Source of the DNA: Clostridiales bacterium
GTDB lineage: Bacteria; Bacillota; Clostridia; Peptostreptococcales; Anaerovoracaceae
Assembly: GCA_015058275.1 (NCBI GenBank)
Contig: SVCQ01000004.1
Location: forward strand, 38,242 to 102,241
Reading direction: 5' to 3'
DNA: 64,000 nt
Positions 1 through 64,000 of this stretch are shown in pieces. The notes beneath the pieces were generated by a model that saw nothing but the letters and a program-made list of their open reading frames with translations, ran no database searches and was not told the DNA's origin. Both the position numbers and the translations under genes were made by a program. Each line of letters starts with the position of its first letter. The stretch's first letter is position 1.

Positions 1-143
1 AGGCTGCACAGGGAGCAGCCGGCGGTGCTGGCTTCGACCCTAACAACATGGGCAACATGGGCAATATGGGCGGCATGGGAGGCAATACAGCTTCCAATGA
101 CGGCACTGTAGATGCTGACTATGAGGTCGTAGACGACGAATAA
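1..143 (+). CDS. dnaK: Molecular chaperone DnaK, C-terminal fragment (5' truncated by window)
   Basis: Gly/Met/Asn-rich tail ending ...DADYEVVDDE-stop (TAA 141-143), directly upstream of dnaJ. Confidence 0.85.
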   Translation, partial: AAQGAAGGAGFDPNNMGNMGNMGGMGGNTASNDGTVDADYEVVDDE

Positions 144-179
144 TTCAGACTGAAAGCTTTTGAAAGGTAACCACCACTG

Positions 180-1337
180 ATGGCAGACAAGAGAGATTAC
201 TATGAGGTGCTGGGAGTAGACAAAAGCGCTTCGGCTTCAGACATCAAAAAGGCTTATCACAAGCTGGCCATGAAATATCACCCGGACAGGAATCCGGGTG
301 ATAAAGCCGCTGAAGAGAAGTTCAAAGAGGCCAACGAGGCGTACGAGATACTCTCAGACCCTGACAAAAAAGACAAATACGACAGATTCGGATTCGCAGG
401 CGTAGACCCGAACTTCGGAGCGGGCCAGGGCGGCTTCGGCGGCTTTGGAGGCTTCGGTAACTTCGGCGGCGGCATGGGCGGCATGGGCGGCATGGGATTC
501 GAAGACATCTTCGACATGTTCGGCGGCATGGCCGGCGGCAGACGCAGATCCAAGGGCGGTCCTCAAAAGGGCAGAGACCTCCAGAAGACTGTCACGATCG
601 ACTTCACGGATGCTCTCTTCGGATGCAGCAAACAGATAGAGATCTCCAAGGACGTCAAGTGCAAGACCTGCGGCGGAAGCGGCAGCAAGCCGGGTACAAG
701 CAAGAAGACCTGCGACCAGTGCGGAGGCTCCGGACAGGTATCCCAGGTCAGCAATACACCGTTCGGCAGGTTCCAGAACATCACCACATGTCCTAAGTGC
801 GGAGGCACGGGCCAGATCATCGAGACACCGTGCACCGACTGCGGAGGCACGGGCGTCAAGCGCAAGAATGTCAAGATCAAGATAGACATCCCGGCCGGAG
901 TAGATACGGACAGCATCGTGACCGTAAGAGGACAGGGTGAGCCGGGACGCAACGGCGGACCTGACGGCGACCTCTACATCGTGGTCAACGTAAGACCGCA
1001 CAGCACTTACAAGAGGAGGGGCAACGACCTCTACCTCGACCTGCCGATCACCTTCGACCAGGCGGCACTCGGCGCCAAGGTGCAGGTACCGGGCTTCGGC
1101 GAGACATACAGCTACACGATCACACCGGGCACCCAGACGGGTTCGTCCTTCAGGCTCAAGGGCAAGGGAGTCCCTGATGTCAGGACGGGCAGGAAGGGAG
1201 ACCTGTACGTAAAGGTAGTAGTGGAAGTGCCTACAAAGCTCGGCCGCAAGGAGAAGAAAGCCATCGAGGACATGGCCAACGCTCTCGGCAGCGACGCTTA
1301 TCCGAAAAAGACAAAATTCGACAAACTGAAATTCTGA
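180..1337 (+). CDS. dnaJ: Chaperone DnaJ
   Basis: J-domain with HPD, G/F-rich linker, four CxxCxGxG zinc-finger repeats. Confidence 0.98.
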
Positions 1338-1451
1338 CAATAAGGCCGTGACCGGACGGCGGAAAAGCAGATCAGGCGCATCTCAGGAGGACTGCAAGTG
1401 TCTCTGCGGTGCGCCATTCTTATACCGTAAAGGAAGGGAAAAGGACACAAG

Positions 1452-3749
1452 ATGATAGTAGTACCTGTATATAACATAATTCTGGCGCCGGGCGCCTCCA
1501 TATACATGGGGCTCGACCAGATCAAAAAGACAAGCGGCAGCAGGGAGATCGCTCCGGGAGAGCGTGTCGTCCTGATCGTCGCAAAGGAGAACAAAAGCCT
1601 CAACGAACTTGACGGGGACAGCTTCTATCCTATAGGCATCTCCGCAAGGATCACTGAGGTTGGCAGACAGGGCTTCGTACTTCTCCAGCTCGGCTACAGG
1701 GTCGATGTGGAGAACATAGAGATAAGACCTGACCGCACGATAAGCCTCAACAGCACAAGGCGTGTGGACATAGAGGATCTGTCGCCTGAGGTCGAGGCGC
1801 GTAAGGTCAGCGAGCTCGTCGATGAGATGAGGAAGTTCGCTTCAGGCTTTGACTGGGGCGAATCCATCGAGTACTGGCTCACACAGATCAACACCCTTGG
1901 CAAGGCAGCGAGCGCCGTATCCCCGTGGATCGATGAGAGCAACGAAAGACGCTACGCCATACTCGCTGAGGACAGCATGGCAAAGCGCGCCGACCTCATA
2001 GAGGAGATGCTCTACGGTTTCCTCGAGGTAGGCAGGATCACAAACGAGGCAATGACATCTCAGCAGCAGGAGCATCAGCAGATGTACCGCGAGACTGCGA
2101 TCAAAAGACAGATGGAACATCTCCAGAAGGAACTCGACGAGATGCATCCGGAGAACGTCAGCGATATCCAGCAGCTTGAAAACAAGATCGCCGAGTCCGG
2201 CATGAACGAGACCGCATTGAAGGAGGCCACCAAGGTCCTCAACAGACTCAAGCAGGACGGAGGACAGGGAGCGGAGTCAGGCATGCTCTACGATTACCTC
2301 GACTTCATGACAGGCCTGTCCTGGAAGAAAGCGGAGCCTCAGCACATAGATCTCGATCAGGCCAGGAGGATACTCGATGAGGATCACTACGGCCTGGATA
2401 AGGTCAAGGACCGTATCATACAGCAGATCGCTGTGATGAATCTCAAAAACAGCCAGGCCGGCTCGATACTGCTCTTTGTGGGAGCACCGGGCACCGGCAA
2501 GACCAGCATCGGCAAGAGCATCGCGAGGGCGCTCGGCCGCGAATACTCCAGGGTCAGCCTCGGAGGAGTACACGATGAGTCGGATATACGCGGCCATCGC
2601 CGTACGTACATCGGGGCGATGCCGGGCAGGATCATGGACGGCATCAGCAAGAGCGGTGCGTCCAACCCTGTGATGGTGCTCGATGAGGTGGACAAGCTCT
2701 CGGATTCCTTCCACGGAAGCCCGGCGAGCGCCCTCCTCGAGGTACTCGACCCTGAGCAGAACAACACATTCACAGACCACTACATGAACGTGCCGTACGA
2801 CCTGTCGGATGTCATGTTCATCTGCACGGCCAATACGACTGACACCATACCTGAGCCTCTTCTCAACCGCATGGAGGTCATACAGTTCAGCGGATACACT
2901 CCTGTTGAGAAACTCCATATCGCAAAGGAGCACCTCGTACCTAAGTCCATGGAGAGCATGGGCATAGAGAGCAACAACATGAGCGTAAGCGACGAGGCAA
3001 TCGAGACACTCATCTCCGACTACACCATGGAGGCGGGAGTCAGAGGTCTGCGCAAGAGGATAGACACCCTCTGCCGCATATTCGCGGTCAAGGTAGCGTC
3101 GAACCCGGGTGAGAAGTTCGAAGTCACTCCTGATGTCATCAGGGAGGAGATGGAGGACAGACCTATAACACACAGCAAGATACTGCCTGAGCCAAAGGCG
3201 GGAGTCGTTACGGGCCTCGCCTGGACACCTGTAGGAGGTGAGATACTCTACATAGAGACCATGTTCACAAAGGGCAAGGGTGAGATCATCATCACGGGCC
3301 AACTCGGCGATGTCATGAAGGAATCCGCCAGGATAGCGGTCAGCCTGGTCAAGACAATATTCCCTGACAAGGCGGATATGTTCAGCGAGAACGACCTGCA
3401 CATACACGTGCCGGAGGGCGCTGTGCCAAAGGACGGACCATCGGCCGGCATAGCTCTGACCACGGCCATCTCCTCGCTGGTGACAGGCCATATAGTCGAT
3501 CCGCACATCGCCATGACCGGCGAGGTCGCACTCAGAGGCGCGGTCACGCCTATAGGCGGGCTGCCTGAAAAGCTGATGGCGGCGGAGAGAGCCGGCATCA
3601 CAAAGGTGTTCATCCCTGAGGAGAACGAATTCGACCTCAAGGACGTGGCGGATGAAGTAAAAGACAAAATAGAGATACAGACCGTCTCAAATGTAGGCGA
3701 GGTGCTGGCGGCAACCGGCATGCTTACGGCTGCAGGCAAATCTGCCTGA
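1452..3749 (+). CDS. lon: ATP-dependent endopeptidase La (Lon)
   Basis: AAA+ Walker A GAPGTGKTSIGKSIARAL, LGGVHDESDIRGHRRTYIGAMPGRI, C-terminal protease motif PKDGPSAGIALTTA. Confidence 0.95.
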   Translation: MIVVPVYNIILAPGASIYMGLDQIKKTSGSREIAPGERVVLIVAKENKSLNELDGDSFYPIGISARITEVGRQGFVLLQLGYRVDVENIEIRPDRTISLNSTRRVDIEDLSPEVEARKVSELVDEMRKFASGFDWGESIEYWLTQINTLGKAASAVSPWIDESNERRYAILAEDSMAKRADLIEEMLYGFLEVGRITNEAMTSQQQEHQQMYRETAIKRQMEHLQKELDEMHPENVSDIQQLENKIAESGMNETALKEATKVLNRLKQDGGQGAESGMLYDYLDFMTGLSWKKAEPQHIDLDQARRILDEDHYGLDKVKDRIIQQIAVMNLKNSQAGSILLFVGAPGTGKTSIGKSIARALGREYSRVSLGGVHDESDIRGHRRTYIGAMPGRIMDGISKSGASNPVMVLDEVDKLSDSFHGSPASALLEVLDPEQNNTFTDHYMNVPYDLSDVMFICTANTTDTIPEPLLNRMEVIQFSGYTPVEKLHIAKEHLVPKSMESMGIESNNMSVSDEAIETLISDYTMEAGVRGLRKRIDTLCRIFAVKVASNPGEKFEVTPDVIREEMEDRPITHSKILPEPKAGVVTGLAWTPVGGEILYIETMFTKGKGEIIITGQLGDVMKESARIAVSLVKTIFPDKADMFSENDLHIHVPEGAVPKDGPSAGIALTTAISSLVTGHIVDPHIAMTGEVALRGAVTPIGGLPEKLMAAERAGITKVFIPEENEFDLKDVADEVKDKIEIQTVSNVGEVLAATGMLTAAGKSA

Positions 3750-3823
3750 TTGAAAAACGATCAGCCGTTACCTCAGGCTCGTGCCTCGTCGTCACGAAAC
3801 ACAAGCCGCATTATCGGCCTTCC

Positions 3824-3893
3824 ACAGGCCCCGGAAATTTACGCTCCGCTGCAAGCGTGCGGAGCTCCAAGTTTCCGAGGGCCTTTTTGTTGT
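3824..3893 (+). terminator. Long hairpin terminator after lon
   Basis: ggccccggaaattt..gctccgc..gcggagc..aagtttccgagggcc followed by tttttgtt. Confidence 0.8.
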
Positions 3894-4043
3894 CAGTCCG
3901 CTTCTGCGGTGTGTTTCAGTTCCTCCTCGGACCATCTCGCCTTCGGAAAACGGCTGATCGCCCGTATAAAAAGAATTGCTGTTATGTTAAAATAAGAAAG
4001 ACGCAAACAACTTGTTAAACGATTATAGATACGGAGGGACATC

Positions 4044-5066
4044 ATGCTTCTGGGACATGACAAGATAGAGATACTGCACCTTCCTACACCACTCGAGCAT
4101 CTCAAGAATATATCCGGGGATCTCGGCATCGATGTATGGTGCAAGAGGGATGATCTGACCAATCTCGCGACAGGAGGCAACAAGCTCAGGAAGCTCGAGT
4201 ACTTTCTCAAGGACGCTCTCGATCAGGGCGCTACAATGCTGATCACCGAGGGAGGGGCTCAGACCAATCACGGCAGGCTCACCGCCGCTGTGGCCGCCAA
4301 GTACGGACTCAGGGCGGCGATAGTCACAGAGGACGAGTATCCCGGAGAGATAAGCGCAAATCTCCTGCTGGACGGCATGCTCGGCTGCGATGTCCACTTC
4401 GTAAAGGACATGGAGACCGGCAGGCAGGCTGTCATAGATAAGTACACCGCAGAGGGCGAGAAGGTATATTACGTGCCTATGGGAGGCTCGAACGAGCTCG
4501 GCATACTCGGATATGTGGAGTGTGCCATGGAGCTCGACACACAGGCCGGGGAGCTCGGCATAGAGGACGCGACCATCTATGTAACTATCGGCAGCATGGC
4601 CACATATATCGGACTGCTGATCGGACTGAAGGAGTGCGGCTCAAAGCTCGGTCTTGTGGGCGTCAACGTACTTCCTTACGGCAGCGCCGGCCAGGAGGAG
4701 GCGGAGCTTCGTAAGGCTCTCAATGAATACTACGCCAGGATAAAGGAATTCTACGGCAGGGACTTCGGCATCACCGATGAGGATTTCGTCGTCACCACCG
4801 CGTTCATCCATGGGGCATACAACAACCCTGTGGACGAGGTAAGAGAAGTCATGTACTACCTCGCCAGAAAGGAAGCCATCATCATCGATCCTTGCTATAC
4901 GGGCAAGACTTTTGAGGCCATAGTAGCAGGAGCAAGGAGCGGAGATATCCCGGCGGGATCAAAGGTGATATTCATGCATACAGGAGGACTCCCGGGCATT
5001 TATACAAAGCACCACAGGGTGGAGCTCGAAATGGAGCTCATGCAGTACATGCATATTGAGGACTGA
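4044..5066 (+). CDS. D-cysteine desulfhydrase / ACC deaminase family PLP-dependent enzyme
   Basis: DVWCKRDDLTNLATGGNKLRKLEYFLKDA and GxxQTNH-like motif; fold-type II PLP family. Confidence 0.85.
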   Translation: MLLGHDKIEILHLPTPLEHLKNISGDLGIDVWCKRDDLTNLATGGNKLRKLEYFLKDALDQGATMLITEGGAQTNHGRLTAAVAAKYGLRAAIVTEDEYPGEISANLLLDGMLGCDVHFVKDMETGRQAVIDKYTAEGEKVYYVPMGGSNELGILGYVECAMELDTQAGELGIEDATIYVTIGSMATYIGLLIGLKECGSKLGLVGVNVLPYGSAGQEEAELRKALNEYYARIKEFYGRDFGITDEDFVVTTAFIHGAYNNPVDEVREVMYYLARKEAIIIDPCYTGKTFEAIVAGARSGDIPAGSKVIFMHTGGLPGIYTKHHRVELEMELMQYMHIED

Positions 5067-5074
5067 CAGGAGAA

Positions 5075-6220
5075 ATGGCAAGAGTTGATCGCTATAAAAG
5101 CGATGAGAGAGACAAAAGAACAGAGGCTAAGAGGAGGAAGCTTGCCGAGCGCCGCAGGGGCGGAGGCAAACGACGTGACGGCATACTCACCGTGAGGCTC
5201 ATAGTGATAGCAGTGCTGGTCATTATCCTTATAGCTCTCGTGCTCAGACTTATATTCTATGTAAGCAGCATATCCAGAGTGCATCTCACGGATGAGGGGC
5301 TGACACATGCCGAGCGCTATACGGACTTCGTCAAGGTGCACGGCATCGACGTGTCCGAGTTCCAGGATAAGATCAAATGGAAGAAAGTCAAGTCCGGTGA
5401 GGCTGACTTCGCCTTCATAAGGGCGGGCTACCGCAAGAGCGACACCGGAGAGCTGAGAACTGACGCCGACTTTGAGGAGAACATAAAAGGAGCCAATAAG
5501 GCGGGCGTCATGACGGGAGCCTACTTCTTCTCTCAGGCCGTTACCACTGATGAGGCGGTCGAGGAGGCCGAGTATCTGCTCGATCTTGTAAAGCCTTATG
5601 AGATAGACCTGCCGCTGGTCATAGACTTCGAGCTGATCGAAGGGGGCAGGCTTGCCGAGAAGGTAGCCGCCGGAGAGATGCCGGCTGCATCGAACTACCA
5701 CGATATTGTTGTGGCATTCTGCAGCAGGATAGAGGAGGCGGGCTACGAAGCGGCTGTATACGCCAACTACGACATGCTCACCAACTACATGGACTCCGAG
5801 CTGCTCGACGATCAGGAATTCGTATGGGCCGCGGAGTACGGCGGCGAATGCCATGTCAAGGGCAATTACATGTTCTGGCAGGCGTCCGAGGATGCACAGA
5901 TAGCGGGTATCGAAGGCGGAGTCGACCATGACATCTGGTATATCGATCCGGACAAGGTCTATTCGACCTACGCAAAGGGCAAGGACAACGCCGTGTCCAT
6001 AGAGAACTGCAAGGTTAAGTTCGACAAGGACAGCTACAGGCTCAGCAACCACAGGGCGATACCTAAGATCCAGGTCACTTACGAGGGCAAGAGCCTCAGG
6101 AAGGGTACGCACTACGAAGTGTCCTATGTGCGCAATACGACCGAGGGCACCGGCTACGCCATAATACGGGGGATCGACAGCTACAAGAACTGGATGGCGG
6201 TCCCGTTCACGATAGAATAA
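5075..6220 (+). CDS. Membrane-anchored GH25 family lysozyme
   Basis: N-terminal TM helix; HGIDVSEFQDKIKW..FAFIRAGYR and DFE motifs typical of GH25. Confidence 0.88.
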   Translation: MARVDRYKSDERDKRTEAKRRKLAERRRGGGKRRDGILTVRLIVIAVLVIILIALVLRLIFYVSSISRVHLTDEGLTHAERYTDFVKVHGIDVSEFQDKIKWKKVKSGEADFAFIRAGYRKSDTGELRTDADFEENIKGANKAGVMTGAYFFSQAVTTDEAVEEAEYLLDLVKPYEIDLPLVIDFELIEGGRLAEKVAAGEMPAASNYHDIVVAFCSRIEEAGYEAAVYANYDMLTNYMDSELLDDQEFVWAAEYGGECHVKGNYMFWQASEDAQIAGIEGGVDHDIWYIDPDKVYSTYAKGKDNAVSIENCKVKFDKDSYRLSNHRAIPKIQVTYEGKSLRKGTHYEVSYVRNTTEGTGYAIIRGIDSYKNWMAVPFTIE

Positions 6221-6231
6221 GGAGGTTCCCC

Positions 6232-6990
6232 ATGAAATTTGTAAGCTGGAACGTCAACGGCTTTCGGGCCGTTTTGAATAAGGGCTTCGAAGAGATATTT
6301 AAGGAAGCTGACGCTGACTTCTTTTGCCTGCAGGAGACAAAGATGCAGGAGGGACAGGCGAACTTCCACCCGGAGGGTTATCTCGAGTACTACAACTACG
6401 CGGAGAGGAAGGGCTACTCCGGCACAGCGATTTTTGTAAAGGAGTCGGTGGGAGAGCCGCTCTCGGTAGCCCGCGGCATCAACGGAGAGCATGATGACGA
6501 GGGCAGGGTCATAACGCTTGAGTACCCTGACTTCTACCTCATATGCTGCTATGTGCCTAACGCTCAGGACGGGCTGAAGCGCATCGATTACAGGTGCGAG
6601 TTTGAGGACGCGATGAGAGAGTATATGAAGTCACTGGACAAAAAGAAACCGGTCATATACTGCGGGGATCTCAACGTGGCGCACAACGAGATCGACCTCA
6701 AGAATCCGGGCCCTAACAGAGGCAATGCCGGCTTCTCCGATGAGGAGAGGGGTAAGATGACAGAGCTCCTCGGATCGGGATTCACAGACAGCTTCCGCAG
6801 TCTCTATCCTGACACGGTCACCTACTCATGGTGGTCATACCGCATGAAGGCGAGGGAGAGGAACGCAGGATGGCGCATAGACTACTTCATCATATCTGAC
6901 CGCCTGAGAGACAGGCTAAGGGACGCGGTCATACACACAGATATCTACGGCAGTGATCACTGCCCGGTATCCATAGACATAGATCTGTGA
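6232..6990 (+). CDS. Exodeoxyribonuclease III
   Basis: KFVSWNVNGFRAV, FFCLQETKMQ, CGDLNVAHNEIDLKNP, YGSDHCPVSIDI. Confidence 0.95.
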   Translation: MKFVSWNVNGFRAVLNKGFEEIFKEADADFFCLQETKMQEGQANFHPEGYLEYYNYAERKGYSGTAIFVKESVGEPLSVARGINGEHDDEGRVITLEYPDFYLICCYVPNAQDGLKRIDYRCEFEDAMREYMKSLDKKKPVIYCGDLNVAHNEIDLKNPGPNRGNAGFSDEERGKMTELLGSGFTDSFRSLYPDTVTYSWWSYRMKARERNAGWRIDYFIISDRLRDRLRDAVIHTDIYGSDHCPVSIDIDL

Positions 6991-7018
6991 CCGGCAACTG
7001 AAAGGAGAGGTATTTACG

Positions 7019-8725
7019 ATGAACGACAAAAGCAACTCAAAGAGGATACTGACGCTGCTGATGGCTCTGATGCTGTCTGCCGCCATGGTGCTTACCGGCT
7101 GCTCAGGCAGTGGCGGAGAGGAGGGCTCTCAGTCCGATGCCGAGGGCGAAGGCAGCGGCAAGGTAATGGTGCTCTATACATCGGATATCCACTGCGGAGT
7201 GGACGACGGCTTCGGCTTCGCGGGACTCAGGGCGGTGAGAGATCAGCTGGAGTCACAGGGCTATGAGACCATACTCGTGGATAACGGAGACGCTATCCAG
7301 GGCGATTCCATAGGCATGATGTCCAAGGGGGAGAAGATCATCGAGCTGATGAACATCCTCAAGTACGATGTGGCTACATTCGGCAACCACGAGTTCGACT
7401 ATACGGTGCCTAACATGGAGGAACTGGTCAAAAAGGCGGACTTCCCGTATATAAGCTGTAATTTCACAAAGAACGGCGAGCTCGTATATGATCCGTATAT
7501 CATCAAGGAGGCCGGCGGCATCAAGATAGCGTTTGTGGGAGTCACGACGCCTACCACGCTCAGGACATGCCTGCCTGAGTACTTCCAGGATGAGAACGGC
7601 AAGCAGATATACGGCTTTAAGGAGGGCGGCGATGGCGAGGAGCTGTACGCAGCCGTACAGGAGGCGGTAGACAGCGCGAGAGCCGAAGGCGCGGACTACG
7701 TATACATCATGGGTCATATGGGCATCAAGGCCACGGATGCTCCGTGGACATATGCTGACGTCATAGAGCATACAAGCGGGATCGATGTATTCCTCGATGG
7801 TCATTCGCACGACACAGAACAGGTCGTGATGAAGGACAAGGAGGGCAAGGATGTCGTCAGGACCGCGTGCGGCACCAAGCTGCAGGCCATCGGATACAGC
7901 GAGCTCTCAAAGGACGAGGGCGTGATCGATACAAATATCTGGACGTGGAACAACGACAAGAGTGTGCCTGATCTGCTTGGCGTAGACAATGAAGCCGGAG
8001 AGGCGGTGGACAAGGCACTGGACGAGCTCAAAGAAGAGCTGGATGTCGTCATAGGCAAGTCCACTTCCGATCTCACCATATTCGATCCTGAGGTAAAGAA
8101 TAACGACGGCTCGCCTGTCAGGATGGTCAGAAGGGCCGAAACCAATCTCGGAGACTTCTGCCCGGACGCGATCAGAGACCGGATGGACGCGGATATAGCG
8201 CTGGTCAACGGCGGCAGCATCAGAGTGGACCTGAAGAAGGGGGATATCACGTACGGCAACATACTTGAGGTATTCCCGTTCAACAACAATCTGATCAAGC
8301 TGGAGGTGACAGGCCAGCAGATACTCGACGCTCTCGAGTGGGGCGCCAGATCGCTTCCTGACGAGAACGGAGGCTTCCTGCAGGTATCCGGCATGAGCTA
8401 CGAGGTGGATGTCAACATACCGTCTACATGCACCGAGGAGGATGAGATGTTTACCGGAGTGAGCGGTGAGCGCAGAGTAAAGAACGTCATGGTCGGCGGA
8501 GAGCCTATCGATCCGGCTGCCACATATACGGTGGCGGGCTCCGACTTCCTCCTGACCGGACACGGAGACGGACATACGGCATTCGACGGCGCTACTGTCC
8601 TTGCCGGCAGCGGCATGCTCGACAGCGAAGCGCTGATCACCTACATAAAGGAAACTCTCGGAGGAGAGATCGGAAGCGAGTACAGCGATCCGTACGGAGA
8701 CGGACGCATCAGGATAATTCAATAA
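7019..8725 (+). CDS. Bifunctional UDP-sugar hydrolase/5'-nucleotidase lipoprotein
   Basis: Lipobox LTGCSG; metallophosphoesterase motifs YTSDIHCG, NGDAIQG, GNHEFDY; C-terminal 5'-nucleotidase domain. Confidence 0.92.
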   Translation: MNDKSNSKRILTLLMALMLSAAMVLTGCSGSGGEEGSQSDAEGEGSGKVMVLYTSDIHCGVDDGFGFAGLRAVRDQLESQGYETILVDNGDAIQGDSIGMMSKGEKIIELMNILKYDVATFGNHEFDYTVPNMEELVKKADFPYISCNFTKNGELVYDPYIIKEAGGIKIAFVGVTTPTTLRTCLPEYFQDENGKQIYGFKEGGDGEELYAAVQEAVDSARAEGADYVYIMGHMGIKATDAPWTYADVIEHTSGIDVFLDGHSHDTEQVVMKDKEGKDVVRTACGTKLQAIGYSELSKDEGVIDTNIWTWNNDKSVPDLLGVDNEAGEAVDKALDELKEELDVVIGKSTSDLTIFDPEVKNNDGSPVRMVRRAETNLGDFCPDAIRDRMDADIALVNGGSIRVDLKKGDITYGNILEVFPFNNNLIKLEVTGQQILDALEWGARSLPDENGGFLQVSGMSYEVDVNIPSTCTEEDEMFTGVSGERRVKNVMVGGEPIDPAATYTVAGSDFLLTGHGDGHTAFDGATVLAGSGMLDSEALITYIKETLGGEIGSEYSDPYGDGRIRIIQ

Positions 8726-8730
8726 AAGGC

Positions 8731-8759
8731 TTGTTATATCCGGATCAATCGTGTACAAT
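8731..8759 (+). promoter_or_regulatory. Putative sigma70-type promoter for rpsT
   Basis: TTGTTA, 17 bp spacer, TACAAT. Confidence 0.6.
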
Positions 8760-8807
8760 AGCGGTTGCGAATTAATGCATTATTAATGAAAGTGGGGTAA
8801 ATAACTA

Positions 8808-9077
8808 ATGGCAAACATTAAATCCGCAAAGAAAAGAATCCGCGTAATCGACAAGAAGACAGCTCGTAACATCAGAGTCAAGAACCACGTCAAGGAGGCT
8901 GAGAAGGCATTCCTGGCTGCTGTAGAGGCAGGCAATAAGGAAGAGGCTCAGAAGGCATTCCAGCACGTAGAGAAGAAGCTGATGCAGGCATCCGCAAAGG
9001 GTACCTTCCACAAGAACACTGTCTCCCGTAAGATCGGCAGATTCGAGAGAAAGCTCAACGCGCTCAGCGCAAAGTAA
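8808..9077 (+). CDS. rpsT: 30S ribosomal protein S20
   Basis: MANIKSAKKRIRVIDKKTARNIRVKN; short basic protein. Confidence 0.97.
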   Translation: MANIKSAKKRIRVIDKKTARNIRVKNHVKEAEKAFLAAVEAGNKEEAQKAFQHVEKKLMQASAKGTFHKNTVSRKIGRFERKLNALSAK

Positions 9078-9116
9078 TCTCACCCGTCCCCACACGCGTA
9101 TAAGTTAAATGCGCAG

Positions 9117-9146
9117 ACAGCCGGAGTGTCTCCCGGCTGTTTTTTA
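9117..9146 (+). terminator. Rho-independent terminator after rpsT
   Basis: acagccgg-agtgtctc-ccggctgt-tttttt. Confidence 0.85.
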
Positions 9147-9228
9147 TGTTAGAATATGAGGCAGAGCCCGGCTCTTAATATATCTGCTCCTGCGATCGGT
9201 CAAGGAAGCGAAATCAAAAGGTGAATAG

Positions 9229-11040
9229 ATGAGTTATCTCGACAATATCAGAAATTTCAGCATCATAGCGCACATAGATCACGGCAAGTCGACACTGGCG
9301 GACCGTCTCATTGAGAAGACAGGACTCGTCGAGGCGCGTGACATGAAGGAACAGTATCTCGACAACATGGACATCGAGCGTGAGCGAGGCATCACGATCA
9401 AGCTCCAGACGACGAGACTCGTATACAAGGCAAAGGACGGCAATGAGTACATCCTCAACCTCATCGACACGCCGGGACATGTGGACTTCAATTATGAGGT
9501 CTCAAGATCCCTTGCGGCATGCGACGGGGCGGTCCTTGTAGTGGACGCGACACAGGGAGTCGAGGCGCAGACCCTCGGCAACGTATACCTCGCTCTGGAT
9601 GAGGATCTTGAGATACTTCCGGTCCTCAACAAGATGGATCTTGACTCGGCCCGGCCGGATGACGCGAGAGCCGAGATAGAGGATATCATAGGGCTCGATG
9701 CATCCGAGGCTCCTGAGATCTCAGCCAAGACAGGTCAGGGCGTGGATGAGATGCTCGAAAAGCTCGTAGAGGTCATCCCGCCTCCAAAGGGCGACCCGGA
9801 CGGCAAGCTCAAGGCCCTCATATTCGATTCGTATTACGACAGCTACAAGGGCGTTGTCATTTACACCCGCATATTCGACGGCAGGGTCAAGCGCGGGGAT
9901 ACCATCCGCATGATGAACACCGGCAAGAACTACGAGGTGACCGAGGTAGGCTACTGCGTGCCGACGACTCTGCCGGCATCAGAGCTCAAGGCCGGCGAAG
10001 TAGGATATATCTGCGGCAGTATCAAACAGGTAGCTGATGCGAGAGTGGGAGATACCATAACTCTTGCATCCGATCCGGCTGATCAGGCCCTCAAGGGATA
10101 CAAAAAAGCTCAGTCCATGGTATACTGCGGCATCTTCCCGGCTGAGGGCGAGAAGTACGAAAACGTCAAGGACGCCCTCGAAAAGCTCCAGGTCAACGAC
10201 GCGGCATTCAACTTTGAGCCTGAGAATTCCGCGGCTCTCGGCTACGGCTTCAGATGCGGCTTCCTGGGACTTCTCCACATGGACGTCATCACAGAGAGGC
10301 TCGCAAGAGAGTTCGACCTCGACGTGATCACGACGCTTCCATCGGTAGTATATAAGGTCGTGATGAAGGACGGCAGGGTGCTCGAGATACAAAATCCGTC
10401 AAACCTGCCTGATCCTATAGAGATATCGCATATAGAGGAGCCTATAGTCAAAGCGGATATCATGACGCCTAACGAATACGTCGGCAGTATAATGACGCTC
10501 TGCCAGGCGCGGCGCGGCAATATGGTGCACATGGAGTATCTCACCAAGACGAGGGTCCAGCTCCACTATGAGATACCGCTCAACGAGGTCATATACGACT
10601 TCTTTGACGCTCTCAAGTCGAGGACCAGAGGCTATGCCTCCCTCGACTACGAGTTCCTGAGATACCAGCAGGCCAAGCTCGTAAAGCTCGACATACTCCT
10701 GAACCGCGAGAAGATAGATGCTCTGTCGACTATAGTTCCGGAAGAGGAAGCCATGGCAAAGGGCAGGGGCATCTGCGAGAAGCTCAAGGACATAATCCCA
10801 AGACATCAGTTCGAGGTGCCGATCCAGGCAGCCATCGGGCAGAAGATCATAGCCAGAGAGACGGTAAGGGCATATCGCAAGGACGTTCTTGCCAAGTGCT
10901 ACGGCGGAGACGTTTCGCGTAAGAAGAAGCTGCTCGAAAAGCAAAAGGCAGGCAAGAAGAGGATGCGCCAGTTCGGTACCGTCACGGTGCCACAGGAGGC
11001 GTTCACTGAAGTTCTCAAGCTTGATGACGGGGGTAAGTAG
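9229..11040 (+). CDS. lepA: Elongation factor 4 (LepA)
   Basis: [31 protein letters not shown], full LepA C-terminal domain. Confidence 0.98.
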
Positions 11041-11042
11041 AG

Positions 11043-12251
11043 ATCAAAGGCATATACATACACATCCCGTTCTGCGTCAGGAAATGCAAATACTGCGCCT
11101 TCCTTTCGTTCAACGCATACTCATCTCCGCGCAAGGAGTACACTGACGCTCTTGTGAGGGAGATAGAGCTGAGAGCAGATCAGACGGGATCAAAAGAAGA
11201 GATAGATACGGTGTACATAGGCGGCGGGACTCCGTCCGTGCTTGACGTATCCCAGCTCAGAGACATACTCCATGCCGTCAATAAGCACTACGATATAAGG
11301 GATGATGCCGAGATCACCCTCGAGGTCAATCCGGGCACCCTCGGAGTCAAGGACGGCGTGACCCTGGCCAAGCTCCAGGCGTATAAGTACATGGGCATAA
11401 ACCGCCTCTCGATGGGCGTGCAGGCCATGGACAACGACAGGCTCCATTTCATGGGCCGCATACACACGGCGGAGAACGTCGTGCGCGACATGAAGCTCCT
11501 GAGACAAAAGGGCTTTGACAATATCAATCTTGACCTGATGTTCTCCATACCGGGTGAGACGACAGAGCAGGCTCTTGAGGATGCCCGCAGGATCATTGAA
11601 CTCGGGCCTGAGCACATATCCTGCTACAGCCTCCAGATCGAGGAGGGCACCCCATTCGCTGATATGATTGCGGGTGGTGAGATCACTGAAGTCCCCGACG
11701 AAGAGGACCGCGATACATACCACAGGCTGTGCCGCATGCTGGAGGGTGCCGGATACGAGCATTACGAGATCAGCAATTTCGCAAAGCCGGGATACAGGTC
11801 GCGCCACAATTCGCTATACTGGGACATGTCTGACTACATAGCTTTCGGACTCGGGGCGAGCGGCTTTGAGGACGGAGTCAGGTACAAGAACATTTCCGAC
11901 ATTGACGGCTATATTACAAGCCTCAAAAGTGATAAACTTCCTGTAGATGAAGTCCATACTAACTCCGCTTTTGACAACATAAGCGAGGCCGTCTTCACAG
12001 GCCTCAGGCGCATCGAAGGCATCAGCTACGAGGATGCTGTAGAGGCGTACTTCAGAGCGACTGATGCAGAGGGCACAAAGCCGCATGGCAGCGATGCCTG
12101 CAGGGAGTTCTTCTGGCAGGTATTCTCAGAGGCCGGGGGCGAGGCTTCTGACTATGAGGAGAGAGGACTGCTCATCATCGATGACAAAGGCCTGAGGCTT
12201 ACAGAGCAGGGCATAGATATAAGCAATTCCATAATGTCGCTATTTGTATGA
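11043..12251 (+). CDS. hemW: HemW-like radical SAM protein (coproporphyrinogen III oxidase family); start codon uncertain
   Basis: Frame extends upstream of the track ORF (GTG 11154) to encode [20 protein letters not shown], with the CX3CX2C radical SAM motif; in-frame TAA at 11034 and no ATG/GTG/TTG before the motif. Then YIGGGTPS and [14 protein letters not shown]. Confidence 0.85.
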
Positions 12252-12270
12252 GTCGCAGAAAGGAACGATC

Positions 12271-13752
12271 ATGGATAAGTACATCATGGCGCTCGATCAG
12301 GGCACTACCAGCTCCAGGACCATCATCTACGATAAGGCGGGCAATACGATCTCTGTAGCCCAAAAGGAGTTCACCCAGATATTCCCTCACGAGGGCTGGG
12401 TCGAGCACGATCCGCTGGAGATCTGGAAGACCCAGATGGTCACGGCCCAGGAGGCTCTCCTGAATGCGGGACTGACCTTCCACAATATCGCGGCCATAGG
12501 CATCACCAATCAGAGAGAGACCACGATCGTGTGGGACAAAAAGACAGGTGAGCCTGTGTACAACGCCATAGTATGGCAGTGCCGCAGGACGGCTGACTAC
12601 GCCGAGAAGCTCAAGCCTCACGAGGAGATGATAAGGCAAAAGACAGGACTTCTGGCTGACCCGTACTTCAGCGGCACCAAGCTGGCCTGGATACTCGACA
12701 ATGTGCCGGGCGCGAGATCCAGGGCCGAGAGGGGAGAGCTCCTCTTCGGCACGATCGAGACCTGGCTCATCTGGAAGATGACGGGAGGAGTCCACGTATC
12801 GGATTACTCCAATGCGTGCAGGACGATGCTCTTCGATATCAATACGCTCAGGTGGGATGAGGAGCTCTGCGGACTTCTCAATATCCCGATGTGTATGCTC
12901 CCTGAGCCTGTGGAGTGCTCGGCTCACTACGGAGACACCGTGACGGAGCTCTTCGGCGGACCGATACCGGTCACGGGCTCTGCTGGCGACCAGCAGGCGG
13001 CGCTCTTCGGAGAGGCATGCTTCAACGAGGGCGACATCAAGAGCACTTACGGTACAGGTAACTTCCTCCTGCTCAACACAGGAGACAAGCCGGTCAGATC
13101 AGACAACGGACTTTTGACCACCATAGCATGGGGCCTTGACGGCAAGGTCACATATGCACTCGAGGGTTCGGTATTCGTCTGCGGAGCCGCTGTGCAGTGG
13201 CTGAGAGACCAGCTCAAATTCTTCAGCAAGGCTTCTGACTCTGAGAAGCTCGCATCGAAGGTGCCTGACACAGGCGGCGTATACGTGGTGCCGGCCTTTG
13301 TGGGGCTCGGTGCTCCGTACTGGAAGCCTGATGCAAGAGGCGCCATGTTCGGCATCACAAGGGGCACGACGCGCGAGCATATCACAAGAGCGACACTACA
13401 GTCCCTGGTATACCAGAACGAAGACTTGCTCTCCGCCATGAAGGCGGATACGGGACACGAGATAAGCACCCTCAAGGTGGACGGCGGGGCTGCACTCAAC
13501 GACCTGCTGATGCAGTTCCAGGCTGACATATCCGATGTGGATATTGTTAGATACGCTTCCATCGAGTCCACATCCCTGGGCGCGGCATATCTGGCCGGTC
13601 TCGAGGTGGGATATTACGAGAGCCTCAGCGACATCCTTACGAGCAAGGAGATAGCAAGGACATTCAGACCGTCGCTCGGGGAGAAGGAAAGACAGGAGAG
13701 ACTTGAAGGTTGGCACAGAGCGGTAGACGCCGCGGTAGCCTTCAATGCCTGA
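12271..13752 (+). CDS. glpK: Glycerol kinase
   Basis: [54 protein letters not shown]; start set at ATG 12271 after an AAAGGA ribosome-binding site. Confidence 0.97.
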
Positions 13753-13776
13753 CAATAAGTTATAGAGGAGGATCAG

Positions 13777-15066
13777 ATGATAAAAAGACATTATCTTAAA
13801 GCAGCTTTTGTAGGAGGCCAGCTGATCACCGGCAGGCACAAGGAGGCTATACAGGATTCGCTGGTCGTGATCGACCATGGAGGCTTCCTGTACGCAGGTG
13901 AGAGAAAGGCCGAGGTGGAGCAGGCGCTCGACGGTTTTGAGATCATCGACGTCACGGGCAAGACCATCATGCCGGGCCTGATCGACACTCATCTGCACTT
14001 CAGCGGCAACCTTAACGACAACGACTCGGACTGGGTAAGAGAGCCGCTGCTCCAAAAACAGGTCATGGCCGTACAGCAGGCAAAAGAGTGCCTGGAGAAC
14101 GGTCTTACCACGGTAGGAGAGATATCAAGGTTTGGCATACCTATCAGGGATATGACCAATTCGGGACAGATGCGCGGACCGAGGATCATCGCCTCCGGCA
14201 GAGGCTTTTGCGCTACGGCGTCGCACGGCGACTCGCATAACTGCTCCATCGAAGAGGTAGCCGCGGGACATCCGTGGGCCGAGACTGTCGACGGACCTTG
14301 GGAACTCAGGAAAGCCGTAAGACGCAGACTCAGAGAGTGCCCGGACGCTATCAAGATCTGGGCTACAGGCGGCGGCATCTACAGGTGGGATACATCACGC
14401 GACCATCACTACACCTTTGAAGAGATCAAGGCGGTAGTAGATGAGTCGGCGATGAGAGGCATCCCTGTATGGTCTCATACATACGGACAGACAGGCCCAT
14501 CGGTCGAGGCCGGAGTAGATTTCATCATCCACGGTTTTGAGATCGACGAGCACGACATGGAGGGTATGTTCAATAAAGGCATATGCTTCTGCCCGACCAT
14601 CAACTTCCTGCCTGCATGGCTGGCGACCTATCCGCCTACGTACATCCCGGGAGTCCACGACAAGTACGAAGGTGCTACTCTCGTAGAGAAGGAGCTCGCA
14701 AGGCTGTATGACAACGTCAACAAGGCATACAATATGGGCGTCATAGTCACGGTCGGATCAGACAGCTTCAACTCGGATTCCACTCCGTACGGCATAACTG
14801 CCATCGGCGAGATCCACAGATTCGTAGACTGCTGCGGCATGAGCGAGATGGATGCCATCATCGCGGGCACGGCAAACGGAGCCAGGGCCCTCGGCTGCTA
14901 CCATCTGACAGGATCAATCACAAAGGGTAAGAACGCCGACATGCTGGTCATAAACGGAGACCCTCTCAAGAGCATCTACGATCTGGATGTCAAGAACATG
15001 GATATGATCATCAAGGACGGAGAGGAGATCCTGCGCTACAGAGACAACAAGGAGGAAGACAAATGA
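13777..15066 (+). CDS. Amidohydrolase family protein
   Basis: GKTIMPGLIDTHLHFSGN, WSHTYG, VGSDSFNSDSTPYG, KGKNADMLVINGDPL. Confidence 0.88.
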   Translation: MIKRHYLKAAFVGGQLITGRHKEAIQDSLVVIDHGGFLYAGERKAEVEQALDGFEIIDVTGKTIMPGLIDTHLHFSGNLNDNDSDWVREPLLQKQVMAVQQAKECLENGLTTVGEISRFGIPIRDMTNSGQMRGPRIIASGRGFCATASHGDSHNCSIEEVAAGHPWAETVDGPWELRKAVRRRLRECPDAIKIWATGGGIYRWDTSRDHHYTFEEIKAVVDESAMRGIPVWSHTYGQTGPSVEAGVDFIIHGFEIDEHDMEGMFNKGICFCPTINFLPAWLATYPPTYIPGVHDKYEGATLVEKELARLYDNVNKAYNMGVIVTVGSDSFNSDSTPYGITAIGEIHRFVDCCGMSEMDAIIAGTANGARALGCYHLTGSITKGKNADMLVINGDPLKSIYDLDVKNMDMIIKDGEEILRYRDNKEEDK

Positions 15067-15362
15067 AAGAGAACTGGACGGAATTACGCAAAAAGCTAGG
15101 TCATGTTCTTACCATGCAGTACGATTATCCTCCTAACGGCGAGGGTTCTGTCGGGTACAAGGGCAACAATATGTACAGGTTCAAGGAAGCTGATGTGCCT
15201 GAGATACAGCTCGTCCTCGCTGAGAAGCTCGAAGACTACAAGCATTCATACAACGTGGACATTCTGGCTCAGGAGATGATCACAGACCTTCTCGACAAGG
15301 GCCTGATAGTCTACGGAGGCTACGTATACAAAAATCAGCAAAAGGAACATCACAGCATCTGA
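15063..15362 (+). CDS. Hypothetical protein (99 aa) translationally overlapping the amidohydrolase
   Basis: ATGA overlap with the preceding gene; no family recognised. Confidence 0.6.
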   Translation: MKENWTELRKKLGHVLTMQYDYPPNGEGSVGYKGNNMYRFKEADVPEIQLVLAEKLEDYKHSYNVDILAQEMITDLLDKGLIVYGGYVYKNQQKEHHSI

Positions 15363-15392
15363 TAAGCTCCAAAAAGTTTTTTCAGAAAAATG

Positions 15393-15421
15393 TAGACATT
15401 GGCGCAGGTTTCGGTTATAAT
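15393..15421 (+). promoter_or_regulatory. Putative promoter for tRNA-Glu
   Basis: TAGACA, 17 bp spacer, TATAAT. Confidence 0.6.
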
Positions 15422-15443
15422 ACCACTTGCGCCAATTAAATAT

Positions 15444-15518
15444 GCTGCCTTGGTCAAGTGGTCAAGACGCTAGCCTCTCACGCTGGAATCAGGGGTTCGA
15501 CTCCCCTAGGCAGTACCA
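15444..15518 (+). tRNA. tRNA-Glu (anticodon CTC), CCA encoded
   Basis: Hand-folded cloverleaf: GCTGCCT/AGGCAGT acceptor, GTC/GAC D stem, CTAGC-CTCTCAC-GCTGG anticodon arm, AGGGG-TTCGACT-CCCCT T arm, ACCA end. Confidence 0.93.
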
Positions 15519-15522
15519 CGAT

Positions 15523-15547
15523 AAGTCCGGTTATCCCGGACTTTTTT
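15523..15547 (+). terminator. Terminator after tRNA-Glu
   Basis: aagtccgg-ttatc-ccggactttttt. Confidence 0.8.
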
Positions 15548-15649
15548 CATGTCCGCATTTTTACCATTGAAATGCGGTGGGGCATGACAGTACAATAGAG
15601 GATAGGGCAAATTGATAGTGTATCATTGACTCAGCTAGGAGGAACTCTT

Positions 15650-16996
15650 TTGAAGGTAATAGCAAGTGACGAGAGAACTGCCGTAATATCCAGGGTGATC
15701 GAACTTCTGGATCCGGGCAGCTTCATGGAGATGGGCGAGCGCGTGTCGGCCAGATATACCGAGTTTTACCATCCGGATTCCGTAGTGGAGTCTGACGGCG
15801 TGGTGACCGGTTACGGTACGATCAACGGCAGCCTTGTTTTTATTTATGCCCAGGACAATGAAGTCATGGGCGGCACCTTCGGCGAGCAGCACGGACGCAA
15901 GATAGTCGATCTGTACGAGCGTGCCATCAAGGCAAAGGCTCCTGTCATCGGGCTTCTTGACTGTGCGGGATTCCGTATTGAGGAGGGCCTCGACGGTCTG
16001 TATCAGTTCGCCAAGCTCTACAAGATACAGACAAAGGCGTCCCAAAGGATCCCTCAGATATCTGCTGTCATAGGGCAGTGCGGCGGAGGCATGTCCATAG
16101 CCGCTCAGATGTCTGACTTCTTATATATCGAAAAGGACAAGGGCAGCATATTCGTCAATCCGCAGGGCGTCGTCGGCAATGCGATAGGCGACAATCCTTA
16201 TGTCATGGCTCTTGACGACGGCGAGCTCGAGTGGGAAGAGATAATGGAGAACATCCGCATGATCATCGACATGCTCCCTTCGAGCACAGACTTTGCTCCG
16301 GATATACTCGAGGTCAGCGACGAGGAGCTCAACCGCAGCTGCGAGGGCATAGGAGGCATGCTCGGTGATGCCAAGGCCATACTTGCAGAGCTGTCGGATG
16401 ACGGCAGGCTGCTCGAGTACAGAGGCAGGAGAGGGCGCTCCATGATAACGGGCTTCATGCGCATCGCGGGCCAGACTGTCGGAGTCGTAGCCTGCAATGA
16501 GATCGAGGGCCGCAAGCGCATATCCGCCGCCGGCTGCAATAAAGCCGCCGCGCTTATCAATATGTGCACCAAGTTCCACCTGCCTGTCATCACCATAACG
16601 GACACGGACGGATACAAGACGGATTCGACTACTGAGACCTTCCTCCCGACAGCCGCGGGCAGGATGCTGACCGCACTGACATCATCGGATGTGCCGAAAT
16701 TCAACCTCGTGACGGGATCCATCGTGGGCAGCGCCTACAGTATGATGAACTCAAAGGGCCTCGGAGCCGACTATGTATTCATGTGGGACACGGCGAACGT
16801 CAGTATAGTCGAGCCGCGCCAGGCCACGGAGGTCATTTTCGGGACATGGACTTCCGAGCTCGAACAGCAGTACCGCGACACCCAGTCAAGCGCCGTGGCT
16901 CTCGCAAGACACGGCTTTGTGGACAAAGTCATCGCGCCTGAGGATTCAAGGAAGTATCTCATAGGAGCACTCCAGGTGTTCATGAACAGCAGGTAG
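15650..16996 (+). CDS. Acyl-CoA carboxyltransferase subunit (methylmalonyl-/glutaconyl-CoA decarboxylase alpha, transcarboxylase 12S-like)
   Basis: Carboxyltransferase domain: FGEQHGRKIVDLYERAIKAKAPVIGLLDCAGFRIEEG, GQCGGGMSIAAQMSDF. Start set at TTG 15650, 7 nt after AGGAGG; the track ORF starts at an upstream TTG. Confidence 0.85.
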   Translation: MKVIASDERTAVISRVIELLDPGSFMEMGERVSARYTEFYHPDSVVESDGVVTGYGTINGSLVFIYAQDNEVMGGTFGEQHGRKIVDLYERAIKAKAPVIGLLDCAGFRIEEGLDGLYQFAKLYKIQTKASQRIPQISAVIGQCGGGMSIAAQMSDFLYIEKDKGSIFVNPQGVVGNAIGDNPYVMALDDGELEWEEIMENIRMIIDMLPSSTDFAPDILEVSDEELNRSCEGIGGMLGDAKAILAELSDDGRLLEYRGRRGRSMITGFMRIAGQTVGVVACNEIEGRKRISAAGCNKAAALINMCTKFHLPVITITDTDGYKTDSTTETFLPTAAGRMLTALTSSDVPKFNLVTGSIVGSAYSMMNSKGLGADYVFMWDTANVSIVEPRQATEVIFGTWTSELEQQYRDTQSSAVALARHGFVDKVIAPEDSRKYLIGALQVFMNSR

Positions 16997-17004
16997 GTGA
17001 TTTC

Positions 17005-17313
17005 ATGGGTTTAGGAGCTATATTCAAAACAGCATTGCTGTATACACTGATAGGGATGGGCATGGTGTTCTGCGTGCTGATATTCATCTCGATCTGCATA
17101 TGGCTGCTGGGACTGGTCTGCGGACCAAAGACAAACAAACAAAGCGCCTCCGCGGCAGCATCCGCGGCGCCTGCAGAGGCTGAGGGCATAAGGCCTGAGG
17201 TCATCGCGGCTGTCACGGCTGCGATACATCAGCATCTTGCAGACGAAGAAGGTGGAGACGAAGGCTATGTTGTAAGGAATGTACGGAGGGCAACATGGAG
17301 ACATACATCGTAA
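17005..17313 (+). CDS. OadG-family sodium pump decarboxylase gamma subunit
   Basis: Single N-terminal TM with GMGMVFCVLIFISICIWLLG, Ala/Glu-rich linker, position between carboxyltransferase and biotin carrier. Confidence 0.75.
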   Translation: MGLGAIFKTALLYTLIGMGMVFCVLIFISICIWLLGLVCGPKTNKQSASAAASAAPAEAEGIRPEVIAAVTAAIHQHLADEEGGDEGYVVRNVRRATWRHTS

Positions 17314-17639
17314 AAGTCAACGGAGAAGTATTCGAAGTCGAAGTAGAAAAGAAGGGAAGCCATGCAGCCCCTGCGGCGGCTCCTGCGGCAGCGCCTGCAC
17401 CAAAGGCGTCAGGCGGCAGCGCAAGCGGAGAGCCTGTCGTATGCGGCACAGCAGGCTCTGTCTTCAAGATCGTCTGCCACGCGGGCGAGCAGGTCAGGAG
17501 CGGAGATACCATAATAGTGCTCGAGGCCATGAAGATGGAGATCCCTGTGGTATCGCCTAAGGACGGTACCGTCAGCAAGGTCCTCGTATCCGAGGGAGAG
17601 ACGACTGCTTCCGGACAGACCGTAGCCTACGTGGAGTAA
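17295..17639 (+). CDS. Biotin carrier protein of Na+-pumping decarboxylase
   Basis: Ala/Pro linker plus biotinyl domain [11 protein letters not shown]. Confidence 0.93.
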
Positions 17640-17656
17640 TACCGGGAGGCAAGATA

Positions 17657-18772
17657 ATGGGAGATACCTTATTCAATCTGGCTCACCAGACGGGCTTCTT
17701 CAGCCTGACGGTCGGCAACGTGATAATGGTCGCTGTCGCCCTCGGTCTGATGTATCTGGCCATAGTCAAACAGTATGAGCCGCTCCTGCTGCTTCCGATA
17801 TCCTTCGGAATGCTGCTGGTCAATCTCTATCCGCCGATCATGGAGGAGGGAGGACTTCTGTACTTCTTCTTCAAGCTCGACGAGTGGACGATACTGCCGT
17901 CGCTCATATTCCTGGGTGTCGGTGCACTGACGGATTTCGGACCGCTGATTGCAAACCCGAAGAGCTTCCTGCTCGGGGCGGCGGCGCAGTTCGGAGTCTT
18001 CGGAGCCTTCCTGCTCGCGATGCTGATGGGCTTTAACGAGGCCCAGGCCGCGGCAGTCAGCATCATCGGAGGAGCCGACGGCCCGACCTCGATATTCCTT
18101 GCGATGAAGCTCGGCCAAAAGGAACTGATGGGACCTATAGCCGTAGCGGCCTACTCATACATGTCGCTTGTGCCGATAATCCAGCCGCCTATCATGAGGG
18201 CCCTCACCACTGAGGCGGAGCGCAGGATCAGGATGGAGCAGCTCAGAGAGGTCACAAAGAGGGAGCGCATACTCTTCCCGGTCATAGTAACGATCGTGGT
18301 ATGCCTGCTGCTGCCTTCGACAGCGCCTCTTATCGGCATGCTGATGCTGGGCAACCTCTTCCGCGAGAGCGGGGTAGTGCGCCAGCTCCAGGACACATCG
18401 TCAAATACACTCATGTACATAGTGGTCATCCTGCTGGGAACTTCAGTCGGAGCCACCACAAGCGCCGAGGCTTTCCTTAAGCTGACGACGATCAAGATCG
18501 TCATCCTCGGCCTCATAGCGTTCGGCTTTGGCACGGCGGCCGGAGTCCTCTTCGGCAAGCTCATGTGCAGGCTGACGCACGGTAAGATCAATCCGCTCAT
18601 CGGTTCTGCCGGAGTCTCGGCAGTTCCGATGGCCGCAAGAGTATCGCAGAAGGTCGGCGCTGAGGCAGACCCTACGAACTTCCTGCTGATGCACGCCATG
18701 GGCCCTAATGTAGCCGGAGTCATCGGTACGGCGGTAGCCGCCGGAGTCTTCATGGCAATATTCGGAGTATAA
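17657..18772 (+). CDS. Sodium ion-translocating decarboxylase beta subunit (OadB/GcdB family)
   Basis: Multi-[55 protein letters not shown]. Confidence 0.95.
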
Positions 18773-18783
18773 GAATTACCTAT

Positions 18784-18938
18784 TTGTCATCCTGAGACGC
18801 GCAGCGTCGAAGGATCTCACTGGATGAGATTCTTCGGCTTGCAGCCTCAGAATGACAAGTTGCAGCCTCAGAATGACAAGTGTGTCGGAATGACAGTGTT
18901 GTCATCCTGAGACGCGCAGCGTCGAAGGATCTCATTGG
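18784..18938 (+). repeat. Intergenic repeat cluster with two direct copies and inverted partial copies of TTGTCATCCTGAGACGCGCAGCGTCGAAGGATCTCA(C/T)TGG
   Basis: Copies at 18784-18823 and 18899-18938; tandem inverted partials (gcagcctcagaatgacaa) at about 18841-18880. Confidence 0.9.
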
Positions 18939-18948
18939 AGGATTGTAA

Positions 18949-20346
18949 ATGGAGAAGAGACTTAGAATAATGGAGACTGCGATCAGAGACGGTCAGCAGT
19001 CGCTCATAGCTACCAGGATGCCTTTCAGCGACATGGAGCCGGCCCTCGCCATGATGGACGAGGTCGGATACGACGCCATAGAGTGCTGGGGAGGAGCCAC
19101 CTTTGATGCCTGTATCAGATTCCTCGATGAGGATCCGTGGGAGAGACTCCGCAGGCTCAGGGATGCGATGCCAAACACAAGGCTCCAGATGCTCCTGAGA
19201 GGGCAGAACATACTCGGATACAGGCATTACTCCGATGACGTGGTCGACTACTTCGTCAAGAAGTCAATCGACAACGGCATCGACATAATCCGCATATTCG
19301 ATGCGCTCAACGACCTTCGCAATCTTAAGACAGCCGTAGCCTCCACAAAGGAATACGGCGGCCACGCCCAGGTCGCGATGTCGTACACGATTGGAGAGCC
19401 GTACACTCCGGAGTACTGGAAGGACCTCGCTCTTCGCATACAGGACCTCGGTGCCGACTCGATCTGCATCAAGGACATGGCGGGCCTGATGGTGCCGACT
19501 GCAGCTTCGGAGATGGTATCAATGCTCAAGTCTGAGGTCGAGATACCTATCCATCTTCATACTCACTGCACAAGCGGCGTTGCGCCTATCACGTACTACA
19601 CCGCAGTCCTTGCGGGAGTCGACTGCATCGACACTGCGATCTCGCCGTTCTCGGGCGGCACCAGCCAGCCTTCGACAGAGGTCATGGTAGAGACATTCAA
19701 GGGCACTGAGTACGATACCGGCCTTGATATCAGCAAGCTCGAAAAGATCGCAGCCCACTTCCAGACCGTAAGGGAGGAGGATCTTAAGAGCGGGCTCATG
19801 AGCACCAAAGTGCTCGGCACGGACATCAAGACGCTGATCTATCAGGTGCCGGGAGGCATGCTTTCAAACCTCGTATCGCAGCTCAAGGAGCAGAACGCCG
19901 AGGACAGGTATCTCGATGTGCTCCAGGAAGTTCCCCGCGTAAGGAACGACCTCGGCATGCCGCCGCTTGTGACACCTTCGTCACAGATCGTCGGAACGCA
20001 GGCCGTGCTGAACGTCCTCATGGGCGAGAGGTACAAGATACTGTCAAAGGAGACCCAGGAGATATTAAAGGGCAAGTACGGTCAGACGCCTATGCCTATG
20101 GCTCCTGAGGTGCTCGCCAGGATAGACGAGAGCGAAAGGATCACGTGCAGGCCGGCAGATCTGCTCGAGCCTGAGCTTGCTAAGCTCGAAGAGGAGGTAG
20201 GAGAGTATAAGGAGCAGGACGAGGATGTCCTGACATACGCACTTTTCGGACCTGTGGCCCTAGAGTACTTCAGGAGGAGGGCTGCTATCCGCAACGGCGT
20301 CGATCCGGACGCGATCGACATGAAGAACAAATCATACCCTGTATAA
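18949..20346 (+). CDS. Oxaloacetate decarboxylase alpha / pyruvate carboxylase subunit B-type carboxyltransferase (5S-like), no biotinyl domain
   Basis: ETAIRDGQQSLIATRM, YDAIECWGGATFDACIRFLDEDPWERLR, HTHCTSGVAPITYY. Confidence 0.93.
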   Translation: MEKRLRIMETAIRDGQQSLIATRMPFSDMEPALAMMDEVGYDAIECWGGATFDACIRFLDEDPWERLRRLRDAMPNTRLQMLLRGQNILGYRHYSDDVVDYFVKKSIDNGIDIIRIFDALNDLRNLKTAVASTKEYGGHAQVAMSYTIGEPYTPEYWKDLALRIQDLGADSICIKDMAGLMVPTAASEMVSMLKSEVEIPIHLHTHCTSGVAPITYYTAVLAGVDCIDTAISPFSGGTSQPSTEVMVETFKGTEYDTGLDISKLEKIAAHFQTVREEDLKSGLMSTKVLGTDIKTLIYQVPGGMLSNLVSQLKEQNAEDRYLDVLQEVPRVRNDLGMPPLVTPSSQIVGTQAVLNVLMGERYKILSKETQEILKGKYGQTPMPMAPEVLARIDESERITCRPADLLEPELAKLEEEVGEYKEQDEDVLTYALFGPVALEYFRRRAAIRNGVDPDAIDMKNKSYPV

Positions 20347-20370
20347 AAGGTTCGCGGGGAGGAGATAATT

Positions 20371-21096
20371 ATGCTTAAAACTATCGGTATTATGGGAGGC
20401 ATGGGACCCGCTGCTACGGTGGATCTCATGAGCAGGATCATAAGCATGACAGATGCTGTCACAGACCAGGAACACATCCCTATGATAGTAGACTCAGATA
20501 CAAGGATACCTGACCGTACGGAGGCGATACTCGGCAAGGGCGAGAGCCCTGTGCCTGAGATGCTCGCGAGCGCCAAAAGGCTCGAGGCGGCTGGTGCCGA
20601 CTTCATCGTCATAGCCTGCCACGCCGCTCATTACTTTATCCCTGAGATCAAGGACGGGATAGGTATACCTATCCTGGACATGCCTGAGGAGACGGCGAAG
20701 CTCCTCAAGATCAACGGCGTCAACAGAGCCGCCGTGCTCGCAACTGACGGCACGGTGCACAGCGGACTCTTTGGCGCGGCCCTGGAGCGCTTTGGCATAC
20801 AGACCGTATATCCAAATGAAGATCAGCAGCAGACAGTGATGTCGCTGGTGTATGAATATATCAAAAAAGGCATAGTGGATCCGGCGCAGATGCCGCGGGA
20901 GGAGATGACCGGGATAATAGGAGATCTCAGCAAGCAGGGCGCTGAAGCCCTGATTCTCGCGAGCACGGAGCTGCCTATCGCCTTTAATATCATGGGGCTT
21001 AGATCAAGCGCATTTGTGGATCCGACCGCAGTCCTTGCCAAATCCGCGATCAGGTTTGCGGGCGCAAGCCGCAGGAAAGGAGCCGGGACACAATGA
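20371..21096 (+). CDS. Aspartate/glutamate racemase family amino acid racemase
   Basis: MLKTIGIMGGMGPAATVDLM, IACHAAHYF, LASTELPI. Confidence 0.92.
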   Translation: MLKTIGIMGGMGPAATVDLMSRIISMTDAVTDQEHIPMIVDSDTRIPDRTEAILGKGESPVPEMLASAKRLEAAGADFIVIACHAAHYFIPEIKDGIGIPILDMPEETAKLLKINGVNRAAVLATDGTVHSGLFGAALERFGIQTVYPNEDQQQTVMSLVYEYIKKGIVDPAQMPREEMTGIIGDLSKQGAEALILASTELPIAFNIMGLRSSAFVDPTAVLAKSAIRFAGASRRKGAGTQ

Positions 21097-22088
21097 AGAG
21101 GATATTGATACTGAACACGGGCGGGACCTTTTCGTCAAGGCCGTCGGATGCCGGGCTCACGCCATCGATCAGCGGACCTGAGATCGTGGATATCGCAGGC
21201 CGCATATCCGATGATATCGAGCTTTCGGCAGAGGACTTCTGCTCGCTTGACAGCGCCAATATCCTCCCTGAGGACTGGATCAGCCTGGCTGAGAGGATAG
21301 GGAGCGCCATAGATGAGTTTGACGGCTTCGTTATCATACACGGCACCGACACCATGTCGTACACTTCATCCATGCTCTCATTCATGCTCCGCGGTATACA
21401 GGTGCCGGTGGTGCTGACAGGGAGCCAGATGCCGCTCGGCATGCCGATGTCTGACGCTCTTATGAATCTCCACACCGCCGTATGGATGGCGGCGAGCGGG
21501 ACTCCGGGGGTCTACGTGGCATTCGGCCACAAGATCATGCTTGGATGCCGCACAAGCAAGGTGCGCACGGTAAGCTTCAACGCCTTTGAGAGCATCAATT
21601 ATCCATATGCGGGCGAGGTCAATGCCTTCGGCCTGCAGGTATATATAGACAGGGACAGGTACACGGGGGGCCTTGAACTCTGCACAGACTATTCCGAGAG
21701 AATAGCCGTGCTCAAGCTCTTCCCGGGCATGAATCCGTCGATCTTCAATAATCTTCACGCACATGGCGTAGAGGGTGTGTACATAGAGGGCTTCGGCCTC
21801 GGAGGAGTGCCCTTCCTGCGCAAGGACTTCACTGCCGAGATCAGGAAGGCCTCGGAGCTGGGCATGCCTATTCTCGTTGGCAGCCAGTGCAGATACGAGG
21901 GAAGCGATCTGAGCGTATACGAGACAGGAAGGCGCATACTCGAATGCGGAGGCATACCGGTCTACGACATGACGGAGGAGGCGGTCGTGACCAAGCTCAT
22001 GTGGTGCCTCGGACAGACAAAGGACATAGACGATATACGGAGGCTCTTTGCGACAGACCTTGCCGGAGAGATAAGCCTCAAACAATAG
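21093..22088 (+). CDS. L-asparaginase (type I-like)
   Basis: ILNTGGTFSSRPSDAGL, FVIIHGTDTMSYTSSMLSFML, TGSQMPLGMPMSDA. Confidence 0.92.
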   Translation: MKRILILNTGGTFSSRPSDAGLTPSISGPEIVDIAGRISDDIELSAEDFCSLDSANILPEDWISLAERIGSAIDEFDGFVIIHGTDTMSYTSSMLSFMLRGIQVPVVLTGSQMPLGMPMSDALMNLHTAVWMAASGTPGVYVAFGHKIMLGCRTSKVRTVSFNAFESINYPYAGEVNAFGLQVYIDRDRYTGGLELCTDYSERIAVLKLFPGMNPSIFNNLHAHGVEGVYIEGFGLGGVPFLRKDFTAEIRKASELGMPILVGSQCRYEGSDLSVYETGRRILECGGIPVYDMTEEAVVTKLMWCLGQTKDIDDIRRLFATDLAGEISLKQ

Positions 22089-22111
22089 GCTTTGCGAAAG
22101 GGGTAGACAAA

Positions 22112-24145
22112 TTGGACAATAAAAAGGGCGTAAGCGCAATGGATTTCTTTGCCATCGGCTTCGGCGCGATAGTCGGAGTCGGATGGGCAGTATCTATCAA
22201 CAGCTGGATGGCCGGGAGCGGGGGACCGCTGCCTGCAGCCGTCGGGTATTTGCTCGCCCTTATCATTATGATACCTGTAGCACTGTGCTACTGTGAGCTG
22301 TGCTCGATGCTGCCTGTATCGGGCGGCGGCATGGCATATGCCTTCAGGGCCTTCGGCGACAACATCGCATTCATATCCGGATGGGCGGCGTTCGGCGCCT
22401 TTGTCACCATCATCCCTTGGGAGGCCATATACGTTGTAGATATACTCAGCATAATCATCCCGGTCCTCAAGGCCGGAACACCTTTGTATACTCTGGCGGG
22501 CGCGGATATATACCTCGGCCACATAATAGTTGGCCTGCTGATATCCGTGATACTCTTCCTGATAAACCGCAAAGGCGTCACATCCTCGGCGACGATGCAG
22601 AAGTTCCTCTGCTTTGTGCTCGTGGGAGCCGGTATACTCGCCATGATCTTTGCGATGTTCAGGTTCGACAGCGCCAACCTGCAGCCTGTATATGAGAACA
22701 TAGGCAAGGGCTCTCACAAGTCGTTCATCGGCGGAGCCATGGTAATACTCGCTTCGGCGCCGTTCTTCCTGGCGGGATTCGAGACCATACCTCAGGGCAT
22801 CGAAAGCGCAGGCGGAGATGTCAAATCGGTAGGCAAGACCGTAGTGCTGACGGTAGTGCTTTCGTGCCTCTTCTATGCGCTCCTCCTCTTCACGCTCGGC
22901 GGAGCCATGCCGTGGAAGGAATTCATAGGATTCGAAAGCCCTGCAGCGGCTCTTCTGTTCCGTGACTCCTACGGCGGACCTGTGGGCATGGGCCTTTATC
23001 TCCTCATACTTATCGGAGCGATATGCGGACTCATCACGACCTGGAACGGCTTCATGATGGCATCGTCCCAGATACTGATGGCGATGGCCAGGGTGAGCAT
23101 AGTGCCTGATGTGCTGGCCAAACAGCACCCTGTATACAAGACTCCGATCAACGCTCTCAAGGTGTGCCTGATCGCATCGATCGCAGGGCCTTTCCTCGGA
23201 AGCGGACTCATCGGATCACTGACTACATTCTCGGCGGCGGGCTATGTCACGAGCTGGATGATCACGGCATACAGCCTCATCAAGCTCAGACACAGCGAGC
23301 CGACCCTCAACCGTCCGTACAGGATCCCGGGAGGGGAGCCTATGGCCTGGTTTGCAGGCATTTGCATGACGGCACTTCTGGCGCTTCTCCTGATACCGGG
23401 GCAGCCGGTACACATGGGATACTTTGCGACTGCGATGTTCGGCGGATGGATGTTCATAGGACTTGTGCTCTTCATACTCGACTACCGTCAGAGAAGGCAG
23501 TACTCCAAGCTCAAGAGGGCTTCGTTCCTCTTTGCATCCATGATGGCTCAGGGAGATACGGTGCTGCCTGACTACGCTGAGTTCTTTGAGGACGACTACA
23601 GATATTTGTCCTTCGTGGTGCCTAAGGAGGCTGACTACTCGGGACAGACCCTGATGCAGCTCGGCTGGGGCAAGAGCCAGAACATATTTATCATAAAGAT
23701 AGAACACGGCACGGAGATGCTCTTCCTGCCTAACGGCAAGACAAAGGTCTACAAGGGCGACAGAGTGTTCGCTGTAGGAGTGGAGAAATCCATACTCAGG
23801 TTCCGTGACGGGCAGTATATAGGAGACAAGTACACGCTCGGTAATCTCAAGGATTTCATGGGCATGGGCACGACCGAGGCCCAGGTGCCTCTGATCTGCC
23901 GCACCGTCAAGGTCGTCAAGGATGCACCGTACTGCAACAAGCCTCTCAAGTATTCGGGCATCACAGACTACACTCAGTGCATGGTCATCGGACTGCAGTC
24001 TCTCGGCAAGACCTTTATGATGCCGGATGCGGACACCCTGATCGAAGAGGGAGATGATCTGTGGATCGTGGGACTCGAGGAGAATATAGAGAAGTTCATG
24101 GCCCTGACAGAGGACCATAACGATAACGAAAGGACAATAAGCTGA
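22112..24145 (+). CDS. APC family amino acid permease with C-terminal TrkA-C-like regulatory domain
   Basis: MDFFAIGFGAIVGVGWAVSINSWMAGSGG, multiple TMs; C-terminal soluble region with VPKEADYSGQTLMQLGWGKSQNIFIIKIEHG. TTG 22112 start preferred over the track start, which overlaps asparaginase. Confidence 0.85.
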   Translation: MDNKKGVSAMDFFAIGFGAIVGVGWAVSINSWMAGSGGPLPAAVGYLLALIIMIPVALCYCELCSMLPVSGGGMAYAFRAFGDNIAFISGWAAFGAFVTIIPWEAIYVVDILSIIIPVLKAGTPLYTLAGADIYLGHIIVGLLISVILFLINRKGVTSSATMQKFLCFVLVGAGILAMIFAMFRFDSANLQPVYENIGKGSHKSFIGGAMVILASAPFFLAGFETIPQGIESAGGDVKSVGKTVVLTVVLSCLFYALLLFTLGGAMPWKEFIGFESPAAALLFRDSYGGPVGMGLYLLILIGAICGLITTWNGFMMASSQILMAMARVSIVPDVLAKQHPVYKTPINALKVCLIASIAGPFLGSGLIGSLTTFSAAGYVTSWMITAYSLIKLRHSEPTLNRPYRIPGGEPMAWFAGICMTALLALLLIPGQPVHMGYFATAMFGGWMFIGLVLFILDYRQRRQYSKLKRASFLFASMMAQGDTVLPDYAEFFEDDYRYLSFVVPKEADYSGQTLMQLGWGKSQNIFIIKIEHGTEMLFLPNGKTKVYKGDRVFAVGVEKSILRFRDGQYIGDKYTLGNLKDFMGMGTTEAQVPLICRTVKVVKDAPYCNKPLKYSGITDYTQCMVIGLQSLGKTFMMPDADTLIEEGDDLWIVGLEENIEKFMALTEDHNDNERTIS

Positions 24146-25047
24146 TGTTAAGATCACCAAAGACAAAATGGGGGAAGTTTCTCCGGGAGGCCCTGATAGT
24201 GCTGGTGTCCGCATTCTTCGGATCGTCCGTCCAGATCTTCGTTATGATACCTAACGGCATGACCTCAGGCGGCATGCCGGGCGTATGCAGGCTCATCACT
24301 CACTTCTTCCCGGGACTCAGCTACTCGCTGGTCTACTATACGCTCTCGATGGTTATCATAATCATCGCATACTTTGCGATGGGCAAGGGTGAGGTAAAGC
24401 GCATAATAGCGCTCGGCTTTGCATATCCGATCATGCTCTTTGTCTTTGAACATATCGATTATGAATTCCTGAAGTCTCCGGATCCGTTCCTGGCGGCGCT
24501 CCTGATCGGAGTGTTCTACGGAGTGGCGACAGGAGTAGGATACATCGGAGGCTATTCATCGGGCGGCACCGATACGCTTGCGAGAGTACTGAAGTTCAGG
24601 TTCTTCAATCACCTGCGCACGGGAGACATACAGATGGCGATGGATGTCACCATCATCATCATCTCGGCATTTGTCTTCGACACCAATATTGCGATGTACG
24701 CCATCATCACGGCTGTCGTTGCGGCTTATGTCATATCCGCTATTACGGTAGGATACAGCGGCAAGCACATCCAGCTCGACATAATACCGAGCGGAAAGGA
24801 CGCGTCGGATGCGATAACGGAGTTCGTTCTCAACGAGATGAAGCATGCGGTCACTTCGCACGTATCAAGAGGCGAGTACTCAAAACAGGAACGCAGGACG
24901 CTCAGCATAATATGCACGCCTGCTGAGAGCATAAAGATAAAGAAATTCGTTGCGGATGTAGACCCTAAGGCTTTCGCAACGGTAATGCCGGTAAGCAATG
25001 TCTGGGGAGCGGGCTTCTCGGATATACGTGAAGTCGACAATATATAG
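24145..25047 (+). CDS. YitT family membrane protein (DUF161/DUF2179)
   Basis: PNGMTSGGMPGVCRLI, GYIGGYSSGGTDTLARVL; C-terminal cytosolic domain. Confidence 0.88.
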   Translation: MLRSPKTKWGKFLREALIVLVSAFFGSSVQIFVMIPNGMTSGGMPGVCRLITHFFPGLSYSLVYYTLSMVIIIIAYFAMGKGEVKRIIALGFAYPIMLFVFEHIDYEFLKSPDPFLAALLIGVFYGVATGVGYIGGYSSGGTDTLARVLKFRFFNHLRTGDIQMAMDVTIIIISAFVFDTNIAMYAIITAVVAAYVISAITVGYSGKHIQLDIIPSGKDASDAITEFVLNEMKHAVTSHVSRGEYSKQERRTLSIICTPAESIKIKKFVADVDPKAFATVMPVSNVWGAGFSDIREVDNI

Positions 25048-25078
25048 GGAATATATAAGAATTGAAGAAGAGGGCGCG

Positions 25079-25873
25079 TCAGTACCAGCCCCTGGACTGG
25101 AAGTGAGCCCAGGCGGCTGAAGGCGAGCCGTATCTGCCGGCGATATAGCCAAGACCCCATCTGATCTGTGGCTCCGGATTGGTGTAGTAATCTGCACCCT
25201 CCGAGGCCATTTTTGATGCCGGCAGAGCCTGCGGTATGCCGTGCGCGCCGCTGCCACGGTTGTGCGAGTTAGGATTCCAGCCCGACTCTCTGTTCCACAG
25301 ATATATTAGAGGAGCGAGCTCCGAATCGTCCCAGCCGTAATTCGGCAGGAGGGAGAGGGCGTACTTCTGGTATTCGCCCTTGACGCCGCCCGCGATAGGA
25401 AGTCCCTCAGGCGCGTTAAACGTAAGCCGGCCGCCCGGGATGTAGTAATCCTCGTCGTCTATGGATATGCGGCTCCATCCGTTGTGGGTGATACCGGTGC
25501 GCTTGACAAACTTGCCCTCGGGCAGAGTGCCGGCCTTGTCGTATGACTTCGCAGGACCTGTGCGGTACACGGTCTTTTTGGTAGTCCACGCGTACTCGTA
25601 GAGCTCCTCTGCGATGCTTTCCATGTACTGCTTCAGTACCTCTCTTACAGGGATGTCAATGAGCTCATGCACATGCTCGGTGACGACGGTCCAGACCCTC
25701 TTGATATTGCGCACGTCAATATTGCGATACGCCAGCCAGCAGGAAAGGTAGGCGGCAAGTATCACACACGCGATCTCTTCGACGATTATTACCTTCAGAA
25801 GGAAGGTTTTCTTTTTATTGACACGCAAATGCTTGAAGTGGATGGATACACCTCCGTATCTGAACATTAACAA
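25079..25873 (-). CDS. Lysozyme/transglycosylase-like exported protein (aggregation-promoting-factor type C-terminus, SH3-like middle)
   Basis: N-terminal TM; C-terminal LIYLWNRESGWNPNSHNRGSGAHGIPQALPASKM...QIRWGLGYIAGRYGSPSAAWAHFQSRGWY. Confidence 0.88.
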   Translation of the reverse strand: MLMFRYGGVSIHFKHLRVNKKKTFLLKVIIVEEIACVILAAYLSCWLAYRNIDVRNIKRVWTVVTEHVHELIDIPVREVLKQYMESIAEELYEYAWTTKKTVYRTGPAKSYDKAGTLPEGKFVKRTGITHNGWSRISIDDEDYYIPGGRLTFNAPEGLPIAGGVKGEYQKYALSLLPNYGWDDSELAPLIYLWNRESGWNPNSHNRGSGAHGIPQALPASKMASEGADYYTNPEPQIRWGLGYIAGRYGSPSAAWAHFQSRGWY

Positions 25874-25940
25874 TCAAGTTATCATACAACGGCAGAGCCT
25901 CCGAAATACCGAATCATAAGGCTTTTTAAGAACTGCAAAT

Positions 25941-25973
25941 AAAAACAGCGGGATGCACATGGCATCCCGCCGC
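25941..25973 (-). terminator. Terminator downstream of SDR gene (minus strand)
   Basis: gcgggatgc-acat-ggcatcccgc with A-tract on + strand (T-tract on -). Confidence 0.75.
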
Positions 25974-26005
25974 TGATCCTTGATGTCTAATAACGGATCC
26001 GCATA

Positions 26006-26779
26006 TTACATACAGGTGTATCCGCCGTCTACAGGAAGCATCATGCCTGTAACGTATGAAGTCTTAGGCGATGCGAGGAAGATAGCCGCGGTGTCGAGTT
26101 CTCCCTCATTGCCGTATCTCTCCATAGGGATCATTGTCTTGGCGTTGGCCTGGAAGAAATCGCTGTCCAGTGTCTCTCTTGTGAGATCTGTGTAGAAATA
26201 TCCAGGGCAGATCGCGTTGCAGGTGATGTTGTACTTGCCCCACTCAGCAGCGAGTGCACGTGTCAGGTTGACTACGCCGCCCTTGGCTGCGTGATAAGGA
26301 GCGGAGCCTGCGATCTTGTTGCCTACAAGGCCGTACATCGAAGCGATGTTGATGATCCTGCCGTACTTGGCAGGGATCATTGCCTTTTTGGCTACCTCAC
26401 GGGCCATCTTGAATGAGCCGAAGAGGTCGATGTTCATCTCGTTGGCGAACTGATCGTCGGTGATGTCCTCCGCAGGAGCTACAGCGCCTGTGCCTGCGTT
26501 GTTGATGAGTATGTCGATGCGGCCGAAGTGATCCATTATGGTCTTGACGGCAGCCTCTACCATCTCTGTATCCGTGATATCGCAGCGAACGCCGATAGCG
26601 TCAACGCCGAATTCCTTCTTTATATCCTCGGCAACCTGCTCAATGAGGTTCTGGCGGCGGGCAACCGCAACGATGTTGCAGCCCTGGCTTGCCAGTGCCT
26701 TAGCCATCTGTACTCCGAGTCCTGTGGAGCATCCTGTTACGACAGCGACATTGCCTTTAAGATCGAAATAATTGCCCAT
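26006..26779 (-). CDS. SDR family oxidoreductase (gluconate 5-dehydrogenase-like)
   Basis: VTGCSTGLGVQMAKAL, INNAGTG, YHAAKGGVVNLTRALAAEW. Confidence 0.9.
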   Translation of the reverse strand: MGNYFDLKGNVAVVTGCSTGLGVQMAKALASQGCNIVAVARRQNLIEQVAEDIKKEFGVDAIGVRCDITDTEMVEAAVKTIMDHFGRIDILINNAGTGAVAPAEDITDDQFANEMNIDLFGSFKMAREVAKKAMIPAKYGRIINIASMYGLVGNKIAGSAPYHAAKGGVVNLTRALAAEWGKYNITCNAICPGYFYTDLTRETLDSDFFQANAKTMIPMERYGNEGELDTAAIFLASPKTSYVTGMMLPVDGGYTCM

Positions 26780-26948
26780 TGGTGTAATCCTCCTACTGAT
26801 AATACCGATAAGTGCTTATGTAAATAAATTATGCCACCTTTTGTAGCAAAATGGAACGAGGGACGGACTAGGTTATAAAATAATCAAATACCTTGATTTT
26901 TGTGCAGGCAGTAGAGTTAGATGCTTGAAATCACAGCATGCGTTGTCG

Positions 26949-26967
26949 TAAAATATAAACGTATATT
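26949..26967 (+). promoter_or_regulatory. -10 region plus AATATA-AACG-TATATT palindrome upstream of MBG surface protein
   Basis: TAAAATATAAACGTATATT; matches 36930-36948 at 18 of 19 positions. Confidence 0.55.
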
Positions 26968-27014
26968 AATATTCGTTTGATGCTGCGGACCCGTAGCGGA
27001 GAAAGGAACTTATT

Positions 27015-30000
27015 ATGAAGATCAGAGGTAAACGATTTTTGGTTGTGCTCCTGTCTGTGCTCATGCTATTGAGCCAGATGAGCATGGTCTCGTTTGCTGT
27101 CACAGGGGATGACCAGACTCCGGCGCCAACCGGAGAGACAGGTCAGGTCCGGGAGACAGGCAATGAGGCTGACGGCCAGCCGGCCGCAACCGGAGGCGAC
27201 GCTGCCGTGCAGAACGAAGCCGGCGGAGATGTCGTTGTCCAGGATGAACCTGGTGAGGTATCGACGAAATCGGTAGTCAGCGACACGAAGAAGTTCTCCT
27301 TCTGGAACAGATCGGGAGCTGACATCAGGATCATCGGTAGAAAGGGAGGCGGATCTTATACAAAAGTGATCGCCAAAGGCGGAGAGGCAACGAACATCGA
27401 GCTTGACTCTCTCAAGGCCATCGAAGCCAAAGAGCCGATCCTGATCAAAGAGGGCAGCACTCCTAAGTACTCGGTAGAGACGCTTGAGGATCACGACTAT
27501 GTCTATCGTCTTGATTTCTCCGGCAGAGATATCAAGTACACCGGAGATGTCAACATGGTCATCGGCACTGACGAAGACGTCAGACTGGTGTTCTTTGAGG
27601 CAAACGGCGGCAGAGGCGAGATGGATCCGCAGATCTTCCATGTCGGCGAGGCTGATGAACTTGATAAGAATTATTTTAAAAACGGCGACGAGGAGTTCAT
27701 TGGCTGGGCCACCACGCCTGGCGGAGATGTAAGTCTTGCCGACGGGGCAAAGGTCACTTTCAAAGAGGAATATGGTAACGCGACCATTTATGCAAAGTGG
27801 CATGCTCACAAGTGGAATGTATACAACAATGATACTAAATCGACAGCGTATATCCACTGCGATAATGAGAATCAAGGATGCCCATATAAGGGCACATGCT
27901 CCATCCAGCTCGACGCAAAAGACAAGGTGTATGACGGATACAATTACCTAAGAGACGACGATGATCTGAAGGTAAATGTAACGGGCAACGTGCCTGAGGG
28001 TTTTGTTATCCCTGATGAGACCTATGGCGAGTACGCTTTAGAATACTACAAGGGTGATACAAAGCTTGATGAGGCGCCTAAGGATGCCGGTGAATACAAA
28101 GCCGTGGCACACATTCTGTATAACGGCAAGGACACAGGCAGGACTATTGAGGACACCTTCAAAATAACTGCAAGACCTCTTGCTGTTAAGGCCGATGACA
28201 AGACCAAGATGGTCGGCCAGGATGATCCTGAGCTCACATATGCTGTGACTTCCGAGCTTGGACATGGAGACAAGGCCGAGGATGTCCTCAGCGGCAAGCT
28301 CACAAGAGATACAGGCGAGTACATTGGCAACTATGCGATAAGAAAAGGTGACCTTAAGGTAATAAACAGCAACTACAGCCTGACATTCACTAAGGGCACT
28401 CTTTCGATCAGCGCCAACAGAGCGGTGGTCACTAAGGCTCCTGTTGCCAAGGAACTCGTATATAGTGGCGAAAATCAGGCGCTCGTCGAGGCCGGAGAGG
28501 CTGTAGGCGGTACCATGGTTTACTACGTGGGCGAGACCTGTCCAACGTCCTACACCTCCGAAGCCTGGACGACGACAGTTCCTGAGGCATCAGATGCGAA
28601 GCCTTACTACGTCTGGTACGGAGTAAGAGGCAAGGTAGGATATGATGATGTTGCTCCTGCGCTGGTCGAAGGCGTCAGCATCGCTCCAAAGACTCTCGGA
28701 GTCGAGTGGACAAAAACGAAGCTGACATACAATGGCCAGGAGCAGAAACCAACAGCTAAGGCAATCGATCCTGAGACTAAGGAAGCGGTTGCAGGCGTTA
28801 CGCTTGATGTTACCGGAGCAAAGAAGGATGCAAACACAGGCCTTGTCGGCTACACAGCAAAGGCTACGATAGCAGGCGGCAGCAGCAACTATGTACTTGA
28901 TAAGAAGGCAGCAGAGACTGAATTCCGCATCAACCCTAAGTTTGTAAAGATCACTTGGGACTATGAAAAGGACAACCCTTACAAGTATGACGGTCAGTCG
29001 CATGCACCTACAGCTACGATCAACGAAGGTCAGATTGTTGGTGGTGATAATTGCGGCCTGAAGTATATCCTCTTCGATAAGAGCGTGATGGATCTATGGG
29101 CCCTTACCGACAGCGCAGTTGAGCCGGGCGATTATCTTGCGCTCGCATATCCTGATAACTCTAACTACACAACATTCGAGATTACCGGAAATAAGACTCT
29201 CACCGACAGTAGCGATGCTGCAGAAGCGCTCAATGATGAGGACGAGCCTGGAATCAACGTCCAGGAGCAGGAGTTCAAGATCACAAGAGGTGAGCTTACA
29301 ACTTATGCAAAGATCGATGGATGGAAATACGGCGAAAAGCCGAACACACCGTCTGTCACAAATAATCCGGACAAATCTGCAGTCACTTACAAGTACTACA
29401 AAAAAGTAAATGATAATTTTGAGCCTGTAGATGATGGCGTAGAGCCGAAGGACTTCAAAGCCGGCGAATATCTCGTAGCAGCAACTGTAGCAGAGTCAGA
29501 ACATTACGAGAAGACAACTGTATGGGCTACATTCGCTGTTTCCAGAGCCACTGACACTCTGACTGTAAGCATGGAAGACTGGACCTACGGCGAGACGGCC
29601 AGCACACCGGATGTAAAAGGCAATATCGGCGACGGCGAGTTGACATACAGTTATGTAGGTACTATGAACGGCGGCCGTAGCTACAGGGATACAAAGGTAC
29701 CTGAAGAAGCCGGAAGCTACACTCTCACTGTCACTGCTGCGGCGACAGCTGATTCAGATAAGATGACAGCTTCGACATCCTTCATGATCAAGCGTGCAGA
29801 GCCTAAGCTCAGAATGACCGGCAAGGACTGGACATATGGTCAGGATATTGAAGATCCGGCAGAGTATTTCAAGGTAAAGTCTGATGCTAAGGACTTTAGC
29901 AAGGGTGCACTCGTGTTCTCGTATAAGGAGAGCGACGGAGAGGAGATCCCAATCGATGCGCAGCACGGATTCAAGGATATCCAGGCAGGTCTGATCACGC

Positions 30001-33000
30001 TCTATGTGGCATGCCCACAGACAAACAACTACTTAGCCGATTATGACTATGACATTGTAAATGTCGACAAGGCTCCGCTTCCGTTTAAGATCAAGGCGGT
30101 AGAGAAGAAGCTTGTATATCAGTATGATCCGGCAACGGGAAGGGGTACGCCTTACGCATTGACATATATTGATGGTAATGTACCGGAAGGTGTTACCATC
30201 AAATACAAGACAGGTATATTCGCTAAATACACTACAGATGCACCTGTCAAGCGTACTGCCTACAACCACAAAATCTGGTACATAGTTGACGGAGGAAGGA
30301 ACTACGAATCCATAGGAAGTCTGGATCGTATACTGCCAGACCTCGCTAAGGCGATCGAAAAGGATGATTTCTCGGATGTAGAAGTAACTGTCGCCAGCGA
30401 ATGGCAATATGGTAAGTACGATGAGTCGTATGGTCCTAAGCTTAAAGAGAACACATACCCTGAGGATCACACTGATTACTCGTTCGTATATGCACTGTAT
30501 GATCCTGATGAAGTAGAAGACATCAATGAAGTCGCAGGCTTTACAGATGAATTCCCTGAAGAGCCGGGTCACTACGTGGTAAGAGCTCAGTTCGACGGAG
30601 GTGACAATTACAAAGAGTCGATGTCCAAACCTGCATCGTTTGAGATCACCAAGGCCAGCTTCGAATCCGAAGTAAACATAAGCGACTGGACATACGGAGA
30701 ATACGATGAAGAGGAGAACGGACCTTCCGTAAGCAGTAACCCGGATGATACCGATGTAACATATTACTTTGCATCGATCCCTTCGGATGAGTCAGAGCCT
30801 GCCTATATCGAGTTCGATCCTGAGGATGTATCTGCCTATGATGCCGGCACATATATGATGTACGCTACGATAAAGAGCGGTGATCACTATGCGGCCTGCA
30901 AGACTGCAGAGAAGGAGTTCACGATCAGGAAGGCCGTTGTCTATCCTTCGGCAAGGATAGTCTCCTGGTTGTATGGTGCAGAAGGTAACGACCCGTTCAT
31001 CAAGGGCCTCCCGGATGATTTCGAAGGAACTATAAGTTATGAGTACGCACCAATCGGAGAGGATACCTACAGTCCGCTTGATCCAGAGAACAAAGCTGGC
31101 ACATATCCGACAGAGGTAGGTATCTATGTCATCAGGGCAGAGATTAAGCCTGATAAAAATGGCAATTACGCTTGTGGGAAATACACAAAGCCATTCCCGT
31201 TCGCTGTGATAAAGACGGCCGGAAAGGGCCAGAAGCCGACTGCTGTTGAGGGGCTTACCTTCATGATCGGAGATAACGACAGGCCGGTAGAGTGGCCGCT
31301 TGTGACAGCAGGTAAGACAGCGGACGGCCACTATGAGTACGCTCTGACAAACAGCGACAGCAGGCTCTCGCTCCTGGGAAAGAACTTCTCAGAAGACATA
31401 CCTAAAGGCGCGACAGCAGGCAAGTACTACGTATGGTACAAGTTCGTCGGTGATGAATCACACGTGTCGGATACCTTCGCTAAGGGACCGATCGAGGTGA
31501 CGATCGCAAAGGCGACACCTCAGGTCATCGAGATCAAGCCTGATCTTACCTACAACGGTAAGGAGCAAGAGCTTGTAAAACTCAGCGTTGACGGCGGAAC
31601 TATCAAGTATGCTCACAGGACAAGCCTCCTGGGTATAGAGTACTACGATGAGAAGGTGCCGACTGCCAAGAATGCCGGAACCCACACGGTCAAATACAAG
31701 GTCGAGGGCAACAGCAATTACAACGACCTTGCACCGGTCGAGATAAGCAACCAGATCAAAAAGGCGGATATCCACCCAGAGATCGAACTTGGTGACTGGT
31801 GGTTCTATGGCCTCAACGGATTCAATCAGCCGAAGATCAAGGACGGTACAAATCCTGGAAACGGCAGAGTGACTTATAAGTATCGCGAGCTGCTTGATTC
31901 TGAGACCAGCACAAAGATGCCAACTGATGTCGGTGCTTATGTTGTCAGTGCCGATGTCGAGGAGACCGCAAACTATAATGGCGGCAGTAATTCAGGCAAA
32001 GTTTTCGTGATTTTGCCGGTTCCGCTTTATACATCACCATCGCCAAAAGCTCTGGACCTGACATACAACGGTGAGCCGCAGCAGCTTGTCAAGCCGGGTA
32101 AGATCTACGAAGGGCTTGGCAATATATTCGGCGAGATCCAGTACAAGCTGGGTGACGGGGAGTACTCAAAAGAGATCCCGACCGCTACGGATGCCGGAAC
32201 CTATGAGGTATCGTACAGGATCGATACGAAGGGTAACGACAACTTCGTTGGCATGGGCAGCGGTGTAGTATCCGGCGTAGAGATCAAGAAGGCTTCTATC
32301 GAACCTGAGGTTTCGATCGAAGGATGGACATTCGGTAAGTATGCCGGACAGATGCCGACAGTCGAGGGTAACCCTGCAGGCGCTGATGTAACTTACAGTT
32401 ACAAGGCTGAGGGAGCTGAGAACTACCTGCCGTTCACAGACACGGTAGCAAGCACTCTTGATGCAGGCAATTATGAACTGAAGGCTGAAGTTGCTGAATC
32501 CGGCAATTATCTCGGCGGATCGGCTACTACAGAGTTCACCGTAGATAAGGACTATCCGAAAGTAAATGTTAAGGGTGCTGATGGTCTTGTTTACAACGGC
32601 GAAGAGCATGTGCTGATCACCAGTGCCAGCACAGACCACGGAACTCTCCTCTTCAAGCAGAGAGATGGTTCATGGGCTGAGACGTGGCCTGCAGCTACTA
32701 GTGCACACAGATATAATCTGGAGTACAAGGTCGAAGGCGACAGCAACTTCTACGGCGTCAGCGGTGAGGTCGAGGTGAGGATCGCTCCTGTGGAGATCAC
32801 CGGCTTCACTTGGACAGGTAAGGACAGCTATGAGTTTGACGGCGGCAGACACGGTGTGACTGCAACAGCAGAGGGCGTCCTCGAGGGCGACAACATCGGA
32901 GTGAGCCTTGATAACGCTGAGGCAAGCGCTATAGGCGACTATGCAGCTTCGGTAGTCAAGCTGACAGGCGCCAAGGCGGAGAACTACAGATTCGACAAGA

Positions 33001-33413
33001 ATCTCCCGAGCGCTAAGTTCAGATGGAGCATCGTGAAGCCTGCTGTTGATCCTGATGCAGAGGCCAGAGCAAGGGCAGAGGCTGCATGGAACGGAACATA
33101 TTCCGCTAACATACCTAATGCCAAGAGCGTAAAGGCCAAGGCCGGCAAGAAGTCCTTCACTGTAAAGTGGAAGAAGCTCTCAAAGAAGCAGCGCAGGAAA
33201 TTCAACAAGATTGAGATCCAGTACTGCTCCGACGGAAGCTTCAACAGAGCAACTACCGTCGTTAAAGAGGTAGGAAAGAACAGGAAATCTGTCAAGATCA
33301 AAGGACTTGTTAAGGGAAGCGTATACTATGTAAGAGTACGTAATATCAAGTACTCGTATGACACGAAGTACGTATCCAATTGGTCAAAGGTCAAGACCGT
33401 AAAGGTCAAATAG
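27015..33413 (+). CDS. Large secreted repeat protein: InlB B-like repeat, MBG-like/Ig-like repeats, C-terminal Lys-rich fibronectin type III-like domain
   Basis: Signal peptide; VFFEANGGRGEMD...FIGWATTPGG...ATIYAKW; repeated W-x-Y-G...NP...VTY-x-Y and L-x-Y-x-G-x-x-Q-x-LV units; C-terminal Fn3-like SVKAKAGKKSFTVKWKKLSKK...YYVRVRNI. Confidence 0.85.
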   Translation: MKIRGKRFLVVLLSVLMLLSQMSMVSFAVTGDDQTPAPTGETGQVRETGNEADGQPAATGGDAAVQNEAGGDVVVQDEPGEVSTKSVVSDTKKFSFWNRSGADIRIIGRKGGGSYTKVIAKGGEATNIELDSLKAIEAKEPILIKEGSTPKYSVETLEDHDYVYRLDFSGRDIKYTGDVNMVIGTDEDVRLVFFEANGGRGEMDPQIFHVGEADELDKNYFKNGDEEFIGWATTPGGDVSLADGAKVTFKEEYGNATIYAKWHAHKWNVYNNDTKSTAYIHCDNENQGCPYKGTCSIQLDAKDKVYDGYNYLRDDDDLKVNVTGNVPEGFVIPDETYGEYALEYYKGDTKLDEAPKDAGEYKAVAHILYNGKDTGRTIEDTFKITARPLAVKADDKTKMVGQDDPELTYAVTSELGHGDKAEDVLSGKLTRDTGEYIGNYAIRKGDLKVINSNYSLTFTKGTLSISANRAVVTKAPVAKELVYSGENQALVEAGEAVGGTMVYYVGETCPTSYTSEAWTTTVPEASDAKPYYVWYGVRGKVGYDDVAPALVEGVSIAPKTLGVEWTKTKLTYNGQEQKPTAKAIDPETKEAVAGVTLDVTGAKKDANTGLVGYTAKATIAGGSSNYVLDKKAAETEFRINPKFVKITWDYEKDNPYKYDGQSHAPTATINEGQIVGGDNCGLKYILFDKSVMDLWALTDSAVEPGDYLALAYPDNSNYTTFEITGNKTLTDSSDAAEALNDEDEPGINVQEQEFKITRGELTTYAKIDGWKYGEKPNTPSVTNNPDKSAVTYKYYKKVNDNFEPVDDGVEPKDFKAGEYLVAATVAESEHYEKTTVWATFAVSRATDTLTVSMEDWTYGETASTPDVKGNIGDGELTYSYVGTMNGGRSYRDTKVPEEAGSYTLTVTAAATADSDKMTASTSFMIKRAEPKLRMTGKDWTYGQDIEDPAEYFKVKSDAKDFSKGALVFSYKESDGEEIPIDAQHGFKDIQAGLITLYVACPQTNNYLADYDYDIVNVDKAPLPFKIKAVEKKLVYQYDPATGRGTPYALTYIDGNVPEGVTIKYKTGIFAKYTTDAPVKRTAYNHKIWYIVDGGRNYESIGSLDRILPDLAKAIEKDDFSDVEVTVASEWQYGKYDESYGPKLKENTYPEDHTDYSFVYALYDPDEVEDINEVAGFTDEFPEEPGHYVVRAQFDGGDNYKESMSKPASFEITKASFESEVNISDWTYGEYDEEENGPSVSSNPDDTDVTYYFASIPSDESEPAYIEFDPEDVSAYDAGTYMMYATIKSGDHYAACKTAEKEFTIRKAVVYPSARIVSWLYGAEGNDPFIKGLPDDFEGTISYEYAPIGEDTYSPLDPENKAGTYPTEVGIYVIRAEIKPDKNGNYACGKYTKPFPFAVIKTAGKGQKPTAVEGLTFMIGDNDRPVEWPLVTAGKTADGHYEYALTNSDSRLSLLGKNFSEDIPKGATAGKYYVWYKFVGDESHVSDTFAKGPIEVTIAKATPQVIEIKPDLTYNGKEQELVKLSVDGGTIKYAHRTSLLGIEYYDEKVPTAKNAGTHTVKYKVEGNSNYNDLAPVEISNQIKKADIHPEIELGDWWFYGLNGFNQPKIKDGTNPGNGRVTYKYRELLDSETSTKMPTDVGAYVVSADVEETANYNGGSNSGKVFVILPVPLYTSPSPKALDLTYNGEPQQLVKPGKIYEGLGNIFGEIQYKLGDGEYSKEIPTATDAGTYEVSYRIDTKGNDNFVGMGSGVVSGVEIKKASIEPEVSIEGWTFGKYAGQMPTVEGNPAGADVTYSYKAEGAENYLPFTDTVASTLDAGNYELKAEVAESGNYLGGSATTEFTVDKDYPKVNVKGADGLVYNGEEHVLITSASTDHGTLLFKQRDGSWAETWPAATSAHRYNLEYKVEGDSNFYGVSGEVEVRIAPVEITGFTWTGKDSYEFDGGRHGVTATAEGVLEGDNIGVSLDNAEASAIGDYAASVVKLTGAKAENYRFDKNLPSAKFRWSIVKPAVDPDAEARARAEAAWNGTYSANIPNAKSVKAKAGKKSFTVKWKKLSKKQRRKFNKIEIQYCSDGSFNRATTVVKEVGKNRKSVKIKGLVKGSVYYVRVRNIKYSYDTKYVSNWSKVKTVKVK

Positions 33414-33491
33414 CCTGAAGCGCGACCAGACAAAAGGATAATCACAGCTCCTCAGGGGAACTGACGATTACCTGAGTGATGAACAAGAAAT

Positions 33492-33530
33492 GAGGAAATC
33501 AGACATAAAACTCTGATTTCCTCGTTTTCG
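33492..33530 (+). terminator. Terminator after the MBG protein gene
   Basis: gaggaaatcaga-cataaaac-tctgatttcctc-gttttcgttt. Confidence 0.8.
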
Positions 33531-33741
33531 TTTCGAGCGCTTACTCCATAAATGAGTTAGAATATTTATGCATGTAGATGAATAAATATCAGATATAAAC
33601 TCGGGTATATGCAGCAAATTCTGTTAATCAATTAACAAACATTATTTATATTTTCTAAGTACATCAAGACCCGAAAGCCTTGCAAACAGCGGAATTTCAA
33701 TAATTCCAGCGCAGTTAAAGCCCACAAATCCATCACACTTC

Positions 33742-33794
33742 TGTGAACAAATTATCACAATTACATTGACTTGAGAGCATTAAAGGGCAATAAT
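33742..33794 (+). promoter_or_regulatory. Inverted repeat (TGTGA-N8-TCACA) followed by candidate promoter upstream of putP-like gene
   Basis: TGTGAACAAATTATCACA, then TTGACT, 17 bp spacer, AATAAT. Confidence 0.5.
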
Positions 33795-33868
33795 ATATAC
33801 ATACTTGTAAATCGCTTTAATTTATATTTTTAAAAAAAGAGAAGGACAGCGATAGAAAAGGAGTACTT

Positions 33869-35383
33869 ATGAGTTCTGAAATGATAACCTTTATTTTGTA
33901 CTTTGTCGCTCTGATGGGAGTAGTAATTTACTTCTACATCAAGGACAAACAGAGAAGCCAGGAGGACTACTTCCTCGGCGGACGTTCAATGGGACCTTGG
34001 GTAACAGCCCTTTCCGCACAGGCTTCGGATATGTCAGCATGGCTGCTGATGGGACTGCCTGGATCCATCCTCGCGTTTGGATTCGGACAGATGTGGATCG
34101 GTATCGGTCTTGCACTCGGTACAGCTCTTAACTGGATCCTCTGCGCGAGGAGACTGAGAGTATTCTCCGAGGAGGCCAACGACTCGATCACTATCCCGCA
34201 GTTCCTTGCTAACAGATTCGATGCCGACAGCAAGACGCTGCAGACTATCTGCGCATGCATCTTCCTGTTCGCGTATACTATCTATGTAGCATCCGCATTC
34301 GTAGCCGGTACTACAGTATTCGGTACACTGTTCCCGGGAATCTCGACTACACTCGCGATGGTCATCTTCGCACTGCTCATCGTATTCTATACGATCTTCG
34401 GCGGATTCACCGCTGTATGCTGGACAGACTTCTTCCAGGGCATGCTCATGATGATCGCACTGATGGCAGTTCCTATCTCAGTATTGGTCACACACACCGA
34501 GCTCGACACTTCGCTGCTGAGCCAGGTATATGAATATACTGACGCCAACGGAGCTACAGTAGTATGTGACTTCGGAGCCGGACTCTGGAGCGCAAGCTGG
34601 CAGGATATCGCCACAGGAATGGCTTGGGGCCTCGGATACTTCGGTATGCCTCACATCATCGTAAGATTCATGTCGATCGACAAGCCGTCAGAGATTAAAA
34701 AGGCTTCGACGATCGCCATCGTATGGGTTCTGATCTCCCTCGGCTGTGCTTGCCTCATCGCTTACATGGGCCGTATGCTCGTTGCTGATGAGCTGCTCCC
34801 ACAGGGACTCCAGAAGCTCGTATTCATCACAATGGCAAGGAAGTTCTTCCCGCCGGCACTCTCCGGACTGCTGCTCGCGGCTATCATCGCTGCATCGGTA
34901 TCGACTGCAGACTCTCAGCTGCTCGTCGCTTCCAGCTCGTTCACATCTGACCTGTATGCACAGTTCAAGAAGGACGTTACAGAGAAGGAAGCCGTTATGG
35001 TAGGACGTATCGTCGTAGTAGTGATCGCAGTTATCGCTTACCTGATCGCATCCAGCAAGGGAGCGGGCGCACAGGCTATCATGAACCTGGTAGAGAACGC
35101 ATGGGGCGCATTCGGTGCTTCGTTCGGACCGGTCATCATCCTGTCCCTCTTCTGGAGAGAGTTCAACTACAAGGGAGCTATCGCGGGTATCATCGCAGGC
35201 TTTGTTGTTGACCTCGGCTGGCTCTTCGGCGGACTCTCCGCTTCGACAGGCGTATACGAGCTGCTGCCTGGATTCATCTGCGGCATGATCGTTGCATTCA
35301 TCGTTGCCAAGGTTACACCGACTCTCGACAAGGAGAGAGCAGTATTCGACAAGGCAAGAGAGCGCGACGCAAACGCTGCTTAG
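33869..35383 (+). CDS. putP: Sodium/proline symporter (SSS family, PutP-like)
   Basis: SQEDYFLGGRSMGPWVTALSAQASDMSAWLLMGLPG, multi-TM, VSTADSQLLVASSSFTSDLY. Confidence 0.92.
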   Translation: MSSEMITFILYFVALMGVVIYFYIKDKQRSQEDYFLGGRSMGPWVTALSAQASDMSAWLLMGLPGSILAFGFGQMWIGIGLALGTALNWILCARRLRVFSEEANDSITIPQFLANRFDADSKTLQTICACIFLFAYTIYVASAFVAGTTVFGTLFPGISTTLAMVIFALLIVFYTIFGGFTAVCWTDFFQGMLMMIALMAVPISVLVTHTELDTSLLSQVYEYTDANGATVVCDFGAGLWSASWQDIATGMAWGLGYFGMPHIIVRFMSIDKPSEIKKASTIAIVWVLISLGCACLIAYMGRMLVADELLPQGLQKLVFITMARKFFPPALSGLLLAAIIAASVSTADSQLLVASSSFTSDLYAQFKKDVTEKEAVMVGRIVVVVIAVIAYLIASSKGAGAQAIMNLVENAWGAFGASFGPVIILSLFWREFNYKGAIAGIIAGFVVDLGWLFGGLSASTGVYELLPGFICGMIVAFIVAKVTPTLDKERAVFDKARERDANAA

Positions 35384-35408
35384 TCGGCAGATCATTATTG
35401 ACTGACCA

Positions 35409-35440
35409 GACCGCGGACCCCCCTGGGTCCGCGGTTTTCT
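35409..35440 (+). terminator. Terminator after putP-like gene
   Basis: accgcggaccc-ccct-gggtccgcggttttct. Confidence 0.85.
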
Positions 35441-35589
35441 TTATATCTGTATAGATTGGGCTTTATAACTGTTTAGATTCGTTTACCCTCCGGACAGCTG
35501 CGGGTATCTTTAGCATGCGGGGGACTCCCTGCCGTTTGTGCTGTGCCTCGCAGACAGAGGTACTGTATATCCCGGAGAGGAAAAGAATT

Positions 35590-36855
35590 ATGAAATCAAG
35601 TAAAAGACTATTGGCGATACTGCTGGTATTGTCGCTTCTTATAGCGGCAGCACCGGCGGCTTCATACGCATCGCAGGACGCGCTTGATAACCCGGAGATC
35701 TATTACACTCCGTCAAGCGACTACCAGAGCGGCGACTGCATACTGTCCGCGAGTAAGATGATGATCAGGAGAGCATCCATATTGAGAGGCTCGACCGCAT
35801 GGGCGTCGATCACCAACAAGACTCTCAGGACACCTGCCACCATCATGGGGCTGCTGCTCAACTCGTTTACCTTTGAGGCTGACGGGCTTGCGTACAAGGT
35901 GGGCTGCGGCTTCTTTGGCGGAGCCGGAAAAGCCGGCAGGATAAAGGAGTTTGAGACGCTCATCAAGGCCCACCCGGAGGGAGTGGTAGTCTGGGGAGAG
36001 GGAGCTGCCAGCACGGGCACTCACGGTGTGCTGCTGGTGGATGTCCGTGACGGGGTGCCTTACGCGGCCGATTCGTCACGCAATACCGGAAGTCAGAAGA
36101 AGGGCATACAGAAGTGGAGCGACACTTCGATGAAGGACCCTGTAAAGGTCACCAAGTACTGGTATATCAAGGAAGTCGGGATCTCAAAGAACACGACCAG
36201 GTCCACATCATCCCAGTCCGCGGTATCCACGCTGAGCATCAAAAATCAGACGGTGCCGGGTAATCTCAAGCAGGGCAAGACCTTTGCGGTCAAGGGCACA
36301 GTCAATTCGAACTACACTCTTAATAACGTAACTGTAGCGGTCATAAACAGCGACGGCGCGACGGTAATAGGCAAGTCGGTAAATCCGAAGGCCAGGTCGT
36401 ATAAGCTCTCCAAGATCGACAAGTATCTGAAGTTCGGGACGCTGGCTCCGGGCTCTTACAGATATGTGGTAAGCGCAAGCGATCAGCTGATATCCGCTAC
36501 ACTGGTGGATGCTCCGTTTACCGTAACGGGCAAGGCGACGCCGACTGACAGCACTCTGCGCATTACCTCGGTCAAGGCACCGTCCTCGATCAAAAAGGGC
36601 AAGAGCTTCTCCATAAAAGGCAAGGTGAAATCCAATGTCAAGATCACCAAGGTGAGCATTAAAGTGACGGATGAGGCGGGCAAGGTAAAGCTGAAGGCCT
36701 CCGCCAAACCGAAGGCCAAATCGTATAACCTCAAGAAGCTCGACTCAAAGCTTAAGTTCAGGAAGCTAAAGAAAGGCACGTATTATTACAGGGTATATGC
36801 AACAGATAAAGCCAAGAGCCTTACCCTCGTGGATCAGGGCTTTGTAGTAAGGTAG
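35590..36855 (+). CDS. Secreted protein with possible papain/C39-like domain and Lys-rich C-terminal repeats
   Basis: Signal peptide MKSSKRLLAILLVLSLLIAAAPAASYA; candidate Cys (SGDCILSASKMM) and His (GTHGVLLVDVRDG); two Ig-like repeats (KQGKTFAVKGTVNSN / KKGKSFSIKGKVKSN). Start set at 35590. Confidence 0.7.
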   Translation: MKSSKRLLAILLVLSLLIAAAPAASYASQDALDNPEIYYTPSSDYQSGDCILSASKMMIRRASILRGSTAWASITNKTLRTPATIMGLLLNSFTFEADGLAYKVGCGFFGGAGKAGRIKEFETLIKAHPEGVVVWGEGAASTGTHGVLLVDVRDGVPYAADSSRNTGSQKKGIQKWSDTSMKDPVKVTKYWYIKEVGISKNTTRSTSSQSAVSTLSIKNQTVPGNLKQGKTFAVKGTVNSNYTLNNVTVAVINSDGATVIGKSVNPKARSYKLSKIDKYLKFGTLAPGSYRYVVSASDQLISATLVDAPFTVTGKATPTDSTLRITSVKAPSSIKKGKSFSIKGKVKSNVKITKVSIKVTDEAGKVKLKASAKPKAKSYNLKKLDSKLKFRKLKKGTYYYRVYATDKAKSLTLVDQGFVVR

Positions 36856-36870
36856 TGTGTAACGAAAAAA

Positions 36871-36910
36871 GATACAAATGGGTCGGCCCGAAAGGGCCGA
36901 TTTTTGTATC
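36871..36910 (+). terminator. Terminator hairpin with GAAA tetraloop
   Basis: gatacaaatgggtcggccc-gaaa-gggccgatttttgtatc. Confidence 0.85.
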
Positions 36911-36926
36911 GGAATTATTTTAAATT

Positions 36927-36948
36927 TGCTATAATATAAACGTATATT
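36927..36948 (+). promoter_or_regulatory. Extended -10 promoter plus AATATA-AACG-TATATT palindrome
   Basis: TGC-TATAAT-ATAAACGTATATT; same palindrome as 26949-26967. Confidence 0.6.
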
Positions 36949-36985
36949 TATGATTTCGAATACCCGGTATATGGAGACCAATCAT

Positions 36986-39658
36986 ATGAAACGCAGACCA
37001 TATATAGTCAAAAGAACCATAGCACTTGTACTGAGCTTTACCCTGATTGCGGTCACGGTATTGTCGGTTCCGGCTGCTTCGTATGCGGCGATAAACGAAA
37101 ATGATAAGGAGACAGTCAAGAGTCTTGTGTACACCGCATTCAATGACCCTGATGAGGCATATTACAGCGATGATTACTTCAGGGGAGATTCGATGGCCTA
37201 CAACAGGAAGCTGTCTACTTTTTCATATTATGTGTGCAATTCCTCATACGAGACAGCCAGAGGCAGCGTTACAAACCAGAGCCGCAATCTTGAGCAGCTC
37301 CTGGAGGATAACGGATTCACTCATTTTGAGGTAAATCAGGATTACAAAAAAGAAGCCTCCATGGATAGCTCAGCGGTAGCCTGCGCTTACAAGACCATCA
37401 GGGATGGCGGCAAGACATATACACTTCTTGCGATAATCCCGAGGAGCGGGACCTTCAAGGCTGAGTTCGAGAGGAGCCTCTATCTCAGCAAGAGCGGCAA
37501 TGATACAGGCGATCATGCCGGATACCTCGGATGCGCAAACAAGATCATAGATTTTGTCGGCGAGTACAACAAGAGGAACGGCATCAAAGGCGATGTCAAG
37601 GTATATACGACCGGATACAGCGGCGGCGCCGGAGTCTGCGATCTCTTTGCGGCCGAGCTGATCAGACATCCTAAGACAGTGCTCGGAAGCAGAGTGAAGT
37701 TTGATCCTTCCAATCTGTACTGCTACAACTTCTCGCCGCTGCGCATCGCATCGCTTAGTTCGGAGCCGAAGAACAGCAAATACGACTGTATCCATAATAT
37801 ATACGACAAAGCCGATCTGCTGATGCATCTCATCACTGCAGATAAGTTCGACAGATACGGAACTGACTATTATTACAGGGACGGCGTGGACAAAGACATG
37901 GCCCTCGCACTCATGAAGGTCGACTCTCCGTGGATATATCGTTCATATGTCGGAGGAGCAGACCCTGATTTGTATAGTCCATATAAGGTGGACTTCGAGG
38001 CGATGATCAAAGAGGGCAAGCTCGCGATGGTGCCGGACGACGATTCATATCTTTCCAAAGATATGGAAGGCTATCTGGACTCGGTATCCCGCGAGATACA
38101 GAGCATATGCGCCCAGGAGGGCGGCGGTAACAGCCGCAAGGGCTACTACAATTCTTTCCAGGAGCCGACGATGCATCTTGTCGGATACTTCTTTGAGAAC
38201 GGGATCAATTTCGACCATATACAGGTGCTGTTCGGTGCTCTGTCATCGACAGATACATCTATACCGCTGATCCTGTCGATGTACACATCATTTCTGGTCA
38301 ATAAGAGCATCAACGATAATACCGTCAACCTGAATGCTCTTATAGAGGACAGCTTCAACAAGCTGGTCGCCAGAGAGGAAGCAGACGGCAATTCATCGAC
38401 CGGATATGATGCATTTGGTAAGATAAGGGACAAGTACTTTGACCGGGGTGAGGACGGCTATTACAGGCTCAAAAGCCAGCTCAGCAGTTCCGACAAGAGC
38501 CTGCTTCTCAAAGGCCTTAAGGAACTCACGGCTAAGCTGTATGCCGCATCCGTAAGGACGGCGCTTGAGGCGGACGGAGAGGATCCTGAGATGGTGGATC
38601 TGCTGACATCAGACGAAGACAGTAAAGCGACCTCGTGGCTCCTTGCGAATATTATGTTCGGCAACGGCGACCAGAGCTCTGAGCTAAAACCTCTGAACCT
38701 TGAGAATCAGCAGTTCAAGCAGCTGGCAACATTCGCATCCAATACCGACAGATATACATCCCTGCATATGTTCTATTTTGTATTCAGCTGGATCAGGGCA
38801 GCGGATCCTAATTTCGAGGACTTCACAAAGCCTGACGAAGCTCAGCAGACAGGATACAGGAGGGTGTTCATATCCGCATCCGGTGGAGCTTCTGTGAGCG
38901 GTACAGTCACCGATGAGAGCAATTCCGTCGCAGCGACGTTCAAAGACGGCGAGATACTCTCAAGAAATGACGAGTGGATAGGCATGACCACCTGCGATAC
39001 CGGCAACTGGCTCAGACTGCCTCTCGACAAGTCGTACAAGGTATCACTGACGGTAAGCAAGGATACTTCGGTGGATCTCAAAGTTGCTGATTACTCCGTC
39101 AGAGAAGGCGAAGTAAAGAGGGTTGTTACAAGCGATGCATCCGGCAGCTGGACAGGACTCAAAGCAGGTACAACAGAGAATCTCGTGCTTGATATCCCTG
39201 CAGCCAACTGTGAGCATGGATTATACGATCTGACCAGTGCGGTATATACTCTCAGCAGGCATAATAACAAGTCTGACGCTGACGGCGGCAAGAGCAGCGG
39301 GAATATCAGAACCATAAGCGTCCCTGCCGTGATGTCGGAGATCGTCTCGGGCGATGTACCTGCTCTTAGGAAGGTAAAGGCAAAGGCGTCAAAGAAGGCG
39401 TTTACCGTCAGCTGGAAGAAGCTCTCCAAAAAGCTCCGCAAAAAGGCCGGCAATATCGAGCTGCAGTACAGTACTGACAGTCAGTTCAGCCCGGAATCGA
39501 CCGTGACGAAGACTCTGGGCAAGAGCAAGAAATCACTCAAGGTCAAAAAACTCACCAAGGGGACTACATACTACGTCAGGGTGAGATCTGTAAAAGAATC
39601 GGGCGGCTCGAAGTATGTATCCGGGTGGTCAAAGATTAAAAAGGTGAAGGTAAAGTAA
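36986..39658 (+). CDS. Secreted lipase-like alpha/beta hydrolase with C-terminal Lys-rich Fn3-like domain
   Basis: Signal peptide; nucleophile elbow VYTTGYSGGAGVCDLFAAEL (GxSxG-type); C-terminal KVKAKASKKAFTVSWKKLSKKLRKK...YYVRVRSV...WSKIKKVKVK. Start set at MKRRPYIV. Confidence 0.75.
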   Translation: MKRRPYIVKRTIALVLSFTLIAVTVLSVPAASYAAINENDKETVKSLVYTAFNDPDEAYYSDDYFRGDSMAYNRKLSTFSYYVCNSSYETARGSVTNQSRNLEQLLEDNGFTHFEVNQDYKKEASMDSSAVACAYKTIRDGGKTYTLLAIIPRSGTFKAEFERSLYLSKSGNDTGDHAGYLGCANKIIDFVGEYNKRNGIKGDVKVYTTGYSGGAGVCDLFAAELIRHPKTVLGSRVKFDPSNLYCYNFSPLRIASLSSEPKNSKYDCIHNIYDKADLLMHLITADKFDRYGTDYYYRDGVDKDMALALMKVDSPWIYRSYVGGADPDLYSPYKVDFEAMIKEGKLAMVPDDDSYLSKDMEGYLDSVSREIQSICAQEGGGNSRKGYYNSFQEPTMHLVGYFFENGINFDHIQVLFGALSSTDTSIPLILSMYTSFLVNKSINDNTVNLNALIEDSFNKLVAREEADGNSSTGYDAFGKIRDKYFDRGEDGYYRLKSQLSSSDKSLLLKGLKELTAKLYAASVRTALEADGEDPEMVDLLTSDEDSKATSWLLANIMFGNGDQSSELKPLNLENQQFKQLATFASNTDRYTSLHMFYFVFSWIRAADPNFEDFTKPDEAQQTGYRRVFISASGGASVSGTVTDESNSVAATFKDGEILSRNDEWIGMTTCDTGNWLRLPLDKSYKVSLTVSKDTSVDLKVADYSVREGEVKRVVTSDASGSWTGLKAGTTENLVLDIPAANCEHGLYDLTSAVYTLSRHNNKSDADGGKSSGNIRTISVPAVMSEIVSGDVPALRKVKAKASKKAFTVSWKKLSKKLRKKAGNIELQYSTDSQFSPESTVTKTLGKSKKSLKVKKLTKGTTYYVRVRSVKESGGSKYVSGWSKIKKVKVK

Positions 39659-39662
39659 TAGT

Positions 39663-41360
39663 ATGGGAACAAGAGATGCATTAACCGGGATTATCGTTAG
39701 GGCTATGATAGCCAAGGGGCATTCAGACATCCGCAGGATGCATAAGAATACCGTTAATGCCCGCAAAAAGAACGAAAAGCTCCTCTTCGATATCCTCAGG
39801 GCCAACAAGACGAGCGAATACGGACGCAGGTACAATTTTGAAGGCATCAAAAGTGTTGAGGAGTTCCGCAGTACCGTGCCTCTGACCACATTCGACGATT
39901 ACGCTGATTATGTGGTCAGGATGATAGACGGCCACGAGACCAATCTCATCACCTCGCATAAGATCGTGGGATACGCTCAGAGCTCAGGTACGGTGGGAAA
40001 GCGCAAATTTGTGCCGCTTACCCAGCCTGAGGTCGATGTGTATACAAGCAATACCATCACAAGGATGCTGGCTAATGCCGATGACTACAGCAAAAAGCAT
40101 TACGGTCACGGGATCAAACCGGCAAGAGGCATGTTTACTGCGCCTTCCTTTGATGATGTGCTTCCTGACGGGACGCCGTGCAGCAATATTGCCGACGTGG
40201 TCGCCAAGCAGTTCGGATTCATCTATCCGTATGCGCTCAGCATCCCGTTCAAAAAGATGTTCAACGAGGCGGAGGCTGAGTCAAAGTACGTCAACAGCCG
40301 CTTTGCCCTCGAGGACAGGAATACGCTCTTTATTTTTGCCATTTTCTTCAGAGAGGTAGCAGCATATCTGGACTATCTCAAAAATAACTGGCAGACTCTC
40401 GTAGATGATATTGAGCACGGTACTATCAGCGAGCTTGCCAAGGCGACCCCGGAGGCTGTCGAAAAGATGAAGAAGCACATCAGGCCTCTTCCTGAGAGGG
40501 CGGCAGAGCTCAGAGCTGAGTTCGAGAAGGGCTTTGATGAGACCATCATCAAGCGTATATGGCCTAACATGTCAGTGATCAGCGGTATAGGCACATCCAC
40601 CTTTTTCCCGTTCGCCAAGCGTGCAAGGCAGAACACCAAAGGTGTGCCTTTCGATTTCAATCTGTACGGCGCGAGCGAAGGTCTGATGGCTGCCGCAGAT
40701 GAGCTTGAGACCGGCAGACAGCTGATGCTCATAGACAGCTGCTACTACGAATTCATGCCTGTAGACGAGGAGACAGACGAGAGCGATGAGAGCAATATCC
40801 TCTCGATCAACGAACTCGAGGTCGGCAGGAATTACGAGATCATCATCACCAATCAGTCGGGTCTGTACAGATACCGCTGCGGTGATGTCGTCAAGGTAAT
40901 TGACTATCTCAACGAATGTCCGTATATCGTCTTCTCATATCGTAAGGGACAACTTCTCAACATAACAGGTGAGAAGACCACAGAGGAGCACATGGCGGCG
41001 GTCGTCAAGGAGATCGGAAAGCTCTCCGGATGCACGGTCACCGACTGGGCGGCGCGCAACGTCATCGATGAGCATCCGTATTACTACGAGCTGATAATTG
41101 AGAATAAAGAGGGCATGGACCTGAGCGGATACGCAGAGGAGGCTCACCGCATACTCTGCGAGGTCAATCCGAGGTACATGTATTTTACAGCCATAGACGG
41201 CATGGGCAATCTCAGGATACGCAACCAGAAGCCCGGCACTCACAAGGAGTGGGCTGACGCGCTTGTCGCAAGCGGCAGACCTGTCACGCAGGTAAAGCCT
41301 GTCAGGATCATAAATACACCTGAGAAAGAAGACTTCTTCCTCAGCAGGATAACAGACTGA
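39663..41360 (+). CDS. GH3 auxin-responsive promoter family protein (acyl-adenylate-forming amido-synthetase fold)
   Basis: FRSTVPLTTFDDYADYV, YAQSSGTVGKRKFVPLT, NLYGASEGLMA, YEIIITNQSGLYRYRCGDVVKV. Confidence 0.85.
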   Translation: MGTRDALTGIIVRAMIAKGHSDIRRMHKNTVNARKKNEKLLFDILRANKTSEYGRRYNFEGIKSVEEFRSTVPLTTFDDYADYVVRMIDGHETNLITSHKIVGYAQSSGTVGKRKFVPLTQPEVDVYTSNTITRMLANADDYSKKHYGHGIKPARGMFTAPSFDDVLPDGTPCSNIADVVAKQFGFIYPYALSIPFKKMFNEAEAESKYVNSRFALEDRNTLFIFAIFFREVAAYLDYLKNNWQTLVDDIEHGTISELAKATPEAVEKMKKHIRPLPERAAELRAEFEKGFDETIIKRIWPNMSVISGIGTSTFFPFAKRARQNTKGVPFDFNLYGASEGLMAAADELETGRQLMLIDSCYYEFMPVDEETDESDESNILSINELEVGRNYEIIITNQSGLYRYRCGDVVKVIDYLNECPYIVFSYRKGQLLNITGEKTTEEHMAAVVKEIGKLSGCTVTDWAARNVIDEHPYYYELIIENKEGMDLSGYAEEAHRILCEVNPRYMYFTAIDGMGNLRIRNQKPGTHKEWADALVASGRPVTQVKPVRIINTPEKEDFFLSRITD

Positions 41361-41395
41361 TCAAATTCAAACAGGAGATTATAGTACAACGACAG

Positions 41396-43474
41396 ATGAA
41401 AAGGTGGTTCTACACTCAGGTAGTCAAATACAGGAAGGCCATAATGGTAGCTTTTGTGCTGCTTGCAATATGCAGCGCTGTTATGTATCCGAAGGTATTC
41501 GTTGATTACGACATCGCTCATTATCTGCCGGAGGAGTCTCCTTCGACAGTCGCTCTCAAGGTAATGCAGGAGGAGTTCGGGGGCGATCTTCCTAATACAC
41601 AGGTTGTCATTAGGGATGTCAGCTTCAATGATGCGGCTGACTTCAGGAAAAAGCTGGAGGCCATAGACGGCGTCATTGATGTGACATGGGTAGACTCAAT
41701 GCTGCCTCTCAACATGCCGGTCGAGGTCCTTCCGGAACCGCTGACAGAGGCATACTACAAGGATCGAAATGCTCAGTTCCTTGTGACCGTGGATGAAGAC
41801 AAGCAGATCGAAACCATTCCGGCGATATACGACCTGATCGGCGAGGACAATATGCTGACAGGTAATTCCGCCATCACAGTGGTCGCTACCGTCAATTCCG
41901 TCAGGGAGATCATTATCATCACGATCATCGCGATCCTCTTCCTGATATTCGTGCTGATAATCACTACCACATCATGGGTAGAGCCGATAATCATCCTGAT
42001 CGGACTTCTTATCGCTGTGGTGATAAATTCCGGTACCAACCTGGTATTCGGCAAGATATCTTTCGTAACGAACGCAGCCGGAATGATACTCCAGATGGCG
42101 GTCGCTCTGGATTACTCGGTATTCCTCATACACCGCTTCAACGAGAGGGAGGATGACTCTGATCCTGAAGAGGCCATGGTGGACGCGCTTACGTCCTCAT
42201 CGTCTTCGATCATGTCCAGCGGTCTGACTACAGTTATAGGCTTCCTGGCGCTCGCATTCATGAGGTTCCTCATAGGAGCCGACCTTGGACTTGCACTCTC
42301 AAAGGGAGTCGCCATAAGCCTTATAACCACTCTCGTATTCATGCCGGGTGTCATACTCGCTTCGTACAGATGGATGGAAAGGACAAGCCACCGCAGGTTC
42401 CTGCCGTCCTTCGAGAAGTTCGGACGTTTTGTACTCAAAGTGACCATGCCTATGGTGATCATCTTCGCACTTGCTGTCGTACCGTCGTTTATGGGCAGCC
42501 GCAGCAATGATTTCTGGTACGGAGGCTCGCATATCTACGGACCGGAGACACGCATAGGCTCCGACGGAGAGAAGATCAGAGAGATATTCGGTGATGTGGA
42601 CTCATACATGCTCATGGTGCCGAGGGGCGATTCATCTACGCAGAAGGCTCTTGTCAGAGAACTCAAGGAGATCGACAAGATCTCGAACATACTCGGACCT
42701 GAAGAGGTCATGGGAATGACCTTGCCTCCGGAGGCTCTGCCGGATTCTATAATTAACCAGCTGAGGACTGACAGGTACGACCGCATGGTGCTGACTGTGG
42801 CGGTACCTGCAGAGGGTGATGAGACCTATGCACTCGTCCAGACTATCCGAAAGGTCTCGGAGAAGTACTATCCGGGAGAGTACAGGCTTGTCGGCGTAGG
42901 AGTGAACAACGCGGACCTCAAGGACGTGATAACAGGCGATACGCTCAAGGTCAATCTTATCGCCATAATCGCGGTATTCCTTGTGCTGCTCCTTACGATG
43001 AGGAACATAGCTCTGCCGTTCATCCTGGTGACTATCATCGAGACGGCGATATGGATAAACATGTCGATATCTGTGCTGACAGGATCGCATATGTTCTACA
43101 TGTCTTACCTGATCGTAAGCTCGGTACAGCTCGGAGCTACAGTCGACTACGCAATACTGTTCACGCAGAGGTACCGCGAGAACAGAAACGAACTCGGCAT
43201 AAGCCCGAGGGAGAGTGTAGTGAAGACGATCACGGAGAACACAGTATCGATCATGACATCAGCTCTTGCGGTATCCGTTATGGGCTTCCTGCTGGCCTGG
43301 TTCTCGACCCAGGGCATCATCGCCCAGATCGGACTGCTGCTCGGAAGAGGTACGCTTTGCTCGCTCATTGCGGTGCTCTTCGTACTGCCGGGACTCCTGA
43401 TCACATTTGACAGGTTCGTCATGCATTCATTTGGCGGCAAAAAGCGAGAATTATCTGAAAAACAAACGCTTTAG
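41396..43474 (+). CDS. MMPL/RND family transporter
   Basis: Two repeated TM blocks; AVALDYSVFLIHRFNEREDD and GATVDYAILFTQRYRENR. Confidence 0.93.
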   Translation: MKRWFYTQVVKYRKAIMVAFVLLAICSAVMYPKVFVDYDIAHYLPEESPSTVALKVMQEEFGGDLPNTQVVIRDVSFNDAADFRKKLEAIDGVIDVTWVDSMLPLNMPVEVLPEPLTEAYYKDRNAQFLVTVDEDKQIETIPAIYDLIGEDNMLTGNSAITVVATVNSVREIIIITIIAILFLIFVLIITTTSWVEPIIILIGLLIAVVINSGTNLVFGKISFVTNAAGMILQMAVALDYSVFLIHRFNEREDDSDPEEAMVDALTSSSSSIMSSGLTTVIGFLALAFMRFLIGADLGLALSKGVAISLITTLVFMPGVILASYRWMERTSHRRFLPSFEKFGRFVLKVTMPMVIIFALAVVPSFMGSRSNDFWYGGSHIYGPETRIGSDGEKIREIFGDVDSYMLMVPRGDSSTQKALVRELKEIDKISNILGPEEVMGMTLPPEALPDSIINQLRTDRYDRMVLTVAVPAEGDETYALVQTIRKVSEKYYPGEYRLVGVGVNNADLKDVITGDTLKVNLIAIIAVFLVLLLTMRNIALPFILVTIIETAIWINMSISVLTGSHMFYMSYLIVSSVQLGATVDYAILFTQRYRENRNELGISPRESVVKTITENTVSIMTSALAVSVMGFLLAWFSTQGIIAQIGLLLGRGTLCSLIAVLFVLPGLLITFDRFVMHSFGGKKRELSEKQTL

Positions 43475-43515
43475 CTATATACGGTAACCTTAATAATATG
43501 TTAGAATAATTGCGT

Positions 43516-45969
43516 ATGTGGAAGTACTCACTGGATCAAAAACAAAGTCTTAAGAACAGGATAACAGCTCTCATGCTCGCAGTTGTGCTCGTAACGGGCG
43601 GCAGCGGCGTGCTTTCGGCTGTGTTTTCTTATGCCGAGACCGGTGCTTCCAAGGAGGAGACCGTTTATGCCATCAAGTCGGCTGACGGCGAGACCCAAAA
43701 GGTCATCGTCGACGAGCTCCTTGTCACAGATGTCAACGGCCCTCTTGAGGACGTGTCATTCCTGAGCGAGATCGAGAATCTCTCAGGTGATGAGAAGTAC
43801 ACAAGAGACGGAGCCAATCTGGTATGGGAGGCCAAGGGCAATAACATCAGATACCAGGGCACATCCGACCGCGGACTTCCGGCGGACCTCAGCCTGACAT
43901 ACTACCTCAACGGCAAGAAGGTCAGCGCCAAGGAGATAGCCGGCAAGTCAGGCAGCGTTGAGATCCACTTCGATTACGACATCAACAGCAGCGTGAGCGT
44001 AGGAGACGGGGTGATGGATCATCCTTATCTCTTCGCAAGCGGGCTTTCGCTCGATCACGAGCACTTCAGCAATATTTCGATCAATTCAGGCAAGATCGTC
44101 GACAACGGCGACAACAGCCTGTGCATGGGCTTCGCTATGCCGGGCCTCAGAGACAATCTCGGCATTGATGCAGCAGGCCTCACAATACCTGAGAGCGTCG
44201 TAGTCAAGGCTGACACGGATTCATTCCGTATTGACGGTACCTACAGCGTTGCAATGACAGGTCTGCTCTCGCAGTCAGGCGCTGATGAGATCGCAGATGA
44301 CGCAGCGGGCATGATGGCTCAGCTCGAGTCAGGACTCGGCCAGCTGTCATCGGCAGCCAACCAGCTCGTAGAGGGCAGCAGCGAGCTCGCCAGCGGCATC
44401 TCGCAGCTTTCGGACGGCACTCAACAGCTCGAGTCGGGTTCGGTCTCTCTGACCGATGCCATCAAGGCTCTGTGGAACGGTTCGACTGAGTTGTATAACG
44501 GATCCAAAGAACTTCACAGCGCTACCACTCAGTTAAAGGACGGCGCTATACAGATAGACAACGGAGTCAGCGGACTCAAGACCGGCACCTCACAGCTCAA
44601 GGAAGGCACCGAACAGCTCAGCGAGGGCATGGCTGAGTTCAGCGGTTATATGACAGAGTTCAGAGAAGGCAGTGAGCAGCTAAAGGACGGCACCGAGGCC
44701 GTCAAAGAGGGCACGGGCGAGCTCAAGTGTGCAACCGAGCTCATGAACATAGCATCCGATGCCATAGTCGCAGAGTCGGCTATCATGAAGGCTGAGACCA
44801 TACTTCTCCGCAAGAACGCCGGAGATCTCGAGGATGTCACCCAGGAGGTGGCTGATGATCTCCACGAGGCCGCAGGAGACAAGGCTCTGAGATCAAAGCT
44901 CAGCTCGGTAGAGAAGAGTACAGATACTGCTGTGAACGCAGCCAATGACATGAGCGATACTCTTGATGCACTCGCATCAGAGGGTTCGGGAGTCGGCAGC
45001 GATGCATCCGGATTCAGGAGCAGCATCGCCGCATACCGCAGCCAGCTCAATGCAGCCAGGAGCCTTGTCAAGGATGAGGGCAAGCGAGCCCTTATCGACA
45101 GAGCTCTCGCAGAGCTCAGCGGACTCGATTCGTATCTTGCCAGCGTAGAGTCATTTACCAACGACGTCGAATCCGCATCCTCAAGCGCAGATGCAGTCAG
45201 CGATGAGGTCAGCGGTCTTCGCAGCGGTGTGACGGGACTCGGCAAGACAGAGAAGTCCGGCAAGAGCGATATCAAGGATATAGCCGCAAAGGCCGACAAG
45301 GCCAGCAGCAAAGCCTCCACGGTCAAAAAACAAGCCGTGGCCGCAGATATAACCGCATCCGCAATACTCGCATCATCAGGTCTGATGGTGATACTTGCAC
45401 ACAGGATCAACGATGGTGCAGTCCAGCTTGATGAGGGCGCTGCTCAGCTTGATGAGGGCGTGGGCACTCTCGTTGAGGGAGCACGCGGTCTGGACGAAGG
45501 AGCCAAGGATCTGAGAGAGGGAGTACTCGAACTCGACGGCGGCGCAGGAGAGCTCGATGAGGGCGTCGGAACGCTAAAGGAGGGCACTTCCGAGCTCGCA
45601 TACGGTTCAGAGCAGATCGACAGCGGCATGTCACAGCTTGAGAACGGCGCAAGTCAGCTCTCGAGCGGATCCGGACAGCTCGCCGGAGGCACTACACAGC
45701 TTCTCAGCGGAGTCAAGGCTCTCTCAATAGGAGCTCAGGAGGCTGAGTACGGAGCCGATCAGCTCTCAAGCGGTATCAACCGCTTCAATAAAGAGGGTAT
45801 ACAGAGATTCGTCTCCGCCCTCGGAGAGAGCGGCGTAGCAGGCATGCTTGCGAGATTCAACAGCCTCTGCGAGGCTGACAGCATAGAAGTCTTCTACGGA
45901 GGTAAGATGGAAGGCAGCTCAGGCGAGTCAAGGATAATCTTCAAGACCGGAGCGATAAGCGCAGAGTAA
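43516..45969 (+). CDS. Exported YhgE/Pip-like coiled-coil protein with Gly-containing heptad repeats
   Basis: N-terminal TM/signal; xLxxGxx heptads such as QLDEGVGTLVEGARGLDEGAKDLREGVLELDGG; ATG 43516 chosen over TTG 43510. Confidence 0.75.
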   Translation: MWKYSLDQKQSLKNRITALMLAVVLVTGGSGVLSAVFSYAETGASKEETVYAIKSADGETQKVIVDELLVTDVNGPLEDVSFLSEIENLSGDEKYTRDGANLVWEAKGNNIRYQGTSDRGLPADLSLTYYLNGKKVSAKEIAGKSGSVEIHFDYDINSSVSVGDGVMDHPYLFASGLSLDHEHFSNISINSGKIVDNGDNSLCMGFAMPGLRDNLGIDAAGLTIPESVVVKADTDSFRIDGTYSVAMTGLLSQSGADEIADDAAGMMAQLESGLGQLSSAANQLVEGSSELASGISQLSDGTQQLESGSVSLTDAIKALWNGSTELYNGSKELHSATTQLKDGAIQIDNGVSGLKTGTSQLKEGTEQLSEGMAEFSGYMTEFREGSEQLKDGTEAVKEGTGELKCATELMNIASDAIVAESAIMKAETILLRKNAGDLEDVTQEVADDLHEAAGDKALRSKLSSVEKSTDTAVNAANDMSDTLDALASEGSGVGSDASGFRSSIAAYRSQLNAARSLVKDEGKRALIDRALAELSGLDSYLASVESFTNDVESASSSADAVSDEVSGLRSGVTGLGKTEKSGKSDIKDIAAKADKASSKASTVKKQAVAADITASAILASSGLMVILAHRINDGAVQLDEGAAQLDEGVGTLVEGARGLDEGAKDLREGVLELDGGAGELDEGVGTLKEGTSELAYGSEQIDSGMSQLENGASQLSSGSGQLAGGTTQLLSGVKALSIGAQEAEYGADQLSSGINRFNKEGIQRFVSALGESGVAGMLARFNSLCEADSIEVFYGGKMEGSSGESRIIFKTGAISAE

Positions 45970-45994
45970 ACAGCAAATATAAGCGTTTAAATAT

Positions 45995-46026
45995 AAAAGC
46001 AGTACCTGAGATCGGGTACTGCTTTT
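45995..46026. terminator. Bidirectional terminator between convergent genes
   Basis: aaaagcagtacc-tgagatcg-ggtactgctttt. Confidence 0.9.
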
Positions 46027-46052
46027 GTCTTTGTCATAATCTATGTCTTATC

Positions 46053-47588
46053 TTACTGCTTACCGGCGGATGTGTACTGTCTCGAGAGGAGTATGTCATC
46101 GCCGTATGCGTATATGACTTCTACGGATATGCCCTTGATACCGGTATCCTGCTCGAGGCCGCCGCAAAGCTCAATGAAGCGCTTGTCGTTTGAATCGAGG
46201 TTCTCTTCGAGGACCTGTTTTAATTCGTCGCTTTTGGCGTCGTCTTCAGACATGCCGTCGTTGGTGCTGAGGTCGTATGTGTATACGAGGGTGTTGTCCT
46301 TGACTGCGACCTTGACGGAAGTGCCGTCAGTGGACTGGAGGATCTGCTGGCGTGCAGTCTCGTTGTTCTTGACGAAATCCTCAAGGGTCAGAGTGTATAC
46401 CTCAGGCTTTGGCTCCTCCTCGACAGTCTCCTTGTCTGAAGCCTTTGGACCGGCGTAGTACATGTTGTAAAGTTTGGTGCCGGCAAGACCGAGAACTGCC
46501 AAAAGGGCTATGATCAGCAGAGCTGCCACAAATCCGGATGGTTTGCGACCGGCCTTGGAAGGAGCTTCATCTGAGGCGGCTTCTCTGAGGGCCTTCCTGG
46601 CTGCAGCTGCCTCCTCGGCTTTGCGCTTCTCCTCAGCTCTGGCCTCCTGAGCCAGTCTCTTCTCTTCGTCTCTTGCCTCCTGAACGAGCCTCTTCTCTTC
46701 GGCTTTGGTCTCCTGAGCTCTTCGCTTCGCTTCGGCCTTAGCCTCGATGGCCTGTCGCTTCTCATCGGCGCGTTTTTGCTTTTGGGCTTCGGCCCTGGCT
46801 TTGGCCTCGGCCTTTTCGGCCCTGCGTATCTCGGCACGGCTTGGCTGCTTTGGGGCAGGAGCCGGCTCCGGTGCAGGGGCAGTCTCCTGAACTTCGGGAA
46901 CTTCGTCCTGCAGGATCTGCTCTGGCGCTATGACCGACTGAGACGGAGCACTGACCTGTTGAGGCGCCGGGCTTGCCTTGTGAGCAGGGGTGCCGACCTT
47001 GATGGAGCCGGTACCCGAGGTTACGCATGGGATGCGGTTTTTGACGGCGAATTTGTGAGCCTCAGAACCCGCAGGCGTATGTATCGTGAGCTTGGAGCAT
47101 CCGTGGAACGGGTGCTTGTCAAAGAAGCTCGTGAATTCGGTAACTGACTCAGGAATGGTCACTTTGGTGAGATGGGTGCAGTCACTGAAGGCACCGATGC
47201 CGATAGCGGTGACGCTCTCAGGTATCTCGATGCTCGTAAGAGCGTGGCATTCCCTGAATGTGTAAGGCTCGATCTTTGTAAGACCATACGGAAGCTTGAC
47301 GTTGTGAAGCTCTGTGCAGCCCGCGAATGCGTACTCTCCCAGCTCATTAAGGCTGAACGGGATATATACGCTTATGAGGTGGCTGCAGTTCTCGAAGCAG
47401 TGGTTTTCGATCACCTCAAGCCCATCCGGCAATATGACGGAGCTGAGGGCTTTGTCATCACGAAAAACACCGCTCGCGATACCGGTGATCGGCTCTGCGA
47501 TGACCAGGTCGGAGCTGATGCCTGTGTACTGCATCAGATATCCGTCAGATATCTTTAGGTCTTTTGATCTGCTGAGTTCGTATTTCAT
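46053..47588 (-). CDS. BspA-like leucine-rich repeat protein with Lys/Ala/Glu coiled coil, TM helix and C-terminal DUF4854-like domain
   Basis: LRR_5 units (LPDGLEVIENHCFENCSHLISVYIPFSLNELGEYAFAGCTEL); TM GFVAALLIIALLAVLGLAG; start at second Met after an AGGAAAG site. Confidence 0.75.
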   Translation of the reverse strand: MKYELSRSKDLKISDGYLMQYTGISSDLVIAEPITGIASGVFRDDKALSSVILPDGLEVIENHCFENCSHLISVYIPFSLNELGEYAFAGCTELHNVKLPYGLTKIEPYTFRECHALTSIEIPESVTAIGIGAFSDCTHLTKVTIPESVTEFTSFFDKHPFHGCSKLTIHTPAGSEAHKFAVKNRIPCVTSGTGSIKVGTPAHKASPAPQQVSAPSQSVIAPEQILQDEVPEVQETAPAPEPAPAPKQPSRAEIRRAEKAEAKARAEAQKQKRADEKRQAIEAKAEAKRRAQETKAEEKRLVQEARDEEKRLAQEARAEEKRKAEEAAAARKALREAASDEAPSKAGRKPSGFVAALLIIALLAVLGLAGTKLYNMYYAGPKASDKETVEEEPKPEVYTLTLEDFVKNNETARQQILQSTDGTSVKVAVKDNTLVYTYDLSTNDGMSEDDAKSDELKQVLEENLDSNDKRFIELCGGLEQDTGIKGISVEVIYAYGDDILLSRQYTSAGKQ

Positions 47589-47766
47589 CTTTGTCTTTCC
47601 TGAAAAATATATAGGCAATTATGATTATACTATTAAGTGCATGAGCATTCAATTTACCATAAAAATTTAAACTTCATTTTAGTTACAATGTCTAGAATGC
47701 AGTTGTAAGATAAAGCAGAAGAACGGATGACCGGCATGATACAGCAGGCCGGAACAGGAGATTACA

Positions 47767-49248
47767 ATGAAATCAGCAGGAAGCATAAAGAAGATACTTG
47801 CGGTCCTCTTTGCGGCAATGATCATGATCTCGATGTGCGCATGCAGCGCAAAAGAGGCAGCGGAAACTGCAGATACGGTAAGCTATCTGACAAAGGAGGA
47901 TATAGACGTCAAAGAGACGATAACAAATGATCAGGACGGTGAGCACGCGATCGAAGTCAGCGGCGAGGAGAAGGAGTATTCGAACGTCGGAGTCACCAAG
48001 ACAGGCGATTCGGACGGCGATGAGGCTGACTTCTACGGAGAGAATTCCGCGGTGTTCACAACGGAGAAGGGGACTCTTACGATAAAGGATTCTCTGATCG
48101 AGACCGACGGCGCTCATGCCAATGCGGTGTTCTCGTACGGAGAGGGGACAACGGTCAATATCTCGGATTCGGTTATCGAGACCAAGGGCAACTGCTCGGG
48201 CGGTCTGATGACAACAGGCGGAGGCACCATGAATGCCCAAAACCTCACCATCAATACTTCCGGCAATTCCTCGGCGGCCATAAGATCCGACAGAGGAGGC
48301 GGAACTGTCACGGTGACAAAGGGTTATTACAAGACAACAGGAACAGGATCACCTGTTATCTACTCGACGGCGGACATTACTGTTAATGATTCGTATCTCG
48401 AATCGACAACATCGGAGGGAGTAGTGGTAGAGGGCAAGAACTCAGTTACACTCAATAACGATACTCTAGTCGCCAACAACAGCAAGCACAACAGCGACAA
48501 GTCGGACAGCTATCACGGCATCATGATCTATCAGTCGATGTCCGGAGATGCAGCAGAAGGCACTTCGTCATTCACAGCAAACGGCAGTACTATAACCAAC
48601 AAGAACGGTGATGTATTCTTCGTCAACAACACGGCGACAAAGATCTCTCTTACTGACACGGAGATCACAAACGAAGATGCTGACGGAGCATTCCTGAGAG
48701 CGGCGGCTGCAGGATGGGGCAATGAGGGCTCCAACGGCGGCAAGGTCGAGCTGACTGCTTCAAAGCAGAAGATAGACGGAAACATCATCGTAGACGATAT
48801 CTCAACTCTCAATCTCTACCTGAAGGACAGCTCATCCCTGAACGGAGCCATCAATTCAGACGGCCAGAAGGGCGATGTATATGTTGAGATCGAGGACGGA
48901 AGCACATGGACTCTCACCGCTGACTCCTATGTATCCGGACTGACTGTCAGCAAGGGCTCGGCTATCGATCTGAACGGACACAAGCTCTATGTCGACGGCA
49001 AGGAGTACACCGAGGGATCGGCTTCAAAGGGTACGGCTTTTGAGATCAAGACTGAGAGCTCCGGCGGCGGGGCACAGGACGGTGCGCCGAGCGGAGCCCC
49101 GGGAGGCTCTTCGGACGGCGCACCATCCGGCAAGCCGGGAGACGGTCAGACACCTCCGGACGGCGGCAAGGGCGGTACACCTCCTAGCGGCGAAAAGCCT
49201 TCGGGAGAGCCACCTGCAAAGCCAAGCGGTGATTCAAACCAGGCATGA
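47767..49248 (+). CDS. Lipoprotein with beta-helix-like repeats and Gly/Pro-rich C-terminal tail
   Basis: Lipobox ISMCACSA; repeated TLTIKDSLIETDGAHA / TVNISDSVIETKGN units; tail GAPSGAPGGSSDGAPSGKPGDGQTPPDGGKGG. Confidence 0.75.
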   Translation: MKSAGSIKKILAVLFAAMIMISMCACSAKEAAETADTVSYLTKEDIDVKETITNDQDGEHAIEVSGEEKEYSNVGVTKTGDSDGDEADFYGENSAVFTTEKGTLTIKDSLIETDGAHANAVFSYGEGTTVNISDSVIETKGNCSGGLMTTGGGTMNAQNLTINTSGNSSAAIRSDRGGGTVTVTKGYYKTTGTGSPVIYSTADITVNDSYLESTTSEGVVVEGKNSVTLNNDTLVANNSKHNSDKSDSYHGIMIYQSMSGDAAEGTSSFTANGSTITNKNGDVFFVNNTATKISLTDTEITNEDADGAFLRAAAAGWGNEGSNGGKVELTASKQKIDGNIIVDDISTLNLYLKDSSSLNGAINSDGQKGDVYVEIEDGSTWTLTADSYVSGLTVSKGSAIDLNGHKLYVDGKEYTEGSASKGTAFEIKTESSGGGAQDGAPSGAPGGSSDGAPSGKPGDGQTPPDGGKGGTPPSGEKPSGEPPAKPSGDSNQA

Positions 49249-49271
49249 AATGCTAAAAGACAATAATAAAA

Positions 49272-49302
49272 CACTCCGGCGATACGTGTCGCCGGAGTTT
49301 TT
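49272..49302. terminator. Terminator between convergent genes
   Basis: actccggcga-tacgtg-tcgccggagtttttt. Confidence 0.85.
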
Positions 49303-49325
49303 AAAATGTCATTCTGACAAGTATA

Positions 49326-50636
49326 TTATTTTGCGATGTAGCGCGACTCGATGTAGTATCTCTTTTCGTTGGCTTCTCCCATGGAGAATGTCTTACGTGG
49401 GAGAGCTCCGTCGGCTGCAACAGCAGGGAAGAGCATGAACTTGTCCATTGGAGGAAGCATGAATCCTGCGTTGCCCTCTCTTGTGGAGAGCTTTTCGACT
49501 GCGGCTGTGCCGTGGATGTAGTCTATATCGCAGTCGCCGTCCTCCTTGACCATGATGTCAAGGACGTGCTGGAGAGCGCCTACCTCGAGTTTGTTGGACG
49601 GAGCCTCGATAACGATCTTGCCTCTGCCCTCAGCTGTGATATAAGGGATCTCGAATGCGCCATCAGGTACGGCTGCACCGGCATCTGCCTTGTAAGCCTT
49701 GCCGTTGACCTCGTCAAGCAGCTTGACAACCTTGTCTACGAGCTCAGTGCCGGACTGACCCTTTTTGGCGAAAATGACTCTGTGGATAGGCTCGAATACG
49801 ATGCCTGCATCGTGGATGTTTTCGATCTCGCAGAGTGCGTATCTTGCCGGATGACCCTCGATCTCCTCAGGGGAGAGGGTCTTTTTGATGTTCTCCCATG
49901 CGGTCTTGGCTGTAGCCAGCGAATGGTTGCCGTCTCCCATAGCCTGGAAGATAACATTGCCCGCGCCGTACTTGGCCTCGGCCTTGTCGAAGAGCTTTGA
50001 GAGAGCTTCCTTGGCACCGTCCAGATCCTTCTCCTTGATGAAGGAGCCTGTGATGTGGCCGCCGTCCATCATGAGGTCGGTGTCATAGATGACTTCCTGA
50101 GGTTTGTCTGCGAGAGGCTCGATGACTGTCTTGTCAGGGTCGTCGATGAGAATGATGATGTGAGGCATTTCGATAGGGGCGTCTCCTCTGATCCTCAGGC
50201 GAGGCGGTATACGCTCTACTACAGTGCCCTCAGTGGCTCTTGTAAGGGAAGTGGAGCCCTTGCTGAAGTCGTAGGCTTCGAGGTCTGTAGCGATCACGAG
50301 TCCCAGACGTGTGCGGCCCTCTGCGGTCCTCTTGATGAGCATGCAGCCCGGCTCCATCTTGCGGAGAGTACCGTCAGCGAGGTACTTGTCCATTGTGGCT
50401 CTGACGTTTTTGATGCGCTCAGCCTCATCCGGTCCGTCGAGGTAGAGCTCAGGAAGCATGAGTCTCAGAGTCGACGGCGCATCGCCTACGATCTCCTCGA
50501 CCTTGTCCCAGTACTCAGGCTCAGAGGTGAACTGGTCGCATGCGACTACAGCCCACTTATAATAGTCTGTGCCTTCCTTTGGAAGCATGATCTCCGGAAT
50601 ATGGAGACCGAATTTTCCCCAATCGTATGTAGACAT
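49326..50636 (-). CDS. DUF1015 family protein
   Basis: KWAVVACDQFTSEPEYWDKVEEIVGDAPSTLRLMLPE, QAMGDGNHSLATAKTAWE. Confidence 0.9.
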   Translation of the reverse strand: MSTYDWGKFGLHIPEIMLPKEGTDYYKWAVVACDQFTSEPEYWDKVEEIVGDAPSTLRLMLPELYLDGPDEAERIKNVRATMDKYLADGTLRKMEPGCMLIKRTAEGRTRLGLVIATDLEAYDFSKGSTSLTRATEGTVVERIPPRLRIRGDAPIEMPHIIILIDDPDKTVIEPLADKPQEVIYDTDLMMDGGHITGSFIKEKDLDGAKEALSKLFDKAEAKYGAGNVIFQAMGDGNHSLATAKTAWENIKKTLSPEEIEGHPARYALCEIENIHDAGIVFEPIHRVIFAKKGQSGTELVDKVVKLLDEVNGKAYKADAGAAVPDGAFEIPYITAEGRGKIVIEAPSNKLEVGALQHVLDIMVKEDGDCDIDYIHGTAAVEKLSTREGNAGFMLPPMDKFMLFPAVAADGALPRKTFSMGEANEKRYYIESRYIAK

Positions 50637-50853
50637 TGAATTTCCTCCGTAAATCAGGTGTTAAACTCATTGGTAACTGCCTTTTAGTCTTGTACTAAAA
50701 GGATACAATCGCTGTGTTAATTATCGGACAAAAACGGCTTCATTGCAAGGCTGAATGTGTTACAATTATTAAAGCAGAGGGTATATCAGCCCGACTAGAT
50801 ACAACTTATTTATCCAAGTTTTAATATTCTTTTTTACTTCAGGAGGTAAAAGA

Positions 50854-52041
50854 ATGATATCTAAAAGCATGCAGCCTTTCCTTGAAGGCAGCTCGGCAAT
50901 CAGAGCTATGTTTGAGGAAGGCAAGAGAATGGCCAAGGAGCGCGGAGCAGAGAATGTCTACGACTATAGTGTCGGTAACCCGTCACCTCATCCGCCGGTT
51001 GAGGTTTATAAGGCTCTGGACTATATCAATACGAAAGCAGACCCTCATATGGTCTACTCGTATCCGTCCAATGCCGGTTACGAAACCACACGTCAGGCGG
51101 TCGCGGACAATCTCAACGAGAGATTCGGTGATTACTTCGACATGTCGGGCATCATCATGACAGCTGGTGCAGGCTACGCTATCAACATCATCATGAAGTG
51201 CATCCTCGATCCGGGTGACAAGGTCGTGGCTTTTGCTCCATACTTTGTGGAGTACGCTAACTGGGCAAGGAACTTCTTTGCAGACACACTGGTAGTACCG
51301 CCGAACTACAAAGGCGGATTCGAGCCTGACGCAAAGAAGCTCAAAGAGATCCTTGAACCGGATGTCAAGGCTGTAATAATCAACAATCCTAACAATCCGA
51401 CCGGAGCTATCTATTCGAGAGAATCCCTTGAGGCAGTTGCAGAAGTCCTCAGAGAAGCCGAAAAGGAATTCGGACATCCGATCTATATCATTTCCGACGA
51501 ACCATACAGAGAACTCGTATACGTAGACAAGAAGGTAGAATTCCTGCCTGAGATTTACGCTGACACGATCATCGCTTATTCGTGGTCAAAGTCCCTGTCG
51601 ATGCCGGGTGTACGTATCGGATACGCTGCTGTTCCTAAGTGCGCTGACGGAGCAGAGGAGCTCGCTCATGCTCTTGTGATCGCTCAGAGAGTACTCGGAG
51701 CCAACAACGCTTCGACTATCGCAGAGCTCATCGTCGAGAGATCTCTTCACTCAACGATCGACCTCAGTTTCTACTACAGAAATGCAAAGGATCTCTACAG
51801 GATCGTTACAGAGGCCGGCTTTGAGGCCATCGTACCTCAGGGTGCTTTCTATCTCTGGTTCAAGTCGCCTGTTGAGAACGAGCTCGAGTTCGTAGAGGCG
51901 GCCAAGGAGGAGGGTATCCTCATCGTTCCGGGCAGATCCTTCGCAAGCCCTGGATGGGTAAGAGCTTCGTTCTGCGGATCCCACAAGATGATTCTCAGAT
52001 CCGAAGAGGCCTTCAAGAGACTCGGAGCCAAATACAAGTAA
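50854..52041 (+). CDS. Pyridoxal phosphate-dependent aminotransferase (class I/II)
   Basis: NNPNNPTGAIYSRE, ISDEPYRELVY, YSWSKSLSMPGVRIGY. Confidence 0.95.
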   Translation: MISKSMQPFLEGSSAIRAMFEEGKRMAKERGAENVYDYSVGNPSPHPPVEVYKALDYINTKADPHMVYSYPSNAGYETTRQAVADNLNERFGDYFDMSGIIMTAGAGYAINIIMKCILDPGDKVVAFAPYFVEYANWARNFFADTLVVPPNYKGGFEPDAKKLKEILEPDVKAVIINNPNNPTGAIYSRESLEAVAEVLREAEKEFGHPIYIISDEPYRELVYVDKKVEFLPEIYADTIIAYSWSKSLSMPGVRIGYAAVPKCADGAEELAHALVIAQRVLGANNASTIAELIVERSLHSTIDLSFYYRNAKDLYRIVTEAGFEAIVPQGAFYLWFKSPVENELEFVEAAKEEGILIVPGRSFASPGWVRASFCGSHKMILRSEEAFKRLGAKYK

Positions 52042-52066
52042 AGGACCGAATCAATAATGGCTTTAA

Positions 52067-52110
52067 AAAATGTACATGGAGCGGCTGGCTTGCCGTTCCA
52101 TGTACATTTT
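52067..52110. terminator. Long bidirectional terminator (about 19 bp stem)
   Basis: aaaatgtacatggagcggc-tggctt-gccgttccatgtacatttt. Confidence 0.9.
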
Positions 52111-52142
52111 GTATTTGATATGGATATGCTGTTTGGGATGCT

Positions 52143-53291
52143 CTACTTGCGGGCAGGGGCAGTGTATGGCTCCACTCCCGGATAGATGCGGATCCTGTCC
52201 TTGGCTGTCGCTGCGATCTCTCCGAAGTCCTGGAGAGCCTCTTCGCCCTTGAGGACTCTGAGACAACCGGCTGCGAGAGCCTCCATCTCGTATTCGCCTG
52301 CCATGACTTCAACAGGGCAGATGAACTCGACGTGCTCCTTGATGTAATCAGAAACATACTTGGAGTAAGAGATACCTCCTGTGAGGATGATCCTGTCGAC
52401 CTTGCCGCATACGGTGGCTGCGAGCTTGGCGATGTCCTTGGCTACGTTGAGCGCCATGGCCTCGTATACGATGGCAGCATAGCCGTCGCCGCCTTCGATC
52501 ATCTTTTCGATCTCGATGGCGTCAGCTGTGCCGAGATGAGCGATGAGTCCGCCCTTGCCGTGGAAGAGCTTCATAGCCTCTTTGTAGCTGTACTTGCCGC
52601 TGTAGCAGAGGTCTACGAGGCCCTTGGCTCCGACTCCGCCGCCTCTCTCAGGCGTGAAGTTGCCCTCATCATCGTTGACGCTGTCGATGTTGACGCCGTC
52701 CTTGTACAGACGGATAGCGCTTCCGCCGCCAAGATGCGCAACTATGAATGTGCACTCTTCGAACTTCTTACCGAGCTTCTCCTCAGCGCACTTGATGGCC
52801 ATGGCTCTTGTGTTGAGTGTGTGGCCGACTGTGAAGTGAGGCAGCTCAGGGACTCCGCTGACCCTGCAGAGAGGGATCTTCTCATCGGTGCCGATAGCGT
52901 CATAGATGCATACCGGGATGCCTTTGTCCTTGTGGAGGTCGTAGGCGATCATGCTGCCGATGAGCGAAGGGTGCTTGGCCATGTCTTCAGGCCTTGTGAG
53001 ATAGTCGATCATTGCCTGGTCGATGCCGATGGCGCCGTGAGGGCAGGCGATTATATTGCCGCCTCTGGATACGGCTGCTGTCAGCGAATCTACCGGAATG
53101 CCGTTCTTTTCGAGGGACTCAAAGATCTTGTCCTTCCTGAAATCGAACTGCTCGACCACATCGCCGAAAGGAGCGAGCTCCTCGGTGGTATGGCGCAGAG
53201 TTTCGTTGAATACTTCCTTGTCGTCGTCATATACCGCGATCTTGCTTGAAGTGGATCCGAGATTCATGACGAGTATCCTGTGTGTTCCCAT
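52143..53291 (-). CDS. buk: Butyrate kinase
   Basis: RILVMNLGSTSSKIAVYDD, TFIVAHLGGGSAIRLYKDG, ILTGGISYSKYV. Confidence 0.93.
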   Translation of the reverse strand: MGTHRILVMNLGSTSSKIAVYDDDKEVFNETLRHTTEELAPFGDVVEQFDFRKDKIFESLEKNGIPVDSLTAAVSRGGNIIACPHGAIGIDQAMIDYLTRPEDMAKHPSLIGSMIAYDLHKDKGIPVCIYDAIGTDEKIPLCRVSGVPELPHFTVGHTLNTRAMAIKCAEEKLGKKFEECTFIVAHLGGGSAIRLYKDGVNIDSVNDDEGNFTPERGGGVGAKGLVDLCYSGKYSYKEAMKLFHGKGGLIAHLGTADAIEIEKMIEGGDGYAAIVYEAMALNVAKDIAKLAATVCGKVDRIILTGGISYSKYVSDYIKEHVEFICPVEVMAGEYEMEALAAGCLRVLKGEEALQDFGEIAATAKDRIRIYPGVEPYTAPARK

Positions 53292-53357
53292 GGTTCCTCC
53301 TGGTTGTTGTATCTTTTGAATTGCCTTACAATCAGTAATTGTATCATACGGAACACT

Positions 53358-53392
53358 AAAAAAGTGTCCCGCTTGTGAAAAAGGGGGACACT
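53358..53392 (-). terminator. Terminator downstream of the permease gene (minus strand)
   Basis: On -: agtgtccccc-tttttcacaagc-gggacacttttttag. Confidence 0.8.
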
Positions 53393-53410
53393 CTGTAAAT
53401 GCTGCTTTGA

Positions 53411-54742
53411 TTACCTGTCAGAGGAAAAGCTCTTGAGTACATCCGAATCCGGATCATAGTCCTCGTACTCGTTGGTGAGTTTGAACTTGTCGAGCAGGTA
53501 CATGATGAGTCCGAGGAGCATGCCTACGACAGCCGCGAGGCTCATGCCCTTGAGCTGTACCTGACCGAGGTTGATCGCGATGCCGGAGAGTCCGACGACG
53601 AATACCACGGATGTCATGGCGAGGTTGCGTGCCTTGGAGTAATCGATCTTTGAGTCTACCATCAGGCGGATGCCGGATGCGCCTATCATGCCGTAGAGCA
53701 GGAAGCTGACGCCGCCCATTACAGGGCCCGGGATGGTCTGGATAAGCGCGGATGCCTTGCCGATGAATGACAGGCAGATCGAGAAGGCTGCGGCGCCTCC
53801 GATGACCCATACGCTGTAGACCTTGGTGATGGCCATTACGCCGATGTTCTCACCGTATGTGGTGGTAGGACAGGATCCGCAGAAGCCCGAGAGGGCTGTC
53901 GAGAATCCGTCAGCGAACATCGATCTGTGGAGGCCCGGATCCTTGAGGAGATCCTTGCCTACGACCTCGGATGTGACCACCTGGTGTCCGATGTGCTCGG
54001 AGACTACTACCAGGGTGGCCGGTATGATTATGAGTATGGCCTGCATGCTGAACTTCGGTGTCTGGAATGCCGGAAGCTCGAATAAACTGGCTGTGCCTAC
54101 GGATGAGAAGTCCACCATACCGAAGAGAAGTGCGACCACATAGCCTGCGATTATCGCGATCAGGATGGCGATGGCGCTTGCAAATCCTCTGTAGAGAACT
54201 CCGCCGAACACTGCGAGCAGGAGTGTTACGAGGAATACGATCACGACCTTGGGATCAAGATCTGCGGCCATGGCGCCGGTATCGTCGAGTATGCCGGCTG
54301 TCTGGGCTGCGTTGCCTGCGAGCTCAAGTCCGATGAGCGCTACTACAGGGCCCATGGCAGCAGGCGGCAGTATGGCGTCTATCCAGCGCGTGCCTACGAA
54401 CTTGATCAGCACCGCGACGAGGCACATCAGAAGTCCCGTCACCACGAAGCCGCCGAGGGCATATCTGTATCCGAGTCCCGGCTGAGAGATGACTATCAGC
54501 GCAGGGGAGATGAATGCGAATGACGAACCGAGGTAGGCAGGGGCTTTGCCCTGGGTGCAGATGATGAAGATAAAAGTACCGATGCCGTTCATGAGAAGGG
54601 CGATGGATGGGTTGATACCCAGGATGTAAGGTACGAGCACGGATGCGCTGAACATAGCGAATGTGTGCTGGATCGAGAGAGGGATCCCCTTTCCGAGAGG
54701 GACTCTCTCATTGATCTGAATGATCTGTCTCGTCTTTGCCAT
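53411..54742 (-). CDS. Uracil/xanthine permease (NCS2 family)
   Basis: QHTFAMFSASVLVPYILGINPSIALLMNGIGT, GFCGSCPTTTYGENIGVMAITKVYS. Confidence 0.94.
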   Translation of the reverse strand: MAKTRQIIQINERVPLGKGIPLSIQHTFAMFSASVLVPYILGINPSIALLMNGIGTFIFIICTQGKAPAYLGSSFAFISPALIVISQPGLGYRYALGGFVVTGLLMCLVAVLIKFVGTRWIDAILPPAAMGPVVALIGLELAGNAAQTAGILDDTGAMAADLDPKVVIVFLVTLLLAVFGGVLYRGFASAIAILIAIIAGYVVALLFGMVDFSSVGTASLFELPAFQTPKFSMQAILIIIPATLVVVSEHIGHQVVTSEVVGKDLLKDPGLHRSMFADGFSTALSGFCGSCPTTTYGENIGVMAITKVYSVWVIGGAAAFSICLSFIGKASALIQTIPGPVMGGVSFLLYGMIGASGIRLMVDSKIDYSKARNLAMTSVVFVVGLSGIAINLGQVQLKGMSLAAVVGMLLGLIMYLLDKFKLTNEYEDYDPDSDVLKSFSSDR

Positions 54743-54886
54743 AAAAACTCTCTTTCAATGTAAGACATGAACATATATAATTACCGGCAGTATTGTATCA
54801 GCAGTGTTCATGCAAACACAATAGGAATGACACAATATATTGTACAAAAAAAGATATAAAGACCGGGAAGGACACAAAATAGGGGA

Positions 54887-55783
54887 ATGGGATCAGGCAG
54901 CAAGCAGGAAAGAACAGCAAGAGCGCAGCTCATATTCACGATGCTGCTCTTCGGCACGATAGGTACTCTTTCGAGGTACATAGCGATGCCGTCGAGCCTC
55001 ATATGCTTCGGCAGGGCTTTCTTTGGCGTACTCACCATAATCGCGTATCTCGCGGTCAGGGGAGTCAGACCCGACAGGGAGGCCATACGCCGCAATATCG
55101 GATGGCTGACGATGAGCTCCGTGTTTATGTGCTTCAACTGGATATGCCAGTTCGAGGCCTTCAAGTATACCACGATCGCGACCAGTACCCTTTGCTACTA
55201 CACGCAGCCGATATTCTATATCCTGATAGGATCGGTCGTCCTCAAAGAGAAGCTCTCCGCCCGCAAGCTTGCCTGCGTATTTGCTGCATTCTGCGGCATG
55301 ATACTCGTATCCGGAGTGCTGCAGACGGGCTTTCATCTGTCGGAACTTAAAGGCGCGCTCTTTGGCATTACAGGAGGATTCTTCTATGCCATGGTCGTGC
55401 TTATCAACAAGTACATAAAGGATATATCCCCGGTCAACACTACCATAGTCCAGCTGGCACTGGTATCGATCATAATGCTGCCTTATTCGGGACTGACAGG
55501 AGCCTTTTCGGAGGTGAGCGTGACGGCTGTCGGCATCATATGCCTTCTCGTACTCGGGGCCCTTCACACGGGCATCGGCTACATCATATACTTCGATGCA
55601 GTCAACAAGCTGCCTGCGCAGACAGTGGGCATACTCAGCTACATAGACCCGGTCGAGGCGGTGCTTTTGTCAGCGTTCCTGCTGCATGAACCTGTCACGG
55701 TCTACACTGTCGCGGGCGCCGTGCTGATACTCGGAGCGACTGCTGTGAGCGAGCTCGGCGGGTCAGGGGACCAGGCAGCTTAG
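54887..55783 (+). CDS. DMT/EamA family transporter
   Basis: Two EamA-type repeats; C-terminal SYIDPVEAVLLSAFLLHEP. Confidence 0.9.
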   Translation: MGSGSKQERTARAQLIFTMLLFGTIGTLSRYIAMPSSLICFGRAFFGVLTIIAYLAVRGVRPDREAIRRNIGWLTMSSVFMCFNWICQFEAFKYTTIATSTLCYYTQPIFYILIGSVVLKEKLSARKLACVFAAFCGMILVSGVLQTGFHLSELKGALFGITGGFFYAMVVLINKYIKDISPVNTTIVQLALVSIIMLPYSGLTGAFSEVSVTAVGIICLLVLGALHTGIGYIIYFDAVNKLPAQTVGILSYIDPVEAVLLSAFLLHEPVTVYTVAGAVLILGATAVSELGGSGDQAA

Positions 55784-55837
55784 GATTTATAGAAAAAAAG
55801 ATTATTACATAAGACCTTCAGGTGATAATATACAGAT

Positions 55838-57052
55838 ATGAGCAACAACAAAATCAGCGAACAAAAGTTAAATGAAGCCAGGGAGAAGCTTGCGTGCCAC
55901 ATCCAGCCGCCAAAGCCTAGGTCTTCGTCTGAGACGAAGGCGGTTTCGTGTGCCGGCACTCCGATCAGGGAGGCCGACTTCATCGATGAGAACGGCAGGG
56001 TGCTGCTGACACGCATGACAAGCGCCGGCGGATGAGGAGCCAAAATAGGGCCGGGAGTCCTATCGAGCATTTTATCGGGTCTGCCTAAGATCAGCGACCC
56101 TCGCATACTCGTCGGATTCGAGAGCAGCGACGATGCCTGCGTATACAAGGTATCCGACGATATAGCGCTTATCAATACAGTGGATTTCTTCCCTCCTATA
56201 GTGGATGATCCGTATATGTTCGGTCAGATCGCGGCGGCCAACGCCCTGAGCGACGTATACGCGATGGGAGGTGAGCCGAAGCTCGCGATGAACCTCCTCA
56301 CATTCCCTAATGATTCGCTTCCGCTCGATGCCGTAAAGGGCATACTCGAGGGAGGCAACGACAAGGTCTGTGAGAGCGGCGCCACTATCGTAGGAGGACA
56401 CAGCATTGACGACAAGGAGCCTAAGTACGGACTCTCCGTGACGGGCTTCGCGCATCCGGACAACATACTCAGCAACAGCGCTTCCGCGGGGAGCCTCCTG
56501 GTGATCACAAAAAAGATCGGCACGGGCATCCTCACCACAGCGGCCAAGGTCGACCTCCTCACCAAAGAGGAGAACGACGAGATGGAGGCCACGATGGCCT
56601 TCCTCAACAAGTACGCCTGGGAGGCTATGCAGGGGATAAAGGTCGACGGATGCACGGATATAACGGGATTCGGCCTCATAGGCCACGCGGCCGAGATGGC
56701 CAGAGCGGGGGATGTGACCCTCGAGCTGTACAGCCACAAGGTGCCGGTATTCCCTAAGGCCATAGAGATGGCCACCATGGGCATCATCCCTGCGGGTGCA
56801 TACCGCAACAGGGAGTATGTCGGGGGAGAGGTCATGGAATTCCTGTCAAAGGATCCGGACAAGGATCTCGGGCTCAAGGCGCTGATCGACTGCCTCTATG
56901 ACCCTCAGTCATCCGGAGGACTGCTCATAGCGGTCAATGAGAAGGAACTGCCGCGTCTCACAGAGCAGCTTGGAGAGAGGGGCTGCGAGAGCGCGGTGAT
57001 AGGCTGCTTCAAGCCGCGCAGAGGCAAACACACAATAGAGATACACGACTGA
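55838..57052 (+). CDS. selD: Selenide, water dikinase (SelD) with in-frame UGA (Sec) at 56033-56035
   Basis: Track ORFs 55838-56035 and 56180-57052 are in the same frame; read-through gives MTSAGG-U-GAKIGPGVLSSILSG...GFESSDDACVY...TVDFFPPIVDDPYMFGQIAAANALSDVYAMGGEP. Confidence 0.95.
56045..56063 (+). promoter_or_regulatory. Candidate bacterial SECIS stem-loop
   Basis: ATAGGG-CCGGGAG-TCCTAT beginning 9 nt after the UGA; loop G residues about 18-20 nt downstream. Confidence 0.65.
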
Positions 57053-57069
57053 TCAAGCCGTAAATTAAG

Positions 57070-57098
57070 AAGTGCACCGGTCAATCCCGGTGCACTTT
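57070..57098. terminator. Bidirectional terminator between selD and LysR gene, overlapping the LysR 3' end
   Basis: aagtgcaccgg-tcaat-cccggtgcacttt. Confidence 0.8.
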
Positions 57099-57968
57099 GT
57101 CGTTTATGTAATCCCAGAAGGCTTCGGCCGCAGGTGAGAGTGATATGCTCCTCAGCCTTATCATGTAGAAACTTCGCTCTTCGTTGTAGTCGGTTATATT
57201 GACTACGTTGACCTTGCCGCCGAGGGCTTCTGCTATGTGTTCGGATACGATGGCAACTCCCAGGCCTGCCTCGACCGAGCGGACCAGTGCGTCCACATCG
57301 TCCACAAGTGCGGCAGCCTCAAAGGACTCCTTGTCATATCCAAGCGCCTGCGCGGCAGCCTCGAAGGTCTTGCGTGTCGCAGAACCGGTCTCCCTCCAGA
57401 TGAAAGGCCAGGACATGGCCTCGGAGAGGGTGATCGACGGCTTAACATCATAGGACTTAGGAGTGATCATCACTGTCCTGTCGCCTGCGATCCTGACGCA
57501 TTCAACGGAGCCTGACGAGACTTCCTCACCGACAAATCCTATATCGCCGCGCCTGTCACAGATATTGTCCACGACGGTCTGGGTATCGGATACGGATACG
57601 TAGTATCTGATGCGGTCGTGCTCGCTCCTGAAGCCTGCAAGCAGCTCAGGAAGGAAAGTCACGGACGGTATCGATGATGTCTGTACCTCGAGTATGCCTT
57701 CGATGTTCTCTTCGCTGTCACCGAGGGCGTCAATGGCCTGGGCCCTTGCGTTTATCATCTCAACGGCATACTTATAGAACTTGCTGCCCTGCGGAGTCAT
57801 CTCAACAACGCGGCTCTTGCGGTCGAGCAGCTTGACTCCCAGTTCTTTCTCTAAGTTCCTGATGTGGGTACTGATGGTGGGCTGAGTAAAGAAGGTCGCA
57901 TCAGCGGCCTTGCTGAAGCTCTTGTATCTGACAACATTGACAAAAGCCTCTATCTGTTTGAAATCCAT
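57081..57968 (-). CDS. LysR family transcriptional regulator (resembles selenium-metabolism-associated LysR)
   Basis: MDFKQIEAFVNVVRYKSFSKAADATFFTQPTISTHIRNLEKELGVKLLDR; convergent with selD. Confidence 0.85.
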   Translation of the reverse strand: MDFKQIEAFVNVVRYKSFSKAADATFFTQPTISTHIRNLEKELGVKLLDRKSRVVEMTPQGSKFYKYAVEMINARAQAIDALGDSEENIEGILEVQTSSIPSVTFLPELLAGFRSEHDRIRYYVSVSDTQTVVDNICDRRGDIGFVGEEVSSGSVECVRIAGDRTVMITPKSYDVKPSITLSEAMSWPFIWRETGSATRKTFEAAAQALGYDKESFEAAALVDDVDALVRSVEAGLGVAIVSEHIAEALGGKVNVVNITDYNEERSFYMIRLRSISLSPAAEAFWDYINDKVHRD

Positions 57969-57976
57969 TGATCCTC

Positions 57977-58414
57977 CTAATCCATCCCCAGCAGCTGTAC
58001 TCTTGACAGCCCCGGAGCGTCGGTAATCTCTCTCAACATCGAGTCGAGTTTTTTAGGATCCTCTCCAAGCTCAAGTGTGATGACCACGTTGGCCTTGGAG
58101 TCTACGGGAGGATTCTGGGTGATGGTCCATACACTGTATCCGTAGCGCGAGATGATGTTGAGCACGGAAGAAAGGGTGCCCACGCTGTGGCGCATCATCA
58201 TGGAAATGATGGCATGACGGCCCATCGAGACTGTGCTTATGTCTCTGATCATATCCCTGTACTTGTAGAAAGTGCTGCGGGATATGCCGACCATCCTGAC
58301 GGCTTCGCTTACATCCGCGGCCTTGCCCTCATCCAGCAGTTCTTTGGCGAGGGAGACCTTCTCACAATATGACGGCAGAAGTGCCTTGTCTACGATAAGG
58401 TATTTACCTTGCAT
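57977..58414 (-). CDS. ACT domain-containing protein
   Basis: HTH-like N-terminus (VGISRSTFYKYRD) and ACT-like C-terminus (LSSVLNIISRYGYSVWTITQNPPVDSKANVVITLE); upstream of LysR, downstream of thrC. Confidence 0.85.
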   Translation of the reverse strand: MQGKYLIVDKALLPSYCEKVSLAKELLDEGKAADVSEAVRMVGISRSTFYKYRDMIRDISTVSMGRHAIISMMMRHSVGTLSSVLNIISRYGYSVWTITQNPPVDSKANVVITLELGEDPKKLDSMLREITDAPGLSRVQLLGMD

Positions 58415-58426
58415 TTGATTCTACCT

Positions 58427-59899
58427 TTATTTATTGCATTTTTCAATAACGTATGACTTCATGTCGGCGATGTCGATCACATCAGCGTGCTTTACCGGCT
58501 TCTCGAAGATGCCCGCAAGACCTGCCGGCACAGGAGCACCGGTTATATCTCTGACTTTCTTCATATTGCCTTCATCCGAGCCTGTGAGCTCCTCGCCCAG
58601 AGCCTCGAGCACTGCAGCCGAGAACTTGTAAGGCGATGCTGTCGACAGCACGACTGCAGCGGCCGCATCTGACGCTGCGGACTTCTCCATGCACGCCCAT
58701 GCGACGGAAGTATGAGTATCCATGAGGTAGTGATCCGAACCGAATACCTTCCTGATGGCTGCAGCTCCCTCGTCATCGCCTGCGCAGACGCCTTCGAATA
58801 CGCTCTTTATCTCTGCGAGCTCCTCGTCTGTGATACGGTACTCGCCGCTCTCCTCGAGCTGCTTCATGTACGATAGGGTGTGATCCGCTCCGCATACGTA
58901 GTAGAGCAGTCTCTCGAGGTTGCTGGATACGAGTATGTCCATGGAAGGCGATGTGGTCTTGTGGAATTCGCGCTTCCTGTCGTAGCGGCCTGTATCGAGG
59001 AACTCGGTGAGCACGTCATTCTTATTGGACGCGCATACGAGCCTGCCGACAGGAAGTCCCATCTTGAGGGCGAAGTATCCTGCCATGATGTCGCCGAAGT
59101 TGCCTGTAGGCACGACGAAGTCGACCTTGTCTCCGCATTTGATGGCGCCCTTGTCTATGAGCTGGGCGTAAGCGGAGAAGTAGTATACGATCTGAGGCAC
59201 GAGCCTTCCTATATTAATGGAGTTGGCGCTCGAGAGGGACACTCCGCTCACCGGGTGAGGGATCTCTCTGAAGAGCTTCTTGACTCCTGTCTGTGCGTCG
59301 TCGAAATTACCGCGGATAGCGCATGCCGTCACATTGGATCCGGCGGCAGTGACCATCTGGAGCCTCTGCGTATCCGAGACTCCGCCGTGAGGATAGAATA
59401 CGACGATGCCGGTGCCCGGCACATCGCTGAAGCCCGCTATGGCTGCGCTGCCTGTATCTCCCGAAGTGGCTGTGAGGATCATGATGTCGTCCTTGAAGTC
59501 GTTCATGTCCCTGGCAGCTGTCAGGAGGTTGGGAAGGGCGGAGAGCGCCACGTCCTTGAATGCGGATGTAGGACCGTGGTAGAGCTCGAGCACATAAGTC
59601 CTGTCCGATGCATCCCCGACCTTAACAAGAGGAGTGATCTCAGGAGCCGAGAACTTGCCCTCGTAGCTCCTCTCAACGAGCTCATCTATCTTGTCAGGAC
59701 CGTAGTCGTCAAAGAAGACGTTCCACACGGCGCGGGCCATGTCTCTGAAGTCTCCCTTGATGATCTCACGGTAGTCCGAGCGGATGTCTTCGAGGCTCTC
59801 CGGTACATACAGACCGCCGCCTGATGCCTGGCCGTCAAGTACGGCGCGGCTCGAACTGACTCTTACGGACTTGTCTCTTGTGCTTACATATTCGATCAT
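58427..59899 (-). CDS. thrC: Threonine synthase
   Basis: LYHGPTSAFKDVALSALPNLL, TATSGDTGSAAIAGFSDVPGTGIVVFYPHGGVSDTQRLQM. Confidence 0.95.
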   Translation of the reverse strand: MIEYVSTRDKSVRVSSSRAVLDGQASGGGLYVPESLEDIRSDYREIIKGDFRDMARAVWNVFFDDYGPDKIDELVERSYEGKFSAPEITPLVKVGDASDRTYVLELYHGPTSAFKDVALSALPNLLTAARDMNDFKDDIMILTATSGDTGSAAIAGFSDVPGTGIVVFYPHGGVSDTQRLQMVTAAGSNVTACAIRGNFDDAQTGVKKLFREIPHPVSGVSLSSANSINIGRLVPQIVYYFSAYAQLIDKGAIKCGDKVDFVVPTGNFGDIMAGYFALKMGLPVGRLVCASNKNDVLTEFLDTGRYDRKREFHKTTSPSMDILVSSNLERLLYYVCGADHTLSYMKQLEESGEYRITDEELAEIKSVFEGVCAGDDEGAAAIRKVFGSDHYLMDTHTSVAWACMEKSAASDAAAAVVLSTASPYKFSAAVLEALGEELTGSDEGNMKKVRDITGAPVPAGLAGIFEKPVKHADVIDIADMKSYVIEKCNK

Positions 59900-59970
59900 A
59901 TCTCTCTTCCCTTCGGTGCAGATAATCTTCGTTATATTTGATTAAAACCTTTGTTAATTGGCTCAAAGCG

Positions 59971-59999
59971 TTGAAAAAACGCCTCGTTTATGTTACATT
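59971..59999 (+). promoter_or_regulatory. Promoter for hom leader
   Basis: TTGAAA, 17 bp spacer ending TGT, TACATT (extended -10). Confidence 0.65.
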
Positions 60000-60030
60000 A
60001 ATTCCGTTTGAAAGACAAGTGTTTTTACAT

Positions 60031-60175
60031 CGCGGACAGACAGAGCCGCCCTGGAGCACGGCTCTCGCCTCGTTGCGGCTTTACGCAGCGGTACTAAGCT
60101 CTGTCTGCGCCTGCGGCTTGCCAATCGCTAAGTGCCGGCTACCGCAAAGTCTCCAGGGCAGCTCGTCTGTCCGCG
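60031..60175 (+). other. Long-armed inverted repeat in the hom leader (candidate structured RNA or palindromic element)
   Basis: CGCGGACAGACAGAGCCGCCCTGGAG (60031-60056) pairs with CTCCAGGGCAGCTCGTCTGTCCGCG (60151-60175). Confidence 0.8.
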
Positions 60176-60192
60176 GTGAGGAAGGATATGGT

Positions 60193-61368
60193 ATGAAGAT
60201 AGCTATTATGGGATTCGGTACCGTCGGAAGCGGTGCATACGAAGAAGCAAAGATCGCAGGCGGGATCGAGGTCAAAAGGATACTCGCAAGACACGGCAGG
60301 GATGGATATGAGCATCTCGACAGTATCATTACTCCTAACATCGATGACATCACCGGCGATCCTGAGATCGAACTCGTCATCGAGTCGATGGGCGGCATCG
60401 AGCCGGCAAGAGAGTACGTGCTCAAGTGCCTAAGGGCCGGCAAGCATGTGGTGACGCCTAACAAGAATCTCATAAGCGCCTGCTACAAAGAGCTCATGGA
60501 GGAGGCGGACAGGAACGGAGTAAAGCTCAGATTCACGTCTGCTGTCGGTGGCGGAATCCCATGGCTCTTCAACCTCCTCAGGACAAAGAGGGCAGACAGC
60601 ATCACATCGGTCAGGGGCATAGTGAACGGCACATGCAACTATATACTCGATGCGATGTACGACAAGGGAGCTGACTTCAGCGAGATGCTCAAAAACGCCC
60701 AGGAGCTCGGCTATGCCGAGGCGGATCCTTCATCGGACATCGAGGGCACGGATACTCTCCGCAAGACAGTGATCAGTACAAACCTCGCGTTCGACGCCGC
60801 TGTCACGGAGGACGAGGTCCCATGCTACGGCATCGACACCATCAAGGCCTGCGACATCGCATACTTAAAGGAAAAGGGCCTTGTCTGCAAGCTCATGATG
60901 AGCGCTGTCAGGAAGGGCGATTCGATCGAGGTCAGCGTGGAGCCGACAGCTTTCGGAAGGGACTCGCTCGAGGCCAACGTCAAGACCAACAACAACCTCA
61001 TCACTCTGACTGCCGAGCACATCGGCACACAGAGCTTCTACGGACAGGGCGCCGGCATGATGCCGACCGGACAGTCCGTGATACAGGATGTAATAGATAT
61101 ACGCGACGGCAGGGAGATGGACATCCCGGCCGCATACTCCGGTCTAAGAGCCGACAACAGCAAGGCAGTCAGGAGATATTACATCAGGCACAACAGGATG
61201 TGCGAGCACATCGAGCCTATGATCGATACATACGAAGAGAGGGACGGTATATACTACTGCATCTCTAAGCCTCTGACCGTTGAGGAAATGCATGCAATGG
61301 GACATCACAGAAAAGAAAAAGGCAAGGACATGTTCTTTGCAACGCTCGCTCCAAGCATATGTGAATGA
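60193..61368 (+). CDS. hom: Homoserine dehydrogenase
   Basis: MKIAIMGFGTVGSGAYE, VVTPNKNLIS, GGGIPWLFNL, GIVNGTCNYIL; start set at ATG 60193, track ORF extends into the leader. Confidence 0.95.
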   Translation: MKIAIMGFGTVGSGAYEEAKIAGGIEVKRILARHGRDGYEHLDSIITPNIDDITGDPEIELVIESMGGIEPAREYVLKCLRAGKHVVTPNKNLISACYKELMEEADRNGVKLRFTSAVGGGIPWLFNLLRTKRADSITSVRGIVNGTCNYILDAMYDKGADFSEMLKNAQELGYAEADPSSDIEGTDTLRKTVISTNLAFDAAVTEDEVPCYGIDTIKACDIAYLKEKGLVCKLMMSAVRKGDSIEVSVEPTAFGRDSLEANVKTNNNLITLTAEHIGTQSFYGQGAGMMPTGQSVIQDVIDIRDGREMDIPAAYSGLRADNSKAVRRYYIRHNRMCEHIEPMIDTYEERDGIYYCISKPLTVEEMHAMGHHRKEKGKDMFFATLAPSICE

Positions 61369-61396
61369 ACAAACAAATGAAAATGAGGAATAAACA

Positions 61397-62722
61397 ATGC
61401 TGAAAGTAGTGAAATTCGGCGGATCGAGCCTGGCAGACAGCTCGCAGTTCGCCAAGGTCAAGGAAATAGTCAAATACGACAAGGCGCGTGAAGTGGTCGT
61501 GGTCTCGGCTCCGGGCAAGAGGCAGAGCGACGACAACAAGATCACGGACCTTCTCTATCTCATACATGCCCACATCAAATACGGGGTGTCCTTCGACACT
61601 GTCCTCAGCATGATCACGGACAGGTTCACCGAGATACAGAAGGAATGCGGGCTCAAAACTGACATAGCGTCGGTCATAAGTGACACATTCTCAAAGGTCG
61701 ACAGGAACACATCCGTGGACTTCATCGTATCCCGCGGAGAGTGCTTCAGCGCGATGCTCATGGCCGAGTATCTGGGCTATGAATTCGTGGATGCTGCGGA
61801 CTGGCTCTGCTTCGACTACGACGGCAAGGTCAACGCCGAGGCATCGGAGGCAAAGCTAAGGGAACTCAAGGGCATTTACGGACGCATTGTCACGCCGGGC
61901 TTCTACGGCACATTCCCAAGCGGCGAGGTACATGTCTTCCCAAGAGGCGGATCGGACATAACAGGAGCGCTGGCTGCGGCGTATCTTGGAGCTGATGTCT
62001 ACGAGAACTGGACCGACGTATCCGGCATACTCATGGTGGATCCGAGGATCGTAAGGAATCCTAAGACCATCGCGAGAGTCACATATGACGAGCTGAGAGA
62101 GCTCAGCTACATGGGAGCCTCGGTGCTTCACGAAGACACGGTATTCCCTGTAAGGCGTGCCGACATACCGGTCAACATCCGCAACACCAACGACCCGGAT
62201 GATCCGGGCACTATAATCCGCGAGCACTTCGACGACGAGCTGGCAGAGGAGAACGAAAGGTTCATCACGGGCATCGCCGGCAAGAGGAACTTCTCGATCA
62301 TCAACATATACAAGAGCAGGATAGGAGAGGCCAAGATAGGACTTCTCAGACAGGTGCTCGAGGTATTTGACAGATACGGCATCCCGGTCGAGCAGATCCC
62401 GAGCGGAGTAGACAGCTTCTCGGTGGTATTCCCTAGCGAGAACATCAAGACCAGAAAGCACGATCTGATGCACGAGCTCGAGGCCCTCGAGGACATCGAC
62501 AGCTGCGAGCTGACCGAGGGCATAAGCCTCATAGCCATAGTCGGACGCCAGATGGCTTACAGGTCCGGCATATCCGGCAAGATATTCAGGGCTCTTGGCG
62601 ACAACAAGGTCAACATCAGGACGATCGAGCAGGGAGCCGATGAGATCAACATAATGATCGGAGTATATAACGAGGACTTCGACAGGGCAGTAAGAGTGCT
62701 CTACGAGAGCTTCGCAAGATAA
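61397..62722 (+). CDS. Aspartate kinase
   Basis: VVKFGGSSLADSSQFAKVKEIV, FPRGGSDITGALAAA, C-terminal ACT domains. Confidence 0.96.
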   Translation: MLKVVKFGGSSLADSSQFAKVKEIVKYDKAREVVVVSAPGKRQSDDNKITDLLYLIHAHIKYGVSFDTVLSMITDRFTEIQKECGLKTDIASVISDTFSKVDRNTSVDFIVSRGECFSAMLMAEYLGYEFVDAADWLCFDYDGKVNAEASEAKLRELKGIYGRIVTPGFYGTFPSGEVHVFPRGGSDITGALAAAYLGADVYENWTDVSGILMVDPRIVRNPKTIARVTYDELRELSYMGASVLHEDTVFPVRRADIPVNIRNTNDPDDPGTIIREHFDDELAEENERFITGIAGKRNFSIINIYKSRIGEAKIGLLRQVLEVFDRYGIPVEQIPSGVDSFSVVFPSENIKTRKHDLMHELEALEDIDSCELTEGISLIAIVGRQMAYRSGISGKIFRALGDNKVNIRTIEQGADEINIMIGVYNEDFDRAVRVLYESFAR

Positions 62723-62725
62723 GCG

Positions 62726-62785
62726 CTTCGCGAGACAGGAGCTTTGCAGGATAGGAACTTCGCGAAACAGGAGCGTTGCAGGATA
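62726..62785 (+). repeat. Tandem 28-bp direct repeat (32-bp period) between aspartate kinase and asd
   Basis: cttcgcgagacaggagctttgcaggata / cttcgcgaaacaggagcgttgcaggata (2 mismatches). Confidence 0.85.
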
Positions 62786-62807
62786 ACTGAAAGGAACAAT
62801 TGGTACG

Positions 62808-63842
62808 ATGAAAAAATTCAACGTAGGAATCATGGGCGCGACCGGAGCGGTCGGCCAGGAGATGATAAAAGTACTTGGAGAGAGGAACTTCCCAATAGGG
62901 GAGCTCAGATGTCTGGCAAGCGAGAGGTCGGAGGGCAAGGTGCTTTCGACTCCGTTCGGTGATGTCACGGTACAGAGGACATGCGAGACCGCATTTGACG
63001 GCCTTGACATAGTACTCGGCGCTTCAGAAAACGACATCGCAGAGGCCATGGCTCCTCACATCAAGGCAGCGGGCGCTGTCTTTGTCGACAACTCCTCGGC
63101 ATTCAGGCTCGACACTGAAGTCCCACTGGTAGTCCCTGAGATCAATCCGGGGGATGTGCTCGAGCATAACGGCATCATCAGCAACCCTAACTGCACGACC
63201 ATCATCTCGCTCGTTGCCGTCAATGCGATCAACAAGCTCTCCGAGATCGAGGCGATATATGCTTCGTCATATCAGGCTACAAGCGGCGCGGGAGCTGCAG
63301 GCCCGAGGGAGATGTACGATCAGTCCGAGGCCGTGCTCAAGGCCAGGGCGGCAGGAGGCAAGGGCAATTCCTACGGGGCCGACATTGACCCGAAGGTATT
63401 CCAGTACCAGATAGCCTACAACGTGATCCCTCAGATCGGCGGCTTCGGAGACAATCTCTATTCATCAGAGGAGATGAAGCTCCAGAACGAAGGACGCAAG
63501 ATACTCCACCAGCCTGAGCTCAGGGTCAGCTGCACCTGCGTCAGAGTTCCGGTCGAGAGATCGCACGCCGTATCCATAGACGTGATCACAAAGGACAAAC
63601 TCGACCTCGACGATGTCAGGAAGGCAGTATCCGAGGCTCCGGGAGCAAAGCTCTACGACGAGCCGCACGACAAGATCTATCCGATGCCGCTGCTGACATC
63701 CAACCAGGATATCGTATATGTCGGCAGGATCAGAAGGGACCTGGTAAACGACAACGGCATCAACCTCTGGTGCTGCGGAGACCAGGTGCGCAAGGGCGCC
63801 GCAACAAACGCGGTCCAGATCGCAGAGCTGCTGACCAGATAG
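62808..63842 (+). CDS. asd: Aspartate-semialdehyde dehydrogenase
   Basis: NVGIMGATGAVGQEMIKVL, SNPNCTTIISLVAVNAI, SYQATSGAGAAGPREM. Confidence 0.96.
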   Translation: MKKFNVGIMGATGAVGQEMIKVLGERNFPIGELRCLASERSEGKVLSTPFGDVTVQRTCETAFDGLDIVLGASENDIAEAMAPHIKAAGAVFVDNSSAFRLDTEVPLVVPEINPGDVLEHNGIISNPNCTTIISLVAVNAINKLSEIEAIYASSYQATSGAGAAGPREMYDQSEAVLKARAAGGKGNSYGADIDPKVFQYQIAYNVIPQIGGFGDNLYSSEEMKLQNEGRKILHQPELRVSCTCVRVPVERSHAVSIDVITKDKLDLDDVRKAVSEAPGAKLYDEPHDKIYPMPLLTSNQDIVYVGRIRRDLVNDNGINLWCCGDQVRKGAATNAVQIAELLTR

Positions 63843-63923
63843 AATGTGAAGCGTCTCCGCTTTTGCAAATCCTGAATTCGAAAAGAAGAAAAGCAGAAAA
63901 GTGATGTAAGGAATGGAAATTTT

Positions 63924-64000
63924 TGAGGTGACCCCAAAAAGTTAGACTTTTGCTCCGGCGATTTCTCGCCGGAGTTTTTCTATGCAGCGAACATCTCGTT
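63924..64000 (-). mobile_element. Probable IS3-family (IS150-like) insertion sequence end, truncated by window edge
   Basis: TGAGGTGACCCCAAAAAGTTAGAC terminal-repeat-like sequence, terminator-like hairpin gctccggcgatttctcgccggag, then minus-strand ...NEMFAA-stop (63980-64000). Confidence 0.5.

Follow-up and report, generated by a model that had tools for sequence, protein, structure and literature searches.

Four open reading frames lie on the + strand of the 64-kb window (the whole stretch of DNA analysed) in the order HYD-GH3-MMPL-HEP, together spanning positions 36950-45969 (Table 1). They are separated by 4 nt (HYD/GH3), 35 nt (GH3/MMPL) and either 35 nt or 41 nt (MMPL/HEP, for a TTG or an ATG start of HEP, respectively). 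Both the frames and the tight packing agree with the first-pass annotation, and a hairpin follows HEP; the start it had given for HYD, 36986, is in frame, but the ORF begins at 36950, and 36986 is its Met13. A terminator-like hairpin lies near 36890-36915 and an AT-rich promoter-like sequence near 36919-36954, although promoter-like sites in the consensus scan were no more frequent than expected from shuffled sequences. Weaker + strand sites from the terminator scan inside the unit (38165, 42958 and 44008) all fall within genes. This outline of promoter-like and terminator-like signals is consistent with a single transcript of the 36950-45969 unit.

Table 1. Features of the cassette and its conserved flanks (positions in the window)
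Feature	Position	Strand	Basis or remark
Left conserved flank: SSF symporter, 95% identical in G808	33869..35383	+	Context, outside the pathway
Terminator-like hairpin of the upstream gene, then AT-rich promoter-like sequence ahead of HYD	36890..36955	+	Sequence and consensus scan
HYD, exported class-3-lipase-like alpha/beta hydrolase with C-terminal fn3 module	36950..39658	+	Alternative start 36986
GH3a, full-length GH3 acyl-adenylating/amido-synthetase-like enzyme	39663..41360	+	Pfam, motifs
MMPL/RND transporter, paired Asp-Tyr motifs at residues 239-240 and 584-585	41396..43474	+	
HEP, exported, two LxxG-heptad blocks, long predicted helices	43510 (TTG) or 43516 (ATG)..45969	+	
Strong terminator-like hairpin of 16 pairs, closing the unit after HEP	45993..46028	+	
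Right conserved flank: DUF1015 protein (-), aminotransferase-like protein (+); also in G808 and G397	49326..52041		Context

In HYD (902 aa) a single hydrophobic, signal-like segment lies near the N-terminus (residues 24-42) and an fn3 domain near the C-terminus, and the nucleophile motif reads G-Y-S-G-G. Its putative triad consists of Ser224 and Asp289, both present in all 10 relatives compared, and His606, present in 9 of the 10; HYD thereby shows the GxSxG motif with conserved Asp and His expected of a class-3-lipase-like enzyme. Pfam does not detect the lipase domain of the window protein, and the relative in locus L043 is likewise below the Lipase_3 cut-off; the relative in L046 passes it (29.3 bits, cut-off 22). 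Fungal class-3 lipases took the top Foldseek ranks, at an E value of 0.004 (above 0.001) and with a low-confidence model (mean pLDDT 63.4), and a sequence search of solved structures returned mainly weak fn3-type matches. The basic C-terminal fn3 module (about 105 residues, with a KVKVK-like end) is common to HYD and several giant exported proteins; its carriers are encoded at 27015-33413 and 36950-39658 of the window and on contigs C21, C28 and C33 of the same genome (43-55% identity), and it is perhaps a common surface-retention tail.

GH3a (565 aa) exceeds the Pfam cut-off of 23.6 bits for all three GH3 domains (218.2, 88.3 and 40.2 bits). Its nucleotide-binding motifs, as defined in PMC12493201, are intact (S107SGTVGKRK115, Y335GASE339 and G400LYRYRCGD408) and conserved in relatives. 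The GH3a profile matches plant GH3 structures at 1e-88, the closest solved ones being plant auxin and jasmonate enzymes; because every GH3 structure found in the PDB set is from plants, this resemblance says little. An assignment of GH3a to OlsH of bacteria was rejected, as it scores 100.8 bits against the equivalog cut-off of 620 of NCBIfam NF052613. In a tree of 50 GH3 proteins, the window's GH3a belongs to a clade of eight gut sequences with full support; the GH3b proteins described below make up another clade, also fully supported. Six metagenome-assembled genomes (MAGs) supplied close GH3a relatives (53-65% identity), with ruminant gut as the origin where the source was recorded.

MMPL (692 aa) is a two-repeat protein that matches its family model with 160.3 bits in two stretches (cut-off 20.5). 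We counted 11 hydrophobic segments (Kyte-Doolittle) against the about 12 transmembrane helices of MMPL/RND transporters; the Asp-Tyr proton-relay pairs are in the expected places, and solved MmpL4/5 structures were matched. HEP (819 aa) matches the xxxLxxG heptad model TIGR03057 with 114 bits, above its cut-off of 18.6. Its LxxG heptads, spaced by 7 residues, form two blocks at about residues 272-391 and 640-752, and there are two hydrophobic segments, one N-terminal and signal-like, the other internal and weak. The AlphaFold model of HEP, built on an alignment of two sequences, is poor (mean pLDDT 46.6) and usable for its long helices only. HEP, earlier called YhgE-like, is not YhgE itself: there is no YhgE/DUF3533 match, terminal membrane domains are lacking, and only the generic TIGR03057 repeat is detected. 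A solved-structure sequence search with HEP gave no match. PHROGs gave nothing informative.

The congeneric genome G808 carries a longer version of the locus (L043), HYD-GH3a-AMP ligase-GH3b-condensation-fold acyltransferase-MMPL-HEP. Its flanks are those of the window, with the SSF symporter on the left and an LRR protein, DUF1015 and aminotransferase-like genes on the right (the DUF1015 protein is 89% and the aminotransferase-like protein 94% identical in comparison with G808 and G397). Since the flanks match, the three extra genes of G808 sit exactly at the window's 35-nt gap. In G378, HYD-AMP ligase-GH3b-acyltransferase-MMPL is found at a contig end, with the ligase as two ORFs, and MMPL-HEP and GH3a are both at other places; in G805 (L046), HYD-GH3a-HYD-patatin, HYD-GH3b-acyltransferase and MMPL-HEP are on three separate contigs. 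The window's own genome (G000) has an AMP ligase-acyltransferase pair (L089) on another contig (C12, about 120.5-123.4 kb), while C28 carries another GH3a (55-56%) and C21 another close MMPL (62%); the ligase-acyltransferase pair is also present in G815. The acyltransferase of L043 matches PF00668 with 145 bits, and the HHxxxD motif reads HHIISD[G/A] in all five stand-alone acyltransferases (L043, L050, L089, L090 and L092), none of them in the window. The neighbourhood is therefore partly conserved in related genomes, as the same locus with the same flanking genes in G808 and related sets in G378 and G805. The four genes proposed as the cassette are real, but the set is incomplete, as sister species also have an AMP ligase, another GH3 and a condensation-fold acyltransferase. 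The AMP ligase match in G815 (C9:4183-5820) counts one TGA and one TAA, and L092 shows a 544-aa open ORF there; the match probably extends past the ORF ends.

Across 47 genomes of the genus, the same four (G000, G378, G805 and G808) carry HYD, GH3a, the acyltransferase and the close MMPL type. Each of these has one additional occurrence: a 36% relative of HYD in G408, a more distant GH3 in G809, the acyltransferase in G815 and the close MMPL in G397. Each gene pair thus overlaps in four of five genomes (Fisher p = 1.4e-4), in a test that ignores phylogeny and is driven by four to five genomes, and the MAGs in this set are incomplete (G000 is 83% complete). The GH3 of G809 scores lower (704 bits) than the GH3a proteins (843-900 bits) and adjoins two ABC half-exporters; G809 and G408 (2 of 47 genomes) are without the remaining cassette genes.

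Between the window and G808, HYD, GH3a, MMPL and HEP are 52-65% identical, against a median of about 90% for the other shared genes of the contig. Synonymous divergence is also raised (pS 0.67-0.77 in cassette genes against 0.40-0.55 in four core genes, with dS near saturation), and this favours an old divergence of the cassette alleles, through replacement by transfer or differential loss of paralogues, over fast protein change alone. The interval of about 35515-49248 is a variable surface region between conserved core genes: identity to G808 is likewise low, about 46-56%, for the LRR gene (46053-47618) and the gene at 35515-36855, and the surface protein at 47767-49248 occupies a different position in G808 and G397.

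Among 149 genomes of the family, GH3 was above the cut-off in only 24, many with short partial matches, and MMPL relatives were found in 66. MMPL-HEP pairs without GH3 occur in L056, L057, L061, L062, L068, L091, L093 and L095; in G397 the pair (L093) occupies the window's syntenic site, again without HYD or GH3. Among more than 50 Bacillota GH3 loci, MMPL adjoins GH3 in this genus only. The idea of a dedicated GH3-MMPL partnership across Clostridia is not supported in that form, given this restriction to one genus and the frequency of MMPL-HEP without GH3. Elsewhere, GH3 is accompanied by ABC half-exporters and RimK ATP-grasp ligases (L052, L071-L073, L074, L076 and L077), with NRPS modules near GH3 in L074-L076. 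From these neighbourhoods, a combination of GH3, ligases and exporter appears to recur with a changing type of exporter; the broader claim of GH3-exporter linkage stands for Clostridia, but the exporters are usually ABC half-exporters and not MMPL.

From the observed gene content, catalytic motifs, linkage and co-occurrence we infer every reaction, product and role that follows. We consider, at a probability of about one half, that in gut Anaerovoracaceae (Mogibacterium-like) a lineage-restricted pathway makes and exports an acyl conjugate, and that the cassette is one of its variants. GH3a would activate a free fatty acid with ATP and couple it to an amine, for which an amino acid is the likeliest candidate. 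The AMP-dependent ligase and the condensation-fold acyltransferase, encoded on another contig in G000 and inside the cassette in G808, would add a further acyl group to give an ornithine-lipid-like or other multi-acyl conjugate; a multi-acyl product is suggested because relatives add AMP ligase, GH3b and acyltransferase and G000 has a ligase-acyltransferase pair. The genes for N-acylation (GH3), acyl activation (AMP ligase), further acylation (condensation fold) and MMPL are all present in one genome. The proton-driven MMPL pump would move the conjugate out of the membrane, with HEP as a cell-wall stalk or substrate-handling partner. HYD may either supply GH3 with free fatty acids or, once the product is outside, hydrolyse it or transfer acyl groups; in the latter case it would parallel the mycolyltransferase Ag85, which acts after MmpL3.

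The type of chemistry predicted has a bacterial precedent in OlsH, a GH3 enzyme that uses a free fatty acid, ATP and ornithine to make N-acyl-ornithine, which a second acylation turns into ornithine lipid (PMC12493201). As in the OlsH-OlsI system of Singulisphaera acidiphila, a GH3-family ligase is encoded with an alpha/beta hydrolase, acyl-AMP chemistry and an amide product are expected, and another acylation may follow, for which the condensation-fold acyltransferase is a candidate here. However, HYD is exported and lipase_3-like, whereas OlsI, together with OlsH in cell-free extract, acts as an O-acyltransferase, and the three-gene olsHGI operon has neither MMPL nor a coiled-coil partner. 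The combination of a condensation-fold acyltransferase and an MMPL exporter, with an acyl ligase in the expanded cassette, resembles the mycobacterial sulfolipid system, in which the condensation-fold acyltransferases PapA1/PapA2, together with Chp1, are coupled to MmpL8 export (PMC6996325). The cassette differs in having GH3 enzymes and in lacking polyketide synthase and trehalose; the mycobacterial system has no HEP or HYD, and the hosts are Gram-positive gut Clostridia without a mycomembrane. The MmpS5L5 pump also joins an MMPL pump to a long extracytoplasmic coiled coil (PMC12501195), and by analogy with the MmpL5 coiled-coil tube a stalk role is suggested for HEP; MmpL5 itself carries that coiled coil as an insertion of 196 residues, whereas here it is a separate exported protein with two heptad blocks. 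FarE, an MMPL-type pump that exports unsaturated fatty acids from the Gram-positive Staphylococcus aureus (PMC12671165), shares the transporter family and a lipid-like substrate, but its partner is the regulator FarR and not GH3, a hydrolase or a heptad protein. The Clostridial GH3-RimK-ABC clusters likewise bring GH3, ligases and exporter together, with heterodimeric ABC half-exporters and ATP-grasp ligases in place of MMPL, HEP and HYD.

The separate occurrences of the genes count against a dedicated pathway, namely MMPL-HEP without GH3, and GH3a apart from MMPL in G378 and G805. There is accordingly a real, if minority, chance that two unrelated modules share a variable surface island, with MMPL-HEP as a general envelope lipid or efflux unit and HYD-GH3a merely co-transcribed. 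The MMPL-HEP loci without GH3, among them the one at the syntenic site of G397, and the HYD-GH3a of G805 without MMPL would all fit; yet in the window, G808 and G378 MMPL shares a unit with HYD and either GH3a or GH3b, and the same four genomes that carry its close type also have HYD, GH3a and acyltransferase. We regard as rather unlikely a defence against fatty acids, in which the lipase frees diet or host fatty acids, GH3 conjugates them and MMPL, FarE-like, expels the conjugates or the fatty acids. Such a role would suit ruminant-gut relatives and draws on the substrates of FarE (PMC12671165) and OlsH (PMC12493201), but the ligase and condensation-fold acyltransferase of G808, G378 and G000 would hardly be needed, secretion of a lipase would increase the stress, and the operon has no adjoining FarR-like regulator. 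We find it more improbable still that the acid is not a lipid at all, GH3 conjugating a plant aromatic acid, phytohormone or bile acid for MMPL to export and the hydrolase de-esterifying. The plant-fed gut habitat and the closeness to auxin and jasmonate enzymes speak for it; against it, the acyl-CoA-ligase-like, condensation-fold acyltransferase, lipase-like and MMPL partners all lean towards lipids, and the structural resemblance is uninformative in an all-plant set of GH3 structures.

Returning to the acyl-conjugate pathway, the cassette and its relatives probably point to an undescribed, divergent surface-lipid pathway. A bolder version is tentative at best: a Gram-positive gut lineage that has no mycomembrane might nevertheless assemble surface lipids in modular fashion, by a logic like that of mycobacteria. 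An acyl-amine lipid would be built by GH3 enzymes with a PapA-like acyltransferase, the MMPL pump and a separate coiled-coil stalk would carry it across the cell wall, and the exported lipase-like enzyme would transfer or trim acyl chains at the surface, with divergent versions of the whole set swapped between species at one site.

As far as the literature we found shows, a bacterial GH3 function has been demonstrated in one planctomycete only. Our literature search, with most subscription papers outside its reach, returned no description of Clostridial GH3, RimK-GH3 or MMPL-heptad systems. The cassette and its expanded sister define a bounded gene set (GH3a, GH3b, AMP ligase, acyltransferase, MMPL, HEP and HYD) that may offer a route to an acyl conjugate, as yet undescribed, in ruminant-gut bacteria. 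Should the products be N-acyl amino acids or lipids of the ornithine type, host receptors or neighbouring microbes could be their targets, and if the GH3 product is exported by MMPL-HEP, this would be the first function for a transporter pair that is common in the family and includes an extracytoplasmic coiled-coil protein.

Further arrangements were seen at the other GH3 loci. A domain scan found a RimK-type ATP-grasp domain fused to a full GH3 in G290 (L052:3722-6235), where the fusion adjoins ABC half-exporters and a second GH3; a RimK-GH3 fusion also stands beside ABC half-exporters in G391 (L060). L071, L072 and L073 share a conserved cluster with a pair each of GH3 genes, ABC half-exporters and RimK ligases, which is a candidate system for acyl-peptide biosynthesis and export. 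Some GH3 genes have radical-SAM-like or MATE-like neighbours, labels assigned by similarity to reference ORFs that were themselves unscanned. In L038, L054, L113, L119 and L120, GH3 lies beside several mutually similar proteins of about 440-450 aa, which by their look we take to be B12-type radical-SAM enzymes. Four tandem proteins of about 700 aa (L114:35-8637) were considered as MMPLs and rejected, as their N-terminal sequence looks like that of an alkaline-phosphatase/phosphodiesterase-type hydrolase; these hydrolase-like proteins stand just upstream of two GH3 genes.
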